Below, piece after piece: positions 1 to 64,000 of a DNA stretch of 64,000 bases. The stretch comes from Holothuria scabra. Lineage: Eukaryota; Echinodermata; Holothuroidea; Aspidochirotida; Holothuriidae. The notes beneath the pieces are model-generated. The model was not told where the DNA came from, did not search any database, and worked only from the letters and a program-made list of their open reading frames with translations. Within the stretch, counting starts at the first letter, position 1. Every line of letters starts with the position of its first letter. The position numbers and the translations under genes were made by a program. The DNA is taken from assembly GCA_037179385.1 (NCBI GenBank), contig CM074184.1:10186001-10250000 (forward strand), given 5' to 3'.

Positions 1-3000
1 GAATATTTTAGTATTCATGAGCACACAGTATCTATTGTGCTACACATTCATAGCCCTAACTTTATTCCATCCAAAACCAGTTCTCTTTCTGACATGTCAA
101 AGTATAACATATTTACAAAAATTGATAATGAAATGAACTTACAACACACAGCAAATTTAACAAAGGGTCAGTGCTTCCTTTAAACTGTTTTTTGTGGAAA
201 AAATATCACTTCTACAAAATGTTTGGAACCTTTCAAATTTGGAATTGTACAGAAGGAATCAAACTGATGGGAACATTTTACAGACAAGGGCAAAATTATT
301 CAGCAAAGCCACTTACCTCTATCCCCCTCTTCTACTTTGCCTCCCACCTTTTTTTCACTTCCACTGCTGTAGCAGAAGGCTAATATCATGACATAATTAT
401 CCAAGTAACTAGGGTAGCATAGCTACTGTTGCTCAACCATTCCAATATTTACCTGTTCAGTTCTTAATTCATCTTGAACAAAATCAAGGTGTGCACTTTA
501 AAAATACCCAGACAACCCTAGTTGGGCTGGCCAGCATGTAACCACTGTTTACCTAGCAGTTGGACTGTGTCAGGGATAAATCTCTATAGCTAGTTCATCA
601 CCCTATGTAATGCTGCCTATGAGGGCAAGAATCAGAAATTTAAGTCATAATGTATAGTAAATATTGCCAGTTTGTGTACAAAAGTGGCATTAGCAATAGG
701 GAAAGAAGAAATCAAATGTCTTTCCTTCTCAATCCCTCTCTCCCTTCCCATCATTTCCATCTGTTTTCCACTCCATCCCTCCCTCCCCAGCTCACTCCTA
801 TGAGAAATTTGTAAGCTTAAAATGAATTACTGGGAGAAACTTAAACACACCATCCATTTGAAGTTTAAGGCTGATAGGAAATGCTGATTTGTGTGCATTC
901 AAATTGCCAGTACTACCAAATTTTAAAATGTCATGTGTGAGCAAAGATCATATATCATCCACCACTCCAGCTTGACTAGGGAAACAAACTTTTGGTGATA
1001 AGCCAAAAAGGCACTTCCATGGAAGAATAGTGACCCCACTATTATGCAAGGGTCCTCACACAGCAAGGAGAGATCTGCATAATGCCAGCTGATAATAAAT
1101 CCTTAAATTACTGAAGACTAAGTAATTAGCTGAATGGGAACTAATGGTGTGTTTACGGGCAGCTACAAGAACAGGCCTATGCTAACAATGCCTCCACTGA
1201 GATTTTGTTTCTGCAAACTCTGGCCTTACGGCAAAAAATTATCAAAATGGTAAAAAATTACCACTTTTCTTTGGTTTACCAGAAGCTAGGAAGGAAATGT
1301 GTTGCCATCCTAATATGTAGTCTGCTCTAAGCAGGCTATTGTGTTTGCATTTCAACTACTAAAGTTACATTTGACAATAACAAATCTTACTTTCACTACT
1401 ATAAATAATACTATACAAGTCTTTCAATGGCTTCACTGCTGACTGCTGAGCAGTCAACATTTTCAACTAAGTTACACATGGCATACCTAGGGTATACAAT
1501 AGCCTGCCAACTTTCTATCGAATCTCACTTACCACCACCAAAAAGGACTTCACAACCAAAATTAAAGTACTGAATTATATTTCATGTAATAGGTAATACA
1601 TGTGCACCGAACGTACAGCCTGGTACACACTTTCCACGTACAACAGCTAATTAGGTTGTTCGCTACTTGTTGTATCAGCTGTTCGTGCGAAAATACACTG
1701 TTCGTACTTGCTTCGTGCACCACGTGACCATCTCATGTTTACTAATGCGTCCCTCAAAATGGGGGATTACTGTAAATGGAAACAGGGCCAAGGTTTGCAG
1801 ACTCTGTATATTATACTGTTTAGAGACCTGGGTGTATTTTGATTTTGAGAGAGCACCATCTTTTGGCTACTATAGAGTCTGCTCTGCAGGCTACCTGATA
1901 TGACACCTGTACAGCAAATTTGAGAAAAATCCATTGGAAATTACTGAGGCTGAAGCCTTTTGAAAAGTGAGAAAGTTTACAAATGGACATGCTGTCTTTA
2001 TATTTGAAAATGGATATCTGCACAGTAAAATCTTATTTTGGAAGGAAATTGAATATATCCTAATAGTATAAAGTTCAGTTTCCAAATGCTACACGTATAA
2101 TAAGACACTGTAAACTTACTGGAGTGATTTGCTGCAAACAAAGACGGTTTAATAGATAATAACAAACAATTGATACAGAGTGCAAACAAAATTTAAGGCA
2201 ATTAAGACCTTTCAAAAGAGTTAGGGTATTTTCACAATGTGATGCGACCACAACACATTTTCACATGGAATCAATGAATAGAATAAACTTCACCTGACAC
2301 TGCTGCTGAGTAACTATAATTATGGTGACTGCAACATGCTAATTCTTAGTATGCTTCCTTAGTTAAATGTTGAGAAAATGGACTCATGACCCAAAATATT
2401 TTGCTGTCCTTCAACATAGATGCAACCTAATTTTACAAATAACATTAATATTTTGTTATTTCAATAATGGTTGCTATTCAAATAATTAACATGTTGCTCA
2501 TTATTCCTATTTCTATGAAGCAATAACCAAACTGTTAGTTTGTTTACTACAAACACTACTCACTCTTTAAACTTGCAAAACTGATAAATAAACTTGAAAT
2601 GACTACCCTGTATAACAAGCTATATACAGCCGTCAGAGACTGGAACATAGAGTACTCACTCCCACAGAATAAAACATCTGGAGGACACGAAGTAGTTCAA
2701 GAATGGAGCCTTAAGGATCCTCAGACTGGACGACTAACTACATGCGCACACTCAACCCTGCATGTTTAACTCCACCAGGAGTGTTGAGCAATATTTATCC
2801 AGATCCAGACATTGACACCAGGGTCACCACCACACCTGGCAGTGCCTGCCAGACAGTGTTACCCAGCCCTGAAAATCTCCGCCCGGTACTTGCCCTCAAT
2901 TTCAGCATCACTGCACTGCACAAATTTCTTAACTTAATAAGATTCTTAGATTTCTTTCGAATTGAGTGATAAATGCTTGTTTTTTGTAAGAACTCTCAAA

Positions 3001-4026
3001 TCTGCAATAATTGACCAAATGGGAGGGGGATACTCCCTACCCCTTAGACTGCTCCCCCAGGACAGTGATCACAATTTACCTGACTCTCAAAATGGTTTGG
3101 TGACAACTGTGACTGACACTCCAGACAATTTTATATACACCCATTGGCCTACTTGTAGAATTTGTGGTGTGGGTTAAGTGCATAACATCATTTTCCAATA
3201 ATCATTAAAAGTTATGTAGTCCCTAAAATTTGTTTTCAAAATATAACAGTCAAGCAAATTTCCTTTTATTTGCCTTTAATACATGTACCTTGCATGATGT
3301 TTGTAAGCATAATACTGCAAGCAGAGGTGAAGTAGGGAGTTACCTCCTCCAAAATGTCATGAATCAGTGACAAAATTATTGTCACATGACTAAACAATTA
3401 CTCATGAATTCAAATGAAACGACAGGGTTCACTAATTCTAACATAGGTGACTGCAGGTTCCCTTTGAATTATATGTTAATGAACATTATCCATCACAACA
3501 ATCTGGCTGGAGAATTACTAAAAAGAAGCATATTTCAGTTTTTTTTTAAGCCTTTGTGTTCTTCTATTTGAAATAAATATGTTGTCCAGCAAAGAAATAC
3601 TACTACACAAATCCCAGCAAATAAGATGGCACAAATGCATATAAAATGGTGTCATCAGACAAAGAAGGTGAGAGGTTACTCCATATGGTCGTTATAGAAC
3701 TTTGTCATGTAGGTTTCAAAGTTACAATTCAGCGAACAAGAACTGCAAATTCGCCAAACTATCTCACTGAGCAACCTTTTATTGACTTGAATAAGAAGTC
3801 AACGCACTTTAAAGCCTCATTTCACATTCTATGATGGTTATTATTCCATTCATGGGTTAATCTTTCATTCCATCTCTGACAAATTAGTTGTCTTCCTTCA
3901 TGCAAAGGAAAAAGGATGTTCTTCAGACTGCTCCTTTTTCATTGTTAAAAGAAGAGAGAGAAAAAGAGAGCATCCTAATTTGACCAATTATCTCAAATTC
4001 TGGACTGAAAAATCACACCGTATGTC
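1..4026. other. 3' flank / 3' UTR of PRPSAP, no second gene recognised
   Basis: AT-rich sequence with only short, unconserved ORFs on both strands. The part nearest 4027 must include the PRPSAP 3' UTR. I see no splice-flanked conserved peptide, RNA gene or intact transposon here. Confidence 0.5.
3778..3783 (-). terminator. Candidate polyadenylation signal of PRPSAP
   Basis: AATAAA on the minus strand about 245 nt after the stop codon; a second AATAAA is at 3265-3270. Either could end the 3' UTR. No transcript evidence is available here. Confidence 0.3.
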
Positions 4027-4185
4027 TCAGTCATCCAAAGGAATGTTTCGGAACAAGTAGGACATAGATTCCCCATTGTGTATTCTACGGATGGATTCGG
4101 CCAGCAGAAGACTAATATCCACAGTGCGGATCTTATTACACTGTAATCTCTGAACATCTTGAGGAAGAGTATTTGTAACCACAAT
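4027..4185 (-). CDS. PRPSAP: PRPSAP exon 9 (residues 308-359, stop)
   Basis: Terminal exon of 159 nt encoding [20 protein letters not shown], the [20 protein letters not shown] block and [12 protein letters not shown] followed by TGA. The end aligns without gaps to the C terminus of vertebrate PRPSAP1/2 as I know them. Confidence 0.97.
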
Positions 4186-7100
4186 CTGCAATGCGAGTAA
4201 AAAAACCATGTACATTTTAACAATAAGTTTAAAAGAAAGTAAACTGTATAGTACTGCAGGATGACCAACTGGACAATCCCCCAACACTCACCATCACCCT
4301 ACAAACTATCAATAAGATAAATCTCATCTACAAAATTCGCTGCAAAGAATAAACCCTGGTGATTTTAACTTCCACTTTTCCCATAGATCCTAATTATCTA
4401 AATAACAATTACAAAGGTTTGTGGGATAGTGTTTTGGTGTGCCAGATCACAAAATAGGAACTTTGATGTCTTGATATAACTATGTCATATCCTTTCCTAC
4501 TGGGATATATGCTTACAATCTTCTACTGAAGGAGTCTCTAGGAAAAGTTTAGTTATGAAAGATAATTTTGTGGAAATATTCTGCTTTCTGGAAACCAAGT
4601 ACTTAAAGCAGCTCATTGAGTTGGTTCATGAAATTGAACAAATTTGTCCAAACCTGTTAACTCTTCTTCACATACCAATGACAAAACATCAAAGTCAGAC
4701 AATTATCATGACCTACATCATACAAATAACTGTTTAATGCATACCTAATTTTAACTTTTCCTCAACTATTGGATATGAAACTTGGCTTTTTTTGCTTACT
4801 AAAAGCATTTTCACGTAGTAAAGACCCTTGAACTATCGATATCAACCCAATGAGCTCCTTTAATAACAAAGCCAAATTTTTACGACCTGAAAGCTTCAAG
4901 GCCATGTCAGGGTGAAAGACCTCCAACACTGGTTCTTGCAGAACTGAACATTGATGTAACTTTTTGCTGATTGAAAAGTATAGCAATAAATATGCCCACC
5001 CCATCACCAATGTATGAATTACATTTTAGGTAATCAAAACAATGTGTTCATAAGCAAAGGAGCAACAACAGAAACTATATTTAGAGAATAAGGGTTGTTG
5101 TTAAGATGGTTAAAATGGTTTTGAATTGGCAGAGTATTAAATTTGTCAAAAATACTCAAGACAAGTAAGTTCCCATAAATACTGAAATACCTTCTTATGT
5201 TTTAGATAATGATCAGATATTACATGCTTTCTAGTGGTGAAATTTGTACTCTGCTTATTGACAAATCCGAAGATTCAAGTGATAGACAGATACTGCTCGT
5301 ATTTGTCTATAAATGTGGTATCTAATATCTTGAAAATCTAGAGTGACAATCAACATGTTTGCTATAACTCTTTCTTTTTTTTTTCTTTGCTGGGCAGGGA
5401 TGGGAAGGTGGTGCTGAGAAAGAGTTGGATAAGGGGTCGATGGAACACTTACCTCATCAATTGATGACTGTTCCAGGAGTTTAGGAGCATCACCAGAGAG
5501 GATACCATGTGTTAAAATAATGTATACCTTGTACGCTCCCCTCTCCTTTAACACTTCACCTGCAGCAATAAATGCCTCAGCATCGTCTATGATATCATCC
5601 TATGAATACCAAAACAGAAGTGCAGATAACAATAAAAACTTAAAATGGGAAAAGCAAACTTGAGAAAGAAAAAATAAAGTTTACCTTACACTTGTTCAGT
5701 GTGTGAAACCTAGAAGTTTGTTCAGGAAGGGGTGTAGTTGGGGGCTGGCCAATGGACAAGGGGGCCTCAACAAGTCATTTTGAAATATAAATACCTTTAA
5801 AAGAAGGGTTTTAAGTCATACCAAGTTTTGATATCTTAGAGGGATACTCATTCTAAGCATTACGGTGAAATTTGCATTGAAATCTTATGTGAGGTTCTCA
5901 AGATATGAGCGAGTAAATTTGTCACATTTTCAATAAAAAGTGAACTTAAAGCAAGTACATATGACATCATATCCTCACATTAATGGACAATATTTTGTTT
6001 TTCTTGAAACTTTAGAGCCCATTTTCTCCTCAACAGCCCCATATTATCAAAATGTGATTGCATTAGTAGCATGAGAGTTCTACAAACTCTGCATTCCCAA
6101 TGGGGAGGTCCTATTCCTATTAACTTCAAGGTCAACACACAATATGAAAAACAAAGGAAACAAAGCATTCCTTGTCAATGTGACGAAGTGATACAACCTC
6201 TGCTGCCCTCAAGATCACTTTGGAACACAAATCTAGTAATTTCATTTGATGACATCTCCAGAAATACATGTCCAATTTGAATAGAAATTTCACCTCATTG
6301 TGTAGATTCGGTTACATTTTTGTTTTAACTTCACCTTTAACTGTTATGAGTCTGAGAGAGACCATAACATTTTTGAGTGGTCCAGGCCCTCAGTCCAGCC
6401 CCCTGCAATTGCTACCCAAACCAACAACTCAAGGAATAAAAGTACAATTTTTGAATGACAGCAAAAGTACTGACCACACTTGTGGAGGTTTTCCCACCTC
6501 CTCCACTTATCACAAACCTCCACCTATTCCAATCTTACAGCCTCTGTTCAATTTTATGGTAAAGATACAAACTACCTTTCAAAAAGGTTACATTGATCAG
6601 TTTATAGTTGAATTTGATCAAAGGTGGTGGTATGCCTTCACGGTTTCACCAAAATGAGGGTCAGTACCACTCAATTACAAGTAAAACATTGTGATAGACA
6701 CATTTTACTTAATTTTGCCAATCTACCCTTGAAGCAACAAATGTAAGAGGTGCTTTCATCTCAGTTGGGTGCTTCTTGATCTTACAATTACACATGAATG
6801 GGGTACCAAACAGAACTACAGCAGTGATGCTGCAGAGTCTCAATACTTTGTGATTGTTATCTTCTAATACTGTAAATTTAACAGTCAAATGATAGCTGTT
6901 CTCCTTCTGCATTTCACACTATTTCCTCTCCAATCACTCTACCTTGAATGCTTTTTTAGTGTCTCATTCAACTATTTTGATATTCCACAATTATTTCTCT
7001 GTATTTCTCTGCTGATATCTTGAGTGATTGCATTGTAACACTGAATAACAAGCAGGTAGAAACAGCACTCATGCAATACAGTATATTAGAAATCCTCAAA

Positions 7101-10100
7101 TACACTTCAATAAACTCTTGAGGGGTAAAGTTTCAATCACAACACAGAGACACTTTGACCATGCCTCCTATTTATGGTCAGACTAAGCAATGTTATCTTA
7201 CAGTTACCTCACAGTTGATTTAGCAGAGGTGAGACACTGAGCCTACTGTACATCTGAAAGTTTAACTACAAAATGTAAATATTCTCAGTCAGTAGGTATC
7301 TGTGCCTAGCAACAAAAGTGGTGTGTGCAAAGAAATGACAGCTCCCTTGAAGTTTCCATGCCAACTGGAGAGTTTTACCATAAAATTTGCCAAAATAACT
7401 TTTTTAATGTAAAAAAGGTTAGTGTCTTCTGCCCCTGCCCCAAACAGCATGCTCTCCAATTCTCAAACACTGATCAAGTCACATTTCTTTGCTCTAAAGA
7501 TATTTCATCCACTGGCTAGTGTGACAATATCTCAATACATGTTATGAATTAAGATAAAAAAAAAAAAAAGCTTACCACAACGATTGCTACTCTGCCAGTG
7601 ACATCACCCACCACGTTAATGGGTGGCTTCTCCTTCTGTGTGAAAACTGCATGAAGGAACAGATATAGTAATGTCAGTCATGTACAAATAGTTAAATCAG
7701 GTATTTACCAAATGTTATTATGGCAAGCCTCACAAATGCAAAAGACACCTAACACTGGGAGTTAAGTCAACATTGATACAAAATTTGCCTTTCATTCTAA
7801 AAACATAATCCATTCAGACCTTATCCATTTATGTCACATGGGTTTTTATTTTTAAAGGAATTGATGAAGCACATGGCTTCACCAGGATTACACCAGCATG
7901 TGTAGTAGACTTTACACTTAAGTATTTCCTTACTTAACAAATCAGTTAGTCACAATTATTGGTGTTACTTGAAATGAAGTAAGTTTTCCCCAAAATGAGG
8001 GAGCACTTTTTATTCTGAGACACCATATGCATAAGATTTATTTGAAAACCATTCTATTTAGGTTAGGTTAGATGGAGTTCTATAGCCCATTTTCTAACCA
8101 ATTGGTTTAAGTCCAGCCAGCCACAGTGTTTTTTTCAAGTTGTGCCTATTAATTTAGGATGAAGTTAACAAGGATTCATTCTTTTGATGCTAGTCATCAT
8201 CAGACTTCTTTTCATATTTTTAGCATGCAACCTTGACCACAAATTCAGTTGCCCTGATGCAAAGCAACTGGCTGTAAGAAACATTTTGAGAAATACTATT
8301 TTGCCTTTGGCTTTGATAAAATAATATAAACTGCATGAATTAAAGTTTTGTAGCTTCTCTGTTTCTTGTTGCTATGGGCAATAACATACACCAATATTCA
8401 CATTTACACGATCTTCCTGCAAGATACATTCATAGGCATGCAGGGGTCAATATTTCTTATCATTTACCAAATGGAACCACAGTTTTTGTCCAAATTAGGA
8501 GGACAAATGCCCCCTTCCCTGCCTCATGCATTTTAGCTAATGGAGAATGTACTTTCGACAAAAACCAGTAGAACTTGATAGAAAAGCACCTGTATAAGGA
8601 ATTTATAGATACAAATTACATCCGAATGGTTTAGCAAAAAAGTCTGAAACAAGCCTAAATCACTTACAAGGAAGAACCTCAATAGCTGTAGTTGCCTTCC
8701 GTACCACTATGGGGGGAGGAGAATGTCTTCCATCAATATTTTCTTCTTCTGTTTCTTTCTGTTCTCCATGAATAACTGCCAAACCAAGCCTCAGCCTGTC
8801 TGAGTAGGATGTTGCCCTCTTTGCTGCTCCTGGGTTTCTGGCTACAATGACTGCATTCCTCCAATCAGGAATCTGTAAAAAATATATTGAATAAATTACG
8901 CATTGTACAACACTGATGCATTTTGACACACAAGGGGAAATCATAACCACAACGACATTGGATTGAAAAGTTATCAGAGGTTAAAAAATGGAGCACTGGT
9001 GGTGAACACTCTGCATACACTCATCAGAGATAGGGCTAGAAAAATTCTCATTTCCAGGCAGGTGAGTCAAACTTTCCACAATGTTCACATGACATCCTGT
9101 ACAAAATTAGCAATTTGACCTAACTGTTTCAATTTCCTGCAAAGTACAAAAAAAATCCTTTAAGAAGTTTCCAAGGTTACTCTATGCAGGACAATTTAAA
9201 ATTCTTGTAGATAACATGTCAGACAACAATATATCCTGCCATGTAAAACATCACATTTACCAATCACATGACCTAGTCATGTAACAACATACACATAAAA
9301 TTCTTTGATTCTAAATGCACTAGGCCTGAACCAGGTGGCAATTATTCTGAACCAGGCGTCTAGTTTTATTACCAACCTACCGGGTCTGGTAATGTGTTCC
9401 CAAAACTTTGGACAAACTCTGCCGATTGCTTGCAAAGTTGTCCCTGTCACATAATATTATGCTTCAATGTATGTGAAATGGAGACGGATCATTGTAGGGT
9501 TTCTCCATATACTTGCCCACTATTTTTTTGACAGACAGGCAGACCTCGATTTTCTGAAATATTTATGGTTGTCCTTAGGGCAACCATTTCATTTGTTTGA
9601 GTTGTCCACAAGTAAAATTTGGTTGTCCAAAACAAAACACTTATTGTGTTCATGTACTTATAGTCTTGACGGATAAAAAGATGTGATGTCTGAGAGACAG
9701 AAACACTTGAAGTCTGAAATATGGTACAGTGCAAAAAGTCAAAAGAGTTGGTCAGTCAGCAGTATTTGCTTTCAGTCCTAGAGAAAAATGGTTGTCCGTT
9801 GGACAACCAACCTTTAACTTTTGGTTGCCCATAAGAAATTTTTGTTGTCCTGGACAATAGGACAACGACAAAAATCAAGTCCTGATGTCAGGTGTCCATT
9901 TTGTTCCTTGCAGATTCAGAACCTTTATGTTCCATTGGGTACCCAACTCAGACCTAATGATTACTTACATTTTCTTTGATATATTGAACCAAGAAGGGTG
10001 ATGCTCTCAAGTTATCCACAGGGATATTGTAAAAACCTTGAATTTCCTTGTGGTGAAGATCCATTGTGATCATGTTTGTAATACCTAAAACAAAAATAAG

Positions 10101-13100
10101 TTATAGAATTCTCAAGATTTGTAGGGTTTCAAAGAAGAAGCCCTTCAAAGGGCATATATGAAGGGCTTCATAAAAACTATTCAATTCAAGAATTGAAAGG
10201 GTTTCAGAGAAATTTTTAACAAAAACAGTCAAAACCTTCTGTCAACTTTCTTAAACATATAGTTTCATTTTAGAATGCGTTTATTATTAGGAAGAGTAAC
10301 CAACGTGTTAGTAACTTGCAGAGGTATCAATTCTTGGAATGTTCATTACAGATGCTCACTCAAACCAGAATGCAAAAATGCATTGAGGTTTCGATGATAC
10401 ATACATGCTCTTTTCAATGAAATGCTACATTTCTTGTAAGAACTGGTGACCCGAAGTGACCTTTGACTCCACATGTTAGTAACTGGTTTTTTTCTTTTAA
10501 CCCAAACAATTCTACAAATTTCATACTGTGCCTTAAGATATTTTGCAAACAATCAGCTTACATCATACACATCAACATATCAAGTTTGAAATGAATCCCA
10601 AGTTTCCTACCTTAAGATATTGTGTTAAAGAGTTTTTCAGGATTTGTCCCCTTCTGACCCCAAATGACCTTTGACCTCTACCAAAACCAGAATGCAAAAA
10701 TGCATTGAGGTTTCGATGATGCATACAGAACATGTTCTTTTCAAAAAATGCTGCATTTATTGTAACACATGGTGACCCAAAGTGACCTTTGACTCCACCA
10801 GTAAGTAGCTGGTTTTTCTTTTAACCAAAACACTTCTACAATGAAAACCCAAATTTCATGCTGTGCCTTAAGATAATCTATCCTATTAACAAAGTTTTCA
10901 TAGTTTGATCTCTGGTGACCCCAATTGACCTTCAACCTCCACCAAGGACAACAGAAGCCATCTTCCAACCATCACACATCCACATTCTAACTTTGAACCC
11001 TCTCTCATTTTCCCACCTTGAAATACAAAGTAGGAGTTTTCAAGGTTTGACCTTGGATAACCCCAGGTGAACTTTGACCTTTACCAAAATTAATAGGGTC
11101 CACCCTCTCGTCATAATTCATTAACAAACCAAGTTTGAAAAAATCCAAGCTTCCTACCATTAGATATCATGCAAACAAGGATTTCGGGGTTTGAGCCTCC
11201 TGTGACCTTGGATGACCTTTGATCTCTAACAAAATCAATAGGGTTCTCCCTCACATTATGATGCATCAACATACCAAGTTTGAGATTAATCCAAGTTTCC
11301 TACCTTGAGATATCATGCAAACAAGGTTTTCGGAGTTTGACCCCCTGCAACCCCAGATGACCTTTGACCCCTACCAAAATCAGTAGGATTTTTCCATACA
11401 TCAAAACGCATCAACATATCAAGTTTGAAATCAATCTAAGCTTCCTTGCTTGAGATATCATGTAAACAAGGTTTTCAGGGTTTGGCCCCCTGTGACCCCA
11501 CATGACCTTTGACCTCTACCAAAATCAATAGGGTTCTTCCTTACATTATGATGCATCAACATCTCAAGGTTGAAATCAATCCAAGCTTCCTTCCTTGACA
11601 TAATGTGTAAACAAGGTTTTCAGGGTTTGGCCCCCTTTAACCCGAAATGACCTTTGACCTGTACCAAAATCAATAGGATTCTTCCTTACATCATAATGCA
11701 TCAACATAACACGTTTGAGATTAATCCAAGTTTCCTACCTTGAGATATCCTGTAAACAAGGTTTTCCAAGTTTGACCCCCTGTGACCCCAGATGACCTTT
11801 GACCCCTACCAAAATCAGTAGGGTTTTTTACATACATCATAATGCATCAATATATCAAGTTTGAAATTAATCCAAGTTTCCTACCTTGAGATATCATGTA
11901 AACAAGGTTTTTGGGGATTGACCCCCTGTGACCCCAAATAACCTTTGACCTCTACCCAAAATCAACAAGGTTCTTCTTCCCATCATATTGCATCAACAAA
12001 TCAAGATTCAAATCAATCCAAGCTTCCTACCTTCAGATATCGTGTAAACAAGATTTTCTGGGTTTGACCCTCTGTGACCCCAAATGACCTTTGACCTCTA
12101 CCAAAATCTAAAGGGTTCTTGCTTACATCATAACACATCAACATCTTGAGTTTGAATTTAATCCAAGTTTCCCAACTTGAGATATCATGTAAAAAACGTT
12201 TTGGGGGTTTGACCCCCTGTGACCCCAAATGACCTTTGACCTCTACCAAAATTTGTAGGGTTCATCTACCCATCATACTGCATCAACATATACAGTTTGA
12301 AATCAATCCAAGCTTCCTACCTTAAGATATTGTGTAAACATGGTTTTCCAGGTTGGACCCCCTGTGACCCCAAATGACCTTTGAACTTGACCAAAACCCA
12401 TACCATTCTTCCTCTTGATATGGGACATCTATGTACGAAGTTTGAAAACTTCCAGACATTTCTACCTTCAGATACTGTGCTAATGAGTGAAATGTAAAGT
12501 GTTTCAAGTCCTATGAACATTTCTACATTGAGATACTCTGTTAGTTAGTTAAATGTAAAGTGTTTCGAGTCCCTTGACACCTGTCACACCAAATAACCTT
12601 TAAACTCGTTGAAAACTGATATTGTTCTTTTTCTTGATATAGGACATCTATGAACCAAGTTTGAATACTTTCAAACATTCATACCTTCAGATACTGTGTT
12701 AATGAGTTAAATGTAAAGTGTTTCAAGTCCTATGGCATTTCTACATTGAAATACTGTGTTAATGAATTAAATGTAAAGTATTTCGAGTCCTTTGACACCT
12801 GTGACCCCAAATAACCTTCAAACTCGATGAAAACTTATGCTGTTCTTTTTCTTGATATGGGACATCTATGTACCAAATTTGAATACTTTCAAACATTCCT
12901 ACTGTGCCATATCCTATTGTAAAGTGTTTCGAGTCCTTTGACCCCTGTGACCCCAGATGACCTTTGAACTCCACCAAAAACGATAGGGTTCTTCCTCTTC
13001 ATATGGGGTATCTAAGTACCAAGTCTGAAAACTGTCAGATATTCCTATCTTGAGATATCGTGTTAACGAGTTAGTTGTGTTAAATGTAAAGTGTTTCGAG

Positions 13101-13249
13101 TTTTTGACCCCTGTGACCTCAAATGACCTTCAAACTCGACCAAAATCGATAGGGTTCTTCCTCTTAATATAGGGCATCTATGTACTAAGCTTGAAAACTC
13201 AGCGACATTCCTACCTTGAGATATCGTGTTAACAAGCAAAGTGTCACAA

Positions 13250-13281
<32 letters not shown>

Positions 13282-16200
13282 ACACACATACATACATACA
13301 TACACACATACGCCATCATGAATGCATAGGTTTCTCTTATCATCGAAACCAATAAAAAGGATTCTTCTTTACATCATAATACATCTACATATCAAGTCTG
13401 AAATAAATCCAACTTTCCTATCATGATGTATCATGTAAACAAGGATTTCAGTGTTTGGACCCCATGTGACCCCAAATGACCTATGACCTCCACCAAAATT
13501 CTTGGGTTTTTCCTTACATCATTACGCATCTACATATCAAGTTTGAAATGGATCAAAGTTTCCTACCTTGAGGTATAGTGTAAACCAGGATTTCCGGGGT
13601 TTGACCCCACGTGACCCAAAATGACCTTTGACCTCCACCAAAATATATCCCGTTCTTTCCTACATCTTAACGCATCAACATATCAAGTTTGAAATTAATC
13701 CAAGTTTCCTACCATGAGATATCGTGTAAATAAGGATTTTGGGGTTTGACCCCACATGACCCCGAATGACCTTTGACCTCCACCAAAATCAAAAGGGTTC
13801 TTCCTTACATCATAAGGCATCTACATATCAAATTTGAAATTAATCCAAGTTTTCTATCTTGAGATATTGTGTAAACAAAGATTTTGGTTTTTGACCCCCT
13901 GTGACCCCAAATGACCTTTGACCTCCACAAAAATATATATCCCATTCTTTCCTACATCTTAACGCATCAACATATCAAGTTTAAAATAAATCCAAGTTTC
14001 CTACCATGAGATATCATGTAAATAAGGATTTCGGGTTTTGACCCCATGTGACCCCAAATGACCTTTGACCTCCACCAAAATCAATAGGGTTCTTCCTAAC
14101 ATCATAACGCATCAACATATCAAGTTTGAAATTAATCCAAGTTTTCTACCATGAGATATCGTGTAAACAAGGATTTTGGTCTTTGACCCCACGTGACCCC
14201 AAATGACCTTTGACCTCCACCAAAATCAATAGGGTTCTTCCTTACATCATAACGCATCTACATATCAAGTTTGAAATTAATCCAAGTTTTCTACCATGAG
14301 ATATCGTGTAAACAAGGATTTTGGGGTTTGACCCCACGTGACCCCAAATGACCTTTGACCTCCACCAAAATCAATAGGGTTCTTCCTCACATTATAACCC
14401 ATCAACATATCAAGTTTGAAATGAATCCAAGTTTTCTATCTTGAGATATTGTGTAAACAAAGATTTTGGTCTTTGACCCCCTGTGACCCCAAATGACCTT
14501 TGACCTCCACCAAAATATATCCCGTTCTTTCCTACATCTTAACGCATCAACATATCAAGTTTGAAATTAATCCAAGTTTCCTACCATGAGATATCGTGTA
14601 AACAAAGATTTTGGTTTTTGACCCCCTGTGACCCCAAATGACCTTTGACCTCCACCAAAATCAATAGGGTTCTTCCTTACATCGTAACGCATCTACATAT
14701 CAAATTTGAAATTAATCCAAGTTTTCTATCTTGAGATATTAGGTAAACAAAGATTTTGGTTTTTGACCCCCTGTGACCCCAAATGACCTTTGACCTCCAC
14801 AAAAATATATCCCGTTCTTTCCTACATCTTAATGCATCAACATATCAAGTTTAAAATAGATCCAAGTTTCCTACCATGAGATATCATGTAAATAAGGATT
14901 TCGGGGTTTGACCCCATGTGACCCCAAATGACCTTTGACCTCCACCAAAATCAATAGGGTTCTTCCTTACATCATAACGCATCTACATATCAAGTTTCAA
15001 ATTAATCCAAGTTTTCTATCTTGAGATATCGTGTGAACAAGGATTTTGGGGTTTGACCCCACGTGACCCCAAATGACCTTTGACCTCCACCAAAATCAAT
15101 AGGGTTCTTCCTTACATCATAACGCATCTACATATTAAGTTTGAAATTAATCCAAGTTTTCTATCTTGAGATATTGTGTAAACAAAGATTTTGGTTTTTG
15201 ACCCCACATGACCCCAAATGACCTTTGACCTCCACCAAAATCAACAGGGTTCTTCCTAACATCATAACGCATCAACATATCACGTTTCAAATTAATCCAA
15301 GTTTTCTACCATGAGATATCGTGTAAACAAGGATTTTGGGGTTTGACCCCACGTGACCCCAAATGACCTTTGACCTCCACCAAAATCAATAGGGTTCTTC
15401 CTTAGATCATAATGCATCTACATATCAAGTTTGAAATTAATCCAAGTTTTCTATCTTGAGATATTGTGTAAACAAAGATTTTGGTTTTTGACCCCCTGTG
15501 ACCCCAAATGACCTTTGACCTCCACCAAAATAAATAGGGTTCTTCCTCTCAGTAAGGGGTATCTGTGTACCAAGTTTGAGAACTGTCGGACTTTCCCTTC
15601 TCAAGATATCGTGTAAACAAGCAAAGTGTCACAAACACACACACATACACACAAACATACACACACATACACACACACATACACACATACATACACACAC
15701 ACACCATCATGAATGCATAGGTTTCTCTTTTCATCGAAACCAAAAAATCTGTAAATACATTTATTAATTTTCAATCCTCAGTTTAAATGAATTTGAATAA
15801 TGGTTTAAAGATTGGAATACAATTTTTAAGATCGACCAAGTAAACAGTTGTACAAATTCATTTTTATTAATATGAAAGGTAATTTCAGAAAAATTCAGAT
15901 CAGAAACCTATATTGCTTATGAAAGCAAGCAGAATAGCAGCCATACAAAGTCAAAATTGCAGAAAAACCTATAATTATCCAGAGATGCATCTGTTTATCC
16001 TAAGGATGGGCAAGAAAAGCATGCCACTAAAAATTAAACAGGCACAAGTTTTATGCAGGCAGGCTACACAAATGTTACAAAATACATTTGCTGGAGGCAC
16101 AACTTTTACCTTTGGTATGTTCTTCCAGGCTTGGCTTCTGGGGGACAAGCCCTCCAAAACCCTTCAGGGGTTCTCAGGCAGGTCCCCTGGGTAGCACCCT

Positions 16201-19200
16201 TGTAGGGCTTTGTGCTTCTTCTATAAGGTAGATAGTAACTTGGTTACCAATAAACACTGAATCATCCAAAATCAAAATCCTTGTTAACCGTCTACTTGCA
16301 AGACACCATGATTTCACTATTTCTCCCCTTATTGCTTAGGAAATCATTCCAGCCAATAACCAATTGGCAATTTATTTCCCCATTTGATGTGCAATTACCA
16401 TTCACAGTTTCCTCCTGAAAACTGTTTACATTCACACTTTGTCAACACCATTCACCTCAGTGTCCACTACATAAACTATGAAATAATGGATTATTTACCT
16501 GACTTTCCAAGCATTTCTGCCAACAACTTGGCTACAATTGAACCTCTTTTTCTCATCTGTGACTGCTGGCTGTATGGAAGATAAGGCACGACACCCACGA
16601 TGGACCTCGCACAAGATGTCTTGCAGGCATAGGTGAGTATTAGAAGCTCCATAATCAAATTGTTGACATCTCTGAGAATGACAAAAATCGATGCCTTTTC
16701 AACATCACTCAAAGGCCATTTCAAAGGTATTTATTCAAGACCTCAGACTGTAACAATTCTCCTAAAATACTTTTAGCTCCTGCCACAGATGATTAAAACT
16801 AATCCTTGATCCTTGATGAACTAATCCTTATCCAAACACAATCCAAGTATTGATTCAGGGCACACAGGGTCCTTTTGAGTAACAGCTTTTCTCTCTCCTA
16901 TGCACCTGTCTACTATTCTCTACAGGGAGTAATTTGTTTGGATTCGCATCGCAATTTGCGATGCAAAAACAAGGAAAAATTTGTAATTGAATACATCACT
17001 CAATCTTGACTAGCAGACTTGCGATGCAAAATTTCAGCAGGTACAGTATTATGTCATTTTGAATGTTCACTGAATGAAATAATGTCATGGGAAAATAAAA
17101 ACAGAAATTGGAAGTCATGAAAACTGATCATGCAAAACAATTGGAAAAATGGCCCCGTATTTGTTAAGCAAACTACATTTGTTTCCAAATAAAACCACCA
17201 TAATTTTTCGCTTTCAAGAGTTTTAACCCATGCACTCGCTCCGAAGGCCTGAGATGCATTGTTTACTAAGTACATACACAGCCTAATTGCTGAAACAGTG
17301 TGTAGGGGGAAATAACCCTCGGCATCGACTGGGTATAAACCAATCCAATGAGGGAATTACATTGCAATTAATGAAGTCTCGTAGACAATATATTTTCATG
17401 GCTTTATTTGGTCATTGAATTGACAAACAAACGTTTTCAAATGAAAGGTAGCTGTGACAGCAAAAAATTGAGAAAAATGCTGAGGAGATCCCATAAAATG
17501 TCATCGAGAGTAGCTAGCTGTTCCACAATTACAGGAATTGCCTTGGAGACATCTTGGGGAATTTTTTGGCCTGAGTGTAGTTATACTTCATACGAGATAC
17601 GGGTCATATATGGACGCATAAGGTATGATGTTTCATTACCTGTAATATCAGACCTACCCTTCAGTCTTGGATTCTGCAGTTTTTTTACAAGCTGCTATAA
17701 AAATACATACAGCTAGAAAATGTCAATATTAAAATTTACTAATCATTTTTGGGGGATTGCTAATCAATTTTGAATAACGAGTAGCAAAACTGCTAATCAA
17801 AATTTCAAAAACAAATTGCTCCCTGCTGTACATGAAATAAATCAAATCATATACTTTTGCCTGACAGTCATCCTACCACACCTGCAGGAGTTACTTACAA
17901 GTTGCATTACAATATTACATTTACAGAGATGTAGGAAATGTGCCGTTTCACTTTCTGACATAGGTGGAGTATCATTGCACCACTCAAGTGAAGCCAGTCA
18001 ATTGCATGGGCCTGATTGGTTCCATTCTGCAATCACTTAAGAATGCTTTCACAATATTGGTGACTAACTGTCAGTCAGATGGGAGACATTTACCCATGCA
18101 AATTAAATAGACTGACTGTTCCACTCTTATCTGATGATTAATCTGTCATGTTCATCCTATTCTAAAATTAAAGCAATTATCTGAGCTTTGATTGGGTAAA
18201 AATTCTGACCAACTCTAAGATCTTCCAGGTGTACAAAACAAGAAACAAAACCTATGGAGATACAAATGTTACTTACTTTGACCCTGCAGCCAAAATGAAG
18301 ACATCTTTGCCCCTGACTGACTCTTTAATGTCGACTGCTGTCTCTGTGGCACAAAATATGAACAAATTTAATACAAAAAAGTTGCCCTTGTAAATTACTT
18401 AACCTATAAATGTACAAACTACAAACCAGACAGGAAAAAATGCATAGAGGTTTCAATGATACATAAATATGTTCCATTTCAAATAATGCTATCATGTTCC
18501 AAATCTTCTCTCAAATTTATACCAGCATGTTTAAAAATTAATTTTGTTACCACAGGATGACTTTTGACCTCCACAAACAACCAGAATGCAAAAATGCATT
18601 GAGGTTTCGATGATACATAAATGTTCCGTTTCAAAGAATGCCATCATGCACCATTTTCTTCTCATTCAAATGTTATACTAGCATGTTCAAAAAATAATTG
18701 TCATTCCTGATGACCTTTTGACCTCAGTATAAGCCATACATAGCTAGACAGGCAAACAACAGACAGACAGACAGACAAACAACTATCCTGAAAGATCGTA
18801 TTTAAAAAGGTTCCTAGACTTTGACCCCTGGAGACCCCAGATGACCTTTCATTTCTGCCAAACACAATGGGGCTAAATCAAGGGTAGAAAATCACATTTA
18901 TTCTGCCTAAATTGGTATACTTGGCATATCTGCCTTTGACCTCCACCAAAAACAACATAGACCATTTCCTGACCATAACCCATCCACATACCAAATATGA
19001 ATTCTATTCAAGTTTCCTACCTTGAGATATCACATTAAAAAATTTCAAACTTTGACCCCAAGATGACCTTTGACCTCTGCCACAAAAAACAGGAGCATCT
19101 CCTGACCATAACGTATCTACATATAAAATATGAAATCTATCCAAGCTTCCTATCTTGAGATATCATATGAAGGTTATTTTTTGCCTTTGACCCCTGGTGA

Positions 19201-22200
19201 CCCCAGGAGACCCTCGATCTCTGCCAAAATTAAATAGGACCATCTATTGACTAAAACGCATCTACATACGAAACATGAATTCTATTCAAGTTTCCTACCT
19301 TAAGATATTGCTTTAACAAGGTTTTCAGACTTTGACCCCTGGCGACCCCAGATGACATTTGACCTCCAACAAAAACAAAAGGTACCATCTTCTGACCATA
19401 ACACATCTACATACCAAATATGAAATCTATCTAAGTTTCCTACCTTGAGATATCACGTTTACAAGGTTTTTAGACTTTGACCCCTGGTGACCCCAGATGA
19501 CCTTTGACCTCCACCAAAAACAATAAGGACTATCTCCTGACCATAACGCATCCACATATCAAATATGAAATCTATCTAAGCTTCCTTCCTTGAGATATTG
19601 TGTGAATGAGATTTTCAGACTTTGACACCTGGTGACCCAAGATGACCTTTGACCTCCGCCAAAAACAATAGGGACCATCTCCTGACCATAACACATCCAC
19701 ATACCAAATATGAAATCTATCTAAGCTTCCTTCCTTGAGATATCGTGTTAAAGAAGTTTTTAGACTTTGACCCCTGGTGACCCCAGATGACCTTTGACCT
19801 CCACCAAAAACAATAGGGTTTTCCTCTCAACATGGCGCATCTATGTACCAAGTCTGAAAACTGTCTGACATTCCTATCTTGAGATATCGTGTTAACAAGG
19901 TTTTTAGACTTTGACCCCTGGTGACCCCAGATGACCTTTGACCTCCACCAAAAACTACAGGGTTTTTCCTCTCAATATGGCGCATCTATGTACGAAGTTT
20001 GAAAACTGTCGGACGTTCCTAACTTGAGATATGGTGTTAACAAGCAAAGTGTCACAAACACACACACATACACACACACGCACATACATACACACATGCC
20101 ATCATGAATGCATTGGTTTCTCTTATCATTGAAACCAAAAAAGGGATCATCTTCTCACCAGAATGTGTACATGTGAAAATTTCCCACCTTGAGATATGAT
20201 AACACCTAACAAGGTTTTAATTCACATTTTGACCTCCAGTAGCAAATGACCTTTGACCTGCATATAAGCCAGAGATAGATGGACAGACAGAGAGCTACCT
20301 TGATATTTCACCTTAACAATGTTTTCAGACTTTGACCCCTGATGACCTTTGAGCTCCACCAAAAGTAATAGGGACCATCTTTTGGCCATAAAGCATCTGC
20401 ATACAAATTATGAAATCTATCCAAGTTTCTTATTTTGATATCTTGTTAAAAAGATTTTCAGACATTGACCCATTGTGACCCCAGCTGACCTTTGACCTTA
20501 ACCATAACCTGTAGGGACCAGCTTCTGACCATAATACATCCACATACTACATGAAATCTATTCAAGTTCCCTACCCTGAAATACTGCCTTGACAAGATTT
20601 CAGACTTTGACCAGATAGACTCCACCAAAATAGGTTAGTTCTTGAAATTCAGTAGTAGGTTAGTTAGATATTTTTACACCTCAATAATTTTAAGCTCAGT
20701 GGCTAACCTATTAGACAAGTACAGTATCACTAAAAATGAAAATTTGAGAAAAGACTTTATTTATGATTTGAAAGTACACTAAGAAGGAAGTCATCATCAT
20801 TATAATGGATACCTTGCAGAAACCTGCAGGGTATAAACACAACAGTATGAGAGAGAGAGAGGAATTAGTAATATGCCAGGCAACTAGGTCTGCAGGTTGA
20901 CCATCTCTCCCAGTCACTGACTCTAAATTTGTAGCACACTTTTCTTCTTCCATGTATATCATGTTAACTTTACAAGGTTTATAAACTTAAGATAAACAGT
21001 AAAGTTCTGTTAAGCTTTGCATACATGATGATAATGTGATGGATGCATTTAGTTAGTTTGATGGGGTTTAACAGATGCCTTCAGCAACATTTGCTTACCT
21101 TTGTTGTCTTGGATGTAAATATCTGCTTTTCCAAGCTCTATACCAAGTTTGCTGTGGAAGGGGAAAAAAAGCATTGCAGAAATACAGAACACTCTAATTA
21201 AAATTACCAACTTAATAAAAACTTCTTAAACTGTCCTACCTAATAATCCTTCAATTACACGATTTAATTTGGTATAGTAGATGAAATTCTTGATAGTCCT
21301 CTAGGACATGAAAGTCATGGAAAATGGAAACAACAGAAGTCAGCATCACAGACCAATGACAGGGTTATCAATGAGCAGGGTTAAATGGATGGAGTTTTAC
21401 GTCCCAGTTACCAACCAACTGGTTCAAGTCAAGCCCGAACCAACCTTTTTCCAGTTATGGCTCAGTGGCTCACTGGCTTGTTTTCCCAGTATTCCCCTGC
21501 TTATGCTGAGCAGGGATGAAGGTACCCAAGTCAGTTCAACAAGGATTACAAATTTCCTGATCAGCAGACGTTAATTACAACTTACCTTTTAGTTCTGTGA
21601 AAATTACTTCTCCTTGAAAGTACTATGTTCCAAAATATGACGTAAGTTTCAGACAGAGAGCTGTTTATGGCATTGCAACTTACATCCAAATACTTCTTGA
21701 GGCTTGTTCTCAAAGACACCAATCAAAGCACTAACCTATCATCAGTATCTGATACCCATTTTTTAGCTACAACATTGCATTCAAGTATTATTTAAAAGTT
21801 TGCAGTTGACATTCCATCTTTTATGTCTCATGCAAAAACATTTACATGACATGTTCTGCTGCTGCAAAAACTTTTAAATCTTTGAAATATAAACATACCA
21901 TTTAAAATCAACCATCACCAACAGACTAGTCAAAGCTTACCGATGAGTATTTATGTTAGGCCTACTTTTTTTTATGTTATTGCACCATAGTAGTACAAGG
22001 TATCTAACAAGGTCTGGGGCCAATCTATTGTGTGTGAAATATCTATTAGCCTATGTAATGGAATAATTCAGTGCATACAAAACAGCACTTTCTGGGACAA
22101 GATTTAGCTTAAATTACTTATAATACTCTAAAATTTGACCTAACTTATAACTTGGGGCCTATTGACTGTAACTAGCATAGGGGTCTAGGCCTAGGCTTAT

Positions 22201-25200
22201 AGAAGACACACATCAAATGCAAAAAATATCATAGAATTGAGTATTAACCACTATTGGGTTCAGTCTACACCACTGGATGTGGCAGGGCTAACAGTTCAAA
22301 TTCTCGAAAAATATCAACTTCATGACTTTTGAGTCCAAGCCTAAGCTATACTAGAACTTCTCTGAGAAACTTGTTCTGAAAAATCAAAGAGTTCAACGGC
22401 AAGTAAGGCTCTTAGGCCAGATGGGATCCATCCTGCCATCCTTCAGAAATGCTCCAGGATTTTATCAGTTCCTCTATCAATGATTTTTCAGAGATGTCTT
22501 GACTCAAATTTTGTTCCTGTTGAATAGCGAGCTGCTACTTAGGGCTCAACTGATAATCGGATTGGACATCAGATCAGGCAGATATTCACGGACATCAGTA
22601 AAATATCGGATCGGCATGATTTAGACAAGTACACTTGTCAATGTTTACCCGTGGTCCCCGTAACCTGATAATTTATTTGAAAGTACAGGGGAAACTTACT
22701 ATTCTGTGATCTATTTCTTTAGTCATGAAGACCAACTCTGGCTGCAAGCCATTTGGTACAACTCAGCTGTACCTATTTCCAAAAGCAGGGACCTTTTCTA
22801 AAGTCCTCCCAACTTTCTGGCAAAGGGCTGTTTGGTTACACTAAAACTTTCACTGCTTCCCAAAGAAGCTATGTCCACTGAGGGACAATAAAAGCAGGGA
22901 GGTTTAAGATTTATTGTGGCTTTTGTCCTTTCTGAACCTGATGTTAATGAAAATCAAACATTATTAACAACAAGCCAGCAAAGTTGTTATTATGTATGTA
23001 ATATTTTACTTATTTCCATTGCATTTTCCCTTCACTTTTGTCCTATAGTTATTACAAACTTTGCTCTGCTTTTTTCATGATGTAGGCATGAGCCTGGGAC
23101 TTCTAAAAAAAGAGGAAATGAGCACGAAACTTCTAATAAAAAGAGGAAATGGAGCGGCATGCAACAGGGCTGAAGCCCAGGAAGCAAGTCTGGACCCTAG
23201 TGGTATTGATGTCATTAAAATACAGGCTTCTGTTTGGATAGAACTCTTGAGGGCTGTTTGTACAAGATAGATAGTTGAGATTATGACAGAAACTTTGGGG
23301 CTATTTAGAGAAAAAAAGGGGAATGAATAATGAAAAGAGGAAAAGTATAAAGAAAAAGAGGAAATTTCCACTAAAAAGAGGAAGTATCTCATGTCTGATG
23401 ATGGAATGATCCAATATGGACATGGGTAAGACCTAGGGTTTGCACCTGGTACCAAAAAATGGGAACTGGGATCCTGATCACAACACCCCTCAGGTACAGT
23501 GATAAAGATATTTTTTCTAAAGTTCTCCCGGCTCTCCGCGGAAGAGCTGTTTGGCAAAATCAAACAATACTGACGAAAAATAAAATAGCAACGATTTACT
23601 AATGCTCCATAAAGAATATATATGCATGAGGAATTTGCAACTGTATCGGAGAGGTAGCAATCATGTTCACAAGTTCAAATTGAAAAGGACAAATACAAGA
23701 AATATGACAGAAAAAACCCAATTAAGAAAATAATTACTTCGTTCCACATTTCATCTTATATTTCAGTTTTGGAGCATTTTCAAACTCAAAAAGCAGACTG
23801 CTTACTCGAGCTTGAAGCTAATAATGTTAAAACTTCACAAACATAAATTAAAAATATCAACCAATCAGAGCCTCCAATGCATGTAATTGTTTGTAATTAT
23901 TCCTGTTACACCCAGTGCTGCAATGTATAGATTGTTTTTCAGAAAGATAAGTGTTTGGTATGCCATATAATTTGTAAACATACAGCTAATGCACCAACAA
24001 CAAAGTTGAGTGCTAATCATCCCGCATAAATTACAAACTATCTTTGATTGGAACAAACTACCCGATGAGACAGTCAATTTGCAGACCCTGGACACCTTCA
24101 GGTGCCGCCTGGGGTCTTGCTGAGCCTGATCCCTCTCTCTCTTACTCTGTTGCATTTGTGCCCTTTGGGAGTCTGCAACATATTTCCAATGAAGATGAAT
24201 GAATTAAGCAGCTTCCCACCATTCCTTTTGTTCAGCCGTAATTTAAACTCATGCACTGACGTCATGCAACATTTTTGCAGAAGAAATCAATGGAGCATGT
24301 GGCTGCAGGCAATGAAATGCTGCACATCTTCATTCTTGTATTGGTTTGTGGGTGTAACGATCTTTTCATAAAAACATGTTTGGGGAAACAAGGGTTCTGT
24401 GACATCATAAGGTCCATTACTCTTTTAAAGTTGCCTCTATGTAAGAAATATCATGATTGGTTCATTATTGCTTTTAATCAGTTAGTCATACTCACATCAT
24501 CATCATTGCAGTCGACTGTGTAGGAATATTACGTGAAGAAACCATCAAGTCTTGGCATAGAATTCTTATTTGTGTTACAATCAAACTTCCCTAACTTGCA
24601 TTGTAGCCAGGCAAAACAGTTCAGAGATGGAGTATTTACTAAGGGTTTAGATTGCAGTGTAGGTAGGCAAAATTTCTTTTTTTCCATTTTCTGAAACATG
24701 GCGTTAGTTTTAGGGACAAAGTAACAAGAAATATGGGTGTTTCCATCATAAAGGTACAATGAGATGGTTCATTCGTTTTAAAATCAATATTTTTCCCAAA
24801 ATCCGAGACATTAGCTCCGCCTCTAACCTACAAAACAGGCGTTTGTGTTTTGGTCACACAAGTTGTGTCGTGCGACATAGCTATATACACAACTGTGCTA
24901 TGGATTGGGCACAACAGTTTCCTCGTGGCAAGTGCAGGCTAGTTGATACTTATCTGTGTTGTTCAGTAGAGTGTCTGATGGGATATATAGTGCGTTCCAT
25001 TGAGCTCGTGAAGTTGTGAACTTGTGCGGTGAGAAGCGTTCCAATGCAACTCGTGAAGTGATGAACTCGTGAACTGGTGCCGAGAACTGGGAATTTTTGA
25101 AGCAGCTCGAGTTCAAAATGGCGGACGTAGCGAAGGATGATAAAAAATCAAGGTACCTTCGTATTTGACCCCTAAACCTGCAAAAATTGATGTTCAGTTG

Positions 25201-28200
25201 GTGTAAGTTGTAAATGCGATCAAGGAAAAATAATTCGGTGACTGATACTGTTGAATATTATTCACAGATACTGCTTTGCTGCAATTTTCGATCATCCATT
25301 TGCCTGTTCGTCGAACAGTCTCACTTTACGCATACATCGAACGTACCGTCTACATATATCTGCTACTGTTCAATAGTGTATAGCCATCCGTTTTTACCAA
25401 TGGAACGCTTCTCGCAAGTTGTGAACTGGTGCAAATGCACGACTTCTCCACTTCAAAACCTCAATGGAATGCAGCAATACATACAGAACACCAACTTGCA
25501 TGCAGTGGTATGTGCACAAAAGTTGAAAAAGCTAGTCGCAAAGTTTCACAAATAAGCCAATGATTTTGTCATTTATTTACAAAAGCAATTGTTGACAGAG
25601 AAAAGAAAAAAAATAGAGGCTAGCTGGCAGCAGTTTGGAACATCCCAGCCTTGATTTTGAAGCTTAAAAGTCGCAGGCCGGGCCTTTCAAAAGGCCCAGG
25701 GAAATTCCCTGCATATGTGTATTAATTTAAAGGCATATTTTCATCTAGCCCTTGAACAGGGCTGTGTGTTACGTTACATGGCCTAAGTTCATTTCACTCC
25801 ACATCACAGCCCTTGCACCGATAACACACGGAACCCCATCACTACGCTTTCACAACAACATACGTTCTAAACTGGTAAATATTACACATATTGAACTTAT
25901 ATTACCACAAAATGATGTGCAAGTGACTTGCAATCGAAAAGTTACCAATAAATCGGCTTTCATGGACAGTCTGATGTCAAAATGCAGCAAAATGACACTT
26001 CGATTCTGGTTAGAAACTCCTTCGTTTGAATGAACCCTCGTACAATAAGTGTTTCTACATGAACTTGAAAATAGTCAAAAATCATTCCTAGAACTTTGTA
26101 ACCATTTCACCAAATCGATAACTTTAACAATTATTCCACCTAATGAATGCAAATTTCATATGAAAAAGTGTTGCTTGTTCGTATTGAAAGCTTCTAAATG
26201 TTTTTGAAATTGTTGAAACGTTGTAAAAATTTCTCCAAGTGTAAAAACTTTTTGAATAAGTGGAAACCCCTGGTATGACCTTTGACCCCAAAGTGAATAT
26301 CACAAAGATGACGGATCCTACTATTCCGCACGCTGACACCCGCTGGTACGCCCTGTCTTGAGTTCCACGCGTTGCTGTACAATTTGTACGGAAGCACGTG
26401 GAACTCAGTCGTACGACAGCGCATGCCGTTCCACGGAACTAGTGGAAAACTCAGGGATCCATTCTAATATGTGTAATGAATAGCAACAATTTGCAAACAA
26501 AAGTTAAAATATTGGCACAATGGTCCTTTGTATTTTACTTCCTGATCAGTAATGATAACATGATTAATGATAGCATTTAATGAAATTAATATCAGCGTTA
26601 ACTAAATTAACTTCGAGCGTGTCAGCCCATGTCCGGGTACACAAGGCATAGCCAGGCTTGTCAGCGCGTGGTTTAGCAAGATCGAGGACCGATTACTAAG
26701 TCATTCAAAAGCTTGCAAACATGGCGCATTGAGTTAGTGTTACGTTCAATTTTTCGAGGCAAAATACACCATTATAACATCGAATCTGGGTGAACAGCTG
26801 ATGCAGAAAGGTGGATGCGGTGCCAGAGGTCACCTGTGTAAAGTTTGGTGAGAAAACAGTGTAATTTGTGAACGTGAGAGATGACGACCCTGGCCAAGGT
26901 CGCCTAGTGATGGGGTTCCGTGTGTTATCGGTGCAAGGGCTGTGATGTGGAGTGAAATGAGCTTAGGCCATGTAACGTAACACACAGCCCTGTTCAAGGG
27001 CTAATTTTCATCATCCCAAACAATTCCAATTCTCCCAACCTACTTACTTCTAGCCCCTCCCACATTTATCTAAAACTCATCTTTACCCAGACACAATCCT
27101 AGTTTATTGCTTCATGGCTTGTCCCAGTGGTCATACAAGTCCATAATGTGTAATCAAGACACTCAGTCTCAGTGCCCATGCTGTGTAATTTAGCTATGAT
27201 GCATTGTTTGAATGTGATGCCAATCAAAGAGCTGTACCAATTGAGAGTTTTGATATGCATACTGAAACTTTAGTTTAGGGTGACGAATGACTGCCTTTAA
27301 CCTAGGCTAGGCTACATCCCGGAATCTAATCCTATGCATACTAGGCTAGGTATCCACGTAGACGTAGGCCTAAGCCTATAGCCTAGGCCTATATGATGTA
27401 GATTCCAGCCACTGATTCTAAATTAAAACTGGGGCCTTTACAGCCCTCCTTTGCCCTTTAACCTGTTATATTATGTAATGTTATAGGCTAGGCCTACCCA
27501 TTTGTCCTAGGCCTAGTCCTTCACTATGACACTACAGGGTTTTCCCTGGTTTTAGAATTGAACGTCGCGCATCTGATGCGTCCATTGGTAGATCACCGGC
27601 CTGGGGGAGGGGTATAAGGGGAGGGGGTGTCCCCCTCCCCTTTTGGAAATTTTGTGACTTATGCAAGTCCCTAGACGCAAAATGGTGACATTTTTGAGCC
27701 AAATTAGTCAACACAATTTTTGTAAGTTGACGCAAAAATGCTAGCACCGATACTCACATTCGTACAAATTTTGATCTACTGATAGCGGTCACATTGGCTT
27801 CCATGTTACCGTAATTTCTGCTTCAAAAGTTTTGGTTCATCGGCATGGCCTTTATTAAGCGCTGGCACCAGAAGATTTTTACCCCCGGTTGGCCGTTATT
27901 TCGCGTCCGTTGCTCACCAAAATTTACGTGATTGGGCCGGCTTGCAATATTACCAGTTCAGGATAGAGAATATTGGGAAAATTTCCGTTCGTTTCACGAA
28001 CGGGATATCATTTTTGTAGGCTTCACTTCAAAAGTGGAGATGTAAATCAACTGTTAATGCGATAGATTTGTTTGCAGTCGATGTCACATGCCCCAGGCTT
28101 TAATAATTAAGTTCTTAGGCCAACATCATGCTCATTCTATTTTTCATCCCCCAATCATTTCGGAACTATTGCATTCCTTTTCTGCACTGGCCGGTTGTAG

Positions 28201-30471
28201 TTGCTATAATATACTGAAGCGACTCTCCTGCTTTAATACGAACCCCATGTAGAGGAACCATTCATGATAATCTTAGAAGTAGAATCTTAGCAGTTCTGGG
28301 CAGCCAACAATTGCACCCGATTAACGTATCTTATAGTTCCTTTCGGGTATAAACATCCCCGGAAATTTTAAGTAGTTCTTGTGCAAAACTTACGTCTTGT
28401 TTAAAAAGAATCTGCAACTGAAATGCACGTAGGTCAGATCCCCGAAAAATCCACGTACGCAGAGATTTGTGATGCCGTTTCATGGTGAATTTGGCACGGG
28501 GCTCGCCCTGCTTCGCTAGCCGGCTATATAAGCATTGGCAGTGCGATCGTCGTAACACAAACTCAATGGGAAAACTTGTCTCGAGACCGAGTATTTTCAC
28601 ACACTAAATCACATAGGCGAAGGCGCGAATTATGATTGGCTGGCTAGAATCAATGCAATTGAACCAATCACGATGCAGGGACCAATTTAAATTTTGAAAT
28701 GGGTCGTATGCATATGATGTCACCAAGCAAAACATGATGCCTTGTTTGGCGGAAAAAACGGACACGCACGGAAGTCTACTGCATGCGTGTGCCAAGAATT
28801 TTGTTTCACGAGACCACGTGCATCACGGTTTTTGTTTGCAATGACGTTGCATGACAACATTGCACAAGTCCTACTGTAAATAACATTGCGGCCGGAAGGA
28901 ATGCTGGGAATTACTTAATTTATGCAAGATAATAATCACCGGATTTCACAAGATTCTAGGAGCTACGTGTACAAAACGTCCACAGACATGTATGCTAAGC
29001 TTTAGGATTTAAAAAGAGGCGAAACACTGCAGCTCGATAGTCTGCTTTGTGCAGAACAGTTTGTACAGCAACTTACGCGGGGCTTTTTGCGATAAGCTAG
29101 GAAAAGACATTGAATGCAACTCTAAATCTAATTCCATGTAATACTACAGGGTTATAGCGGAAAATATCAAACGATCACTTCCATGGCAGGGGTAAAAATT
29201 TTACGTTTGTGATTATCAATGCAACCAGTTTTGGCGGGAAGTTAAAGGATTGAGTTTACAGGAATTTAACGAAACTAAGGGCAAGTTTCAAGCATATTTT
29301 AACCCCTTTTTCAGTTTGCAAATAATCGGGAGTAATGATCAAGTGAGTGCCAGAATTTATAAAAGCAATGGAGCACGTGGCTGCAAGCAATCACAGATTG
29401 TGTGTGTCCCGATCTTTTCATGAAAACATGTTGGGAAAACAAGGGTTCTATGACATCATACACATAAGGTCCATCGCACTTATTTTAAGTTACCTCTAAA
29501 CATCGTGATTGGTTCATTATTGCGTTTAATCAGCCAATCATACTTGTGACATCGTCAATGCAGTTTTCCTGTGTAGGAAAAACATGTAGAAACCAACCGT
29601 CTTCGCATAGAATTCTAATACTCCCATTGCATTTTGCTACGATCGAATTTCCCAAACTTTGGTTGTAGCCGGGCAAAACAATCGTGTCGTATGTTTTAAG
29701 AACGAAGTAACAGGAAATATGTGGGATTACATCGTGAAGATACAATGACATGGTTCATTCGTTTGATTGATAATTTCGCAAATCTGAGACATTAGCCCCG
29801 CCTCTAACCTGCAAAAGGTGGGCGTATGTGTTTTGGTCAGACAAGTCGTGTTATGCCACATAGCTGCTGTGCTCCGGAGTAAGCAAAACATTTTCCTGAT
29901 ACAAGCCTACGACGGCAAGTGCAGGCTAGTTAATTATAATAGTACTGTGTTGTTACTCGTTCAATAGTAGGCCCTATGGGATATACATACAGAGCTCCGA
30001 CTCGCATGCAGTGGTATGTGCATGGAAATTAAAAAAGTTAGTTGCAGTTTTAAAAATAAGTCAGTGATTTTGTCTGATTTTATTGTATTAACAACAAAAG
30101 CAGTCGTTGACAGAAAGAAGAAAAATTATGGAGGCTAGCTGGCAGCAATTTTGAACATCGCGGCCGTTTTTTGAACGTCGCGGCCTCCTTGGTTTTGAAG
30201 CTTGAACGTCGCGGGCCGCGACGTTCAAAACGCCCAGGGAAAACCCTGAGACTAAGGTAAGGCTACACAGAAAACAGCAGCTAGGGGCATAGGCCTAAGT
30301 TACACTACAGTAAGTTACAGTTAGCCTAACTTAGTCTTAGGCTAGGCTAGCCAAGTTCTATAACGTTAGGGATCATGCTTACTCAGCCACACTTTGAGCT
30401 AGTTCTCTATGAGAGTTTCCAGCGAACAGTATCATGCCCTTCGTCTGAAAATTCATCCCTGATTTAGCCAT
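4027..30471 (-). CDS. PRPSAP: Phosphoribosyl pyrophosphate synthetase-associated protein (PRPSAP), complete 9-exon gene
   Basis: Non-catalytic regulatory subunit of the cytosolic PRPP synthetase complex (ribose 5-phosphate + ATP to PRPP, feeding nucleotide synthesis). CDS is join of 30471-30383, 21151-21099, 18343-18277, 16671-16499, 10084-9969, 8872-8668, 7646-7576, 5599-5453 and 4185-4027: 1080 nt, 359 aa, typical of the family. All introns are GT-AG and phases close. Visible blocks: [10 protein letters not shown] (exon 3), [11 protein letters not shown] and [15 protein letters not shown] (exon 4), [20 protein letters not shown] (exon 5), the PRPSAP-specific acidic linker [19 protein letters not shown] (~201-219), [19 protein letters not shown], and C-terminal [16 protein letters not shown]. 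The linker, and [10 protein letters not shown] where catalytic PRPS has its DTCGT PRPP loop, identify PRPSAP rather than PRPS. The ATG is the first after an in-frame TAG (~30.56 kb). It looks like the single pre-duplication relative of vertebrate PRPSAP1/2. Confidence 0.97.
4590..4720 (+). repeat. Interspersed repeat family beta, partial copy (intron 8)
   Basis: The stretch from TTGGTTCATGAAATTGAAC to CATACAAATAACTGTTT resembles 43268-43385 with the same order of words (TTCACATA-CAATGACAAA, TACAAATAACT). Intron 8 (4186-5452) shows nothing else recognisable. Confidence 0.55.
5453..5599 (-). CDS. PRPSAP: PRPSAP exon 8 (residues 259-307)
   Basis: A 147-nt, 49-codon exon encoding [20 protein letters not shown], then [20 protein letters not shown] and LLEQSSIDE. 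The position of the PRPP loop (DTCGT in active PRPS) reads IIDDAEAF, in line with a non-catalytic subunit. Acceptor TTCATAG, donor GTAAGT. Confidence 0.96.
5795..6290 (+). repeat. Interspersed repeat family alpha, copy 1 (intron 7)
   Basis: About 500 bp that recurs in opposite orientation at 36785-37284. Shared landmarks include AAGAAGGGTTTTA-GTCATACC, GGTTCTCAAGATATGAGC, CATATGACATCATATCC and AGGTCAACAC. No ORF or clear terminal repeat was found, so it is probably an old non-autonomous element. The rest of intron 7 (5600-7575) has nothing I can name. Confidence 0.7.
7576..7646 (-). CDS. PRPSAP: PRPSAP exon 7 (residues 235-258)
   Basis: A 71-nt exon encoding [20 protein letters not shown] then AIVV. 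The KEKPPI-VVGDV-GR-AI block starts the second PRTase-like domain. Acceptor CATGCAG, donor GTAAGC, ends in phase 0. Confidence 0.95.
8060..8180 (+). repeat. Interspersed repeat family gamma, copy 1 (SINE/MITE-like, intron 6)
   Basis: Contains GTTAGATGGAGTTCTATAGC, CTAACCAATTGGTTTAAGTC and CAGCCAGCCAC. Related words recur at 21381-21560 and 50434-50530 (GTTTTACG-CCCAGT, ACCAA-TGGTTCAAGTC). No pol III boxes are certain. The rest of intron 6 (7647-8667) is unremarkable. Confidence 0.55.
8668..8872 (-). CDS. PRPSAP: PRPSAP exon 6 (residues 167-235, PRPSAP-specific linker)
   Basis: A 205-nt exon encoding [20 protein letters not shown], then [17 protein letters not shown], then the acidic linker and GRHSPPP. 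Catalytic PRPS enzymes lack this insertion, so this exon decides PRPSAP against PRPS. Acceptor TTTTACAG, donor GTAAGTG. Confidence 0.96.
9536..9888 (+). mobile_element. MITE-like element built from GGTTGTCC inverted words (intron 5)
   Basis: Left edge GACCTCGATTTTCT and right edge AAAAATCAAGTCC are imperfect inverted termini. Internally GGTTGTCC and GGACAACC recur in both orientations, including the palindrome GGTTGTCCGTTGGACAACC near 9790. No coding capacity. Target duplication not resolved. Rest of intron 5 (8873-9968): nothing recognised. Confidence 0.5.
9969..10084 (-). CDS. PRPSAP: PRPSAP exon 5 (residues 128-166)
   Basis: A 116-nt exon encoding [20 protein letters not shown] and [19 protein letters not shown]. 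The MDLH-KEIQGFF-IPVDNL block corresponds to the ribose-phosphate/PRPP region of the family. Acceptor TTTTAG, donor GTAAGT, ends in phase 0. The 6.4-kb intron before it holds the large satellite array. Confidence 0.96.
13246..13312 (+). repeat. CA/CATA microsatellite closing satellite block 1
   Basis: (CA)n running into (CATA)n directly after GTGTCACAAA. The same junction occurs at 15631 and 20053, so the microsatellite is a fixed part of the element rather than an independent event. Confidence 0.95.
13313..13350 (+). other. Conserved 3' hairpin end of satellite-bearing element, copy 1
   Basis: CCATCATGAATGCATAGG followed by a 6-bp stem GGTTTC/GAAACC with a 10-nt loop (13329-13350). The last 13 bp, TATCATCGAAACC, are the exact inverse of GGTTTCGATGATA at the left edge of the array (10387-10399). 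Confidence 0.8.
15631..15703 (+). repeat. CA/CATA microsatellite closing satellite block 2
   Basis: Same GTGTCACAAA-to-CA junction as at 13246; mixed CA, CATA and CAAA units. It is followed by the conserved hairpin end (GGTTTC 15720-15725, GAAACC 15736-15741). Confidence 0.95.
15746..16498. other. Remainder of PRPSAP intron 4, no feature recognised
   Basis: Unique-looking AT-rich intron sequence between the satellite array and exon 4. Overlapping short ORFs on both strands (15.9-16.2 kb) show no family resemblance. Confidence 0.5.
16499..16671 (-). CDS. PRPSAP: PRPSAP exon 4 (residues 70-128)
   Basis: A 173-nt exon encoding [20 protein letters not shown] and the block [20 protein letters not shown]. 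Acceptor CATTCTCAG, donor GTAAAT. This is among the most conserved segments of the protein and settles the gene identity. Confidence 0.96.
16923..17825. mobile_element. hAT-like MITE, ~903 bp, in PRPSAP intron 3
   Basis: Starts CAGGGAGTAATTTGTTT and ends with its near-perfect inverse AAACAAATTGCTCCCTG. The left subterminal part has the hairpin GCATCGCAATTTGCGATGC. CAGGG termini fit hAT, but I could not find an 8-bp target duplication. No transposase. Confidence 0.55.
18277..18343 (-). CDS. PRPSAP: PRPSAP exon 3 (residues 48-70)
   Basis: A 67-nt exon encoding [20 protein letters not shown] then [13 protein letters not shown] is a hallmark block of PRPS/PRPSAP proteins. The acceptor is GCCACAG and the donor GTAAGT; it ends in phase 2. 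Confidence 0.95.
18421..20136 (-). repeat. Second 145-bp satellite array with both element ends (PRPSAP intron 2)
   Basis: The left edge has two copies of the AATGCA-GAGGTTTC-ATGATACATA end (18427-18472, 18587-18622). The body holds about eight units; the DR1 word starts at 19353, 19498, 19643, 19788 and 19932. The right edge is the CA microsatellite (20053-20098) and hairpin GGTTTC/GAAACC (20115-20136). Units differ from array 1 in GACCCCTGGTGACCCC and CCAAATATGAAATCTATC, so this is a separate subfamily. Confidence 0.93.
20137..20640 (-). repeat. Degenerate satellite units beyond array 2
   Basis: About three decayed monomers (TGACCTTTGACCT near 20245 and 20486, TTGACCCCTGATGACC near 20333) after the hairpin end. 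Probably the remains of an older, adjacent copy. Confidence 0.8.
21099..21151 (-). CDS. PRPSAP: PRPSAP exon 2 (residues 30-48)
   Basis: A 53-nt exon with acceptor CCACAG and donor GTAAGC. It encodes [17 protein letters not shown], matching the family block ERLGVEMGKVQVYQEPN. It is separated from exon 1 by a 9.2-kb transposon-filled intron. Confidence 0.93.
21381..21560 (+). repeat. Interspersed repeat family gamma, copy 2 (intron 1)
   Basis: GATGGAGTTTTACGTCCCAG, CCAACTGGTTCAAGTC and AAGCCCGAACC followed by a diverged tail. Related to 8060-8180 and 50434-50530. Neighbouring sequence 21152-22383 is otherwise featureless. Confidence 0.55.
22384..22545 (+). pseudogene. CR1-type LINE reverse transcriptase fragment
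   Basis: The plus strand encodes [20 protein letters not shown] and [20 protein letters not shown] before a stop. This is the segment before the RT fingers and matches the B2 copy near 36.3 kb (SGPDGVHPAILRECSEILSV) closely enough to be the same family. Both ends truncated. Confidence 0.8.
22546..24029. other. Intron 1 sequence with a direct repeat pair and AGGAAA-rich stretch
   Basis: A ~45-bp word (TTTTCTAAAGTCCTCCCAAC at 22792 and TTTTCTAAAGTTCTCCCGGC near 23514, each followed by GGGCTGTTTGG or GAGCTGTTTGG) occurs twice 720 bp apart, perhaps the ends of an old element. Between them AAAAAGAGGAAA is repeated several times, and a plus-strand reading contains [17 protein letters not shown], which I cannot place. 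Confidence 0.4.
24030..24150 (+). pseudogene. LINE C-terminal/3' end fragment
   Basis: The plus strand encodes [20 protein letters not shown] then CRLGSC. The W-N-LP-x-TV-x3-TL-x2-F pattern is the usual C-terminal end of jockey/CR1-group LINE proteins. No RT remains. Confidence 0.65.
24984..25478 (+). mobile_element. Nested MITE with imperfect ~70-bp inverted termini
   Basis: Absent from the sister copy at 29.9-30.0 kb, where GGGATATACATACAGAGC is continuous. The left end TGCGTTCCATTGAGCTCGTG and the inverse of the right end, TGCATTCCATTGAGGTTTTG, match, as do the inner words GAGAAGCGTTCCA. The flanks ATATATA and ATACATA may be the target duplication. It contains a gene-start-like sequence at 25118. 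Confidence 0.65.
25118..25168 (+). other. Exon-like start (AAAATGGCGGACG) inside the MITE
   Basis: The sequence reads [12 protein letters not shown] then YLRI and stop, or has a possible splice donor (AG|GTACCT) after 35 nt. AAAATGGCGG is a typical YY1-type downstream promoter/translation start of animal housekeeping genes. It may be a captured first exon or chance. Confidence 0.3.
25746..27003. mobile_element. 1258-bp element with ~100-bp TIRs and perfect 9-bp TSD (Mutator-like)
   Basis: The ends TAGCCCTTGAACAGGGC and GCCCTGTTCAAGGGCTA continue as inverted repeats for ~100 bp (through ACACACGGAACCCCATCACT). The flanks are ATTTTCATC at 25737-25745 and 27004-27012, a perfect 9-bp target duplication. 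A 9-bp duplication with long TIRs fits Mutator-like elements. No transposase is visible, so it is non-autonomous. It carries one DR1 word at 26276-26288. Confidence 0.88.
27095..27310 (+). repeat. Family beta copy and AGGCCTA-rich DNA
   Basis: CTGTGTAATTTAGC, CATTGTTTGAA, CAATCAAAGAGC and CCAATTGAGAG match 43398-43525 in order. Downstream, 27290-27520 is rich in TAGGCCTA-type words, common filler in echinoderm DNA in my experience. Confidence 0.55.
27534..30248. mobile_element. 2.7-kb CAGGG-ended DNA transposon, non-autonomous (intron 1)
   Basis: Left end CAGGGTTTTCCCTGG and right end CCAGGGAAAACCCTG, both small palindromes, are followed inward by GAACGTCGCG-type words. The flanks ACACTA and AGACTA are a possible 6-bp target duplication with one mismatch; a clear 8-bp one is not seen, so assignment to hAT rests on the CAGGG ends only. 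No transposase ORF. The right third is shared with 24270-25711. Confidence 0.65.
30383..30471 (-). CDS. PRPSAP: PRPSAP exon 1 (residues 1-30, start codon)
   Basis: Begins ATG at 30471 in context CCGTGGAGATGG. It encodes [20 protein letters not shown] and the following helix, the start of the first PRTase-like fold (compare the LFSANS block of vertebrate PRPSAPs). It ends in phase 2 at a GTAAGC donor. Confidence 0.95.
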
Positions 30472-31374
30472 CTCCACGGATAATTGCTCGAAATTAGTGG
30501 ACAATTTTTTCTGAAATAAGTTCTGCCAAGAGCACTGTTGGTGTTGCGCTGGAACTTGCTACATAAATTTTGTACCCGTCATATATGTATGGGCCAAGGG
30601 AAATTGGAACATCATTATAGTACAGTACAACAACATAGCTACGTGATTCGCGCGCCTTAGGTACATGTGCGCATGCCAGACTCTGCTTAGCTACTTCCCA
30701 AAGTGGTGATGTGACCGAAGAAGACATATTATATTAAAGCCGTTTTACTTCATACGCATGCCGTAAAGTTTGCTACGCGGGCAAATACCCACAAAACAAT
30801 AAACAAAAAATTGTTTACTACCGGAGCGTATAATAACCTAGAACATAAGTGACGACCATAATATAAATAGTTGCAATCTTTCCCTTGTTTCTGTGCCCAA
30901 TGTGGTCTTCTGCAACGTACCAACGATGATGTTGATGATCAAATACGGAGGTCTGAGTGTGTGATTCTACCTGATTGTCTTACAAGTTGTAATTTGATCG
31001 AGTACGTGTGTAATCTCTTAGTTAAACGTCCAGATTCATTTTGCATTTAGTTGTTCTCAGGCTGTTTATTAAAGCCAGACGAACACTAGAATCACTCAGT
31101 CAACATGACACACTGAGTGTCTTCTCCAAACATGGAAGTACTACCTCGGACCGACGGGTAGTACTTCCATGCTCCAAACATGTTGCTAGTATCAAGCACA
31201 CTCTGGCAGGATCCTGATTTGGGATAATCCCATAGTATGTTTACTTGGTGTAAGATATTGGTAGCAACATACTAGGCACTTTTAGTTATGCACCATTTTG
31301 AATAATCTGGTGTCCTTTAGTGAACGTATAGCCAGGGGCGCAGTTTGAAGTTTGGTTTCGCCGAACGGCCCAAG
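30472..31374 (-). promoter_or_regulatory. PRPSAP 5' flank with two strong hairpins
   Basis: Upstream of the ATG; the 5' UTR and promoter should lie here. There is no convincing TATA box. CACTCAGT/ACTGAGTG (31093-31119) and the 15-bp arms CATGGAAGTACTACC/GGTAGTACTTCCATG (31131-31145, 31157-31171, 11-nt loop) are adjacent inverted repeats. A TE boundary is an alternative explanation. Confidence 0.4.
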
Positions 31375-31947
31375 TTCTTCTTCTTCTTCTTCTTCTTCTT
31401 CTTCTTCTTCTTCTTCTTCTTCTTCTTCTTCTTCTTCTTCTTCTTCTTCTTCTTCTTCTTCTTCTTCTTCTTCTTCTTCTTCTTCTTCTTCTTCTTCTTC
31501 TTCTTCTTCTTCTTCTTCTTCTTCTTCTTCTTCTTCTTCTTCTTCTTCTTCTTCTTCTTCTTCTTCTTCTTCTTCTTCTTCTTCTTCTTCTTCTTCTTCT
31601 TCTTCTTCTTCTTCTTCTTCTTCTTCTTCTTCTTCTTCTTCTTCTTCTTCTTCTTCTTCTTCTTCTTCTTCTTCTTCTTCTTCTTCTTCTTCTTCTTCTT
31701 CTTCTTCTTCTTCTTCTTCTTCTTCTTCTTCTTCTTCTTCTTCTTCTTCTTCTTCTTCTTCTTCTTCTTCTTCTTCTTCTTCTTCTTCTTCTTCTTCTTC
31801 TTCTTCTTCTTCTTCTTCTTCTTCTTCTTCTTCTTCTTCTTCTTCTTCTTCTTCTTCTTCTTCTTCTTCTTCTTCTTCTTCTTCTTCTTCTTCTTCTTCT
31901 TCTTCTTCTTCTTCTTCTTCTTCTTCTTCTTCTTCTTCTTCTTCTTC
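31375..31947 (+). repeat. Uninterrupted (TTC)191 / (GAA)191 triplet tract
   Basis: 573 bp of pure TTC on the plus strand (GAA on the PRPSAP sense strand), no interruption. It starts directly after the 3' UTR of LINE-C, so it is that element's 3' tail, probably expanded. Long reading frames of poly-E, K, F or S through it are artefacts. It lies 0.9 kb upstream of the PRPSAP start. Confidence 0.99.
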
Positions 31948-34187
31948 AAAGGTGACACATCCAAAGGACATTCTTTCACCACGCATGCGTCGAGAGGCTA
32001 AATATGCCCAGTAATATAGGTAATAGGGTCCTTATGGACAGAGGCAACCCTCATTACATTCAGGGGGAGATGATTCCAATCCTTAATGGTTCGAGGCAGG
32101 AAGCTAAATTTATAACAGTTAGTACTAGTATGTGGGAGACAGACATGAAGGTCATGCATTAAACGGGTTCTACGAGTAGGCCGCTGGAGACAATCAACAG
32201 GTAATTGAGCCAGGCCAAACATACCTTTGGAAAAAAGGATCAATCTACTTTTCCTCCGCCTTTCAGTTAAGGGCAGAAGGTTTAGTTCCTTAAGGAGCCT
32301 GGTCATTGATCCTGGCTCCCTTGAATAGTCAGAGGCAATGAATCTAGCAGACCGTTTTTGTATACTCTCAAGCTTGTCACGCAGGTAAACCTGGTGGGGG
32401 TCCCAAACACTACTGGCGTACTCCAGCACAGGCCGAAGGATTCCTTTATAAGCCATTAACTTGACATCACCAGGGCAGGAAGATAGATTTCTATACAGAA
32501 TACCAAGAATCTTATTTCCCTTGTTACAGATGTTTTGAATATGCTTCTCCCAGTTTAGATCTTTGGTGATGGTTATTCCGAGATACTTAATACTATCTAC
32601 CCTCGGGAGCTCAATCCTATTTAGAACATACCTAAAAAGTATGGGACTTTTTTTCCGAGCAAAAGTAGTAACGCTACACTTAGTGGGCTGAAATCTCATT
32701 CCCCACGTGGAAGCCCACAGCCCCAACTGCTTGATATCATTCTGAAGTTTATGACAATCCTCATCGGACTCAATAATACGGTAACAGACACAATCATCTG
32801 CAAAGAGGCGAACCTTGGAAGAAACACCATCGACGATATCATTGATATGAACCAAGAAGAGAATCGGTCCTAGGACAGACCCCTGGGGAACTCCAGACAG
32901 AACTTGCATCGGGGGAGACCGGGTTCCATTGACAACAACAGATTGTTTACGATCAACAAGAAAGTCATCAACCCAACGAAGAATCTGATTTGAAACACCA
33001 AGTGTATACAGCTTGGTCTTCAGCAGTTCATGAGGAACAGTATCGAAGGCCTTCTCAAAATCCAAGATAAACACATCGACTTGTTTATGGGCATCAAGGG
33101 AGGAAGCCCAGTCCTCAATTATCAACACAAGTTGTGTTTCACAACTACGAGACTTGCGAAAGGCGTGCTGGGTGGGAGAGAGTAAGTTATGTATTTCAAA
33201 ATGGTTCATAAGGTTTGAGGCAATAATATGTTCTAACAATTTACAGCAGACACATGTAAGAGAAACAGGCCTGTAATTACAAGGTAGGGAACTGTCACCT
33301 TTTTTGAAAATAGGGCAAACATTTGCAGTCTTCCAATCCTCTGGAATGCATCCTTTTGTAAGGGATTGCTGAAAGAGATGGCTTAGAACAGGTGCAAAAT
33401 CAGTGGCAATCTCTCTCAGGACCCAAGGATGGATGCCATCTGGTCCCATGGCCTTATTGATTTTAAGACCATGCAAAAGCTTTTCAACGCCAAAGGTGGA
33501 TATAGTTATATCACTCATTCTCTTACACGTGGGTCTGATGAGGGGAACACTATGAAACACTGTTTTAGTAAATACACTACAGAACTGGTTATTGAGAGCA
33601 CGAACTTTGTCCAAGACGGTGACAGCTAGCTTATCATCGTTCTTAAGAGGGGGAGATTATGCCTATCTTTCTTCTGACCATTAATATATCTCCAGAAGGG
33701 TTTGGCATCGGCTTTGATATCGCCGATCATTCCATTAATGTACTTTTTATGGGAGGTGTGAATCTCTCTTTTGATTTTAGTCCGCAGATGAGCCCATCTC
33801 CCATAAATACCAGTCTTCCGGGTTTTTTTAAAAAGGGCATGCAATCTGTTCCTACGCCTACTTAGCCTGCGAATACTGTCGGTTATCCATGGAAGAGATT
33901 TTCTGGATTTGGCCAATCTAGTTGGAATATTATCCTTCACAGTTCTTTCAAGAAAGGACTTAATGAGTTGCCAATTTTCTTCCACAGTACGATTATCTTG
34001 CCCCCCGTTAAAATAAGTAGATGAGAAACCCCGTGTATCCTCCCTCATAGCAACAAAATTCCCCTTAGAGTACTGTAAAATGAGCCTTCCCGAGGGTCGG
34101 GAGAACTTTGGAAAAATAAATAATCTGGTACATAATTTATGTGTTCTTTTACGGTGTAAATAAGCAGACGTATTATTATGTAAATAA
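31948..34187 (-). mobile_element. LINE-C, jockey/CR1-group non-LTR retrotransposon, 5' truncated
   Basis: Minus-strand element: end of the EN-RT linker (34187-33650), reverse transcriptase (33650-31998), ~50-bp 3' UTR and (GAA)n tail. The endonuclease is missing. At its 5' edge it abuts the 3' end of B2, which either inserted into it or lies next to a truncation point. Confidence 0.92.
31998..33614 (-). CDS. Reverse transcriptase ORF of LINE-C (538 codons, long open frame)
   Basis: RNA-dependent DNA polymerase for target-primed retrotransposition. Residues ~56-60 GPDGI, ~101-106 PIFKKG, 114-118 YRPVS; motif A FILDFEKAFD (182-191), motif [12 protein letters not shown] (240-250), motif C FADD (271-274), motif E-like SIKYLGITITKDLNW; C-terminal WNHLP. 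All three catalytic aspartates are present. The true protein began upstream: the frame 33626-34261 continues it after a 1-nt frameshift near 33650, so this copy is dead as a whole although this part is open. Confidence 0.92.
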   Translation of the reverse strand: MDKVRALNNQFCSVFTKTVFHSVPLIRPTCKRMSDITISTFGVEKLLHGLKINKAMGPDGIHPWVLREIATDFAPVLSHLFQQSLTKGCIPEDWKTANVCPIFKKGDSSLPCNYRPVSLTCVCCKLLEHIIASNLMNHFEIHNLLSPTQHAFRKSRSCETQLVLIIEDWASSLDAHKQVDVFILDFEKAFDTVPHELLKTKLYTLGVSNQILRWVDDFLVDRKQSVVVNGTRSPPMQVLSGVPQGSVLGPILFLVHINDIVDGVSSKVRLFADDCVCYRIIESDEDCHKLQNDIKQLGLWASTWGMRFQPTKCSVTTFARKKSPILFRYVLNRIELPRVDSIKYLGITITKDLNWEKHIQNICNKGNKILGILYRNLSSCPGDVKLMAYKGILRPVLEYASSVWDPHQVYLRDKLESIQKRSARFIASDYSREPGSMTRLLKELNLLPLTERRRKSRLILFSKGMFGLAQLPVDCLQRPTRRTRLMHDLHVCLPHTSTNCYKFSFLPRTIKDWNHLPLNVMRVASVHKDPITYITGHI

Positions 34188-34261
34188 CATGACATAACAG
34201 GTTGAAGGGCAAAGGAGGGCCAAAGCACCATAAGATGCCCTGAAGTCCAAGCCCTTATCAA
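33626..34261 (-). pseudogene. LINE-C linker region upstream of RT, out of frame
   Basis: Encodes basic linker sequence (GGQDNRTVEENWQLIKSFLE, RNRLHALFKKTRKTGIYGRW, AKPFWRYINGQKKDRHNLP) typical of the region between endonuclease and RT in jockey/CR1-group LINEs. The first ~25 codons are not LINE-C but antisense-free B2 3' UTR, so the start at 34261 is spurious. Frameshifted relative to the RT at ~33650. Confidence 0.8.
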
Positions 34262-36480
34262 AAGTCAAACCAACAAACCTAGACAACACCCCGAAACAAT
34301 CAGATTCTACCACAGTCATGGAAGAACTTGTCAATGTACCTTAAGGCAGTGAACTGACGGGGGATTAACATATCAAAAAGTTTTGTACAAAAACGATCAT
34401 TTGCTCATTCTATATCAAAATTTTTTAAATGTTTTAATTAAGGTAAGCTGGCTCGATTATGCTTTGGAATATGTCAAGGTGAGAGTAACCCATGAAATGC
34501 CGATTTTCATTCGAAATACATGATTTTTGAATATTTCAAAGTATTGTGACGTCATAATTAAGGGAATTTCCCCAAAATATTGGGCCATTTTATGCCTTTA
34601 CTTCACGCGTTTTACGACAAAAATATAGATCCAAATAAAACCAATTCTTCCCCTCCTGTTACCTGTGACATGCAGCTCCCCAAAACGCGTTTAGCCGTGT
34701 CAGTATATTTGTGGCTAGAAGTGTTAATCCTCTAAATTATGAAAAATTGGGATGAAAAACGTTTTTAGCCCATAGACATCATATCCCATAAATTAATGAT
34801 TTACGACAAAAGAAAGGGAACTGCCTAGTCAAAAAAGCATTCACTAGATGTGCAATAGTATGAACATCACAAATTCAGTTTAGCCAGACCGTAAAACACA
34901 ACCCCGAATAGTACACAAAGCGGAAAACCTAAAAATGCAAAATGCGCCCTCACACTGTAACGCATTTGGGAGGCTTTTGATCGAAACTTTTCGATATGCT
35001 ACCCAATCAGACAGACAATTCGACTCGTTGACAACTATTTGGGAGAAACAAAACACGTCAAGCCTTGCAACAGGCTTTTCCACTGCTTTTTGCAATGCCC
35101 ACGAACCCGAGAATTGAACCCTTAAATAACTACAAGTCAAAAGGGGATTCCTTTCAGAAAGAAACTTGTAAACCTGGAGCATGTCCCCTAATCTTTCTCA
35201 ATTCCAAAGTGGTAAGCCCAAGATGCTTAAGCCTAGCATGATAAGGTAAATTTCTCACCTCAGGTATAAGGCGCGTAGCTCTCCTCTGAACTTGCTCTAA
35301 AAGAAACTTGTCCTTTTCATAGAAGGGGCTCCAAGCCTGAGCTGCATAGTCAAGATGGGGTTTTACCAACTGCTTATACAAATTAAGTACAATATCCTTA
35401 CTAAAATTGATAAAATCCCTCTTGATCAATTGAAGCACTCTATTAATTAGCCTTTGCAACAGTGGCTGCACACTGCCTTGATGACTTTAAATCTCCAGTA
35501 ATTACAACCCAGATCCTTCTCGAAGGTGACATTACTTAAAACACTACCATACATGTTATAATCATAGCTAAAACTTTAAGGACCAAAATGAAGGACGAAC
35601 TTTATCCGCATTAAAAGACATTTGCCAAGTCTGAGGCCAAGAAAATAACCTTTCCAGATCTTTTTGCAGCAGTAAGGCATCATCCAAAATGCTAATCTTC
35701 CTATAAAGCCTAGTTAATATCATTGATGAAAATCAAGAAAAGAAGTGGGCCAAGGACAGAACCCTGTGGTACTCCACTTGTGACTTCTTTCCAAGAGGAG
35801 AAGTTACCATTGACAGCAACTCTCTGAGATGTACCATGAAATTACAAGTTTATTCAATCAGCACAATTGCCCTGAACCCCTAACCTATGCAGCTAAACCA
35901 TTAGCCTACCTATGGAACTTTATCAAAGGCGTTTGAAAAGTCAAGGTTAATGAAATCAACGCCATACCCAGAATCAAAAGATGAAGAGACATCTTCAAGA
36001 CAGTTCAGTAAGTTAGCAACACAAGATTTGCTTGACAGGAAACCATGCTGTGACAGATGCAACTCATTATCTAAAAGATACTTAAGTAAACTATCCTTAA
36101 AGATTCCATAACTTTGCACACAACATTGGTTAAACTGACAGGCCTCTAAATGCAAGGCATACTTCGATCCCCCTTCTTAAAAATTGGAGTAACATTTGCT
36201 ACCTGCCAGTCAGTAGGAACAAAACTTGAATCCAGAAACTTCTGAAAAATGATGGAAAGAGGAACTGACAAAATCTCAGAGCATTCACGTAAAATGGCTG
36301 GGTGGACCCCATCTGGCCCAGAAGCCTACATAGCCTTCAAACTATTTAACTTTCTACAAGTCTGTTCATCTGAAAAAATGACATAACTGATTGAAGAAAA
36401 GACATCAGAACCCCTACAAGTCCTCATCAAAGATGATTCCTTGGTAAAAACGAAAAATAGGAGATGGGCAAATGGGCTTT
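34188..36480 (-). mobile_element. LINE-B2, CR1-type retrotransposon, decayed and split by a MITE
   Basis: Minus-strand pieces: RT fingers (SGPDGVHPAILRECSEILSV, FKKGDRS) around 36.1-36.4 kb, palm remnants at 35.7-36.15 kb (DLDFSNAFDKVP-like motif A), thumb/C terminus 35154-35471 (LVKPHLDYAAQAWSPFYEKD) and 34880-35182. The 3' end has the same GGTTGAAGGGCAAAGGAGGG UTR and CATAA tail as B1. Many frameshifts and stops. The 5' limit is uncertain. Confidence 0.88.
34370..34997. mobile_element. ~628-bp MITE inserted in LINE-B2
   Basis: Interrupts B2 exactly where B1 reads continuously (B1 AGTTAACTACCCAATC near 62362). Its left end ATATCAAAAAGTTTTG and the inverse of its right end, ATATCGAAAAGTTTCG, are terminal inverted repeats. 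No coding capacity; target duplication unclear. Confidence 0.75.
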
Positions 36481-37910
36481 GAAGTTTACAAACCATGTTT
36501 AATCTAAAACAGTCCCGTGTAATCCTTTGCCTTTTCCCATCAGCGAGCAGGAAGAACGTTTGCTTCAGTTATCAGAAAAATTGATTCCCTTATCTTTGCT
36601 AATGTTTGAGTGACTTCCAGTAATTGATACTGTTATCCAGGGTCTCAAATGCCTGATTTGCCGGGTATGTTCTAAAGCAACTGATCCGTCCTACTGTTAT
36701 GTATTTTTTGAAATATTGTATAAAAGGAGAAGTTTAAGCAAAAATGTAATTTTCACATGTGAAAGAAGAACCAAATCTACACAGTGTGGTGAAATTTCCA
36801 TTCAAATTGGACAAAATCTCAAAATATCAGCAAATGAAGCTACTAGATTTGTGTTTCAAAGTGTTCTTGAGGGAAGCAGAGATTATATCACTTCCTCACA
36901 TTGACAACGAATGCTTTGTTTCCCTTTCTTTTTCAGACTGTTGTGTTGACCTTGACGTTTATAGGAATAGAATCTGCCTGTGGGGATTGCAAAGTTTGAA
37001 AATTTTTTGTGCTTCTTATGCAATCACATTTTGATAATATGGAGTAAGGTAAAAATATACTGTAAAGTTTAAAGGAAAACAAAAGACTGTCGATAGTAAT
37101 GTGGGGATATGATGTCATATGGGCTTGCTTCAAGTTCACTGTTTGTTGAAATGTGACAGCTTTACTTGCTCATATCTTGAGAACCACACCACGGATTTCA
37201 ACGCAAATTCCACCAAAATGCTCAGAACGAGTAGCCCTCTAGCATATTACAACTTGGTATGACCTAAAACCCTTCTTAATTCTAACAACCACACAGAAAT
37301 CAACTAAACACTTTTTCAGGGGAAATATTTTTTCTCTGTTTATTTTCCTTTTAAAATGAACAGTTCCACTGTGAAGACATTACGGTTGGTGTAAATATAC
37401 AGCGATTTTTATCCTCATATGACAAGACAGACAGGTATGATAATTCGAGAGCATAATTTTAATAGCACATTGAGTACGCTGGATGTAAGTGCAAAAAGAT
37501 CTCCGTAGTCTGCTATTGATATACCTATGCAAACATTTTTAGACAGAACACTCCGCGAAGCTATAGATGCAGTACTCTTTGTGGATGACATCAATTGCAA
37601 GTCTCGTAGAAAATTCAAGAGATGGGCAAGAGACAGAACCTTGTGCTACCCTAACCAGCTGACGGTGCACACCTCGATAAAAAGAGATTTATCTCCTCCC
37701 AGACCACAGTCCCCCGAAATAAGCGACAAAATACGAAGTATGAGTTAATCGGCTATAGTAGCCTAAATAATACAGAATCACAAAATATTAGGTGAAAAGG
37801 AAACTTAAGGGGTCTCATCCATAATATAATTCATGGCATTGGGAAAAGGCATGTTACAGATCCTTGAAGTTGAATTTGTTCTTTTTAAAAGATTTTTATT
37901 ATTTTATTTT
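36481..37910. other. Intergenic; includes inverted family alpha copy (36785-37284)
   Basis: 36785-37284 is the reverse complement relative of 5795-6290. 36481-36784 may contain the unrecognisable 5' part of LINE-B2. 37285-37910 shows only short ORFs that I cannot assign. Confidence 0.6.
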
Positions 37911-38062
37911 TAAATTTTAATGCTTGGAGCAAATTTAAACTTGAAAAAGAAATCAGATAAATCACTGGCTTTTCTTTTACATTCGTAAATACGGTATTTC
38001 ATATGAATTGTTAAAAAATTGTATGTATGAACGGAACGATTTCCATATACCGAAAGAAAAAG

Positions 38063-38097
38063 TGTGTGTGTGTGTTTTTTTTTTGGGGGGGGGGACG
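38063..38097 (+). repeat. GT microsatellite followed by T and G homopolymers
   Basis: (GT)n then a T run then a G run, a compound simple repeat prone to slippage. Confidence 0.85.
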
Positions 38098-38439
38098 ACA
38101 TTGCTTTCCTAATATCAGACCCGCCACATCAAGAATAAATTACGCAGTGTAACTACATTCTCAAAAAGGTGCTCAATTCTTTCATAGAGTCACTTTACAT
38201 TAGCGCTTAATCCAGGCACATTTATAAAAGAAGACACATGAGTTACTTTCAAACCACCCTCAATAATTGCGCTGATTATAGTTTAACTTTTTACCTTGTC
38301 TGGATTTCCTTCCAAATGAAATAGTAAATTACTTTACTTCTTTTTTTTATAAAATTAAAAGGGGGATTAGGGGAGCACTTGAAAAAGAAAAACGAGTTGG
38401 AAAAGGGCAAATGTTGTAACGATTAAATTTCGACCTATT

Positions 38440-39720
38440 GTAGTCAAGTCCAGCGATGACCAACACTTCAGACAATTTTTCAGGCGAGACATTCAACGGA
38501 AAAAGATCGTCTTCATTGCTTGTGAAACAAATACCAAGAAGTTGGACTGGGTCATTCGTAAGCTTAATATTTAAATCATTTAAACCAAAAGGGATATTTG
38601 TTGCAAAAAGTCCCAGTGGAAATAAATTAGATTTAACTAAGTTAATAGAAAAGCCCGACGCATCTTTTAATTCACTAAAGATATATGAATAGTCTCCGCT
38701 TCAGACGTTTTATTAACATCTAGAAACATTGTAGTTTCATCTGCATACTGCACAAGTTTTACTTTAGTATTGCTGGTGTTGATAACACGAATATTCACAT
38801 TCACTCGAATTTTAAAAGAAATTTCAGTCGAAAGGAGATATAAATATATAAGGGCTCAAAGGACAACCTTGCCGTTTGCCTCTCTGAAGGGGAAAGAAAC
38901 CTGTGGTAAATCCATTGTTATAAACGAAAGAGGTACACTTATTATAGAAAGTCCTAATCTGGTTTTTAAAATCCCTGCCAAAATTAAAGTAGCTTAGAGC
39001 TCGCTGTAAATAAAGGGCCACTCGATTTTGTCGAAGACCCTTCAGTTTCAAAGTCAAATAGGGAGAAGAAACCTGGAATTCTATATTTTGTTTGCAATAT
39101 TTACTTAAGTGTTAAACAAGTATTACATTTTCACCAATGTATCGTCCCTTTAAAAACGAGTTTTTTAAGATCACATTGTTTAATCTTAGAGCGATTGTCT
39201 TTGGTCCTGTTTTCTAACTGTATTTAAAAGTTTAACTGGTCGGTAGTTTTGTAGCTGAGCTGGATCATTGGTAGGTTTTAAAATAAAAGTAAAAACACCT
39301 CTTTATTGTTCAGCAGATAATCCACCTTTGTTATAACCATATTTTAAGGCATCAACTACCAAATTGCCTATCAAAGGCCAGAACGTTCTATGAAAATTAA
39401 CAGAAAGGCCGTCACTACCAAGTGCCCTATGACACTCATTTAATGTTAATTCACCTTCACATGAGTTTAAGTCTAAATTTTGTAGATTCTGAAGTGGAAG
39501 ATCATCAATAAAGGTTACTAGGTTGCAATTGATTGAACTATAGAGTGAAATATAAGAAACCATAATGTCAGATATTATATCTTCCTCAGATGTTGCAATA
39601 TCACCAATGTACTTTTTAAAGTAAATATTGAATTGTTAGTATAATTTCTTATTTCCAGGTTTAAAAAATTCTTTGTGTTTTCTCCCCTTTTCTCCCCAAC
39701 AAAGAACAATCTTCTTCGTG
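38440..39720 (-). mobile_element. Tx1/L1-like LINE fragment (reverse transcriptase, inactive)
   Basis: Minus-strand order: ECHRALGSDGLSVNFHRTFW (39.4 kb), RALSYFNFGRDFKNQIRTFY and FPLQRGKRQGCPLSPYIF (38.9 kb), then QYADETTMFLDVNKTSEA (~38.73 kb), then SGFSINLVKSNLFPLG and LLGICFT (38.5-38.65 kb). RQGCPLSP and the ADD-TT box are L1/Tx1-type. The catalytic YADD reads YADE and the frame is broken, so it cannot be active. Confidence 0.85.
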
Positions 39721-40580
39721 AGCTAACAATGATTCCTTATAGCCTATAATTATAGTAATTTAAAAGCTCCATCTCGGTGCACGTAGAAGTAAATTTCTAA
39801 CGACACAATCTGACTCATGAAGGTATAACTGCTGGCAAATCACCTATCATGATTCTACAAGTATACAGAATTATATAAGAGCTTTGAACATAAGAGCTTT
39901 GAACAAGCACAGAGTCGCTAGAGACTCTAGCAACTCCCTGGAACAAGTAACTCCTTCAGCTAGATACCAAGTGTGTCTGATAAGATAGTCCTATAACTTG
40001 TCCCGTTAGTTGGCAATTCTTGGTCAAGCATTGACCCATTGTATCAGTACTTCATTTTCTATTCTCTTTTGAGTACCCCTCTACTCCCTCAGAAATTGTC
40101 AGGCCCTGAAAAATCGTCATGTTTAATGCCCGCCCTCCATTTCAGATAAAAGGTCTCTTGCAAAAAAATCTGCCTTAGAATCCTCCCAACGCCCATCTAG
40201 ACATTAAGTTCTACCGCCGTGACATCAACAATAAGACCCACCTACACTCACACTAGCATACGCTATGGAACCCTAAAACTGAATGCGGGACGGAAACCAA
40301 ATTATTTTTGATCAAATATACAAACTTTCAATTAACCAATGGAAATTTATTCAAACACAATACATCAAAATATTTTAAAGGTAACTGCATGGGAGTATAG
40401 ACATTTACGAGCTACAGATAAACCAAAACATATAATTACATATTCAGACTGCCTCCCCATTTATGTAACTCCTGTATACTACAAAATGTCAGGACTCAAT
40501 CCCGGTTTGGGGTATTAACTGAGTCGTTCTTCGTTCAGCATATTCCGAATCCGGCCCGGCACTAGCTCCTGGAAGCAGGG
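39721..40580. other. Intergenic, no feature recognised
   Basis: AT-rich sequence without conserved peptide, clear repeat or RNA gene. At its right edge, 40581-40600 is a perfect 20-bp palindrome (AGGTGTTACTAGTAACACCT). Confidence 0.5.
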
Positions 40581-40605
40581 AGGTGTTACTAGTAACACCT
40601 TACTA

Positions 40606-41511
40606 TGGCACGCCAAAAGGCTCGCCAAATATGATGATGTTCTAAAAATACACGTTCATGTACTAAACTTACACGTTCATGTACCAAAAATATACGATGA
40701 TGTACTAACTTCATATGATCATGATGTAAATTTACACCATCATGCACTAAAATGTTACGTTGTGCATGTAAAATCACACGTTGTACATGTAAAAACGTAA
40801 GATCATCATGTTATTATTGTCTCTTCCGCACGCCATACAGAGTGAGCCTTTCGGCGTACCAGAAGTCCGCCAAAAGTCTCACCGAATTTGATGTAGTAAA
40901 AGTACACGTTCATGTACTAACTGCTTACGATCATGTACTGATTTCAAACGTTCATGTACTGATTTCATACGTACATGTACTGATTTCATACGATCATGTA
41001 CTGATTTCTTACGATCATGTACTGATTTCTTACGATCATGTACTGACATTTAGTACATGATCGTATGAAATCAGTACATGTACGTATGAAATCAGTACAT
41101 GAACGTATGAAATTTGTACATGATCGTAAGCAGTTAGTACATGAACGTGTACTTTTACTACATCAAATTCGGTGAGCCTTTTGGCGGACTTCTGGTACGC
41201 CGAAAGACTCACTCTGTATGGCGTGCGGAAGAGACAATAATAACATGATGATCTTACGTTTTTACATGTACAACGTGTGTTATTAGATGTACAACGTGTG
41301 ATTTTACATGTACAACGTAACATTTTAGTACATGATGGTGTAAATTTACATCATGATCATATGAAGTTAGTACATCCTCGTATATTTTTGGTACATGAAC
41401 GTGTAATTTTAGTACATGAACGTGTAATTTTTGTACATGAACGTGTATTTTTAGTACATTAACGTGTATTTTTAGAACATCTTCATATTTGGTGAGCCTT
41501 TTGGCGTGCCA
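40606..41511. mobile_element. 906-bp fold-back (palindromic) element
   Basis: Starts TGGCACGCCAAAAGGCTC and ends with the inverse GAGCCTTTTGGCGTGCCA, flanked by TA on both sides (also CCTTAC and CCTTCC). The whole element is one imperfect hairpin centred near 41049. The arms consist of ~21-bp repeats around TACGATCATGTACTGATTTC, with a second inverted module (CGCACGCCATACAGAGTGAG near 40829, inverse near 41225). Open frames in it exist in mirror-image pairs and are not genes. Confidence 0.9.
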
Positions 41512-41799
41512 TACCTTCCTGCCGGCATAATATCTTAAAAGATTTGCTCGTCCATTGAAAAATGTATAGATGCGCCTAAAGTGGCCCATATGATACTATT
41601 TGCCTCAGTGCTTCCTTGGTGGTACTGAATGTTTGCTCCGAAAAGCCAAGACCTGCACTGCCTACAAAAGCACCCACATCCTTTCCAAGACCATTTCATC
41701 CCATCACCATGTTTTAATGGTAACACCGACGGAGAGAACTATGGTACACTTACCTATTTGGAGAAACAGCAATAAAACTTAGCACTTGTCATGAAGCAA

Positions 41800-42060
41800 C
41801 TTCAAAAACCAATTTCCTGACCACCTTGAGTAGATCAAGAAAATTCTGCAAATTTTCTATATCATCCATACTTTTAATTTCTCTGACTATTTTTGTATCA
41901 TCTGCAAATAACTAAGCTGTACCATTATTACACTAAGGTAAATCATTAATGTAAAGCGCAAATAAGATAGGACCTAAAACACTGCCATGAGGAATACCAC
42001 TTGTGACCGCATGCTTACTAGTTTAACTACATTAACAAGATAACCTTTTGGTTTCTTGCT
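41800..42060 (-). pseudogene. CR1-group LINE RT palm fragment
   Basis: The minus strand encodes CFRSYLICALYINDLP-like motif B remnants and LFADDTKIVREIKSMDDIEN then LQNFLDLLKV. Stops interrupt it and nothing of the flanking RT is preserved. Confidence 0.75.
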
Positions 42061-43224
42061 TTTAAAAGATATCCAATCCATTTCCTAATTTAGCTAAAGC
42101 CAGATACGCTCATTTTTTTATCCAATTAAAATGGGCGGTTTTCTAACGTCAACCGGCCTTTCAAAAGATACTTCCAAATTTATGACGGGTAAGGTTTAGA
42201 GGCCGCCTTAGGGCAGTAGGGTGTCCGATGGGAACCAGGGACAAAGCCACTATGGGACGAAGACGCCGGAATTTCCTGAGTTTGGGGGAGTTTGTGAGGT
42301 ATTAAAGCCGTCGTCTATCGAGGTCTAAAGATTAGTTGGATAAGTTCAAGTAAAATTTTATCGGTAACAAAACTACCAGGAGCGGATCAGGTAGACATAT
42401 TGAAAAGGGGTGGTAGAACTAGATAGCAGTTGATGGACGGTTAAATATGACATATTATCCTGCCGGAGAGGCTACCTAAGCTGAGCGCCATCTACAAATA
42501 GCGCGCGACATGCAGGGAATTTTGAAAAGCCGCAACCTTCAGAGGGACGGAAATGGCATTTCCCAGGTGTTTTGGACGATTTTCCTCAGGTGGGAAAAAT
42601 AAAAATTACTGCCATATCTCGTCAAAATAAGAATCAAATCATAAAAATACAGGTAGTCAAGCTCTGCTCACACAAGACATATCTTTTTTGAAAATCGCAA
42701 ATCAGTTGGGCGCCTTAGGGAGCACAAGGTTTTCATGGAACATGTCTTCCACCCTCTCCACCCTCCTTGGCGATACCGCTGTCTGAATTGATTCACATGA
42801 TATAGGGCTTGAAGCAAGTAACAGTAGTCAACTTCATAGATTTGATGAATCGGACGTAATCTAAAACGCAATGACGTCACTCTGGCGTTCCTCGTGACAT
42901 TTCACAACCTGGTGTAACTTCGTGTTGCGCTTGAAATGGCATAGACATGTAAGACCTCAGTTCGTTGTGGATGAGGTCCGCGCCGTGAAATATTAAGCTC
43001 CCTTATGATGCCCTCTTGTCAGTGCTGAGCTATACCATCCACAAAGAACTGGACACCTCCATGTAAATTTGACATGTACAAAAATCTTAAAACGTTTTTT
43101 AAATCTCCCTTCAGATATTATTAAAACAAATAATCACATCATCATCTCAGCGAGATGAGCTACATGTCATCCAGAGCTTTACATGTGGTGTTTAACTAGT
43201 GAGGTGACATTGCTCCTAAAAACG
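42061..43224. other. Intergenic, no feature recognised
   Basis: No conserved coding sequence, no clear repeat. Confidence 0.45.
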
Positions 43225-43535
43225 TTGCCGGTTAAACCCAAAGGTGTTGGTTAAGTTTAAAGCGGGTGATTGAGATGGTTCATGAAATTCAAAATCTTTT
43301 TCCAAAACTGTTACGTGTTCTTCACATATCAATGACAAATTATCACACTCAGAAAATCCCCTGCGTACAAATAACTTTTTTATGAGTGAGCACTTCATGC
43401 TGTGTAATACAAGCTTTGATATTCTTCATTGTTTGAACAAGCTGTCAATCAAAGAGCCAGCCAATTGAGAATTTCTGTAAATACCTACAAGAAAAGTAAT
43501 TTAGGGTGAGAGGATTGGTCCCTTTAATGGTTCAA
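43225..43535 (+). repeat. Interspersed repeat family beta, fullest copy
   Basis: Its left part matches 4590-4720 and its right part 27180-27310, showing that those two are pieces of one family. Confidence 0.6.
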
Positions 43536-43682
43536 TTCAGTTTTCAAAAAATCGTGACCATACACTTTTTAAAATTATGAGCAAAACCGATACTAACCAG
43601 GACAGCACAAAATTTAAAATTTTAACTTTTTCCGTAACCATGAAGAAAGGAAGCGGGGAGAGGGGGCTGCGGGGGAGAGAGC

Positions 43683-43737
43683 CCCAATGAAAAATGAGGG
43701 GGAGGAAGCATGCTTCCGCCCCTCATTTTTCATTGTC
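43683..43737. other. ~53-bp near-perfect palindrome
   Basis: CAATGAAAAATGAGGGG-GA-GGAAGCA and TGCTTCC-GC-CCCTCATTTTTCATTG form a hairpin with almost no loop. It probably marks a TE terminus or can extrude as a cruciform. Confidence 0.75.
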
Positions 43738-44577
43738 AGAAAGCCCCCTTTCATTTTGTGATATTTTCAACTCTTCTTTCTCATAAAGTTCGGGGCTCTC
43801 TACAATACAAGCGCCATTTTGGAATTCAATGTTTTAAAAAAGCAAAATTTTTCGCGCGCTTCAGCGTGCAATTCCTAATAAGTCTCATGAATCAGTTTGA
43901 TAAACCTTTTCAAGCTCTGGAAATGAAAAAAAACGAAATTTTCCATTTGTCGATCCCCGTGCAATCATTCTCAGATTTGCCAGTATAGGAAGTGCAGATT
44001 CTTCGATCAGTAATCCCCCAACTTTTCAAATTTTCCTATACAAAAAACCAGAATCCAAACATGTCTGCAATACAAGCTCCATAGCCATAAATATTTGTTT
44101 CTAAAAAGGCAAAAATTTCGGCGGGCTTCGCGCACCGCAAATTGCTTTCCCGATACATTGGTGTTTACAATACAAAGAAAACTCTCAAAATTTGTGTGTC
44201 TGTCCGTTTCCCTTGAAGAAGTCGTTTTACCTCCCTGCTGCTTGGCTACTACTTACTGACTTACAAACCTGAGAAATGCCATTTTCGACTGTCTGAGGGA
44301 TCCGATTTTTCAAAATTTCATCTACGCTCAGCGCCAACTTACGGCGGCGATCCGCTTAAATACTCTTTCGGGCAAGACTTAAGGCAGGAAATCATTTACC
44401 TACCTTATGTGCTCTCATATATAGCTTTCATCAGTTACCTACAACCCTGCCAGTTAAATAGTCTGCCAGCAGGTGGGTTCTTTAGTAACTTGAAGAATTA
44501 AAATGTTTTCAATGTTCCTCAGTTTGCAGGAGGCGTAGGTATACTGGAATTGTTGTCTACAGTAGCATGGCTGAAAA

Positions 44578-46132
44578 CAGTGGCGGAGCTGGGGATTTCG
44601 GTCAGAGGGGGCGAAAATGGTCTGCAGGGGCGCTTTGAAGGAGTAAATACCCTGAGCCTCAGCACGATCGAAGACACGGCTTTTCAGACTTTCCATTTGA
44701 TTTTCCGCAGGCTGGTAGAAGACTTCTTTGTCATTTCTCCTTAGCAAGTTTTTTCTATTAAAACATGTTCAAATTTTCAATCTATCGGCCTCCGCAGAAG
44801 AAAATTAGGGGGGAGGGGAAGGACAAAATTCTTTTAGGGATGAGTTGGCGCGGAGAGCAAGAAAATTTTGGCCCAAAATGCCTCTCAAAACGCTGGAAAT
44901 GGCATATCTCAAGCCTTTTTACCCCATATAAATATGGAAAACACTGAGTCAACTGTTAAGAAATGTTCATGTTAATTTTTCTTCGTCTTTTTCTTTATGT
45001 TTTCTTCGTTTTTTCAGTTTTTTTATTTTCCAGGGGAGGGCAAGTTCCCCCCTTGCCCCTCTCTGCGGACGCCCATGTTTCTATCCCTCTCTTTCTCATT
45101 CCAGTATGAAGGCGGTAGTATTTTGTGTTATTGTCAGGTCTCGATTTAAGATTTTAATGAAATAATGGACTACTTTGTGAAGATAAAGATTAAACCTGCT
45201 AGAGCTAAATAGCAAGCAATCTTACAGGGGAAAACGTTATGGAAATTAATCACCGTTCAGTGTCTTTTTGGCATCTGAAAATCAAGATAAGTACACGAAG
45301 AAACATTATGTGACGTTATTTGCTTCATGTGACCACTCTGAAATAGTCATTATTTAAGTACATTGAAAGAAATAGCCAAGACAAAAGGTCTCCTTGGCTC
45401 TCTAGATACCGAATTCAGATGCAATTTTCTGGCTTTTGAGACCACGAAAGTACAAGAATAAGCATTTTCATGGGATTGGGATTATCGTGCAGTGTCAGAA
45501 ATAGCCATTTATCATGAGAATGGTCACTTGAAGAGAAGCAAAATGGACACTGCTCATTAAAACCCCCAAATCATTTCCACTAGGATAACAGTTTTATTTT
45601 AACCTGAATGTTCTCTTCAAATGATTTTGAAAAATGTTGTGGAAGCTATTTTAGTATCTTTGTAAACTCATTTTATTGTCTATGTTGACAATTATACCCG
45701 AAAACAAGAGGGCAGTTTGTGCTACAATTATTGTTGCGCCCTTTACAACATATTTCATTGGCCGGGAGGGTGAATTTAATATCAGTCGGTGTATTTTGTA
45801 AGCTTATAATCACGCTTGGTGTGGAAGTAATTAACTTAGCACAGCGACAACATTCATTAGTGCGTATAAAGCATGAAGATACGTTTCGGCAAAACCTATC
45901 CCTACATTACAAAAGACTCTTTTCATCAGAATAAAGTGAAGATAGTACAGTTATCGGTGGCTGTTTGAGCATTTTTTTTATCTGGGCCTTAAAACAACGC
46001 TATTAATTTATGTCTTTTGCCAATAATGGTGCAAGAGTAAAGTATATTAAAAATCTAAAAAGGGCGCCAACAGACGATTTTGGTCCGTCAGGGGGGCGAC
46101 CGCCCCCTGACCATATGGCAGCTCCACCACTG
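44578..46132. mobile_element. Non-autonomous hAT element, 1555 bp, perfect 8-bp TSD
   Basis: Begins CAGTGGCGGAGCTGGGG and ends GCAGCTCCACCACTG. Flanked by GCTGAAAA at 44570-44577 and 46133-46140. The CAGTGGCG-AGCT terminus and the 8-bp duplication are diagnostic for hAT. No transposase ORF. Confidence 0.92.
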
Positions 46133-46339
46133 GCTGAAAACACGAAGAATTCTTCCTTTTTTAGTGCCTAGTTTTAGTTGGAAGAAAGATTCATAGCATA
46201 GTTTTGTTTATTATTTTAAAAAGTCATTCTTCCTGGTAGAAAAAGCGAAAAAATTAGCATAAAAAATGTAACTTAAGGTCAATGGAGTAGGGTGAGGTGC
46301 ATAGTCTAAAAATGGCTTCGCCCCCTCCCCCACTTTCAA

Positions 46340-46358
46340 ATTGCTTTCTACGTCACTG
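46340..46358. other. Isolated hAT-type right terminus
   Basis: TTTCTACGTCACTG is the inverse of a CAGTGACGTAGAAA hAT end. No matching left end was found, so the element is broken or the match is chance. The stretch 46359-47372 has no other feature. Confidence 0.35.
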
Positions 46359-48050
46359 TCCGTAACTATTGGATATAAATCTGGACTCATTATGCTAGCT
46401 ATATTGTCATGTGGTAGTGACCTTTCAACACTCTCTTTAATTCGATATCAACTCAATGATTGGGTCCCTTCAAAGAAACTAATGTATTTCTTTCATGAAA
46501 CGGGCATGATAAAACAGCATTGGTTAACTATTGTTAAGAGCTGCTTGGGGTACTTCCAAAAGGTTGAAGTTGCAATAGAAAACTTGCTCTTAAGTCGAAT
46601 ACTTTTGAATATTTATTCCAGACTCGATTTTCCGTCGAGACAAGAGTTGATTTCGGAAGGCAGATAAATTCGATCTGAATAAAAACAGAAGCCTCGGAAT
46701 CTTACGTTTCCGCCACTCCTTTCTTTATTGAGAATTCTCGAATCAAATGCTAGTTAAAATGAAATATAGGATTGATTCTCATTAAGAATGGGAAACCATT
46801 CATAAAAAAAAATTAAAAATAAATACCCAATTGTTACCAAAAATAAATCCTTAAGGGTGGGAATCGGACGGTGCTGAAGATGCACGATATAAACAAAGGC
46901 GTTTGGAAAACTGAATAGGGCGCGATTTTACGAGAAGCTTTCGGGGCTCAAGCCCCCAAATATTCTCAAGTCACCCCACCAAGAAAAATCCTATGTCATG
47001 TATAGCCAACCTCAATTTTGTATTTGCGTATCATTGAAAAAACTGTAAACAAGATCTATTACATACATACATATATACATATTAGCTGCATTCCCTCCCC
47101 ACCTCCAGCCTAATTTTCCTCAGGTTTCAGGTGGTTGAGTCTGATTCGCGAAAATCACCAGTAGGCTATGCCCACTCTTGATTTTTCTCGAGAGCTCAAT
47201 GCCTCATGCGAGATAGTAACATTATCTTAGGCTTATATACAACGTCACTGATGCCACGTACATGTACTATGTTGATTGACTGCATGTATATCGTACAAGA
47301 TTACAAGTGGACAACCACGCTATGTACGGTATAAGATACGGAAACACAGTGTATGCAATGTGTACCGTAGCTTATGCTGCGTTTACACTGCTCCCGGCGG
47401 TCACGGCAGCCACGTTTCAGCCCACAATGGACAAAACGGGATGGACGTGAGGCGACGCAGGGAGACGGGATGGGCAAACGCGACAGGAGATGATTGCCTT
47501 AGACGCCGGGCCAGAATTTTTAAATGTCAAAAAATGTCAATTTTGCCACGGCAGTCACGGTGCACCCCGGAAACGTAGTATATAGGCCCTAGTAAGACGG
47601 GGTGAACGCAACAACACGCGAGAGCACGTAACAGACCGTAACAAAATTTCCAGGACGTCCGTACTGGGACGGGAGACATGTTTTTTCTCCGGCTTCCCAC
47701 AGTCCCTCAAATTTCACGGCGTTCTGCCGCGTCTAATACGCACTTTGTCGCGGTTGTTTCACAGTTTCTGAGCGTCTTATTACGTTTTGCTACATTTTGT
47801 CACGGATACCACGGCAAGGTAGGGTATATGATAAACGTTTCATGGAGTTCAACCACGTTCGCCCGGCGTGCCACGTTTACGTACCCCGTGCGATAGGGCG
47901 CGTTGCGTTGTACTACGGTCCGATACGTTTCAAGCGGTCTGGAAAGGAGACATAAAATACCGGTCCGGCAGAAAAGCTTCATTCGAGCTTGAGCAATTAA
48001 AGACATTGCATCTACTGCATAAGAGAAGCCCAATCTGCAAAGAAGCTATG

Positions 48051-48421
48051 CCACTAAAAAGTCAAGACATATACAGAGGTCCCTCGTGCTGCCTTCTTTT
48101 TCCGCTAACCATTCTGGCACCCACATAGCTCTTGGCCTCCCCATTCGCCTTCTTCCTGCTTGCTGCACTCCGGCCCTTTCTCTCTGTAAGTGCTACTGGC
48201 CATCTTGCTGACGCAAAGACTGGATGCATGGACCCACTAAAAAGTCAAGATGTATACAGAAGTCCCTCGTGCTGCCTTCTTTTTTCTCTCTAACCATTCT
48301 GGCATCTACATAGCTCTTGGCCTCCCCATTCGCCTTCTTCCTACTTGCTGCACTCTGGCCCTTTCTCTCTGTAACTGCTACTGGCCATCTTGCTGACACA
48401 AAGACTGGATGTATGGACCCA
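48051..48421 (+). repeat. ~185-bp tandem duplication inside the TA-flanked element
   Basis: 48051-48235 and 48236-48421 share CTAAAAAGTCAAGA, GTCCCTCGTGCTGCCTTCTT, AGCTCTTGGCCTCCCCATTC and GCTACTGGCCATCTTGCTGA in the same order. They are clearly a recent two-copy tandem. Confidence 0.95.
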
Positions 48422-48757
48422 GCAAACATCCAAAATCTTCTTCACCTTGAGCAACCATATTATTGTCTTGTCGAATTGTTAGATTTTGTTGATTGCTATT
48501 GCTTGACAGACCTACTTTTATACCGTAGGCACAAAAGTGTTCCAAAGCTGCCCGGCAATCACGTTTCATCCATAGAAAGCTTGGCAGAACGTGAAAAACG
48601 TGACAGAACTTGACCAAAACGTGACAAACGAGAGGGAACACAGCAGATCGTGAAGGGCTTTAGGGACCGTACTGGCCTCCTTGGTAGACCGTGGAAAAGA
48701 CCGTAGTGAGCCTTTAAGCTCCCGGGACTCAGCCCCTTCCCTACACCACGGTTCGCC

Positions 48758-48815
48758 ATTGTCACCGCGGTAGATCGTGAGAAAACTTAGCCACCGCGGT
48801 AGATCGTGAGAAAAC
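48758..48815 (+). repeat. 28-bp tandem duplication
   Basis: CACCGCGGTAGATCGTGAGA followed by AAACTTAGC occurs twice back to back. Confidence 0.92.
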
Positions 48816-48999
48816 TTAGCAAGACCTAACAAAACGCGAAAACTGACAAAAAAATGCCTCAAATTCCGCTACGTTTTGGGCAAACGTGGCTGCCGTAGCC
48901 GCCAGCAACACAGCGTAAACGCAGCATAACCAAGCTGCATTCTCACGTTCGACGCCTTTTATACGACATATATACATGTAAATTCGAATGCGACACAAA

Positions 49000-49969
49000 C
49001 AGTGGCGTAGCTTCAGGCGGGGTGAGACAGGAGGGCAATTGGCCCCTGGTTTTGAATAATCAAAGATCCGAAAATTTACCAGCCTATGCGTGACACCAGA
49101 TCCGCAACACTTAGTAACACTGGACAACTGCATTTCGATTTTCCCAACTTTTCCTTCATAGCATTCCGTATTCTCTCCAATAAAAGCATATTTTGAAATA
49201 TTTCATTAAAGAAACAAGATTTTCAGCGTGCTTTGCGCGTCGCATATTGCTACCCTCAATACCTGAATACGGAAATGTTTAAACTTTGAAGAAACGTTCG
49301 TGGGAAACTTTCCCAGCGGATTCTGGAAATGCAAAATCGAAAATATGACAAATGTGACAACCGAATGTTAACTAAAGTACTTGTTTTAATTTTTTTCATT
49401 TTTTATAAATTCCAAATTTTCTCTTGTATGATCTCTTGATTGTTAAATATTATTCTAAAGAACAGCACAGTTTTATATGCATTTTAAATACCTTTAGGTA
49501 GTCTTAATGGGCAGACCTAAGAAAACATGTAACAACAACGATCCTTATAGTCACTGTGCAACCTAGATTTGCTAAAGTGAAGGGCCAATTCTCCAATAAT
49601 CCTCCAACTTTTCAAATGTTCTCACAGAAACCTAAGATCTAAAACTTTGTGCTACATTTTCTGCCCCATGTTTCAAATATTTTTTTTCAGAAGGGCGAAA
49701 GTTTTGGGGCACTTCACCTCCCTATCGGATCATTTGAACGCCTGATTATCATTTGAAACTTGTGAACTGTATAGATCTTCCTGTAGTCTACAACAAGAAA
49801 CGAAGAATCCAACATTTTCAGCAATGCAAACTCTATATTTTGAAATTATTCTTTAAAGTTAGTATCTCGTTTCTAGTTGCATACCTGCTAAATATAGAAA
49901 TGTGCATCGTTTTAAAACGAAATAGGGAAAATATGAGTGCTTCCTTCACCTAATCTAGCTACGACACTG
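49000..49969. mobile_element. Non-autonomous hAT element, 970 bp, near-perfect 8-bp TSD
   Basis: Begins CAGTGGCGTAGCTTC and ends CTAGCTACGACACTG. The flanks GACACAAA (48992-48999) and AACACAAA (49970-49977) differ at one base. The interior contains CAGCGTGCTTTGCGCGTCGC, a word also seen in related form at 44.1 kb. Confidence 0.85.
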
Positions 49970-50867
49970 AACACAAATTTTAGTGTCAAGAGGAAGCGAA
50001 ACACTTTCGGGAGATTTTCCAAAAACTTCAAATCGCCGGACCTACTTGACTTTTCTCATAAGAAGGTCAGATTCTTCAATAAAAAAATCCCAAATCTGTT
50101 ATAAAATAACAATTTTCTCCCATAAAAGCTTCAGATTTTCAATTATATGTTAAAACTTTTCCAATGAATTATTGGAAAAATTTCCAGTTTTGATTGATAC
50201 GCCGCGAATAAAAAGCCAAGCCCACGTCTGTCAATCATCCCGACATACCTACTTAATTTTCTCTTGAAAGACGGGTCGCTTGATAAAAACAAAAACAAAA
50301 TTGAAATTCACCTAAAGAAAATCCAACATTTTCTTTCATTACATTCCAAAATATCTCCAATGAAACTCTTAACTTTCAAATCTCTGTTTAGAAAATATAA
50401 AAAGTTCTCGGAAAAAAATTTCTAGTTTCGTCTGAGTTAGTTAGTTAGTTAGTTAGAATTTTACGGCCCAGTTTCTAACCAATTGATTCAAGTCGAGCCG
50501 GCCACGACCTTTTCCCTGTTTCGTTTTAGAACCGTACGTGCCTACGCAAACGGAAGTCATCCGTGGCCCATGTAACTTTTTTATTTTGCTCCTATGAAGG
50601 GCAGATTCTTCAAGAAACACCACGATTTTTCTAAGTATCCTTACAAAAAACCACATTTCTTACAAGAGTCTCAAGGTTTTTTTTTTTCAAAACAAGCTCC
50701 GGAATTTAAATATTTGTCAGAAAGAAAGCCAAAAATATCGCCATAAATTCTGCCAACTGAGGTCACGACTCACAGGAACACTGCAACGAATTCAGATCTG
50801 ATCCAATTTTGTGGGTTTTTATTAAAATATCCTTAATCCCTTAGTTGGAACTTACTGAGACCCAAAT
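49970..50867. other. Degenerate repeat modules and family gamma copy 3
   Basis: Recurring words (CAGATTCTTCAA, CTCCCATAAAAGCTTCAG, TCTCCAATGAAACTC) suggest decayed 160-300-bp tandem modules related to the interiors of the neighbouring hAT elements. 50434-50530 is family gamma with a (GTTA)5 lead (GAATTTTACGGCCCAGTTTC, TTCAAGTCGAGCCGGCCACG). Confidence 0.5.
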
Positions 50868-51735
50868 TTCATTTCATTTTATTTGTTTTTTCCACTACAA
50901 TGTACAATATTACATAATATAACAGTTACATCGTAACAATATAGAATAGACAGAGTAGCGAAAGGAAGTGAGCTACAAAACCCTTGGGGGCTTAACATTA
51001 AAGGCAGAACACTCCCTTGAAAGAAATAGTGTAAAGTACAAAAACAAAACAACTTAAGGTACTTCAGTCGCTAACAAAAAAGTGCCGAATAAGGGAACAA
51101 ATGTTGGTAACACTAAGTGCAGACGGCACAACAATCCAATACCTAGAACAACAACCCATAGTCCCATACCACACACCCTCTCCCACCCCACCTACACACC
51201 TCCCCCATCCACCTACTAACACCAAACCATACCTCAAAACCCTACATAGGAGCCAAGTCCAATACTACCTAAATGGTAAAAAATAGAAGGAAAGGATTTT
51301 TTTTAATACATTCCGATGAAATAATTTTGTAGGTTCCTCTTAAAACTAAAAATAGACGGTTTGCGCTTCAAAGTAACTGGAATAGAATTCCATAAGGTGG
51401 CTGCACGGTAGTGTAATCCTTTGGTTAAAAAGGTTGATCTACAGCTGGGGATATGCAAGTAATCGGATTGTCTAGTACAGTGTTCATGAATTGCAGAATT
51501 AGGGACGAATAAATCTTTTAGAGAAGGTGGCAATTGATTCCGTTGAGAGCGATAAACAAACTTGGCTATATTCAGTCTAACGAGGTCCGTGAATTTGAGT
51601 AAATTGAGAAACTTAAACAAAAAATTGGTATGATCATAGTAACCCGAAAGAGTAATATGTCTTATAGCTCTCTTTTGAAGAACTTATCAATTTATTTAAA
51701 TACTGATGACTAGCGCCTGACCAGATTATGCAACA

Positions 51736-53120
51736 CTATGACAGATGTGGTATAATTAACGTTTGATACAAAAACCTTAGAACATGCTTTGGTAAAATGT
51801 GTTTTAACTGTGAAAGGACCCCTACCCCCTTTGGTACTTGGTTTGATACATGATTGATATGCTCATTCCATGAAAGCTTGGAATCGATGTAAACCCATAA
51901 GAACTTTACATAGTCAACTCTCTTCAAATAAGAACCATTGATTTTAATACTAAAGTTACTTATATTACTCTTTTCATTGAAAATGATGTAATTAGTTTTA
52001 TCTATATTAAGTGACAGCTTATTAACCGCAAACCAGTTAGTGTACACAGTGAGTTCATTGGTAATAATACGTTGAAGTTTGTTTACATCATTATCACTAA
52101 AGAAAATATTTGTGTCATCAGCAAATAGCACGACAGAAGCATTGGATGAGAGACTACCGATGTCGTTAACATAAATGATAAAAAGGAGTGGACCAAGGAT
52201 GGAACCTTGTGGGACACCGCAGGTAATCATTCGTATGTCAGAGCTGTAACCATTTAGAATCACAAATTGCTGTCTGTTCATTAAATAACTTTTAAACCAG
52301 GACAAAAAAATCCCACGGATACCGCAATAATTTAGCTTATGACAGAAGATATTGTGGTCGATAGTGTCGAACGCTTTGGACAAGTCAAGGAAAATGCCGG
52401 CTGTTGTTAGTTTTTTACTCATTGAATTTCTTAGTTTTTCAACTGCTTCTGAAAGTGCCATTTCTGTGGAAGTTCCAGAGCGGAATCCATACTGATGTTT
52501 GAAAAGAATATTATGTTTATCAAGAAATTTTACAATGCGGTTATAAATGAGATGCTCAAGTAGCTTTGAGAAGCACGGGAGAACAGAGATAGGACGATAA
52601 TTAGAAAAGGTATTTGAGTCACCTTTCTTAAAGACTGGAATTACTTTTGCCATTTTAAGCTGGTCGGGAAATTTGGCGCTAGATAAAGAAACATTAAAAA
52701 TATGAGTAAGAGGCTTGGTTATATACGGAATCGCCTTTTTTACAATAGAGGGACTAATATCATCATGACCAGCTGATTTTCCAGGCTTAAGACATATGTA
52801 TGCTACCTCCACTACTTCATTTTCAGTAATAGGAAGGGCAAAGGCCGAAGAATCCGTGTGGGTACTAGTTTTGTGCAAGAAGTCCGAGAATGATGAAGAA
52901 GAATTAATATTCTGAGCAAGTAAGGGTCCAACATTAACGAAGTAATCATTCAGGCCATTGGCAATATCACCTTGTTCAGTTCGCTTAACATCACGTACAT
53001 AATACTCAGGATAAATCGATCTCTTCTTATTCTTATTGATAACATCATTGATGGAGGACCATGTCTTTTTAAGATCATTCTTGCAGGTAGTGAATCTCTT
53101 AGTATAATAATTTTTCTTAG
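51736..53120 (-). pseudogene. LINE-A reverse transcriptase domain
   Basis: Open from ~53.12 kb to 51736 with TWSSINDVINKNKKRSIYPE upstream of the fingers, then KSAGHDDI, VIPVFKKGD, YRPISVLP; motif A FLDLSKAFDTIDH, motif B CGVPQGSILGPLLF, motif C LFADDTNIFF. Catalytic residues are intact. The frame then breaks, and the C-terminal domain (51303-51620, NQLPPSLKDLF, TLWNSIPVTLK) continues in another frame. Confidence 0.9.
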
Positions 53121-53128
53121 ATACACGA

Positions 53129-53134
53129 ATTACA
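53129..53134 (+). repeat. Target-site duplication ATTACA, left copy
   Basis: Identical to 61761-61766. Removing one copy and the DNA between them rejoins LINE-A in frame. Confidence 0.93.
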
Positions 53135-53641
53135 AGTAGTCAAAGACAGCTTTATAGGGAGTGACCAATCAGAAGCCAGCATGAGGATGACGTCATGGTT
53201 GCCAGGCAACGGTCAAGGTCTTAGGTCATGTGGCATTGACTTTCAGGTCAGGGTCAGGATAAGGTCAAGCTTACGGTTACGATCAAGGTCACGATTATAA
53301 TGTGAATATCATTAAGAAAATATTCTGTAGGCAGAAGTTGGCAGAAGGAGGACTCGAACCCGTGCTTCGGAACCCGTGCATTTGTCACAACATCCTCTAC
53401 AATAGTGCCGGCAAAGCGGCAGTTTGACTATTCTGGGTGTATACTTATTTTATAAAGGCACAAGCCCCGATCGATCGATACAAGACACACAGAAAAGAAA
53501 AGACCACACAAAAGGGCTGTCTGGGTGGAAGACTTTTATTTGCTCGTAGATAAAAATCGATGTCACTGCACAAAAGAAGAAGGGCTGTTTCAATGTGTAC
53601 ATGAACATTCAGTTGTAGGGCCTACAGACGTTATCCCTTGG
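53135..53641. repeat. Left terminal inverted repeat of the 8.6-kb element
   Basis: Inverse partner of 61235-61760. Contains, on the minus strand, a B-box-like GGTTCGAGTCC, GTTGCCTGGCAAC, TGACGTCA, CTGATTGG and TATAAAG. Small indels distinguish the two TIRs. Confidence 0.95.
53150..53210 (-). promoter_or_regulatory. RFX / CRE / CCAAT / TATA module in left TIR
   Basis: Minus strand, reading outward: GTTGCCTGGCAAC (53210-53198), TGACGTCA (53195-53188), CTGATTGG (53172-53165), TATAAAG (53156-53150). Same order and spacing as in the right TIR. Confidence 0.6.
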
Positions 53642-54584
53642 TTGTAGTCACTGTACAGAAGAGTGCATTGCGAGAAACCCAAACAACTTGGTTTAGTACA
53701 CAAAAAGACCAAGGTACATAAGCTGTTTAATAGGAAAAGTGGAATTTATTGTGGTGACATGATTCGTAATCGGAGGAAATAATAACATAAACAACTTAAA
53801 ACTTTTTGAACGAATGAAGACTGTCCGGTATGTGTTTTCCGTGTGAACTACGGGAACGTCCCTGTAATACCAAGAGTATGCAAATAAAAGTTGAGAATAT
53901 CTTTGGATGGTATAAAGATGAAACCTACACTTATAAGTTATTGGAAGAAGACAATTGTCAAGATCATAAAGCAATTGTTTCAGAACAAACTTATGTTCGC
54001 AATAAAGGTGTGTCGGCAACAGTGTTTTTACTATATGTTCTCTGTGATTTTAATGGATTCGTAAGACTGGTAAGTGCTTCTTTCCTTTGTGTTCTTATCA
54101 CAGGATACATTACGTAATAGATCTTGAATGTTATTACTGGCATGGTACAATTGTTGCCATTCAGCAGGGTTTAAGTAGAAATATTTCCTCGTTGAGAATG
54201 ACTTTTTTTTTGGTTTGGTCCGTTGTAGACAAATGTAGGCCTATATCCTGGGACCTATAGGTTTCACGGTCACAGATGTAGTCTTGCTTAACGGTAAGTC
54301 AAGCAAAGGCCGAGAAGGCTTCATAGGTTTGGTCACTTTTGAAAAAGCGTTAGGAGCTAGCTTCGGGTTATAGGTTGAAGTAGGAGCTGCATGGGGATCC
54401 CTTCAATCGGTTTTTGTCAGCTGGTTTCCTGTGAGCTAGGGTTGTAGTAATATAAGTTTCCTTTTGAGTCGATGAAAGTTTGCCATTAAGATGCCATGTT
54501 GTAAGATCGGTGTTGCTTGGACGACTGACAAGTATGAAATGATGATCATGATCCACCGTCATCTGTTAAATCACATCCAAAATT

Positions 54585-54679
54585 GACATTGTTGTGGGCT
54601 GTAAGCGTCGGTTCTACAGATCACAAACACCACAATGGTGGGATCTTTCAGATTCGAGGGTTCGATTCCCTCAGGTGTC
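54585..54679 (+). ncRNA. tRNA-like module, copy 1
   Basis: 95 nt with a perfect T-arm (GAGGG-TTCGATT-CCCTC, pol III B-box GGTTCGATTCC), a hairpin AGATC...GATCT enclosing CACC/GGTG, a hairpin GTGGG...TCTAC, and partial pairing of the ends (GACATTG with AGGTGTC). It does not fold as a standard tRNA, so treat as tRNA-derived or tRNA-mimicking. Confidence 0.45.
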
Positions 54680-55305
54680 CCTTCTTGTGGAGTCAGCTTA
54701 TTAAGCCTATGCAAAATGTCATCACTTAAACATACTGTTTGACTTTTTTCTAGACTTTGTCTAACAATTTATCAAGATTGAAGGCTGATCTTTGCCTAAT
54801 CTTTGTTATCTGTATCATCATTCTGTAAATCGTGTCGTCACGGCAACATTGGTCTTTCTTGTTCCTTCCTCATGTAACGACAAATTTTACTGCTTTCATC
54901 TTAACATTGAATGTAGGCCTAGTGAATACTGAATTTTAGGCTAGTCATCCCAAGGACTTTGATATTGATATTTCTCACTAGGTTACTGTATTAATATTTT
55001 AAATGCTGAACCGATCATTTTATGTCGTTTAGTGTATCATGTTTTGACCATTATTAATGTCTGGATCTGACGTGTGTTACTTAAAATAGTTGTGATGGGG
55101 CTTTGTATTTGTGGAGCTGACGTGTGTTACTAAAAAAGCATGGGACTGACAATATAAAAGATGCTGCATCAAGGGTGCAGAATCATTCCGAGGAGTAATT
55201 TTCAGAAGTAACCAAACGCCTATTTTGTTCGTTTTGTTTTGACGACTGGCAACTATGAAATGACGATCATGACCCACCGTCATCCATTAAATCACATCCA
55301 AAATT

Positions 55306-55400
55306 GACATTATCGTAGGCTGTAAGCGTCGGTCCTACAGATCACAAACACCGCAATGGTAGGATCTTTCAGATTCGAGGGTTCAATTCCCTCAGGTGTC
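55306..55400 (+). ncRNA. tRNA-like module, copy 2
   Basis: Same 95-nt length. Hairpin GTAGG/CCTAC is fully paired where copy 1 has GTGGG/TCTAC. AGATC/GATCT and GAGGG/CCCTC are kept, with T-loop TTCAATT. Confidence 0.45.
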
Positions 55401-56078
55401 CCTACTTGTAGAGTCAGCTTATTAAGCCTGTGCAAAATGTCATCACTTAAACATACTGCTATGGACGTTTTTCTTAACTTTGTCTCGCAATATATCAACA
55501 TTGAAGGCTTAGCTTTGCCGAATTTTTTTCTCTTTTTTGTATTATCATTATGCAACTCGTGTCGTCATGGCAACACTGATCCTATTCTTTTTCCATGTAA
55601 TGAATGCTAATCATTACCTTTAGTAATAACAAGCTGGACTTTTAAAAGGTAGATCTCATGAATGCATAATACTGGGCCAGTCATTTTAAGGATTGCCATA
55701 ATCATTTTCCTCACCAGGTGACTGTGCTAATATTGTACAGTACTTTATGTTATGTAATATTTAGTACCGTGCAGTCGCAGTACGGTAGTATTTTTTTCTT
55801 TTATTACTATTTTTAACTTGAAATGGAAACTGTAATGTGGATTTAGCAAAGGTAATTTTTTCAGTGTTGATCGGTATCGCTTTAGAAGGCAATGTGCACC
55901 TCGATATTTAAACGTCGTGACAGGTAAGTGTTATTTGTTTACTGTTTGAACAGATTTTAGACACATCATATTAATTGCTATTGTAAAGAGTGCAAATATT
56001 GATTTCTCTCTGGGACCATAAAGAACGATCAGAGTGAGTAACTTAGCTTTGAAATGGTAAACATGACCCTCAAACATT

Positions 56079-56170
56079 GACAACGTCGTAAGCTGTAAGC
56101 GCCGGTTCTACATATCACAAACACCATATGGATGGATCTTTGAGATCCGAGGGTTCGAATCTCCCAGCCC
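56079..56170 (+). ncRNA. tRNA-like module, copy 3 (decayed)
   Basis: Keeps GCTGTAAGCGCCGGTTCTAC, CACAAACACC and the B-box GGTTCGAATCTCC, but the T-stem and 3' end are altered. Confidence 0.3.
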
Positions 56171-56470
56171 AGCAAGCAAGCCCTGTTGGGCACCAAGTGG
56201 GTTTTACTTGGGAAGCTTGAACTTAGTTGGGCTTGGGCTAAAGTTGGTATTGTCATCAATGTGGCCCCAAATGGGACCCAATATGGTATGCTGGCAGGGA
56301 AGTGTCCATACTTGTTCACCGGCAGCTCATAGCCTCAGCAATGTCATGACATAGACAGACCCAACCTTTGGTTTAGACTATGCCTAATAAAATATCATTA
56401 TTGAAGGCGTACCTTTGCCGAGAGTTTTTTGAATCATTATTTTATAATTTTTGTCGTCATGGAAACACTT

Positions 56471-58184
56471 GTTAGTTTTTCGGAAGTAAAGGGTGTTGCT
56501 CCGAGCCTTAGTTAATGACAAATTGGCCTGAACTGCCTTTAACTATGGCATGCAAGCCGCGTGGATACATTATTTAGGCTAGTGATTTGGTTGTAATATG
56601 TTGATTTTTCTCACCCTGTTACTGTGCTATAATATTTTGCTTTAGTTTTATATCACTTATGTGTATATTGCCAAGTGTTCGCCATTGTCAATGTTCATAC
56701 AACTCAATTGCAAATGTAGGCCCATAATCCTTTCAGCAAAACAGTGCAGCCATGTTATGATGTTTGTCAGGTTGTTATTTTAGAGTGTAGGCAGCTGTAC
56801 TTTACTACGTCAGTGAAACCAACAAAGTTAGCGGTATGAAGGGAAGGAATCAGATCGTATGTTAGCTCACTCACAATAATGATCTGTGATAATGGTCGTG
56901 ATTGGGTACAGTGCAGGGAAGGGTAGTTAGTTCCACGCCGTGTATTACCATGATCAATGGGAAAGTTTGGCATACTTATAACAGTAAGAAAAAATAGTCC
57001 AAAATAAACTTTAAGTTTCCTCATTTGCATTTGAAAATGTTTTCTGAAAAATTAAAATTCACATCCCCAACTCAAAAAGGGCCAAGCCTGGCAAGAACCC
57101 TCAATTTATTTGGCCGAACAATTGTTGGGCACCATCCCTGAATACCAGGTTGTGAGGCATATATGTTTTCAGTCATATCCAAAAATCGCTGCCAAAGTAA
57201 ACTCAATGAACTAGTTGTTCAACAGTATATTCATACTGTAACCTAATCAAGCGTGCTCCCAGCGGTAGAACTTGCTCCGGAAAATCGGTGTGGTGCTAGT
57301 GGGCGCATCTCTGGTGCTCGGGGCAGTGCTCTTATTTCTCGGGAATTCTCGATGTGGAGCCAGAAACGTAGTCAGTCGATAAACTTTATAGACGTTGCAC
57401 TACCAGCCTGCTGGGTGTGAGTTGGCTTGACGCTAGACGAGCAGCACGTGAGGGCAAGCTCAGCCATGTTCGGACTAATCGGTCTGTGTAAGTCGCAACA
57501 ATTTGATGTCATTAACACGTCCAGACACGCTTTTTCCGACGAGTGAAGAACTATTATGATTTTTTGAGAATTTCGAGTCTATGAGTGCATGTTTGTAGGC
57601 AAGCTTTCGGTTTGGCCCTTTTCGGGAGTCTTAATTGAGGTCTTATCGTTATGTCATTGTCCGATTGTAATACACCTGACCAAATGGTAATTCCCCCAGT
57701 CCCTTTATCTTTGTTAAACTGCTCACCAATATGTCTTGGTTGGAAAAATGTTGACAAGGTCCAAGCAAACGATTCACGACTGGGACAACTTATAGGCTAA
57801 ACCTAAATGTTTTCCACATAGAAAAAAACACTGTCTACATTGACGTTACGAGTCTTCACAGACTGACTGGCCTTTGCAATTGGTATCTGTCAGGCTCTCC
57901 TTGCGTATGTGGGACAATCGGAACAGAAGAACATATCTAGAAATGCTCTCCTGAGCAACGCATGAAGCGCCGGAGCAGAGGACTTCTGTCCTCCAAGTCC
58001 ATGCTTGCAGTATGACGGAGCAGAGAAGTAGATATTATGGTGTTGTTCATTCCATATGCTCATGTGCCCGAGTGTTCTTTGACGCTTGATCATCTGCTCC
58101 AAGCGAATGGATTATATTTAAGTCCATGAAGACTCGTGTTTCCCACATTAAATAACACACCTTTGTGAATGCAACACCTTAAGT
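56471..58184. other. Interior of 8.6-kb element, unassigned
   Basis: No recognised domain. A short start-like sequence, ATGTTCGGACTAATCGGTCT (57465), followed by GTAAGT could be a small first exon for the C2H2 ORF, but the splice acceptor side is not evident. Confidence 0.35.
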
Positions 58185-58631
58185 ATGTCTCACCTTTGTC
58201 ATATTTGTCGGGTGCCTTTTACAAGAAGCTTTAATCTTCGTCGGCATATAGAGCGTGTCCACAAGCACCCTCATGGGGACCTTGAGATGGACGGTGGGAA
58301 CTCTAAGAAAGGTATAGCGAAGCGACTATATGACTCTCCAGACGAGGTCTCATACAATGATATTTCAGAGAGTGACATAAGCAACAGTGTATCAGAGCAT
58401 CTGGAGGAAGACAGCATGACTGGCAGTAGCGAAGCTGACAACACTGATGTCTGCAGCGACACCGAGGGAGTTGGCAGCAGCGAGGAGGAGTCCGAAGAAG
58501 CTGGCACTGAGACCGAAAATGATGAAGAGGAAGACGATCGTCATGGAAATGTGTCTTGTCCGATCGACACTTGGGAAAATCTAGTCAAATTGCATAAGGC
58601 CATGGGAGTCATTTTAAATCGAGGACATTAG
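58185..58631 (+). CDS. C2H2 zinc-finger protein with long acidic tail (148 aa), cargo of the 8.6-kb element
   Basis: The only ORF inside the element that looks protein-like. Residues 5-26 form one C2H2 finger, CHICRVPFTRSFNLRRHIERVH (shown here as C-x2-C-x12-H-x4-H with F10, L17), followed by a basic patch, then a Ser/Glu/Asp-rich acidic region (~50-125, with EEESEEAGTETENDEEEDD), and a short hydrophobic C terminus DTWENLVKLHKAMGVIL. Suggests a nucleic-acid-binding protein with an acidic activation or nucleosome-contacting tail. GC content is higher than its surroundings. Start: first ATG, context AAGTATGTC; an upstream exon is possible. I do not recognise the family. Confidence 0.6.
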   Translation: MSHLCHICRVPFTRSFNLRRHIERVHKHPHGDLEMDGGNSKKGIAKRLYDSPDEVSYNDISESDISNSVSEHLEEDSMTGSSEADNTDVCSDTEGVGSSEEESEEAGTETENDEEEDDRHGNVSCPIDTWENLVKLHKAMGVILNRGH

Positions 58632-59960
58632 ATGTCGTACAACCATGTCGTACAACCAAGTATAAAGTATGACAACTCGAAACTCCTGGAGTTGAAGGTC
58701 ATCCGCTCTTACCCGAAACAGTCCTTTAGTGGCAGTCGACTTAGACTCGACAGTATCGCCTAGTGTACACAAAACGCGTACAGTGAGTCATGGCTACACA
58801 TTACCATGTGGTTACTGAAGTTGAACTGTATGTTGTAAAACATTTTTCTACTGACACCGTGTGCTGATACCATTAATTCAAGAATAGTGTTGGAAAACAT
58901 GAAGTAGTCATGTAACCTAAAACATTTCATTGTCTTTCATTCTTGACCACTACTTTTTTCTGTGAACTGTGATTTATAAACTCATGGCAATGTGAGAAAA
59001 CGAACAACTGTGATGCGTAAAGGGTTTGAATTGCTATAAATGGATGGGAAATGGGGAGGGGGTCAAGCTCTTCCTAGACCAGGTTACAAAGTGTTTAGGA
59101 CAGGGATAAAGTGTCATTTAAAGAAACGGACGGGATCTAAATTTTTGAGTTGACAAGCGATTAAATGCAAAATAGCCAGATACGTCCGTCCCATTCTGAC
59201 CTCATTATTCTCCACGGCTTTTTGGTTTTCATTATTGCTGTTATTGTTATGTTATGTGTAGTGGTCGAACGCTAAATAAACTCAACGATAACAGTGCTTT
59301 TCGGGTCATATGAATAGCGTAATACATTCATGGGGAGCTTTTTTCACGACTTAAGTTAGTTACCTATGGGTTCTCGAAAATCTTGGAAAATCGGAAATAA
59401 ACCACATTGTAAGGCGCAATGTGTACGTATTTTAAGAAAAGTGTGTTAATCACCATAACGAATGTCGATTCAGCATGCAACCTATATATATTACTGTACA
59501 AAGCGATTTCATGTCGTTGGCTTTATTTAGATGGGCGCTGTGTTCAAAATGTATTTGTTCCCTTCGTTTCCTTTAATACTTTTCACTTCAATGACCTGGA
59601 AGGAAAATTAGTTTTTAAAGTTGCGTTGCAAAAGATAACGGCAACTGATGCCGTTATCACAAAGTAGGAATTTTTGGCTTGTAATGCGATCTCCTCCTAG
59701 TAAGTCTAGTGTAGACCTATGGAAAGTATAGATATGCCAAGCATATGCCGAGCCATGTACTGTCGCAACCAGCGTTTTTAGCACCTTCATAATACTTTTA
59801 AGCGCATCAAGTCATTATTTTTATTGCTAAATAGCCTGCAGAATATAAACACCGCAACGCTCCTGGTGCATTTGAAGACATGCCTTACATTCTGATTACA
59901 TCATGGTAGTCTGATGCTTGCTCGTCAAACCTCTTTCAGATTTTTCATTCATTAATTAGC
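58632..59960. other. Interior of 8.6-kb element; one arm of a direct repeat
   Basis: 59200-59370 (TTATTCTCCACGGC, GTTATTGTTAT, TTTTCGGGT-ATA, CACGACT-AA-TAGTTACCTA) recurs at 60705-60890, bracketing the minisatellite. Otherwise unassigned. Confidence 0.6.
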
Positions 59961-59984
59961 ATTCCACCGTGCATGCCCTTCTTC

Positions 59985-60700
59985 TCCGAAAGCTGTTCCA
60001 ATGTTCATGATCATATGTTCCGGTTGTCTACCAGGCACGCTTCGACACGTGCTCTATGGCACTTCACCGTGTATGCTCCTCCCTACCCCGAAAACTCCTT
60101 TGGAATGATGCTCATACGGTATGCTCCGGTGGTCTGCCACGCGTGCTCCGACCCGTGCTCCAGGGTACTCCACCGCGTTTACTCTTCTGCTCCGAAAGCT
60201 GCTCCAGTGTTCATGTTCATATGCTCCGGTGGTCTACCATGCATGCTCCGATCCGTTCTCCGTGGTACTCTACCGCGTGTGCTCTTCTGCTCCGTATGCT
60301 CTTCTGCTCCGACAGCTTGTCTGGTATAACGCTCATATGCTCCGATGGTCTACCACGCGTACTACGACCCGTGCTCCACGGTACTCCACCGCGTTTACTC
60401 TTCTGCTCCGAAAGCTGCTCCAGTGTTCATGTTCATATGCTCCGGTGGTCTACCATAAATGCTCCGATCCGTTCTCCACGTTACTCCACCGATTATGTTC
60501 TTCTGCTCCGAAAGCTGCTCCAGTTTTCATGTCCGTATACTCCGGTGGTCTTCCACGCATGCTCCGACCCGTGCTTCGTGGTACTCCACCGCGTATGCTC
60601 TTCTGCTCCGTATGCTCTTCTGCTCCGAAAGCTTCTCTGGTATAACGCTCATATGCTCTGGTGGTCTACCACGCACGCTCCTACCCGTGTTCCATGTTCG
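59985..60700 (+). repeat. ~100-117-bp minisatellite
   Basis: Units containing CTCCGAAAGCTGCTCCAG, GTTCATGTTCATATGCTCCG, GTGGTCTACCA and CTCCGACCCGTGCTCC. Unit starts at 60191, 60407, 60507 and 60624, with some units carrying an extra 17-bp GTATGCTCTTCTGCTCC. Related units continue at 60940-61130. Stop codons are rare, giving long ORFs in all three plus frames, which argues against any of them being a gene. Confidence 0.93.
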
Positions 60701-61234
60701 CATCCTGACGCCATTATTCTCCACGGCATTATCTTCTTGTTTTTTATTAATGTTGTTATTGTTATTTACAGTAGTGGAACCTTAAATCCAGTCAGCGATT
60801 TGAGTTGGAGGCTGAGTGTTTTTCGGGTTATATAAAAAGTTTAAAAAACATAGGATGCCAGTTGCCTTTTCACGACTAAAAGTAGTTACCTACAGTTGAG
60901 TATGGGCTGTCATTTTTTTCATGAAACAATCACCGTGTATGCTCTTATTCTCAAAAGCTGCTCCAGTTTTCATGATAGTATGTTCCGGTGGTCTACGACG
61001 CATTCTCCGACCCGAAGTGCATGGCACTCTTTCGCGTATGCTCTCCTGCTCAAAAGGCCGCTTTAGTGGTCATGCTTATATGCTCCGATGCTTTACGACG
61101 CATGCTTCGACCCTTGCTCCACGTGCCCCCTGATCTGCCTGTGAATCAGCGCCCTGCTGCCTTCGTCGTGAACACGGATCCAAGCTGTCGTCCGGGAGAA
61201 CACTGAATAGCTATCTACCTACCAAAGCGTGGTC

Positions 61235-61760
61235 CCAAGGGATAACGTCTGTAGGCCCTACAACTGAATGTTCATGTACACATTGAAACAGCCCTTCTTC
61301 TTTTGTGCAGTGACATCGATTTTTATCTACGAGCAAATAAAAGTCTTCCACCAGACAGCCCTTTTGTGTGGTCTTTTCTTTTCTGTGTGTCTTGTATCGA
61401 TCGATCGGGGCTTGTGCCTTTATAAAATAAGTATACACCCAGAATAGTCAGACTGCCGCTTAGCCGGCACTATTGTAGAGGATGTTGTGACAAATGCACG
61501 GGTTCCGAAGCACGGGTTCGAGTCCTCCTTCTGCCAACTTTTGCCTACAGAATATTTTCTTAATGATATACACATCATAATCAAATGAACATAACCGTGA
61601 CCTTGACCGTAACCGTGAGCTTGACCTTATCATGACCCTGACCTGAAAGTCAATGCCACATGACCTAAGACCTTGACCTTGACCGTTGCCTAGCAACGAT
61701 GACGTCATCCTCATGCTGGCTTCTGATTGGTCACTCCCTATAAAGCTGTCTTTGACTACT
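61235..61760. repeat. Right terminal inverted repeat of the 8.6-kb element
   Basis: Inverse partner of 53135-53641. Outer 60 bp essentially identical. Contains repeated TGACCTTGACC words (61674-61682 TGACCTTGA), the RFX/CRE/CCAAT/TATA module and, around 61500-61535, a tRNA-like B-box GGTTCGAGTCC preceded by a duplicated GCACGGGTTC. Confidence 0.95.
61685..61745 (+). promoter_or_regulatory. RFX / CRE / CCAAT / TATA module in right TIR
   Basis: GTTGCCTAGCAAC (61685-61697, RFX X-box), TGACGTCA (61700-61707, CRE), CTGATTGG (61723-61730, NF-Y box), TATAAAG (61739-61745), reading outward. A start ~25-30 bp after the TATA would fall at or just beyond the element end. Confidence 0.6.
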
Positions 61761-61766
61761 ATTACA
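61761..61766 (+). repeat. Target-site duplication ATTACA, right copy
   Basis: Identical to 53129-53134, directly after the terminal ...GACTACT of the TIR. Confidence 0.93.
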
Positions 61767-63620
61767 TGATTTAATTTGTTTCTGTAATTACGGTACATCA
61801 AAATATTTGTTTCCGTAGGACATTTGAGTTTAGTTTTGAGAAGTCTGATTTTGTTTTTATTGACTTAACAATTCCAGAGGAGATCCAATGTTTCCTTTTA
61901 TTTTTGTGGTGCAATTTACGTTCATTCACAGGGAAGCACTTTTCGTATAAAACACTGAATGTACGAATGAATGAGTTATACGAAGAATTCGCGTCCTGAT
62001 CTTCAAAGACATGATCCCAACTTGTTCTTGAAAGTATAAGCAGAAATGAATCAATATTTTCCTGGGAGTAGTTACGTGTAAATACATAATCCTGTGTCTG
62101 TATGCACCAAGTAGAACTAATGTTTAAAAATACCGGGAAATGATGGGTCAAGTCGGTGAGCAAGATTCCCGATTCACTGTTCAACATAACATAACAGGTT
62201 GAAGGGCAAAGGAGGGCCAAGGCCCCATAAGATGCCCTGAAGTCCAAGCCCTAATCAAAAGTCAAACCACCAAAGCTTGACAACAGCCCCAAACAATCAG
62301 ATTCTACCACAGCCATGGAAAAACCTGTCAATGTTAACCTTAAAGCAGTGAACTGAGGGGGAGTTAACTACCCAATCTGGTAGACAATTCCACTCGTTGA
62401 CAACTCTATGGGAGAAACTAAACTTCCTAATGTCAAGCCTTGCAAAAGGCTTTTCCAGCTTTTTACAATGCCCACGAAACCGAGAATTACTTTGAACCCT
62501 TAAATAACTACAAGTCAAAAGGGGATTCCTTTCAGAAAGAAGTATGTAAACCTGGAGCATCCTTCTCAGCTCCAAGGTGGTAAGCCCAAGATGTTTAAGC
62601 CTAGAATGATAAGGCAAATTTCTTACTTTCCCTTTACCTCAGGAATGAGGCGAGTAGCTTTCCTCTGAACCTGCTCTAAAAGAAACTTGTCCTTTTCATA
62701 GAAGGGACTCCAAGCCTGAGCCGCATAGTCAAGATGGGGTCTTACCAACTGCTTATACAAATTAAGCACAATTTCCTTACTAAAATTGATGAAATTCCTC
62801 TTGATCAATCCAAGCACTCTATTAGCCTTTACAGCAGTGGCTGCACACTGCCTTGATGACTTTAAATCCCCAGTAATTACAACACCCAGATCTTTCTCAG
62901 AGGTGACATTACTTAAAACACGACCATTCATGTTATAATCATAGCTAAAACTTTTGGGACCAAAATGAAGGACCTTACACTTATCTGCATTAAAAGACAT
63001 TTGCCAGGTCTGAGACCAAGAAAATAACCTATTCAGATCTTTCTGCAGCAGTAAGGCATCATCCAAAATGCTAATCTTCCTATAAAGCTTAGTATCATCT
63101 GCAAACTTACTTATACGAGATGAAGTTGTTCTTGCTGCTTTGACCACCCAAACTCAACGTTTTGGTTATAATGTTGTCTATAAGAGAAATAGAGTTATTG
63201 CTTACACGAGTGGGTTTGGTGATGGTTGGTATGAAGTTATAAGAGGCAATATGGTTAATAAAAGAATCATTATCATCTAGGAGATTAATATTATAGTCAC
63301 CCATTATATAACAACCTTTGTTTTCGTCACTTATTGTATTTAAAACAGAGTCAAAATGCTCGTAAAACAACACTAAGTTTGCACTTGGTGGCCTGTAAAT
63401 GATCCCAACAATATTTTTTCTTCTTGTATAGGAATTACTTATTTCAACAAAAAGGCTTTCAAATGAATCATTAAAGATAGAAAGATCATCACGACTTTCA
63501 ATGCTAAAGTCGTTTCTCACAAATATACAGACTCCGCCACCCCTCCTTTCCTTACGATGATTTTCAAACAATGTGTAGTTGTCTAAATGTCTTTCAAATG
63601 GTGTTAATATTTGATTTTCA
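61767..63620 (-). mobile_element. LINE-A, 5' half (APE endonuclease), interrupted by LINE-B1
   Basis: Minus strand. The endonuclease N part at 63571-63150 has GGGVCIFVRN, VGIIYRPPSA, GDYNINLLDD and SLIDNIITKT. The C part at 62247-61798 has SGILLTDLTHHFPVFL (the H of the SDH-type active-site motif is kept; the preceding residues are changed) and the linker. LINE-B1 separates the two. A 1-nt frameshift lies near 61800. The 5' end is truncated near 63620. Confidence 0.9.
62186..63148 (-). mobile_element. LINE-B1, 5'-truncated CR1-type element inside LINE-A
   Basis: Starts just before motif C (SKFADDTKLYRKI) and continues through FNADKCKVLHFG, EKDLGVVI, LVRPHLDYAAQAWSPFYEKD and LIPEV (62623-63147). 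A frameshift leads into LKHLGLTTLELRRMLQVYIL and RVVNEWNCLPDWVVNSPSVH (62297-62617). The 3' UTR and CATAA repeats end at 62186. Sister of B2. Confidence 0.9.
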
Positions 63621-64000
63621 TCAGAGGTCTATGACAATAACTGACTTTTTCGCGGCGTCACAAAGACAGACAGCTTTCATAGGGTATTCCAATAGAAGTT
63701 GTACTTCGTTATGACGTTACAAAATAATTCGTACAAATTTCATTTTCGTAGTTCTGTGATACAAATTATTCATTTTACGCAGGTTGACAAATGTTGGATA
63801 TTTTCTTAAAAGGGATGGAAACACACAAAGTCTGATCGGATTCCGATCTGAATTTGTTGTAAGTGTAACTTCGGCGTGGTGAATTGCTTAGCTTTCATGT
63901 TGTGTGTTTGTGTGAGTTAGAACAAATACGTTGTCCTTTTTGAGATTTTAGATAGGCCTATTACGACTATGACAATTTCCCTACACTAAGCCCTCTCCTC
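63621..64000. other. Right edge of window, no feature recognised
   Basis: AT-rich sequence beyond the truncated end of LINE-A; no conserved ORF. Confidence 0.45.

What the first reader, a model, noticed from the sequence alone, without database searches (positions are those of the whole stretch)
53129..61766. 8.6-kb long-TIR element caught inside a LINE, with exact boundaries and unknown cargo
Seen: ~0.5-kb inverted repeats, termini AG...CT, perfect 6-bp duplication ATTACA, and a LINE whose 5' half is at 61.8-63.6 kb and 3' half at 50.9-53.1 kb on the same strand. Deleting the element and one duplication rejoins the LINE linker in frame. Known: 6-bp duplications, AG ends and long TIRs are features of Polintons/Mavericks. 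Not seen: any Polinton core gene. So it is either a non-autonomous Polinton derivative with its own cargo or a different, undescribed long-TIR transposon.
Basis: partly seen in the sequence, partly recalled or inferred. Interest (0 to 1): 0.88.

Follow-up and report, generated by a model that had tools for sequence, protein, structure and literature searches.

The report
Helper-dependent Polinton with zinc-finger gene
The 8.6-kb element is a gene-stripped, virus-like transposon (Polinton) that kept the ends of its full-length relatives and carries one small zinc-finger gene of its own; the same gene family sits in two other, otherwise unrelated kinds of such elements in this genome, both palindromic, which looks like a guild of satellites living off Polintons.

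Summary
In detail: an 8,626-bp element (53135-61760), AGTAGT...ACTACT ends, perfect ATTACA duplication, ~0.5-kb inverted repeats, inserted in a LINE. Of 14 relatives in the same genome with both ends read, 12 have perfect 6-bp duplications; five are 12.6-14.3-kb Polintons with polymerase B, packaging ATPase, integrase, capsid-type and protease genes. The window element keeps only their left ~2.1 kb, a 36-residue protease remnant and the ends: a non-autonomous Polinton. Its long inverted repeats are an "end swap": the right end is a second, helper-type left end. About 5.9 kb of its interior is foreign and holds a 148-aa C2H2 zinc-finger ORF. That protein family (130 matches in the genome) was not found in the six helper copies compared, yet its finger code is the only DNA similarity I found between the window's kind and two other kinds of element with (AGT)2//(ACT)2 ends and 6-bp duplications. 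Both of those are palindromic ("snapback"); one also carries a Bcl-2 gene, mostly broken. Best reading: satellites copied and inserted in trans by Polinton enzymes, sharing a hallmark zinc-finger regulator. Ends, duplications and gene sharing are shown; trans-mobilisation, the replication error behind the palindromes and the finger protein's role are inferred.

The parts
53129..53134 (.). target-site duplication ATTACA, left copy
61761..61766 (.). target-site duplication ATTACA, right copy
53135..53641 (+). left inverted repeat (507 bp), starts with (AGT)2
61235..61760 (-). right inverted repeat (526 bp), ends with (ACT)2; 97-100% identical per 100-bp block to the LEFT end of a 14.2-kb Polinton (locus L009): end swap
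53135..54019 (+). segment 96-100% identical per 100-bp block to the left end of full-length Polinton L009
54020..61234 (.). body shared with the other window-type non-autonomous copies
53165..53210 (+). conserved terminal motif block, left: CCAATCAG 53165-53172, TGACGTCA 53188-53195, GTTGCCAGGCAAC 53198-53210
   Evidence: binding-factor names are recalled
61685..61730 (-). same motif block, right end
54106..54506 (-). broken remnant of the helper's WW-domain ORF (stops and a frame change)
54510..55458 (.). 228-bp direct repeat, 92% identical, at 54510-54737 and 55231-55458
58185..58631 (+). C2H2 zinc-finger ORF, 148 aa: one finger (PF00096, E 4.7e-4, slightly below Pfam's cut-off), acidic serine-rich middle, C-terminal helix; the proposed hallmark gene
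59963..61118 (.). ~100-bp repeat array (degenerate)
61129..61236 (+). remnant of the helper's protease, residues 31-66, cut by the end swap
51736..53139 (-). 3' half of the host LINE (reverse transcriptase); this stop-to-stop frame runs 5 bp into the element
61767..61864 (-). part of the LINE linker that rejoins in frame with the 3' half once the element is removed
61798..62250 (-). more of the LINE linker, in another frame (a frameshift of this LINE copy)

Best explanation
The element is a satellite (non-autonomous derivative) of a Polinton/Maverick. It makes none of the replication, integration or capsid proteins. It keeps the cis-acting ends, which the polymerase B and integrase of full-length Polintons in the same genome would recognise, copy by protein priming and insert with a 6-bp duplication. 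Most of the core was lost and replaced by ~5.9 kb of other DNA with a zinc-finger gene. That gene is a satellite hallmark: it is the one DNA stretch found in common with two other kinds of Polinton-ended satellites, and it most likely encodes a nuclear DNA-binding regulator that favours the satellite over helper or host. The 0.5-kb inverted repeats arose when replication switched templates near the right end and copied a helper's left end; the same kind of switch, on its own strand, explains the palindromic satellites. Shown: ends, duplications, relatives, mosaic structure, gene sharing and conservation. Inferred: supply in trans, template switching, the finger protein's role.
For: Termini and insertions: (AGT)2//(ACT)2 ends, perfect 6-bp duplications in 12 of 14 relatives; motif and duplication are those published for vertebrate Mavericks (PMC8097293, passages and sections). 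Helpers: in five relatives of 12.6-14.3 kb; Pfam on ORFs of two of them (C18, C14b) gives DNA_pol_B_2 (E 6.9e-48), rve integrase (2.7e-11) with chromodomain, Pox_A32-type ATPase (1.3e-5) and Peptidase_C5 (1.5e-3, below Pfam's cut-off); tblastn finds the set in C7 and C6c; C15 rests on the ORF list. Derivation: element positions 1-2101 and 8001-8101 and the ends match them, the rest does not. Mosaic: 1-885 and 8101-8626 are both helper-type left end, the body is of another subfamily; by eye one base is shared at the right junction. The rearranged form moved: sister C6b lies elsewhere with its own duplication TCTATG. Hallmark gene: 130 matches (150 of 157 candidates scored); 22 places at 84% identity or more cover at least 138 of 149 residues, 19 without a stop; 67 near-full-length places at 41-52%, 64 without a stop; none lies in the six helper copies compared. 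Between kinds only 38-88 bp of finger code match. Between kinds (5 ORFs) pS is 0.69-0.79 and pN 0.32-0.47.
Against: No transcript, extrachromosomal DNA or particle was examined; mobilisation in trans is inferred. Within each kind the gene shows only mild constraint (pooled pN/pS 0.65 in 18 window-type and 0.51 in 19 palindrome-type ORFs, all chosen for being open); a first test on 8 copies was not significant. I found no helper for the palindromic kinds: of 40 scored ends (88 candidates) the 16 pairs span 3.9-8.2 kb. Between the two palindromic kinds no DNA match was found at E 1e-6, not even in the finger code; the link is by protein. The motif block near the ends of the window's group is absent from the palindromes' ends. 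The structure model is poor (pLDDT 56). End swap by host recombination or gene conversion is not excluded.
Confidence: 0.8

Rival explanations
1. A dead Polinton: an ordinary deletion copy that filled with junk, spread by chance, with the zinc-finger ORF as a passenger.
For: No complete core gene is left; WW and protease remnants are broken in the window copy; within-kind constraint on the ORF is mild.
Against: The same body was inserted many times, with separate 6-bp duplications, and the finger gene recurs in three otherwise unrelated satellite kinds, mostly with open frames.
Confidence: 0.15
2. The inverted-repeat extension and the palindromes were made after insertion by host gene conversion or ectopic recombination, not by Polinton replication.
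For: Palindromes and duplications also arise by chromosomal repair (general knowledge); two of the 14 relatives and three of 20 elements with palindrome-type ends lack matching duplications.
Against: The swapped form occurs at two places with different duplications (window ATTACA, C6b TCTATG). Of 20 elements with palindrome-type ends, 16 have exact and one shifted matching duplications, so the rearranged molecule probably existed before insertion.
Confidence: 0.15
3. The zinc-finger gene is a normal accessory gene of Polintons that the sampled full-length copies happen to lack.
For: Accessory ORFs are common in Mavericks (PMC8097293, section 7); only six full-length copies were compared, one of them read in part.
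Against: Of 130 matches none falls in those six, nor in a more distant seventh, L031 (96 rows by script; the other 34 by eye); the carriers examined have no detectable core gene beyond WW/protease remnants.
Confidence: 0.25
4. A different long-TIR transposon superfamily that happens to make 6-bp duplications.
For: No transposase is evident among the ORFs of the window copy alone.
Against: Same-ended relatives encode Polinton genes and the window carries their remnants.
Confidence: 0.02

Closest known systems
Polinton/Maverick elements
   Same: 6-bp duplications, (AGT)2//(ACT)2 ends, inverted repeats; full-length relatives with polymerase B, integrase, ATPase, protease and capsid-type genes
   Different: no complete core gene; 8.4-9.7 kb in the compact copies; own zinc-finger gene; right end replaced by a left end
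Defective and snapback DNA-virus genomes (AAV snapback genomes, PMC8235507, abstract and outline seen; left-end adenovirus fragments and a packaging domain that also works near the right end, PMC5033970, passages)
   Same: palindromic or end-derived subgenomic molecules that depend on a full-length relative
   Different: here they are integrated, multi-copy, and carry a conserved gene missing from the full-length copies examined
Phage satellites such as P4 and PICIs (recalled, no call)
   Same: helper-dependent element with its own hallmark regulator
   Different: animal host, Polinton ends; interference with a helper not shown
Large retrotransposon derivatives (PMC6431247, passages)
   Same: long element without core genes, moved in trans
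   Different: Polinton machinery; conserved open gene

Membership tests
Polinton/Maverick (as a derivative) | 6-bp target-site duplication | tested here: met
   window ATTACA; 12 of 14 relatives perfect
Polinton/Maverick (as a derivative) | repeated AG-type end motif, (AGT)2//(ACT)2 | tested here: met
   29 of 30 ends (window plus 14 relatives) carry AGTAGT exactly, one has AGTATT; motif from PMC8097293
Polinton/Maverick (as a derivative) | terminal inverted repeats | tested here: met
   507/526 bp
Polinton/Maverick (autonomous) | protein-primed polymerase B gene | tested here: not met
   no tblastn match in the window element; present in relatives
Polinton/Maverick (autonomous) | rve integrase gene | tested here: not met
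   no tblastn match in the window element
Polinton/Maverick (autonomous) | packaging ATPase, capsid proteins, complete protease | tested here: not met
   only protease residues 31-66
Helper-dependent satellite | same cis ends as a helper present in the genome | tested here: met
   for the palindromic kinds no helper was found
Helper-dependent satellite | moved by the helper's enzymes in trans | not testable with these tools
   needs biochemistry or cell assays
Helper-dependent satellite | own conserved gene absent from helper | tested here: inconclusive
   0 of 6 helper copies against 130 matches elsewhere; too few helpers sampled, and constraint within kinds is mild
Ginger DNA transposons | 4-bp duplications, TGTNR ends | tested here: not met
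   6-bp, AGTAGT ends; Ginger features from PMC2836005 passages

The most novel reading that the evidence does not exclude
Animal Polintons support a guild of satellite replicons. At least three otherwise unrelated lineages keep only the (AGT)2//(ACT)2 ends and share one hallmark gene, a single-finger, acidic, helix-tailed DNA-binding protein not found in the helpers examined; two lineages propagate as roughly 4-8-kb snapback palindromes, one of them with a Bcl-2 gene. This would make Polintons real virus-like helpers with their own parasites, comparable to phages with P4/PICI satellites, and would give indirect evidence that their protein-primed replication runs in animal germ cells.
Probability: 0.5. 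Interest if true: 0.92.

Novelty: new variant of a known kind. Interest (0 to 1): 0.78.

Why it matters
Whether Polintons of animals behave as replicating viruses or as plain transposons is open. End swaps and snapback palindromes that were inserted as finished molecules are what errors of protein-primed, strand-displacing replication would leave behind, so they may be a fossil record of that replication. A conserved gene held by the parasites points to a regulatory contest between helper and satellite in an animal genome, testable by RNA sequencing, DNA-binding assays and comparison of sea cucumber species. What I searched for in print: six phrases such as 'non-autonomous Polinton' and 'nonautonomous Maverick' gave 0 papers; Polinton with WW domain 0; Polinton with nonautonomous 16 papers, of which I saw passages of two and none of those passages describes a non-autonomous Polinton; a palindrome/snapback/defective-interfering search held 169 papers, 15 listed, none about this by title and abstract start. 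The library is open-licence PMC only; Kapitonov and Jurka 2006 is not held and Repbase was not available, so non-autonomous Polintons may well be described elsewhere.

Tried and rejected
Rejected: (1) unknown long-TIR superfamily. (2) Long inverted repeats as a family trait: seen only in the window element, C6b and the palindrome C19. (3) My first idea that the Bcl-2 part of H. leucospilota protein P0003 came from a host gene around an inserted element: wrong, because palindromic satellites of this genome carry the same Bcl-2 gene. (4) Purifying selection from window-type copies alone: not significant; the stronger argument is the comparison between kinds. (5) Relatives of the finger protein in IMG/VR: 29 stretches matched a pattern, none confirmed. 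(6) Rfam on 53000-62000: no match. (7) Structure of the finger protein: mean pLDDT 56, with only the finger's helix and a C-terminal helix; no fold search was run. (8) Counting all helper capsid genes in the genome: not completed.

Results against the reading: 2 of 14 relatives have one-base-different duplications (C14b, C9a). Of 20 elements with palindrome-type ends, C3:27.77 Mb, C9:44.17 Mb and C2:74.25 Mb lack matching duplications; in C2:74.25 Mb the flanks are themselves inverted repeats. C2:26.04 Mb matches only after a 2-bp shift past a mutated end. For nine of the 20 only the ends were read, so the palindrome itself was not checked there. Of the ten pairs tried, three ends lay outside the stretch (C13, C1, C9); C1 and C9 were located later, C13 was not. 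RGGTCA repeats: the control outside the element in this window is about 1.0 per 325 bp (169 in 55 kb, both strands), higher than the 0.3 inside the satellites, so their enrichment at the ends is modest for some ends. Dropped before the dN/dS counts: 8 of 46 loci in which my script found no suitable ORF (L023, L032, L054, L055, L057, L062, L067, L068); one search lists no stop for the places of L032, L054, L055, L057 and L062, so some were dropped by my start-and-motif filter, not for being broken. L056 was left out as the only ORF of its kind. Several counted ORFs have shifted stretches or altered tails (for example L030, L043, L050, L063). The 20 palindrome-type and 12 window-type places were picked by hand.
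Full report
The observation. The element runs from 53135 to 61760 (8,626 bp), flanked by ATTACA. Its ends are AGTAGT and ACTACT. Inverted repeats of 507 and 526 bp are 94.1% identical over 527 aligned columns. It splits a LINE on the minus strand (reverse transcriptase PF00078, endonuclease PF03372). Joining the flanks with one duplication leaves a frame open across the junction; about 0.1 kb further 5' this LINE copy has a frameshift of its own.

Copies in the same genome. The genome has 1.19 Gb in 31 contigs and the window is C6:10186001-10250000. The outer 200 bp hit 45 places (40 of 103 candidates scored). I read both ends of 14 relatives: 12 have perfect 6-bp duplications and two differ at one base (C14b TATGCA/TATGCC, C9a AAGAAA/AAGCAA). 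Over the window and these 14, 29 of 30 ends begin AGTAGT. This is the (AGT)2//(ACT)2 end motif with 6-bp duplications reported for vertebrate Mavericks, where the repeat is thought to serve jumping-back in protein-primed replication (PMC8097293: passages; section 7; first part of section 14).

Helpers. Five relatives of 12.6-14.3 kb (C18, C15, C14b, C7, C6c) carry the Polinton gene set. Pfam on ten ORFs of C18 and C14b: DNA_pol_B_2 with an N-terminal WW match (below Pfam's cut-off), ATPase (Pox_A32), rve integrase plus chromodomain, a weak adenovirus endoprotease match, and a separate WW-domain ORF near the left end; five of the ten had no match. tblastn with these proteins finds the set in C7 and C6c; C15 was judged from its ORF list. 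The order integrase, 249-aa, 147-aa, 448-aa, protease is that of int, minor capsid, PW, major capsid, pro in PMC8097293; the capsid names are by position. The 448-aa protein found 2,734 relatives among 8,000 scored candidates; of the 120 listed the best are 94% identical and from Holothuria leucospilota, several are named F54H12.2-like and one capsid protein. The host is thus most likely a holothurian sea cucumber (inference). Some helper genes are open and some broken; I did not compare them further.

What the window element kept. Against the helpers, element positions 1-2101 and 8001-8101 match, then the ends; the ~5.9 kb between do not, apart from a diverged repeat of the left part around 2097-2600 and short stretches of it near 3.0-3.4 kb. 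tblastn of eight core proteins plus the WW ORF finds only the WW ORF (broken) and protease residues 31-66. Window-type copies with the same body: C6b, C14a, C4:28.68 Mb, C3:5.65 Mb, C21 (with a further inserted retroelement, judged from its ORFs), C9:36.65 Mb, C9:31.02 Mb and C3:62.88 Mb, and, at about 86%, L030 and L032, of which only one end was seen.

End swap. In 100-bp blocks, positions 1-885 are 96-100% identical to the left end of helper C18, 886-2300 match the window-type body (and helper C7 at 86-99%), and 8101-8626 are again C18's left end, inverted, at 97-100%. At the right junction, by eye, one base is shared between the two sources. So the right end is a second left end. C6b has the same structure with a different duplication, so the swapped molecule could be inserted. 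C19 (4,102 bp, duplication GCCTAC) is the extreme case: arms of ~1,918 bp at 99.4% identity that include the right part of the window-type body.

The finger gene. ORF 58185-58631 encodes 148 aa: one C2H2 finger (Pfam match just below its cut-off), an acidic serine-rich middle, a C-terminal helix. Relatives in about 5.8 billion proteins: 8 hits for the single sequence, 4 named; 15 for the alignment A2, 9 named (3,288 candidates); every named one is from H. leucospilota. In this genome there are 130 matches (150 of 157 candidates scored). Counted by script from that list: 22 places at 84% identity or more covering at least 138 of 149 residues (19 without a stop), and 67 near-full-length places at 41-52% (64 without a stop). 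A third type, 32-33%, has at least two places. Fourteen pairs of the second group lie 0.5-1.7 kb apart, all 14 facing outward.

The other carriers. Those pairs that I read lie in large palindromes. C20:10489577-10496641 (7,065 bp) has arms of at least 3.2 kb at 98.4% identity, (AGT)2//(ACT)2 ends, duplication CTCTAT, and one finger gene per arm. I read both ends of 20 elements with this kind of end: 16 have exact matching 6-bp duplications, one more after a 2-bp shift, three do not. Inverted arms were verified in 11 of the 20 over 0.4-3.2 kb; for nine only the ends were read. Sixteen end pairs span 3.9-8.2 kb (40 of 88 candidates scored). In L035 the finger gene is single, in the spacer. The third type was read in one element, L090 2500-9273 (6,774 bp, duplication TATGTA), with arm segments of about 1.9 and 1.1 kb and one finger gene between them. 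Comparing L033 and L090 with the window-type loci, the only DNA similarity was 38-88 bp of finger code; between L033 and L090 there was none at E 1e-6. No core gene was detected in L033-L037 or L090.

Constraint. Within kinds, pooled pN/pS is 0.65 (18 ORFs) and 0.51 (19 ORFs). Between kinds (five ORFs, eight pairs) pS is 0.69-0.79 and pN 0.32-0.47. In the ten-sequence alignment A2, 23 columns are invariant, including both cysteines and both histidines of the finger and K138, A139, G141, I143, L144, R146 of the tail. The protein has therefore outlived nearly all other sequence similarity between its carriers.

A Bcl-2 gene. The arms of the L033 kind that I read (L033-L035, L070-L089, L115) also hold a Bcl-2 homologue or, where the stretch ends early, part of it. 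One copy (L088 423-827) is open and matches PF00452 at E 3.8e-20 and solved Bcl-w and A1 chains. Its partner arm L089 has one stop; the other copies read past that point lack about residues 49-77. No match was found in the window, the helpers or L090. An H. leucospilota gene model joins this Bcl-2 part to the finger protein (P0003).

Cis signals. In all 30 ends of the window's group CCAATCAG lies at 31 and TGACGTCA at 54; GTTGCYAGGCAAC lies at 64 in 26 of 30. RGGTCA repeats follow within the next 325 bp on one strand only, 1-7 per end; controls, both strands, are 0.3 per 325 bp inside satellites and about 1.0 in this window outside the element. From memory these motifs resemble NF-Y, CREB, RFX and nuclear-receptor sites; adenovirus origins also use host factors beside the terminus (recalled). 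The ends were chosen by similarity, so conservation is partly built in, though positions 7-30 vary more than 31-75 (13 of 24 against 10 of 45 columns variable). The palindromes' ends lack this block.

Mechanism. Best reading: helper polymerase and integrase act on the ends in trans; template switching during strand-displacing replication makes end swaps and snapback molecules, which are then inserted. Defective adenovirus and AAV genomes are the nearest parallels (PMC5033970 passages; PMC8235507 abstract). The finger protein is most likely a satellite-borne regulator of helper or host transcription; its target is unknown.

Verdict. The surprise is a gene family shared by three satellite kinds and the palindromic form of two. 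Filed as a new variant of a known kind: membership among autonomous Polintons fails, derivation from them is met.

Noticed in passing
L088 423-827 and the arms of the L033-type palindromes: Bcl-2 homologue (PF00452) carried by palindromic Polinton-ended elements; open in one arm, broken in the others read far enough
   Followed up: partly
L009 2812-6891 and 1205-1588: A full-length Polinton carries a WW match at the N-terminus of polymerase B (E 3.2e-4, below Pfam's cut-off) and a separate WW-domain ORF (E 1.2e-8); no paper in the library holds 'Polinton' and 'WW domain' together
   Followed up: partly
window 53165-53210 and 61685-61730, plus 30 ends of the group: CCAATCAG / TGACGTCA / GTTGCYAGGCAAC block and one-stranded RGGTCA repeats near the termini
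   Followed up: partly
window 62297-63153: A second retroelement fragment seems to interrupt the LINE between endonuclease and linker (RT-like ORFs by eye; 62623-63153 has no Pfam match)
   Followed up: no
window 10362-20612: Large array of repeats, spacing about 145 bp by the offsets, spread over about 10 kb (self-comparison)
   Followed up: no
window 31300-31960: Long run of a three-base repeat (poly-Glu / poly-Ser / poly-Leu frames)
   Followed up: no
L115 (C2:74245100-74249300): Small copy with inverted arms whose flanks are themselves inverted repeats, so it is not a simple insertion
   Followed up: partly
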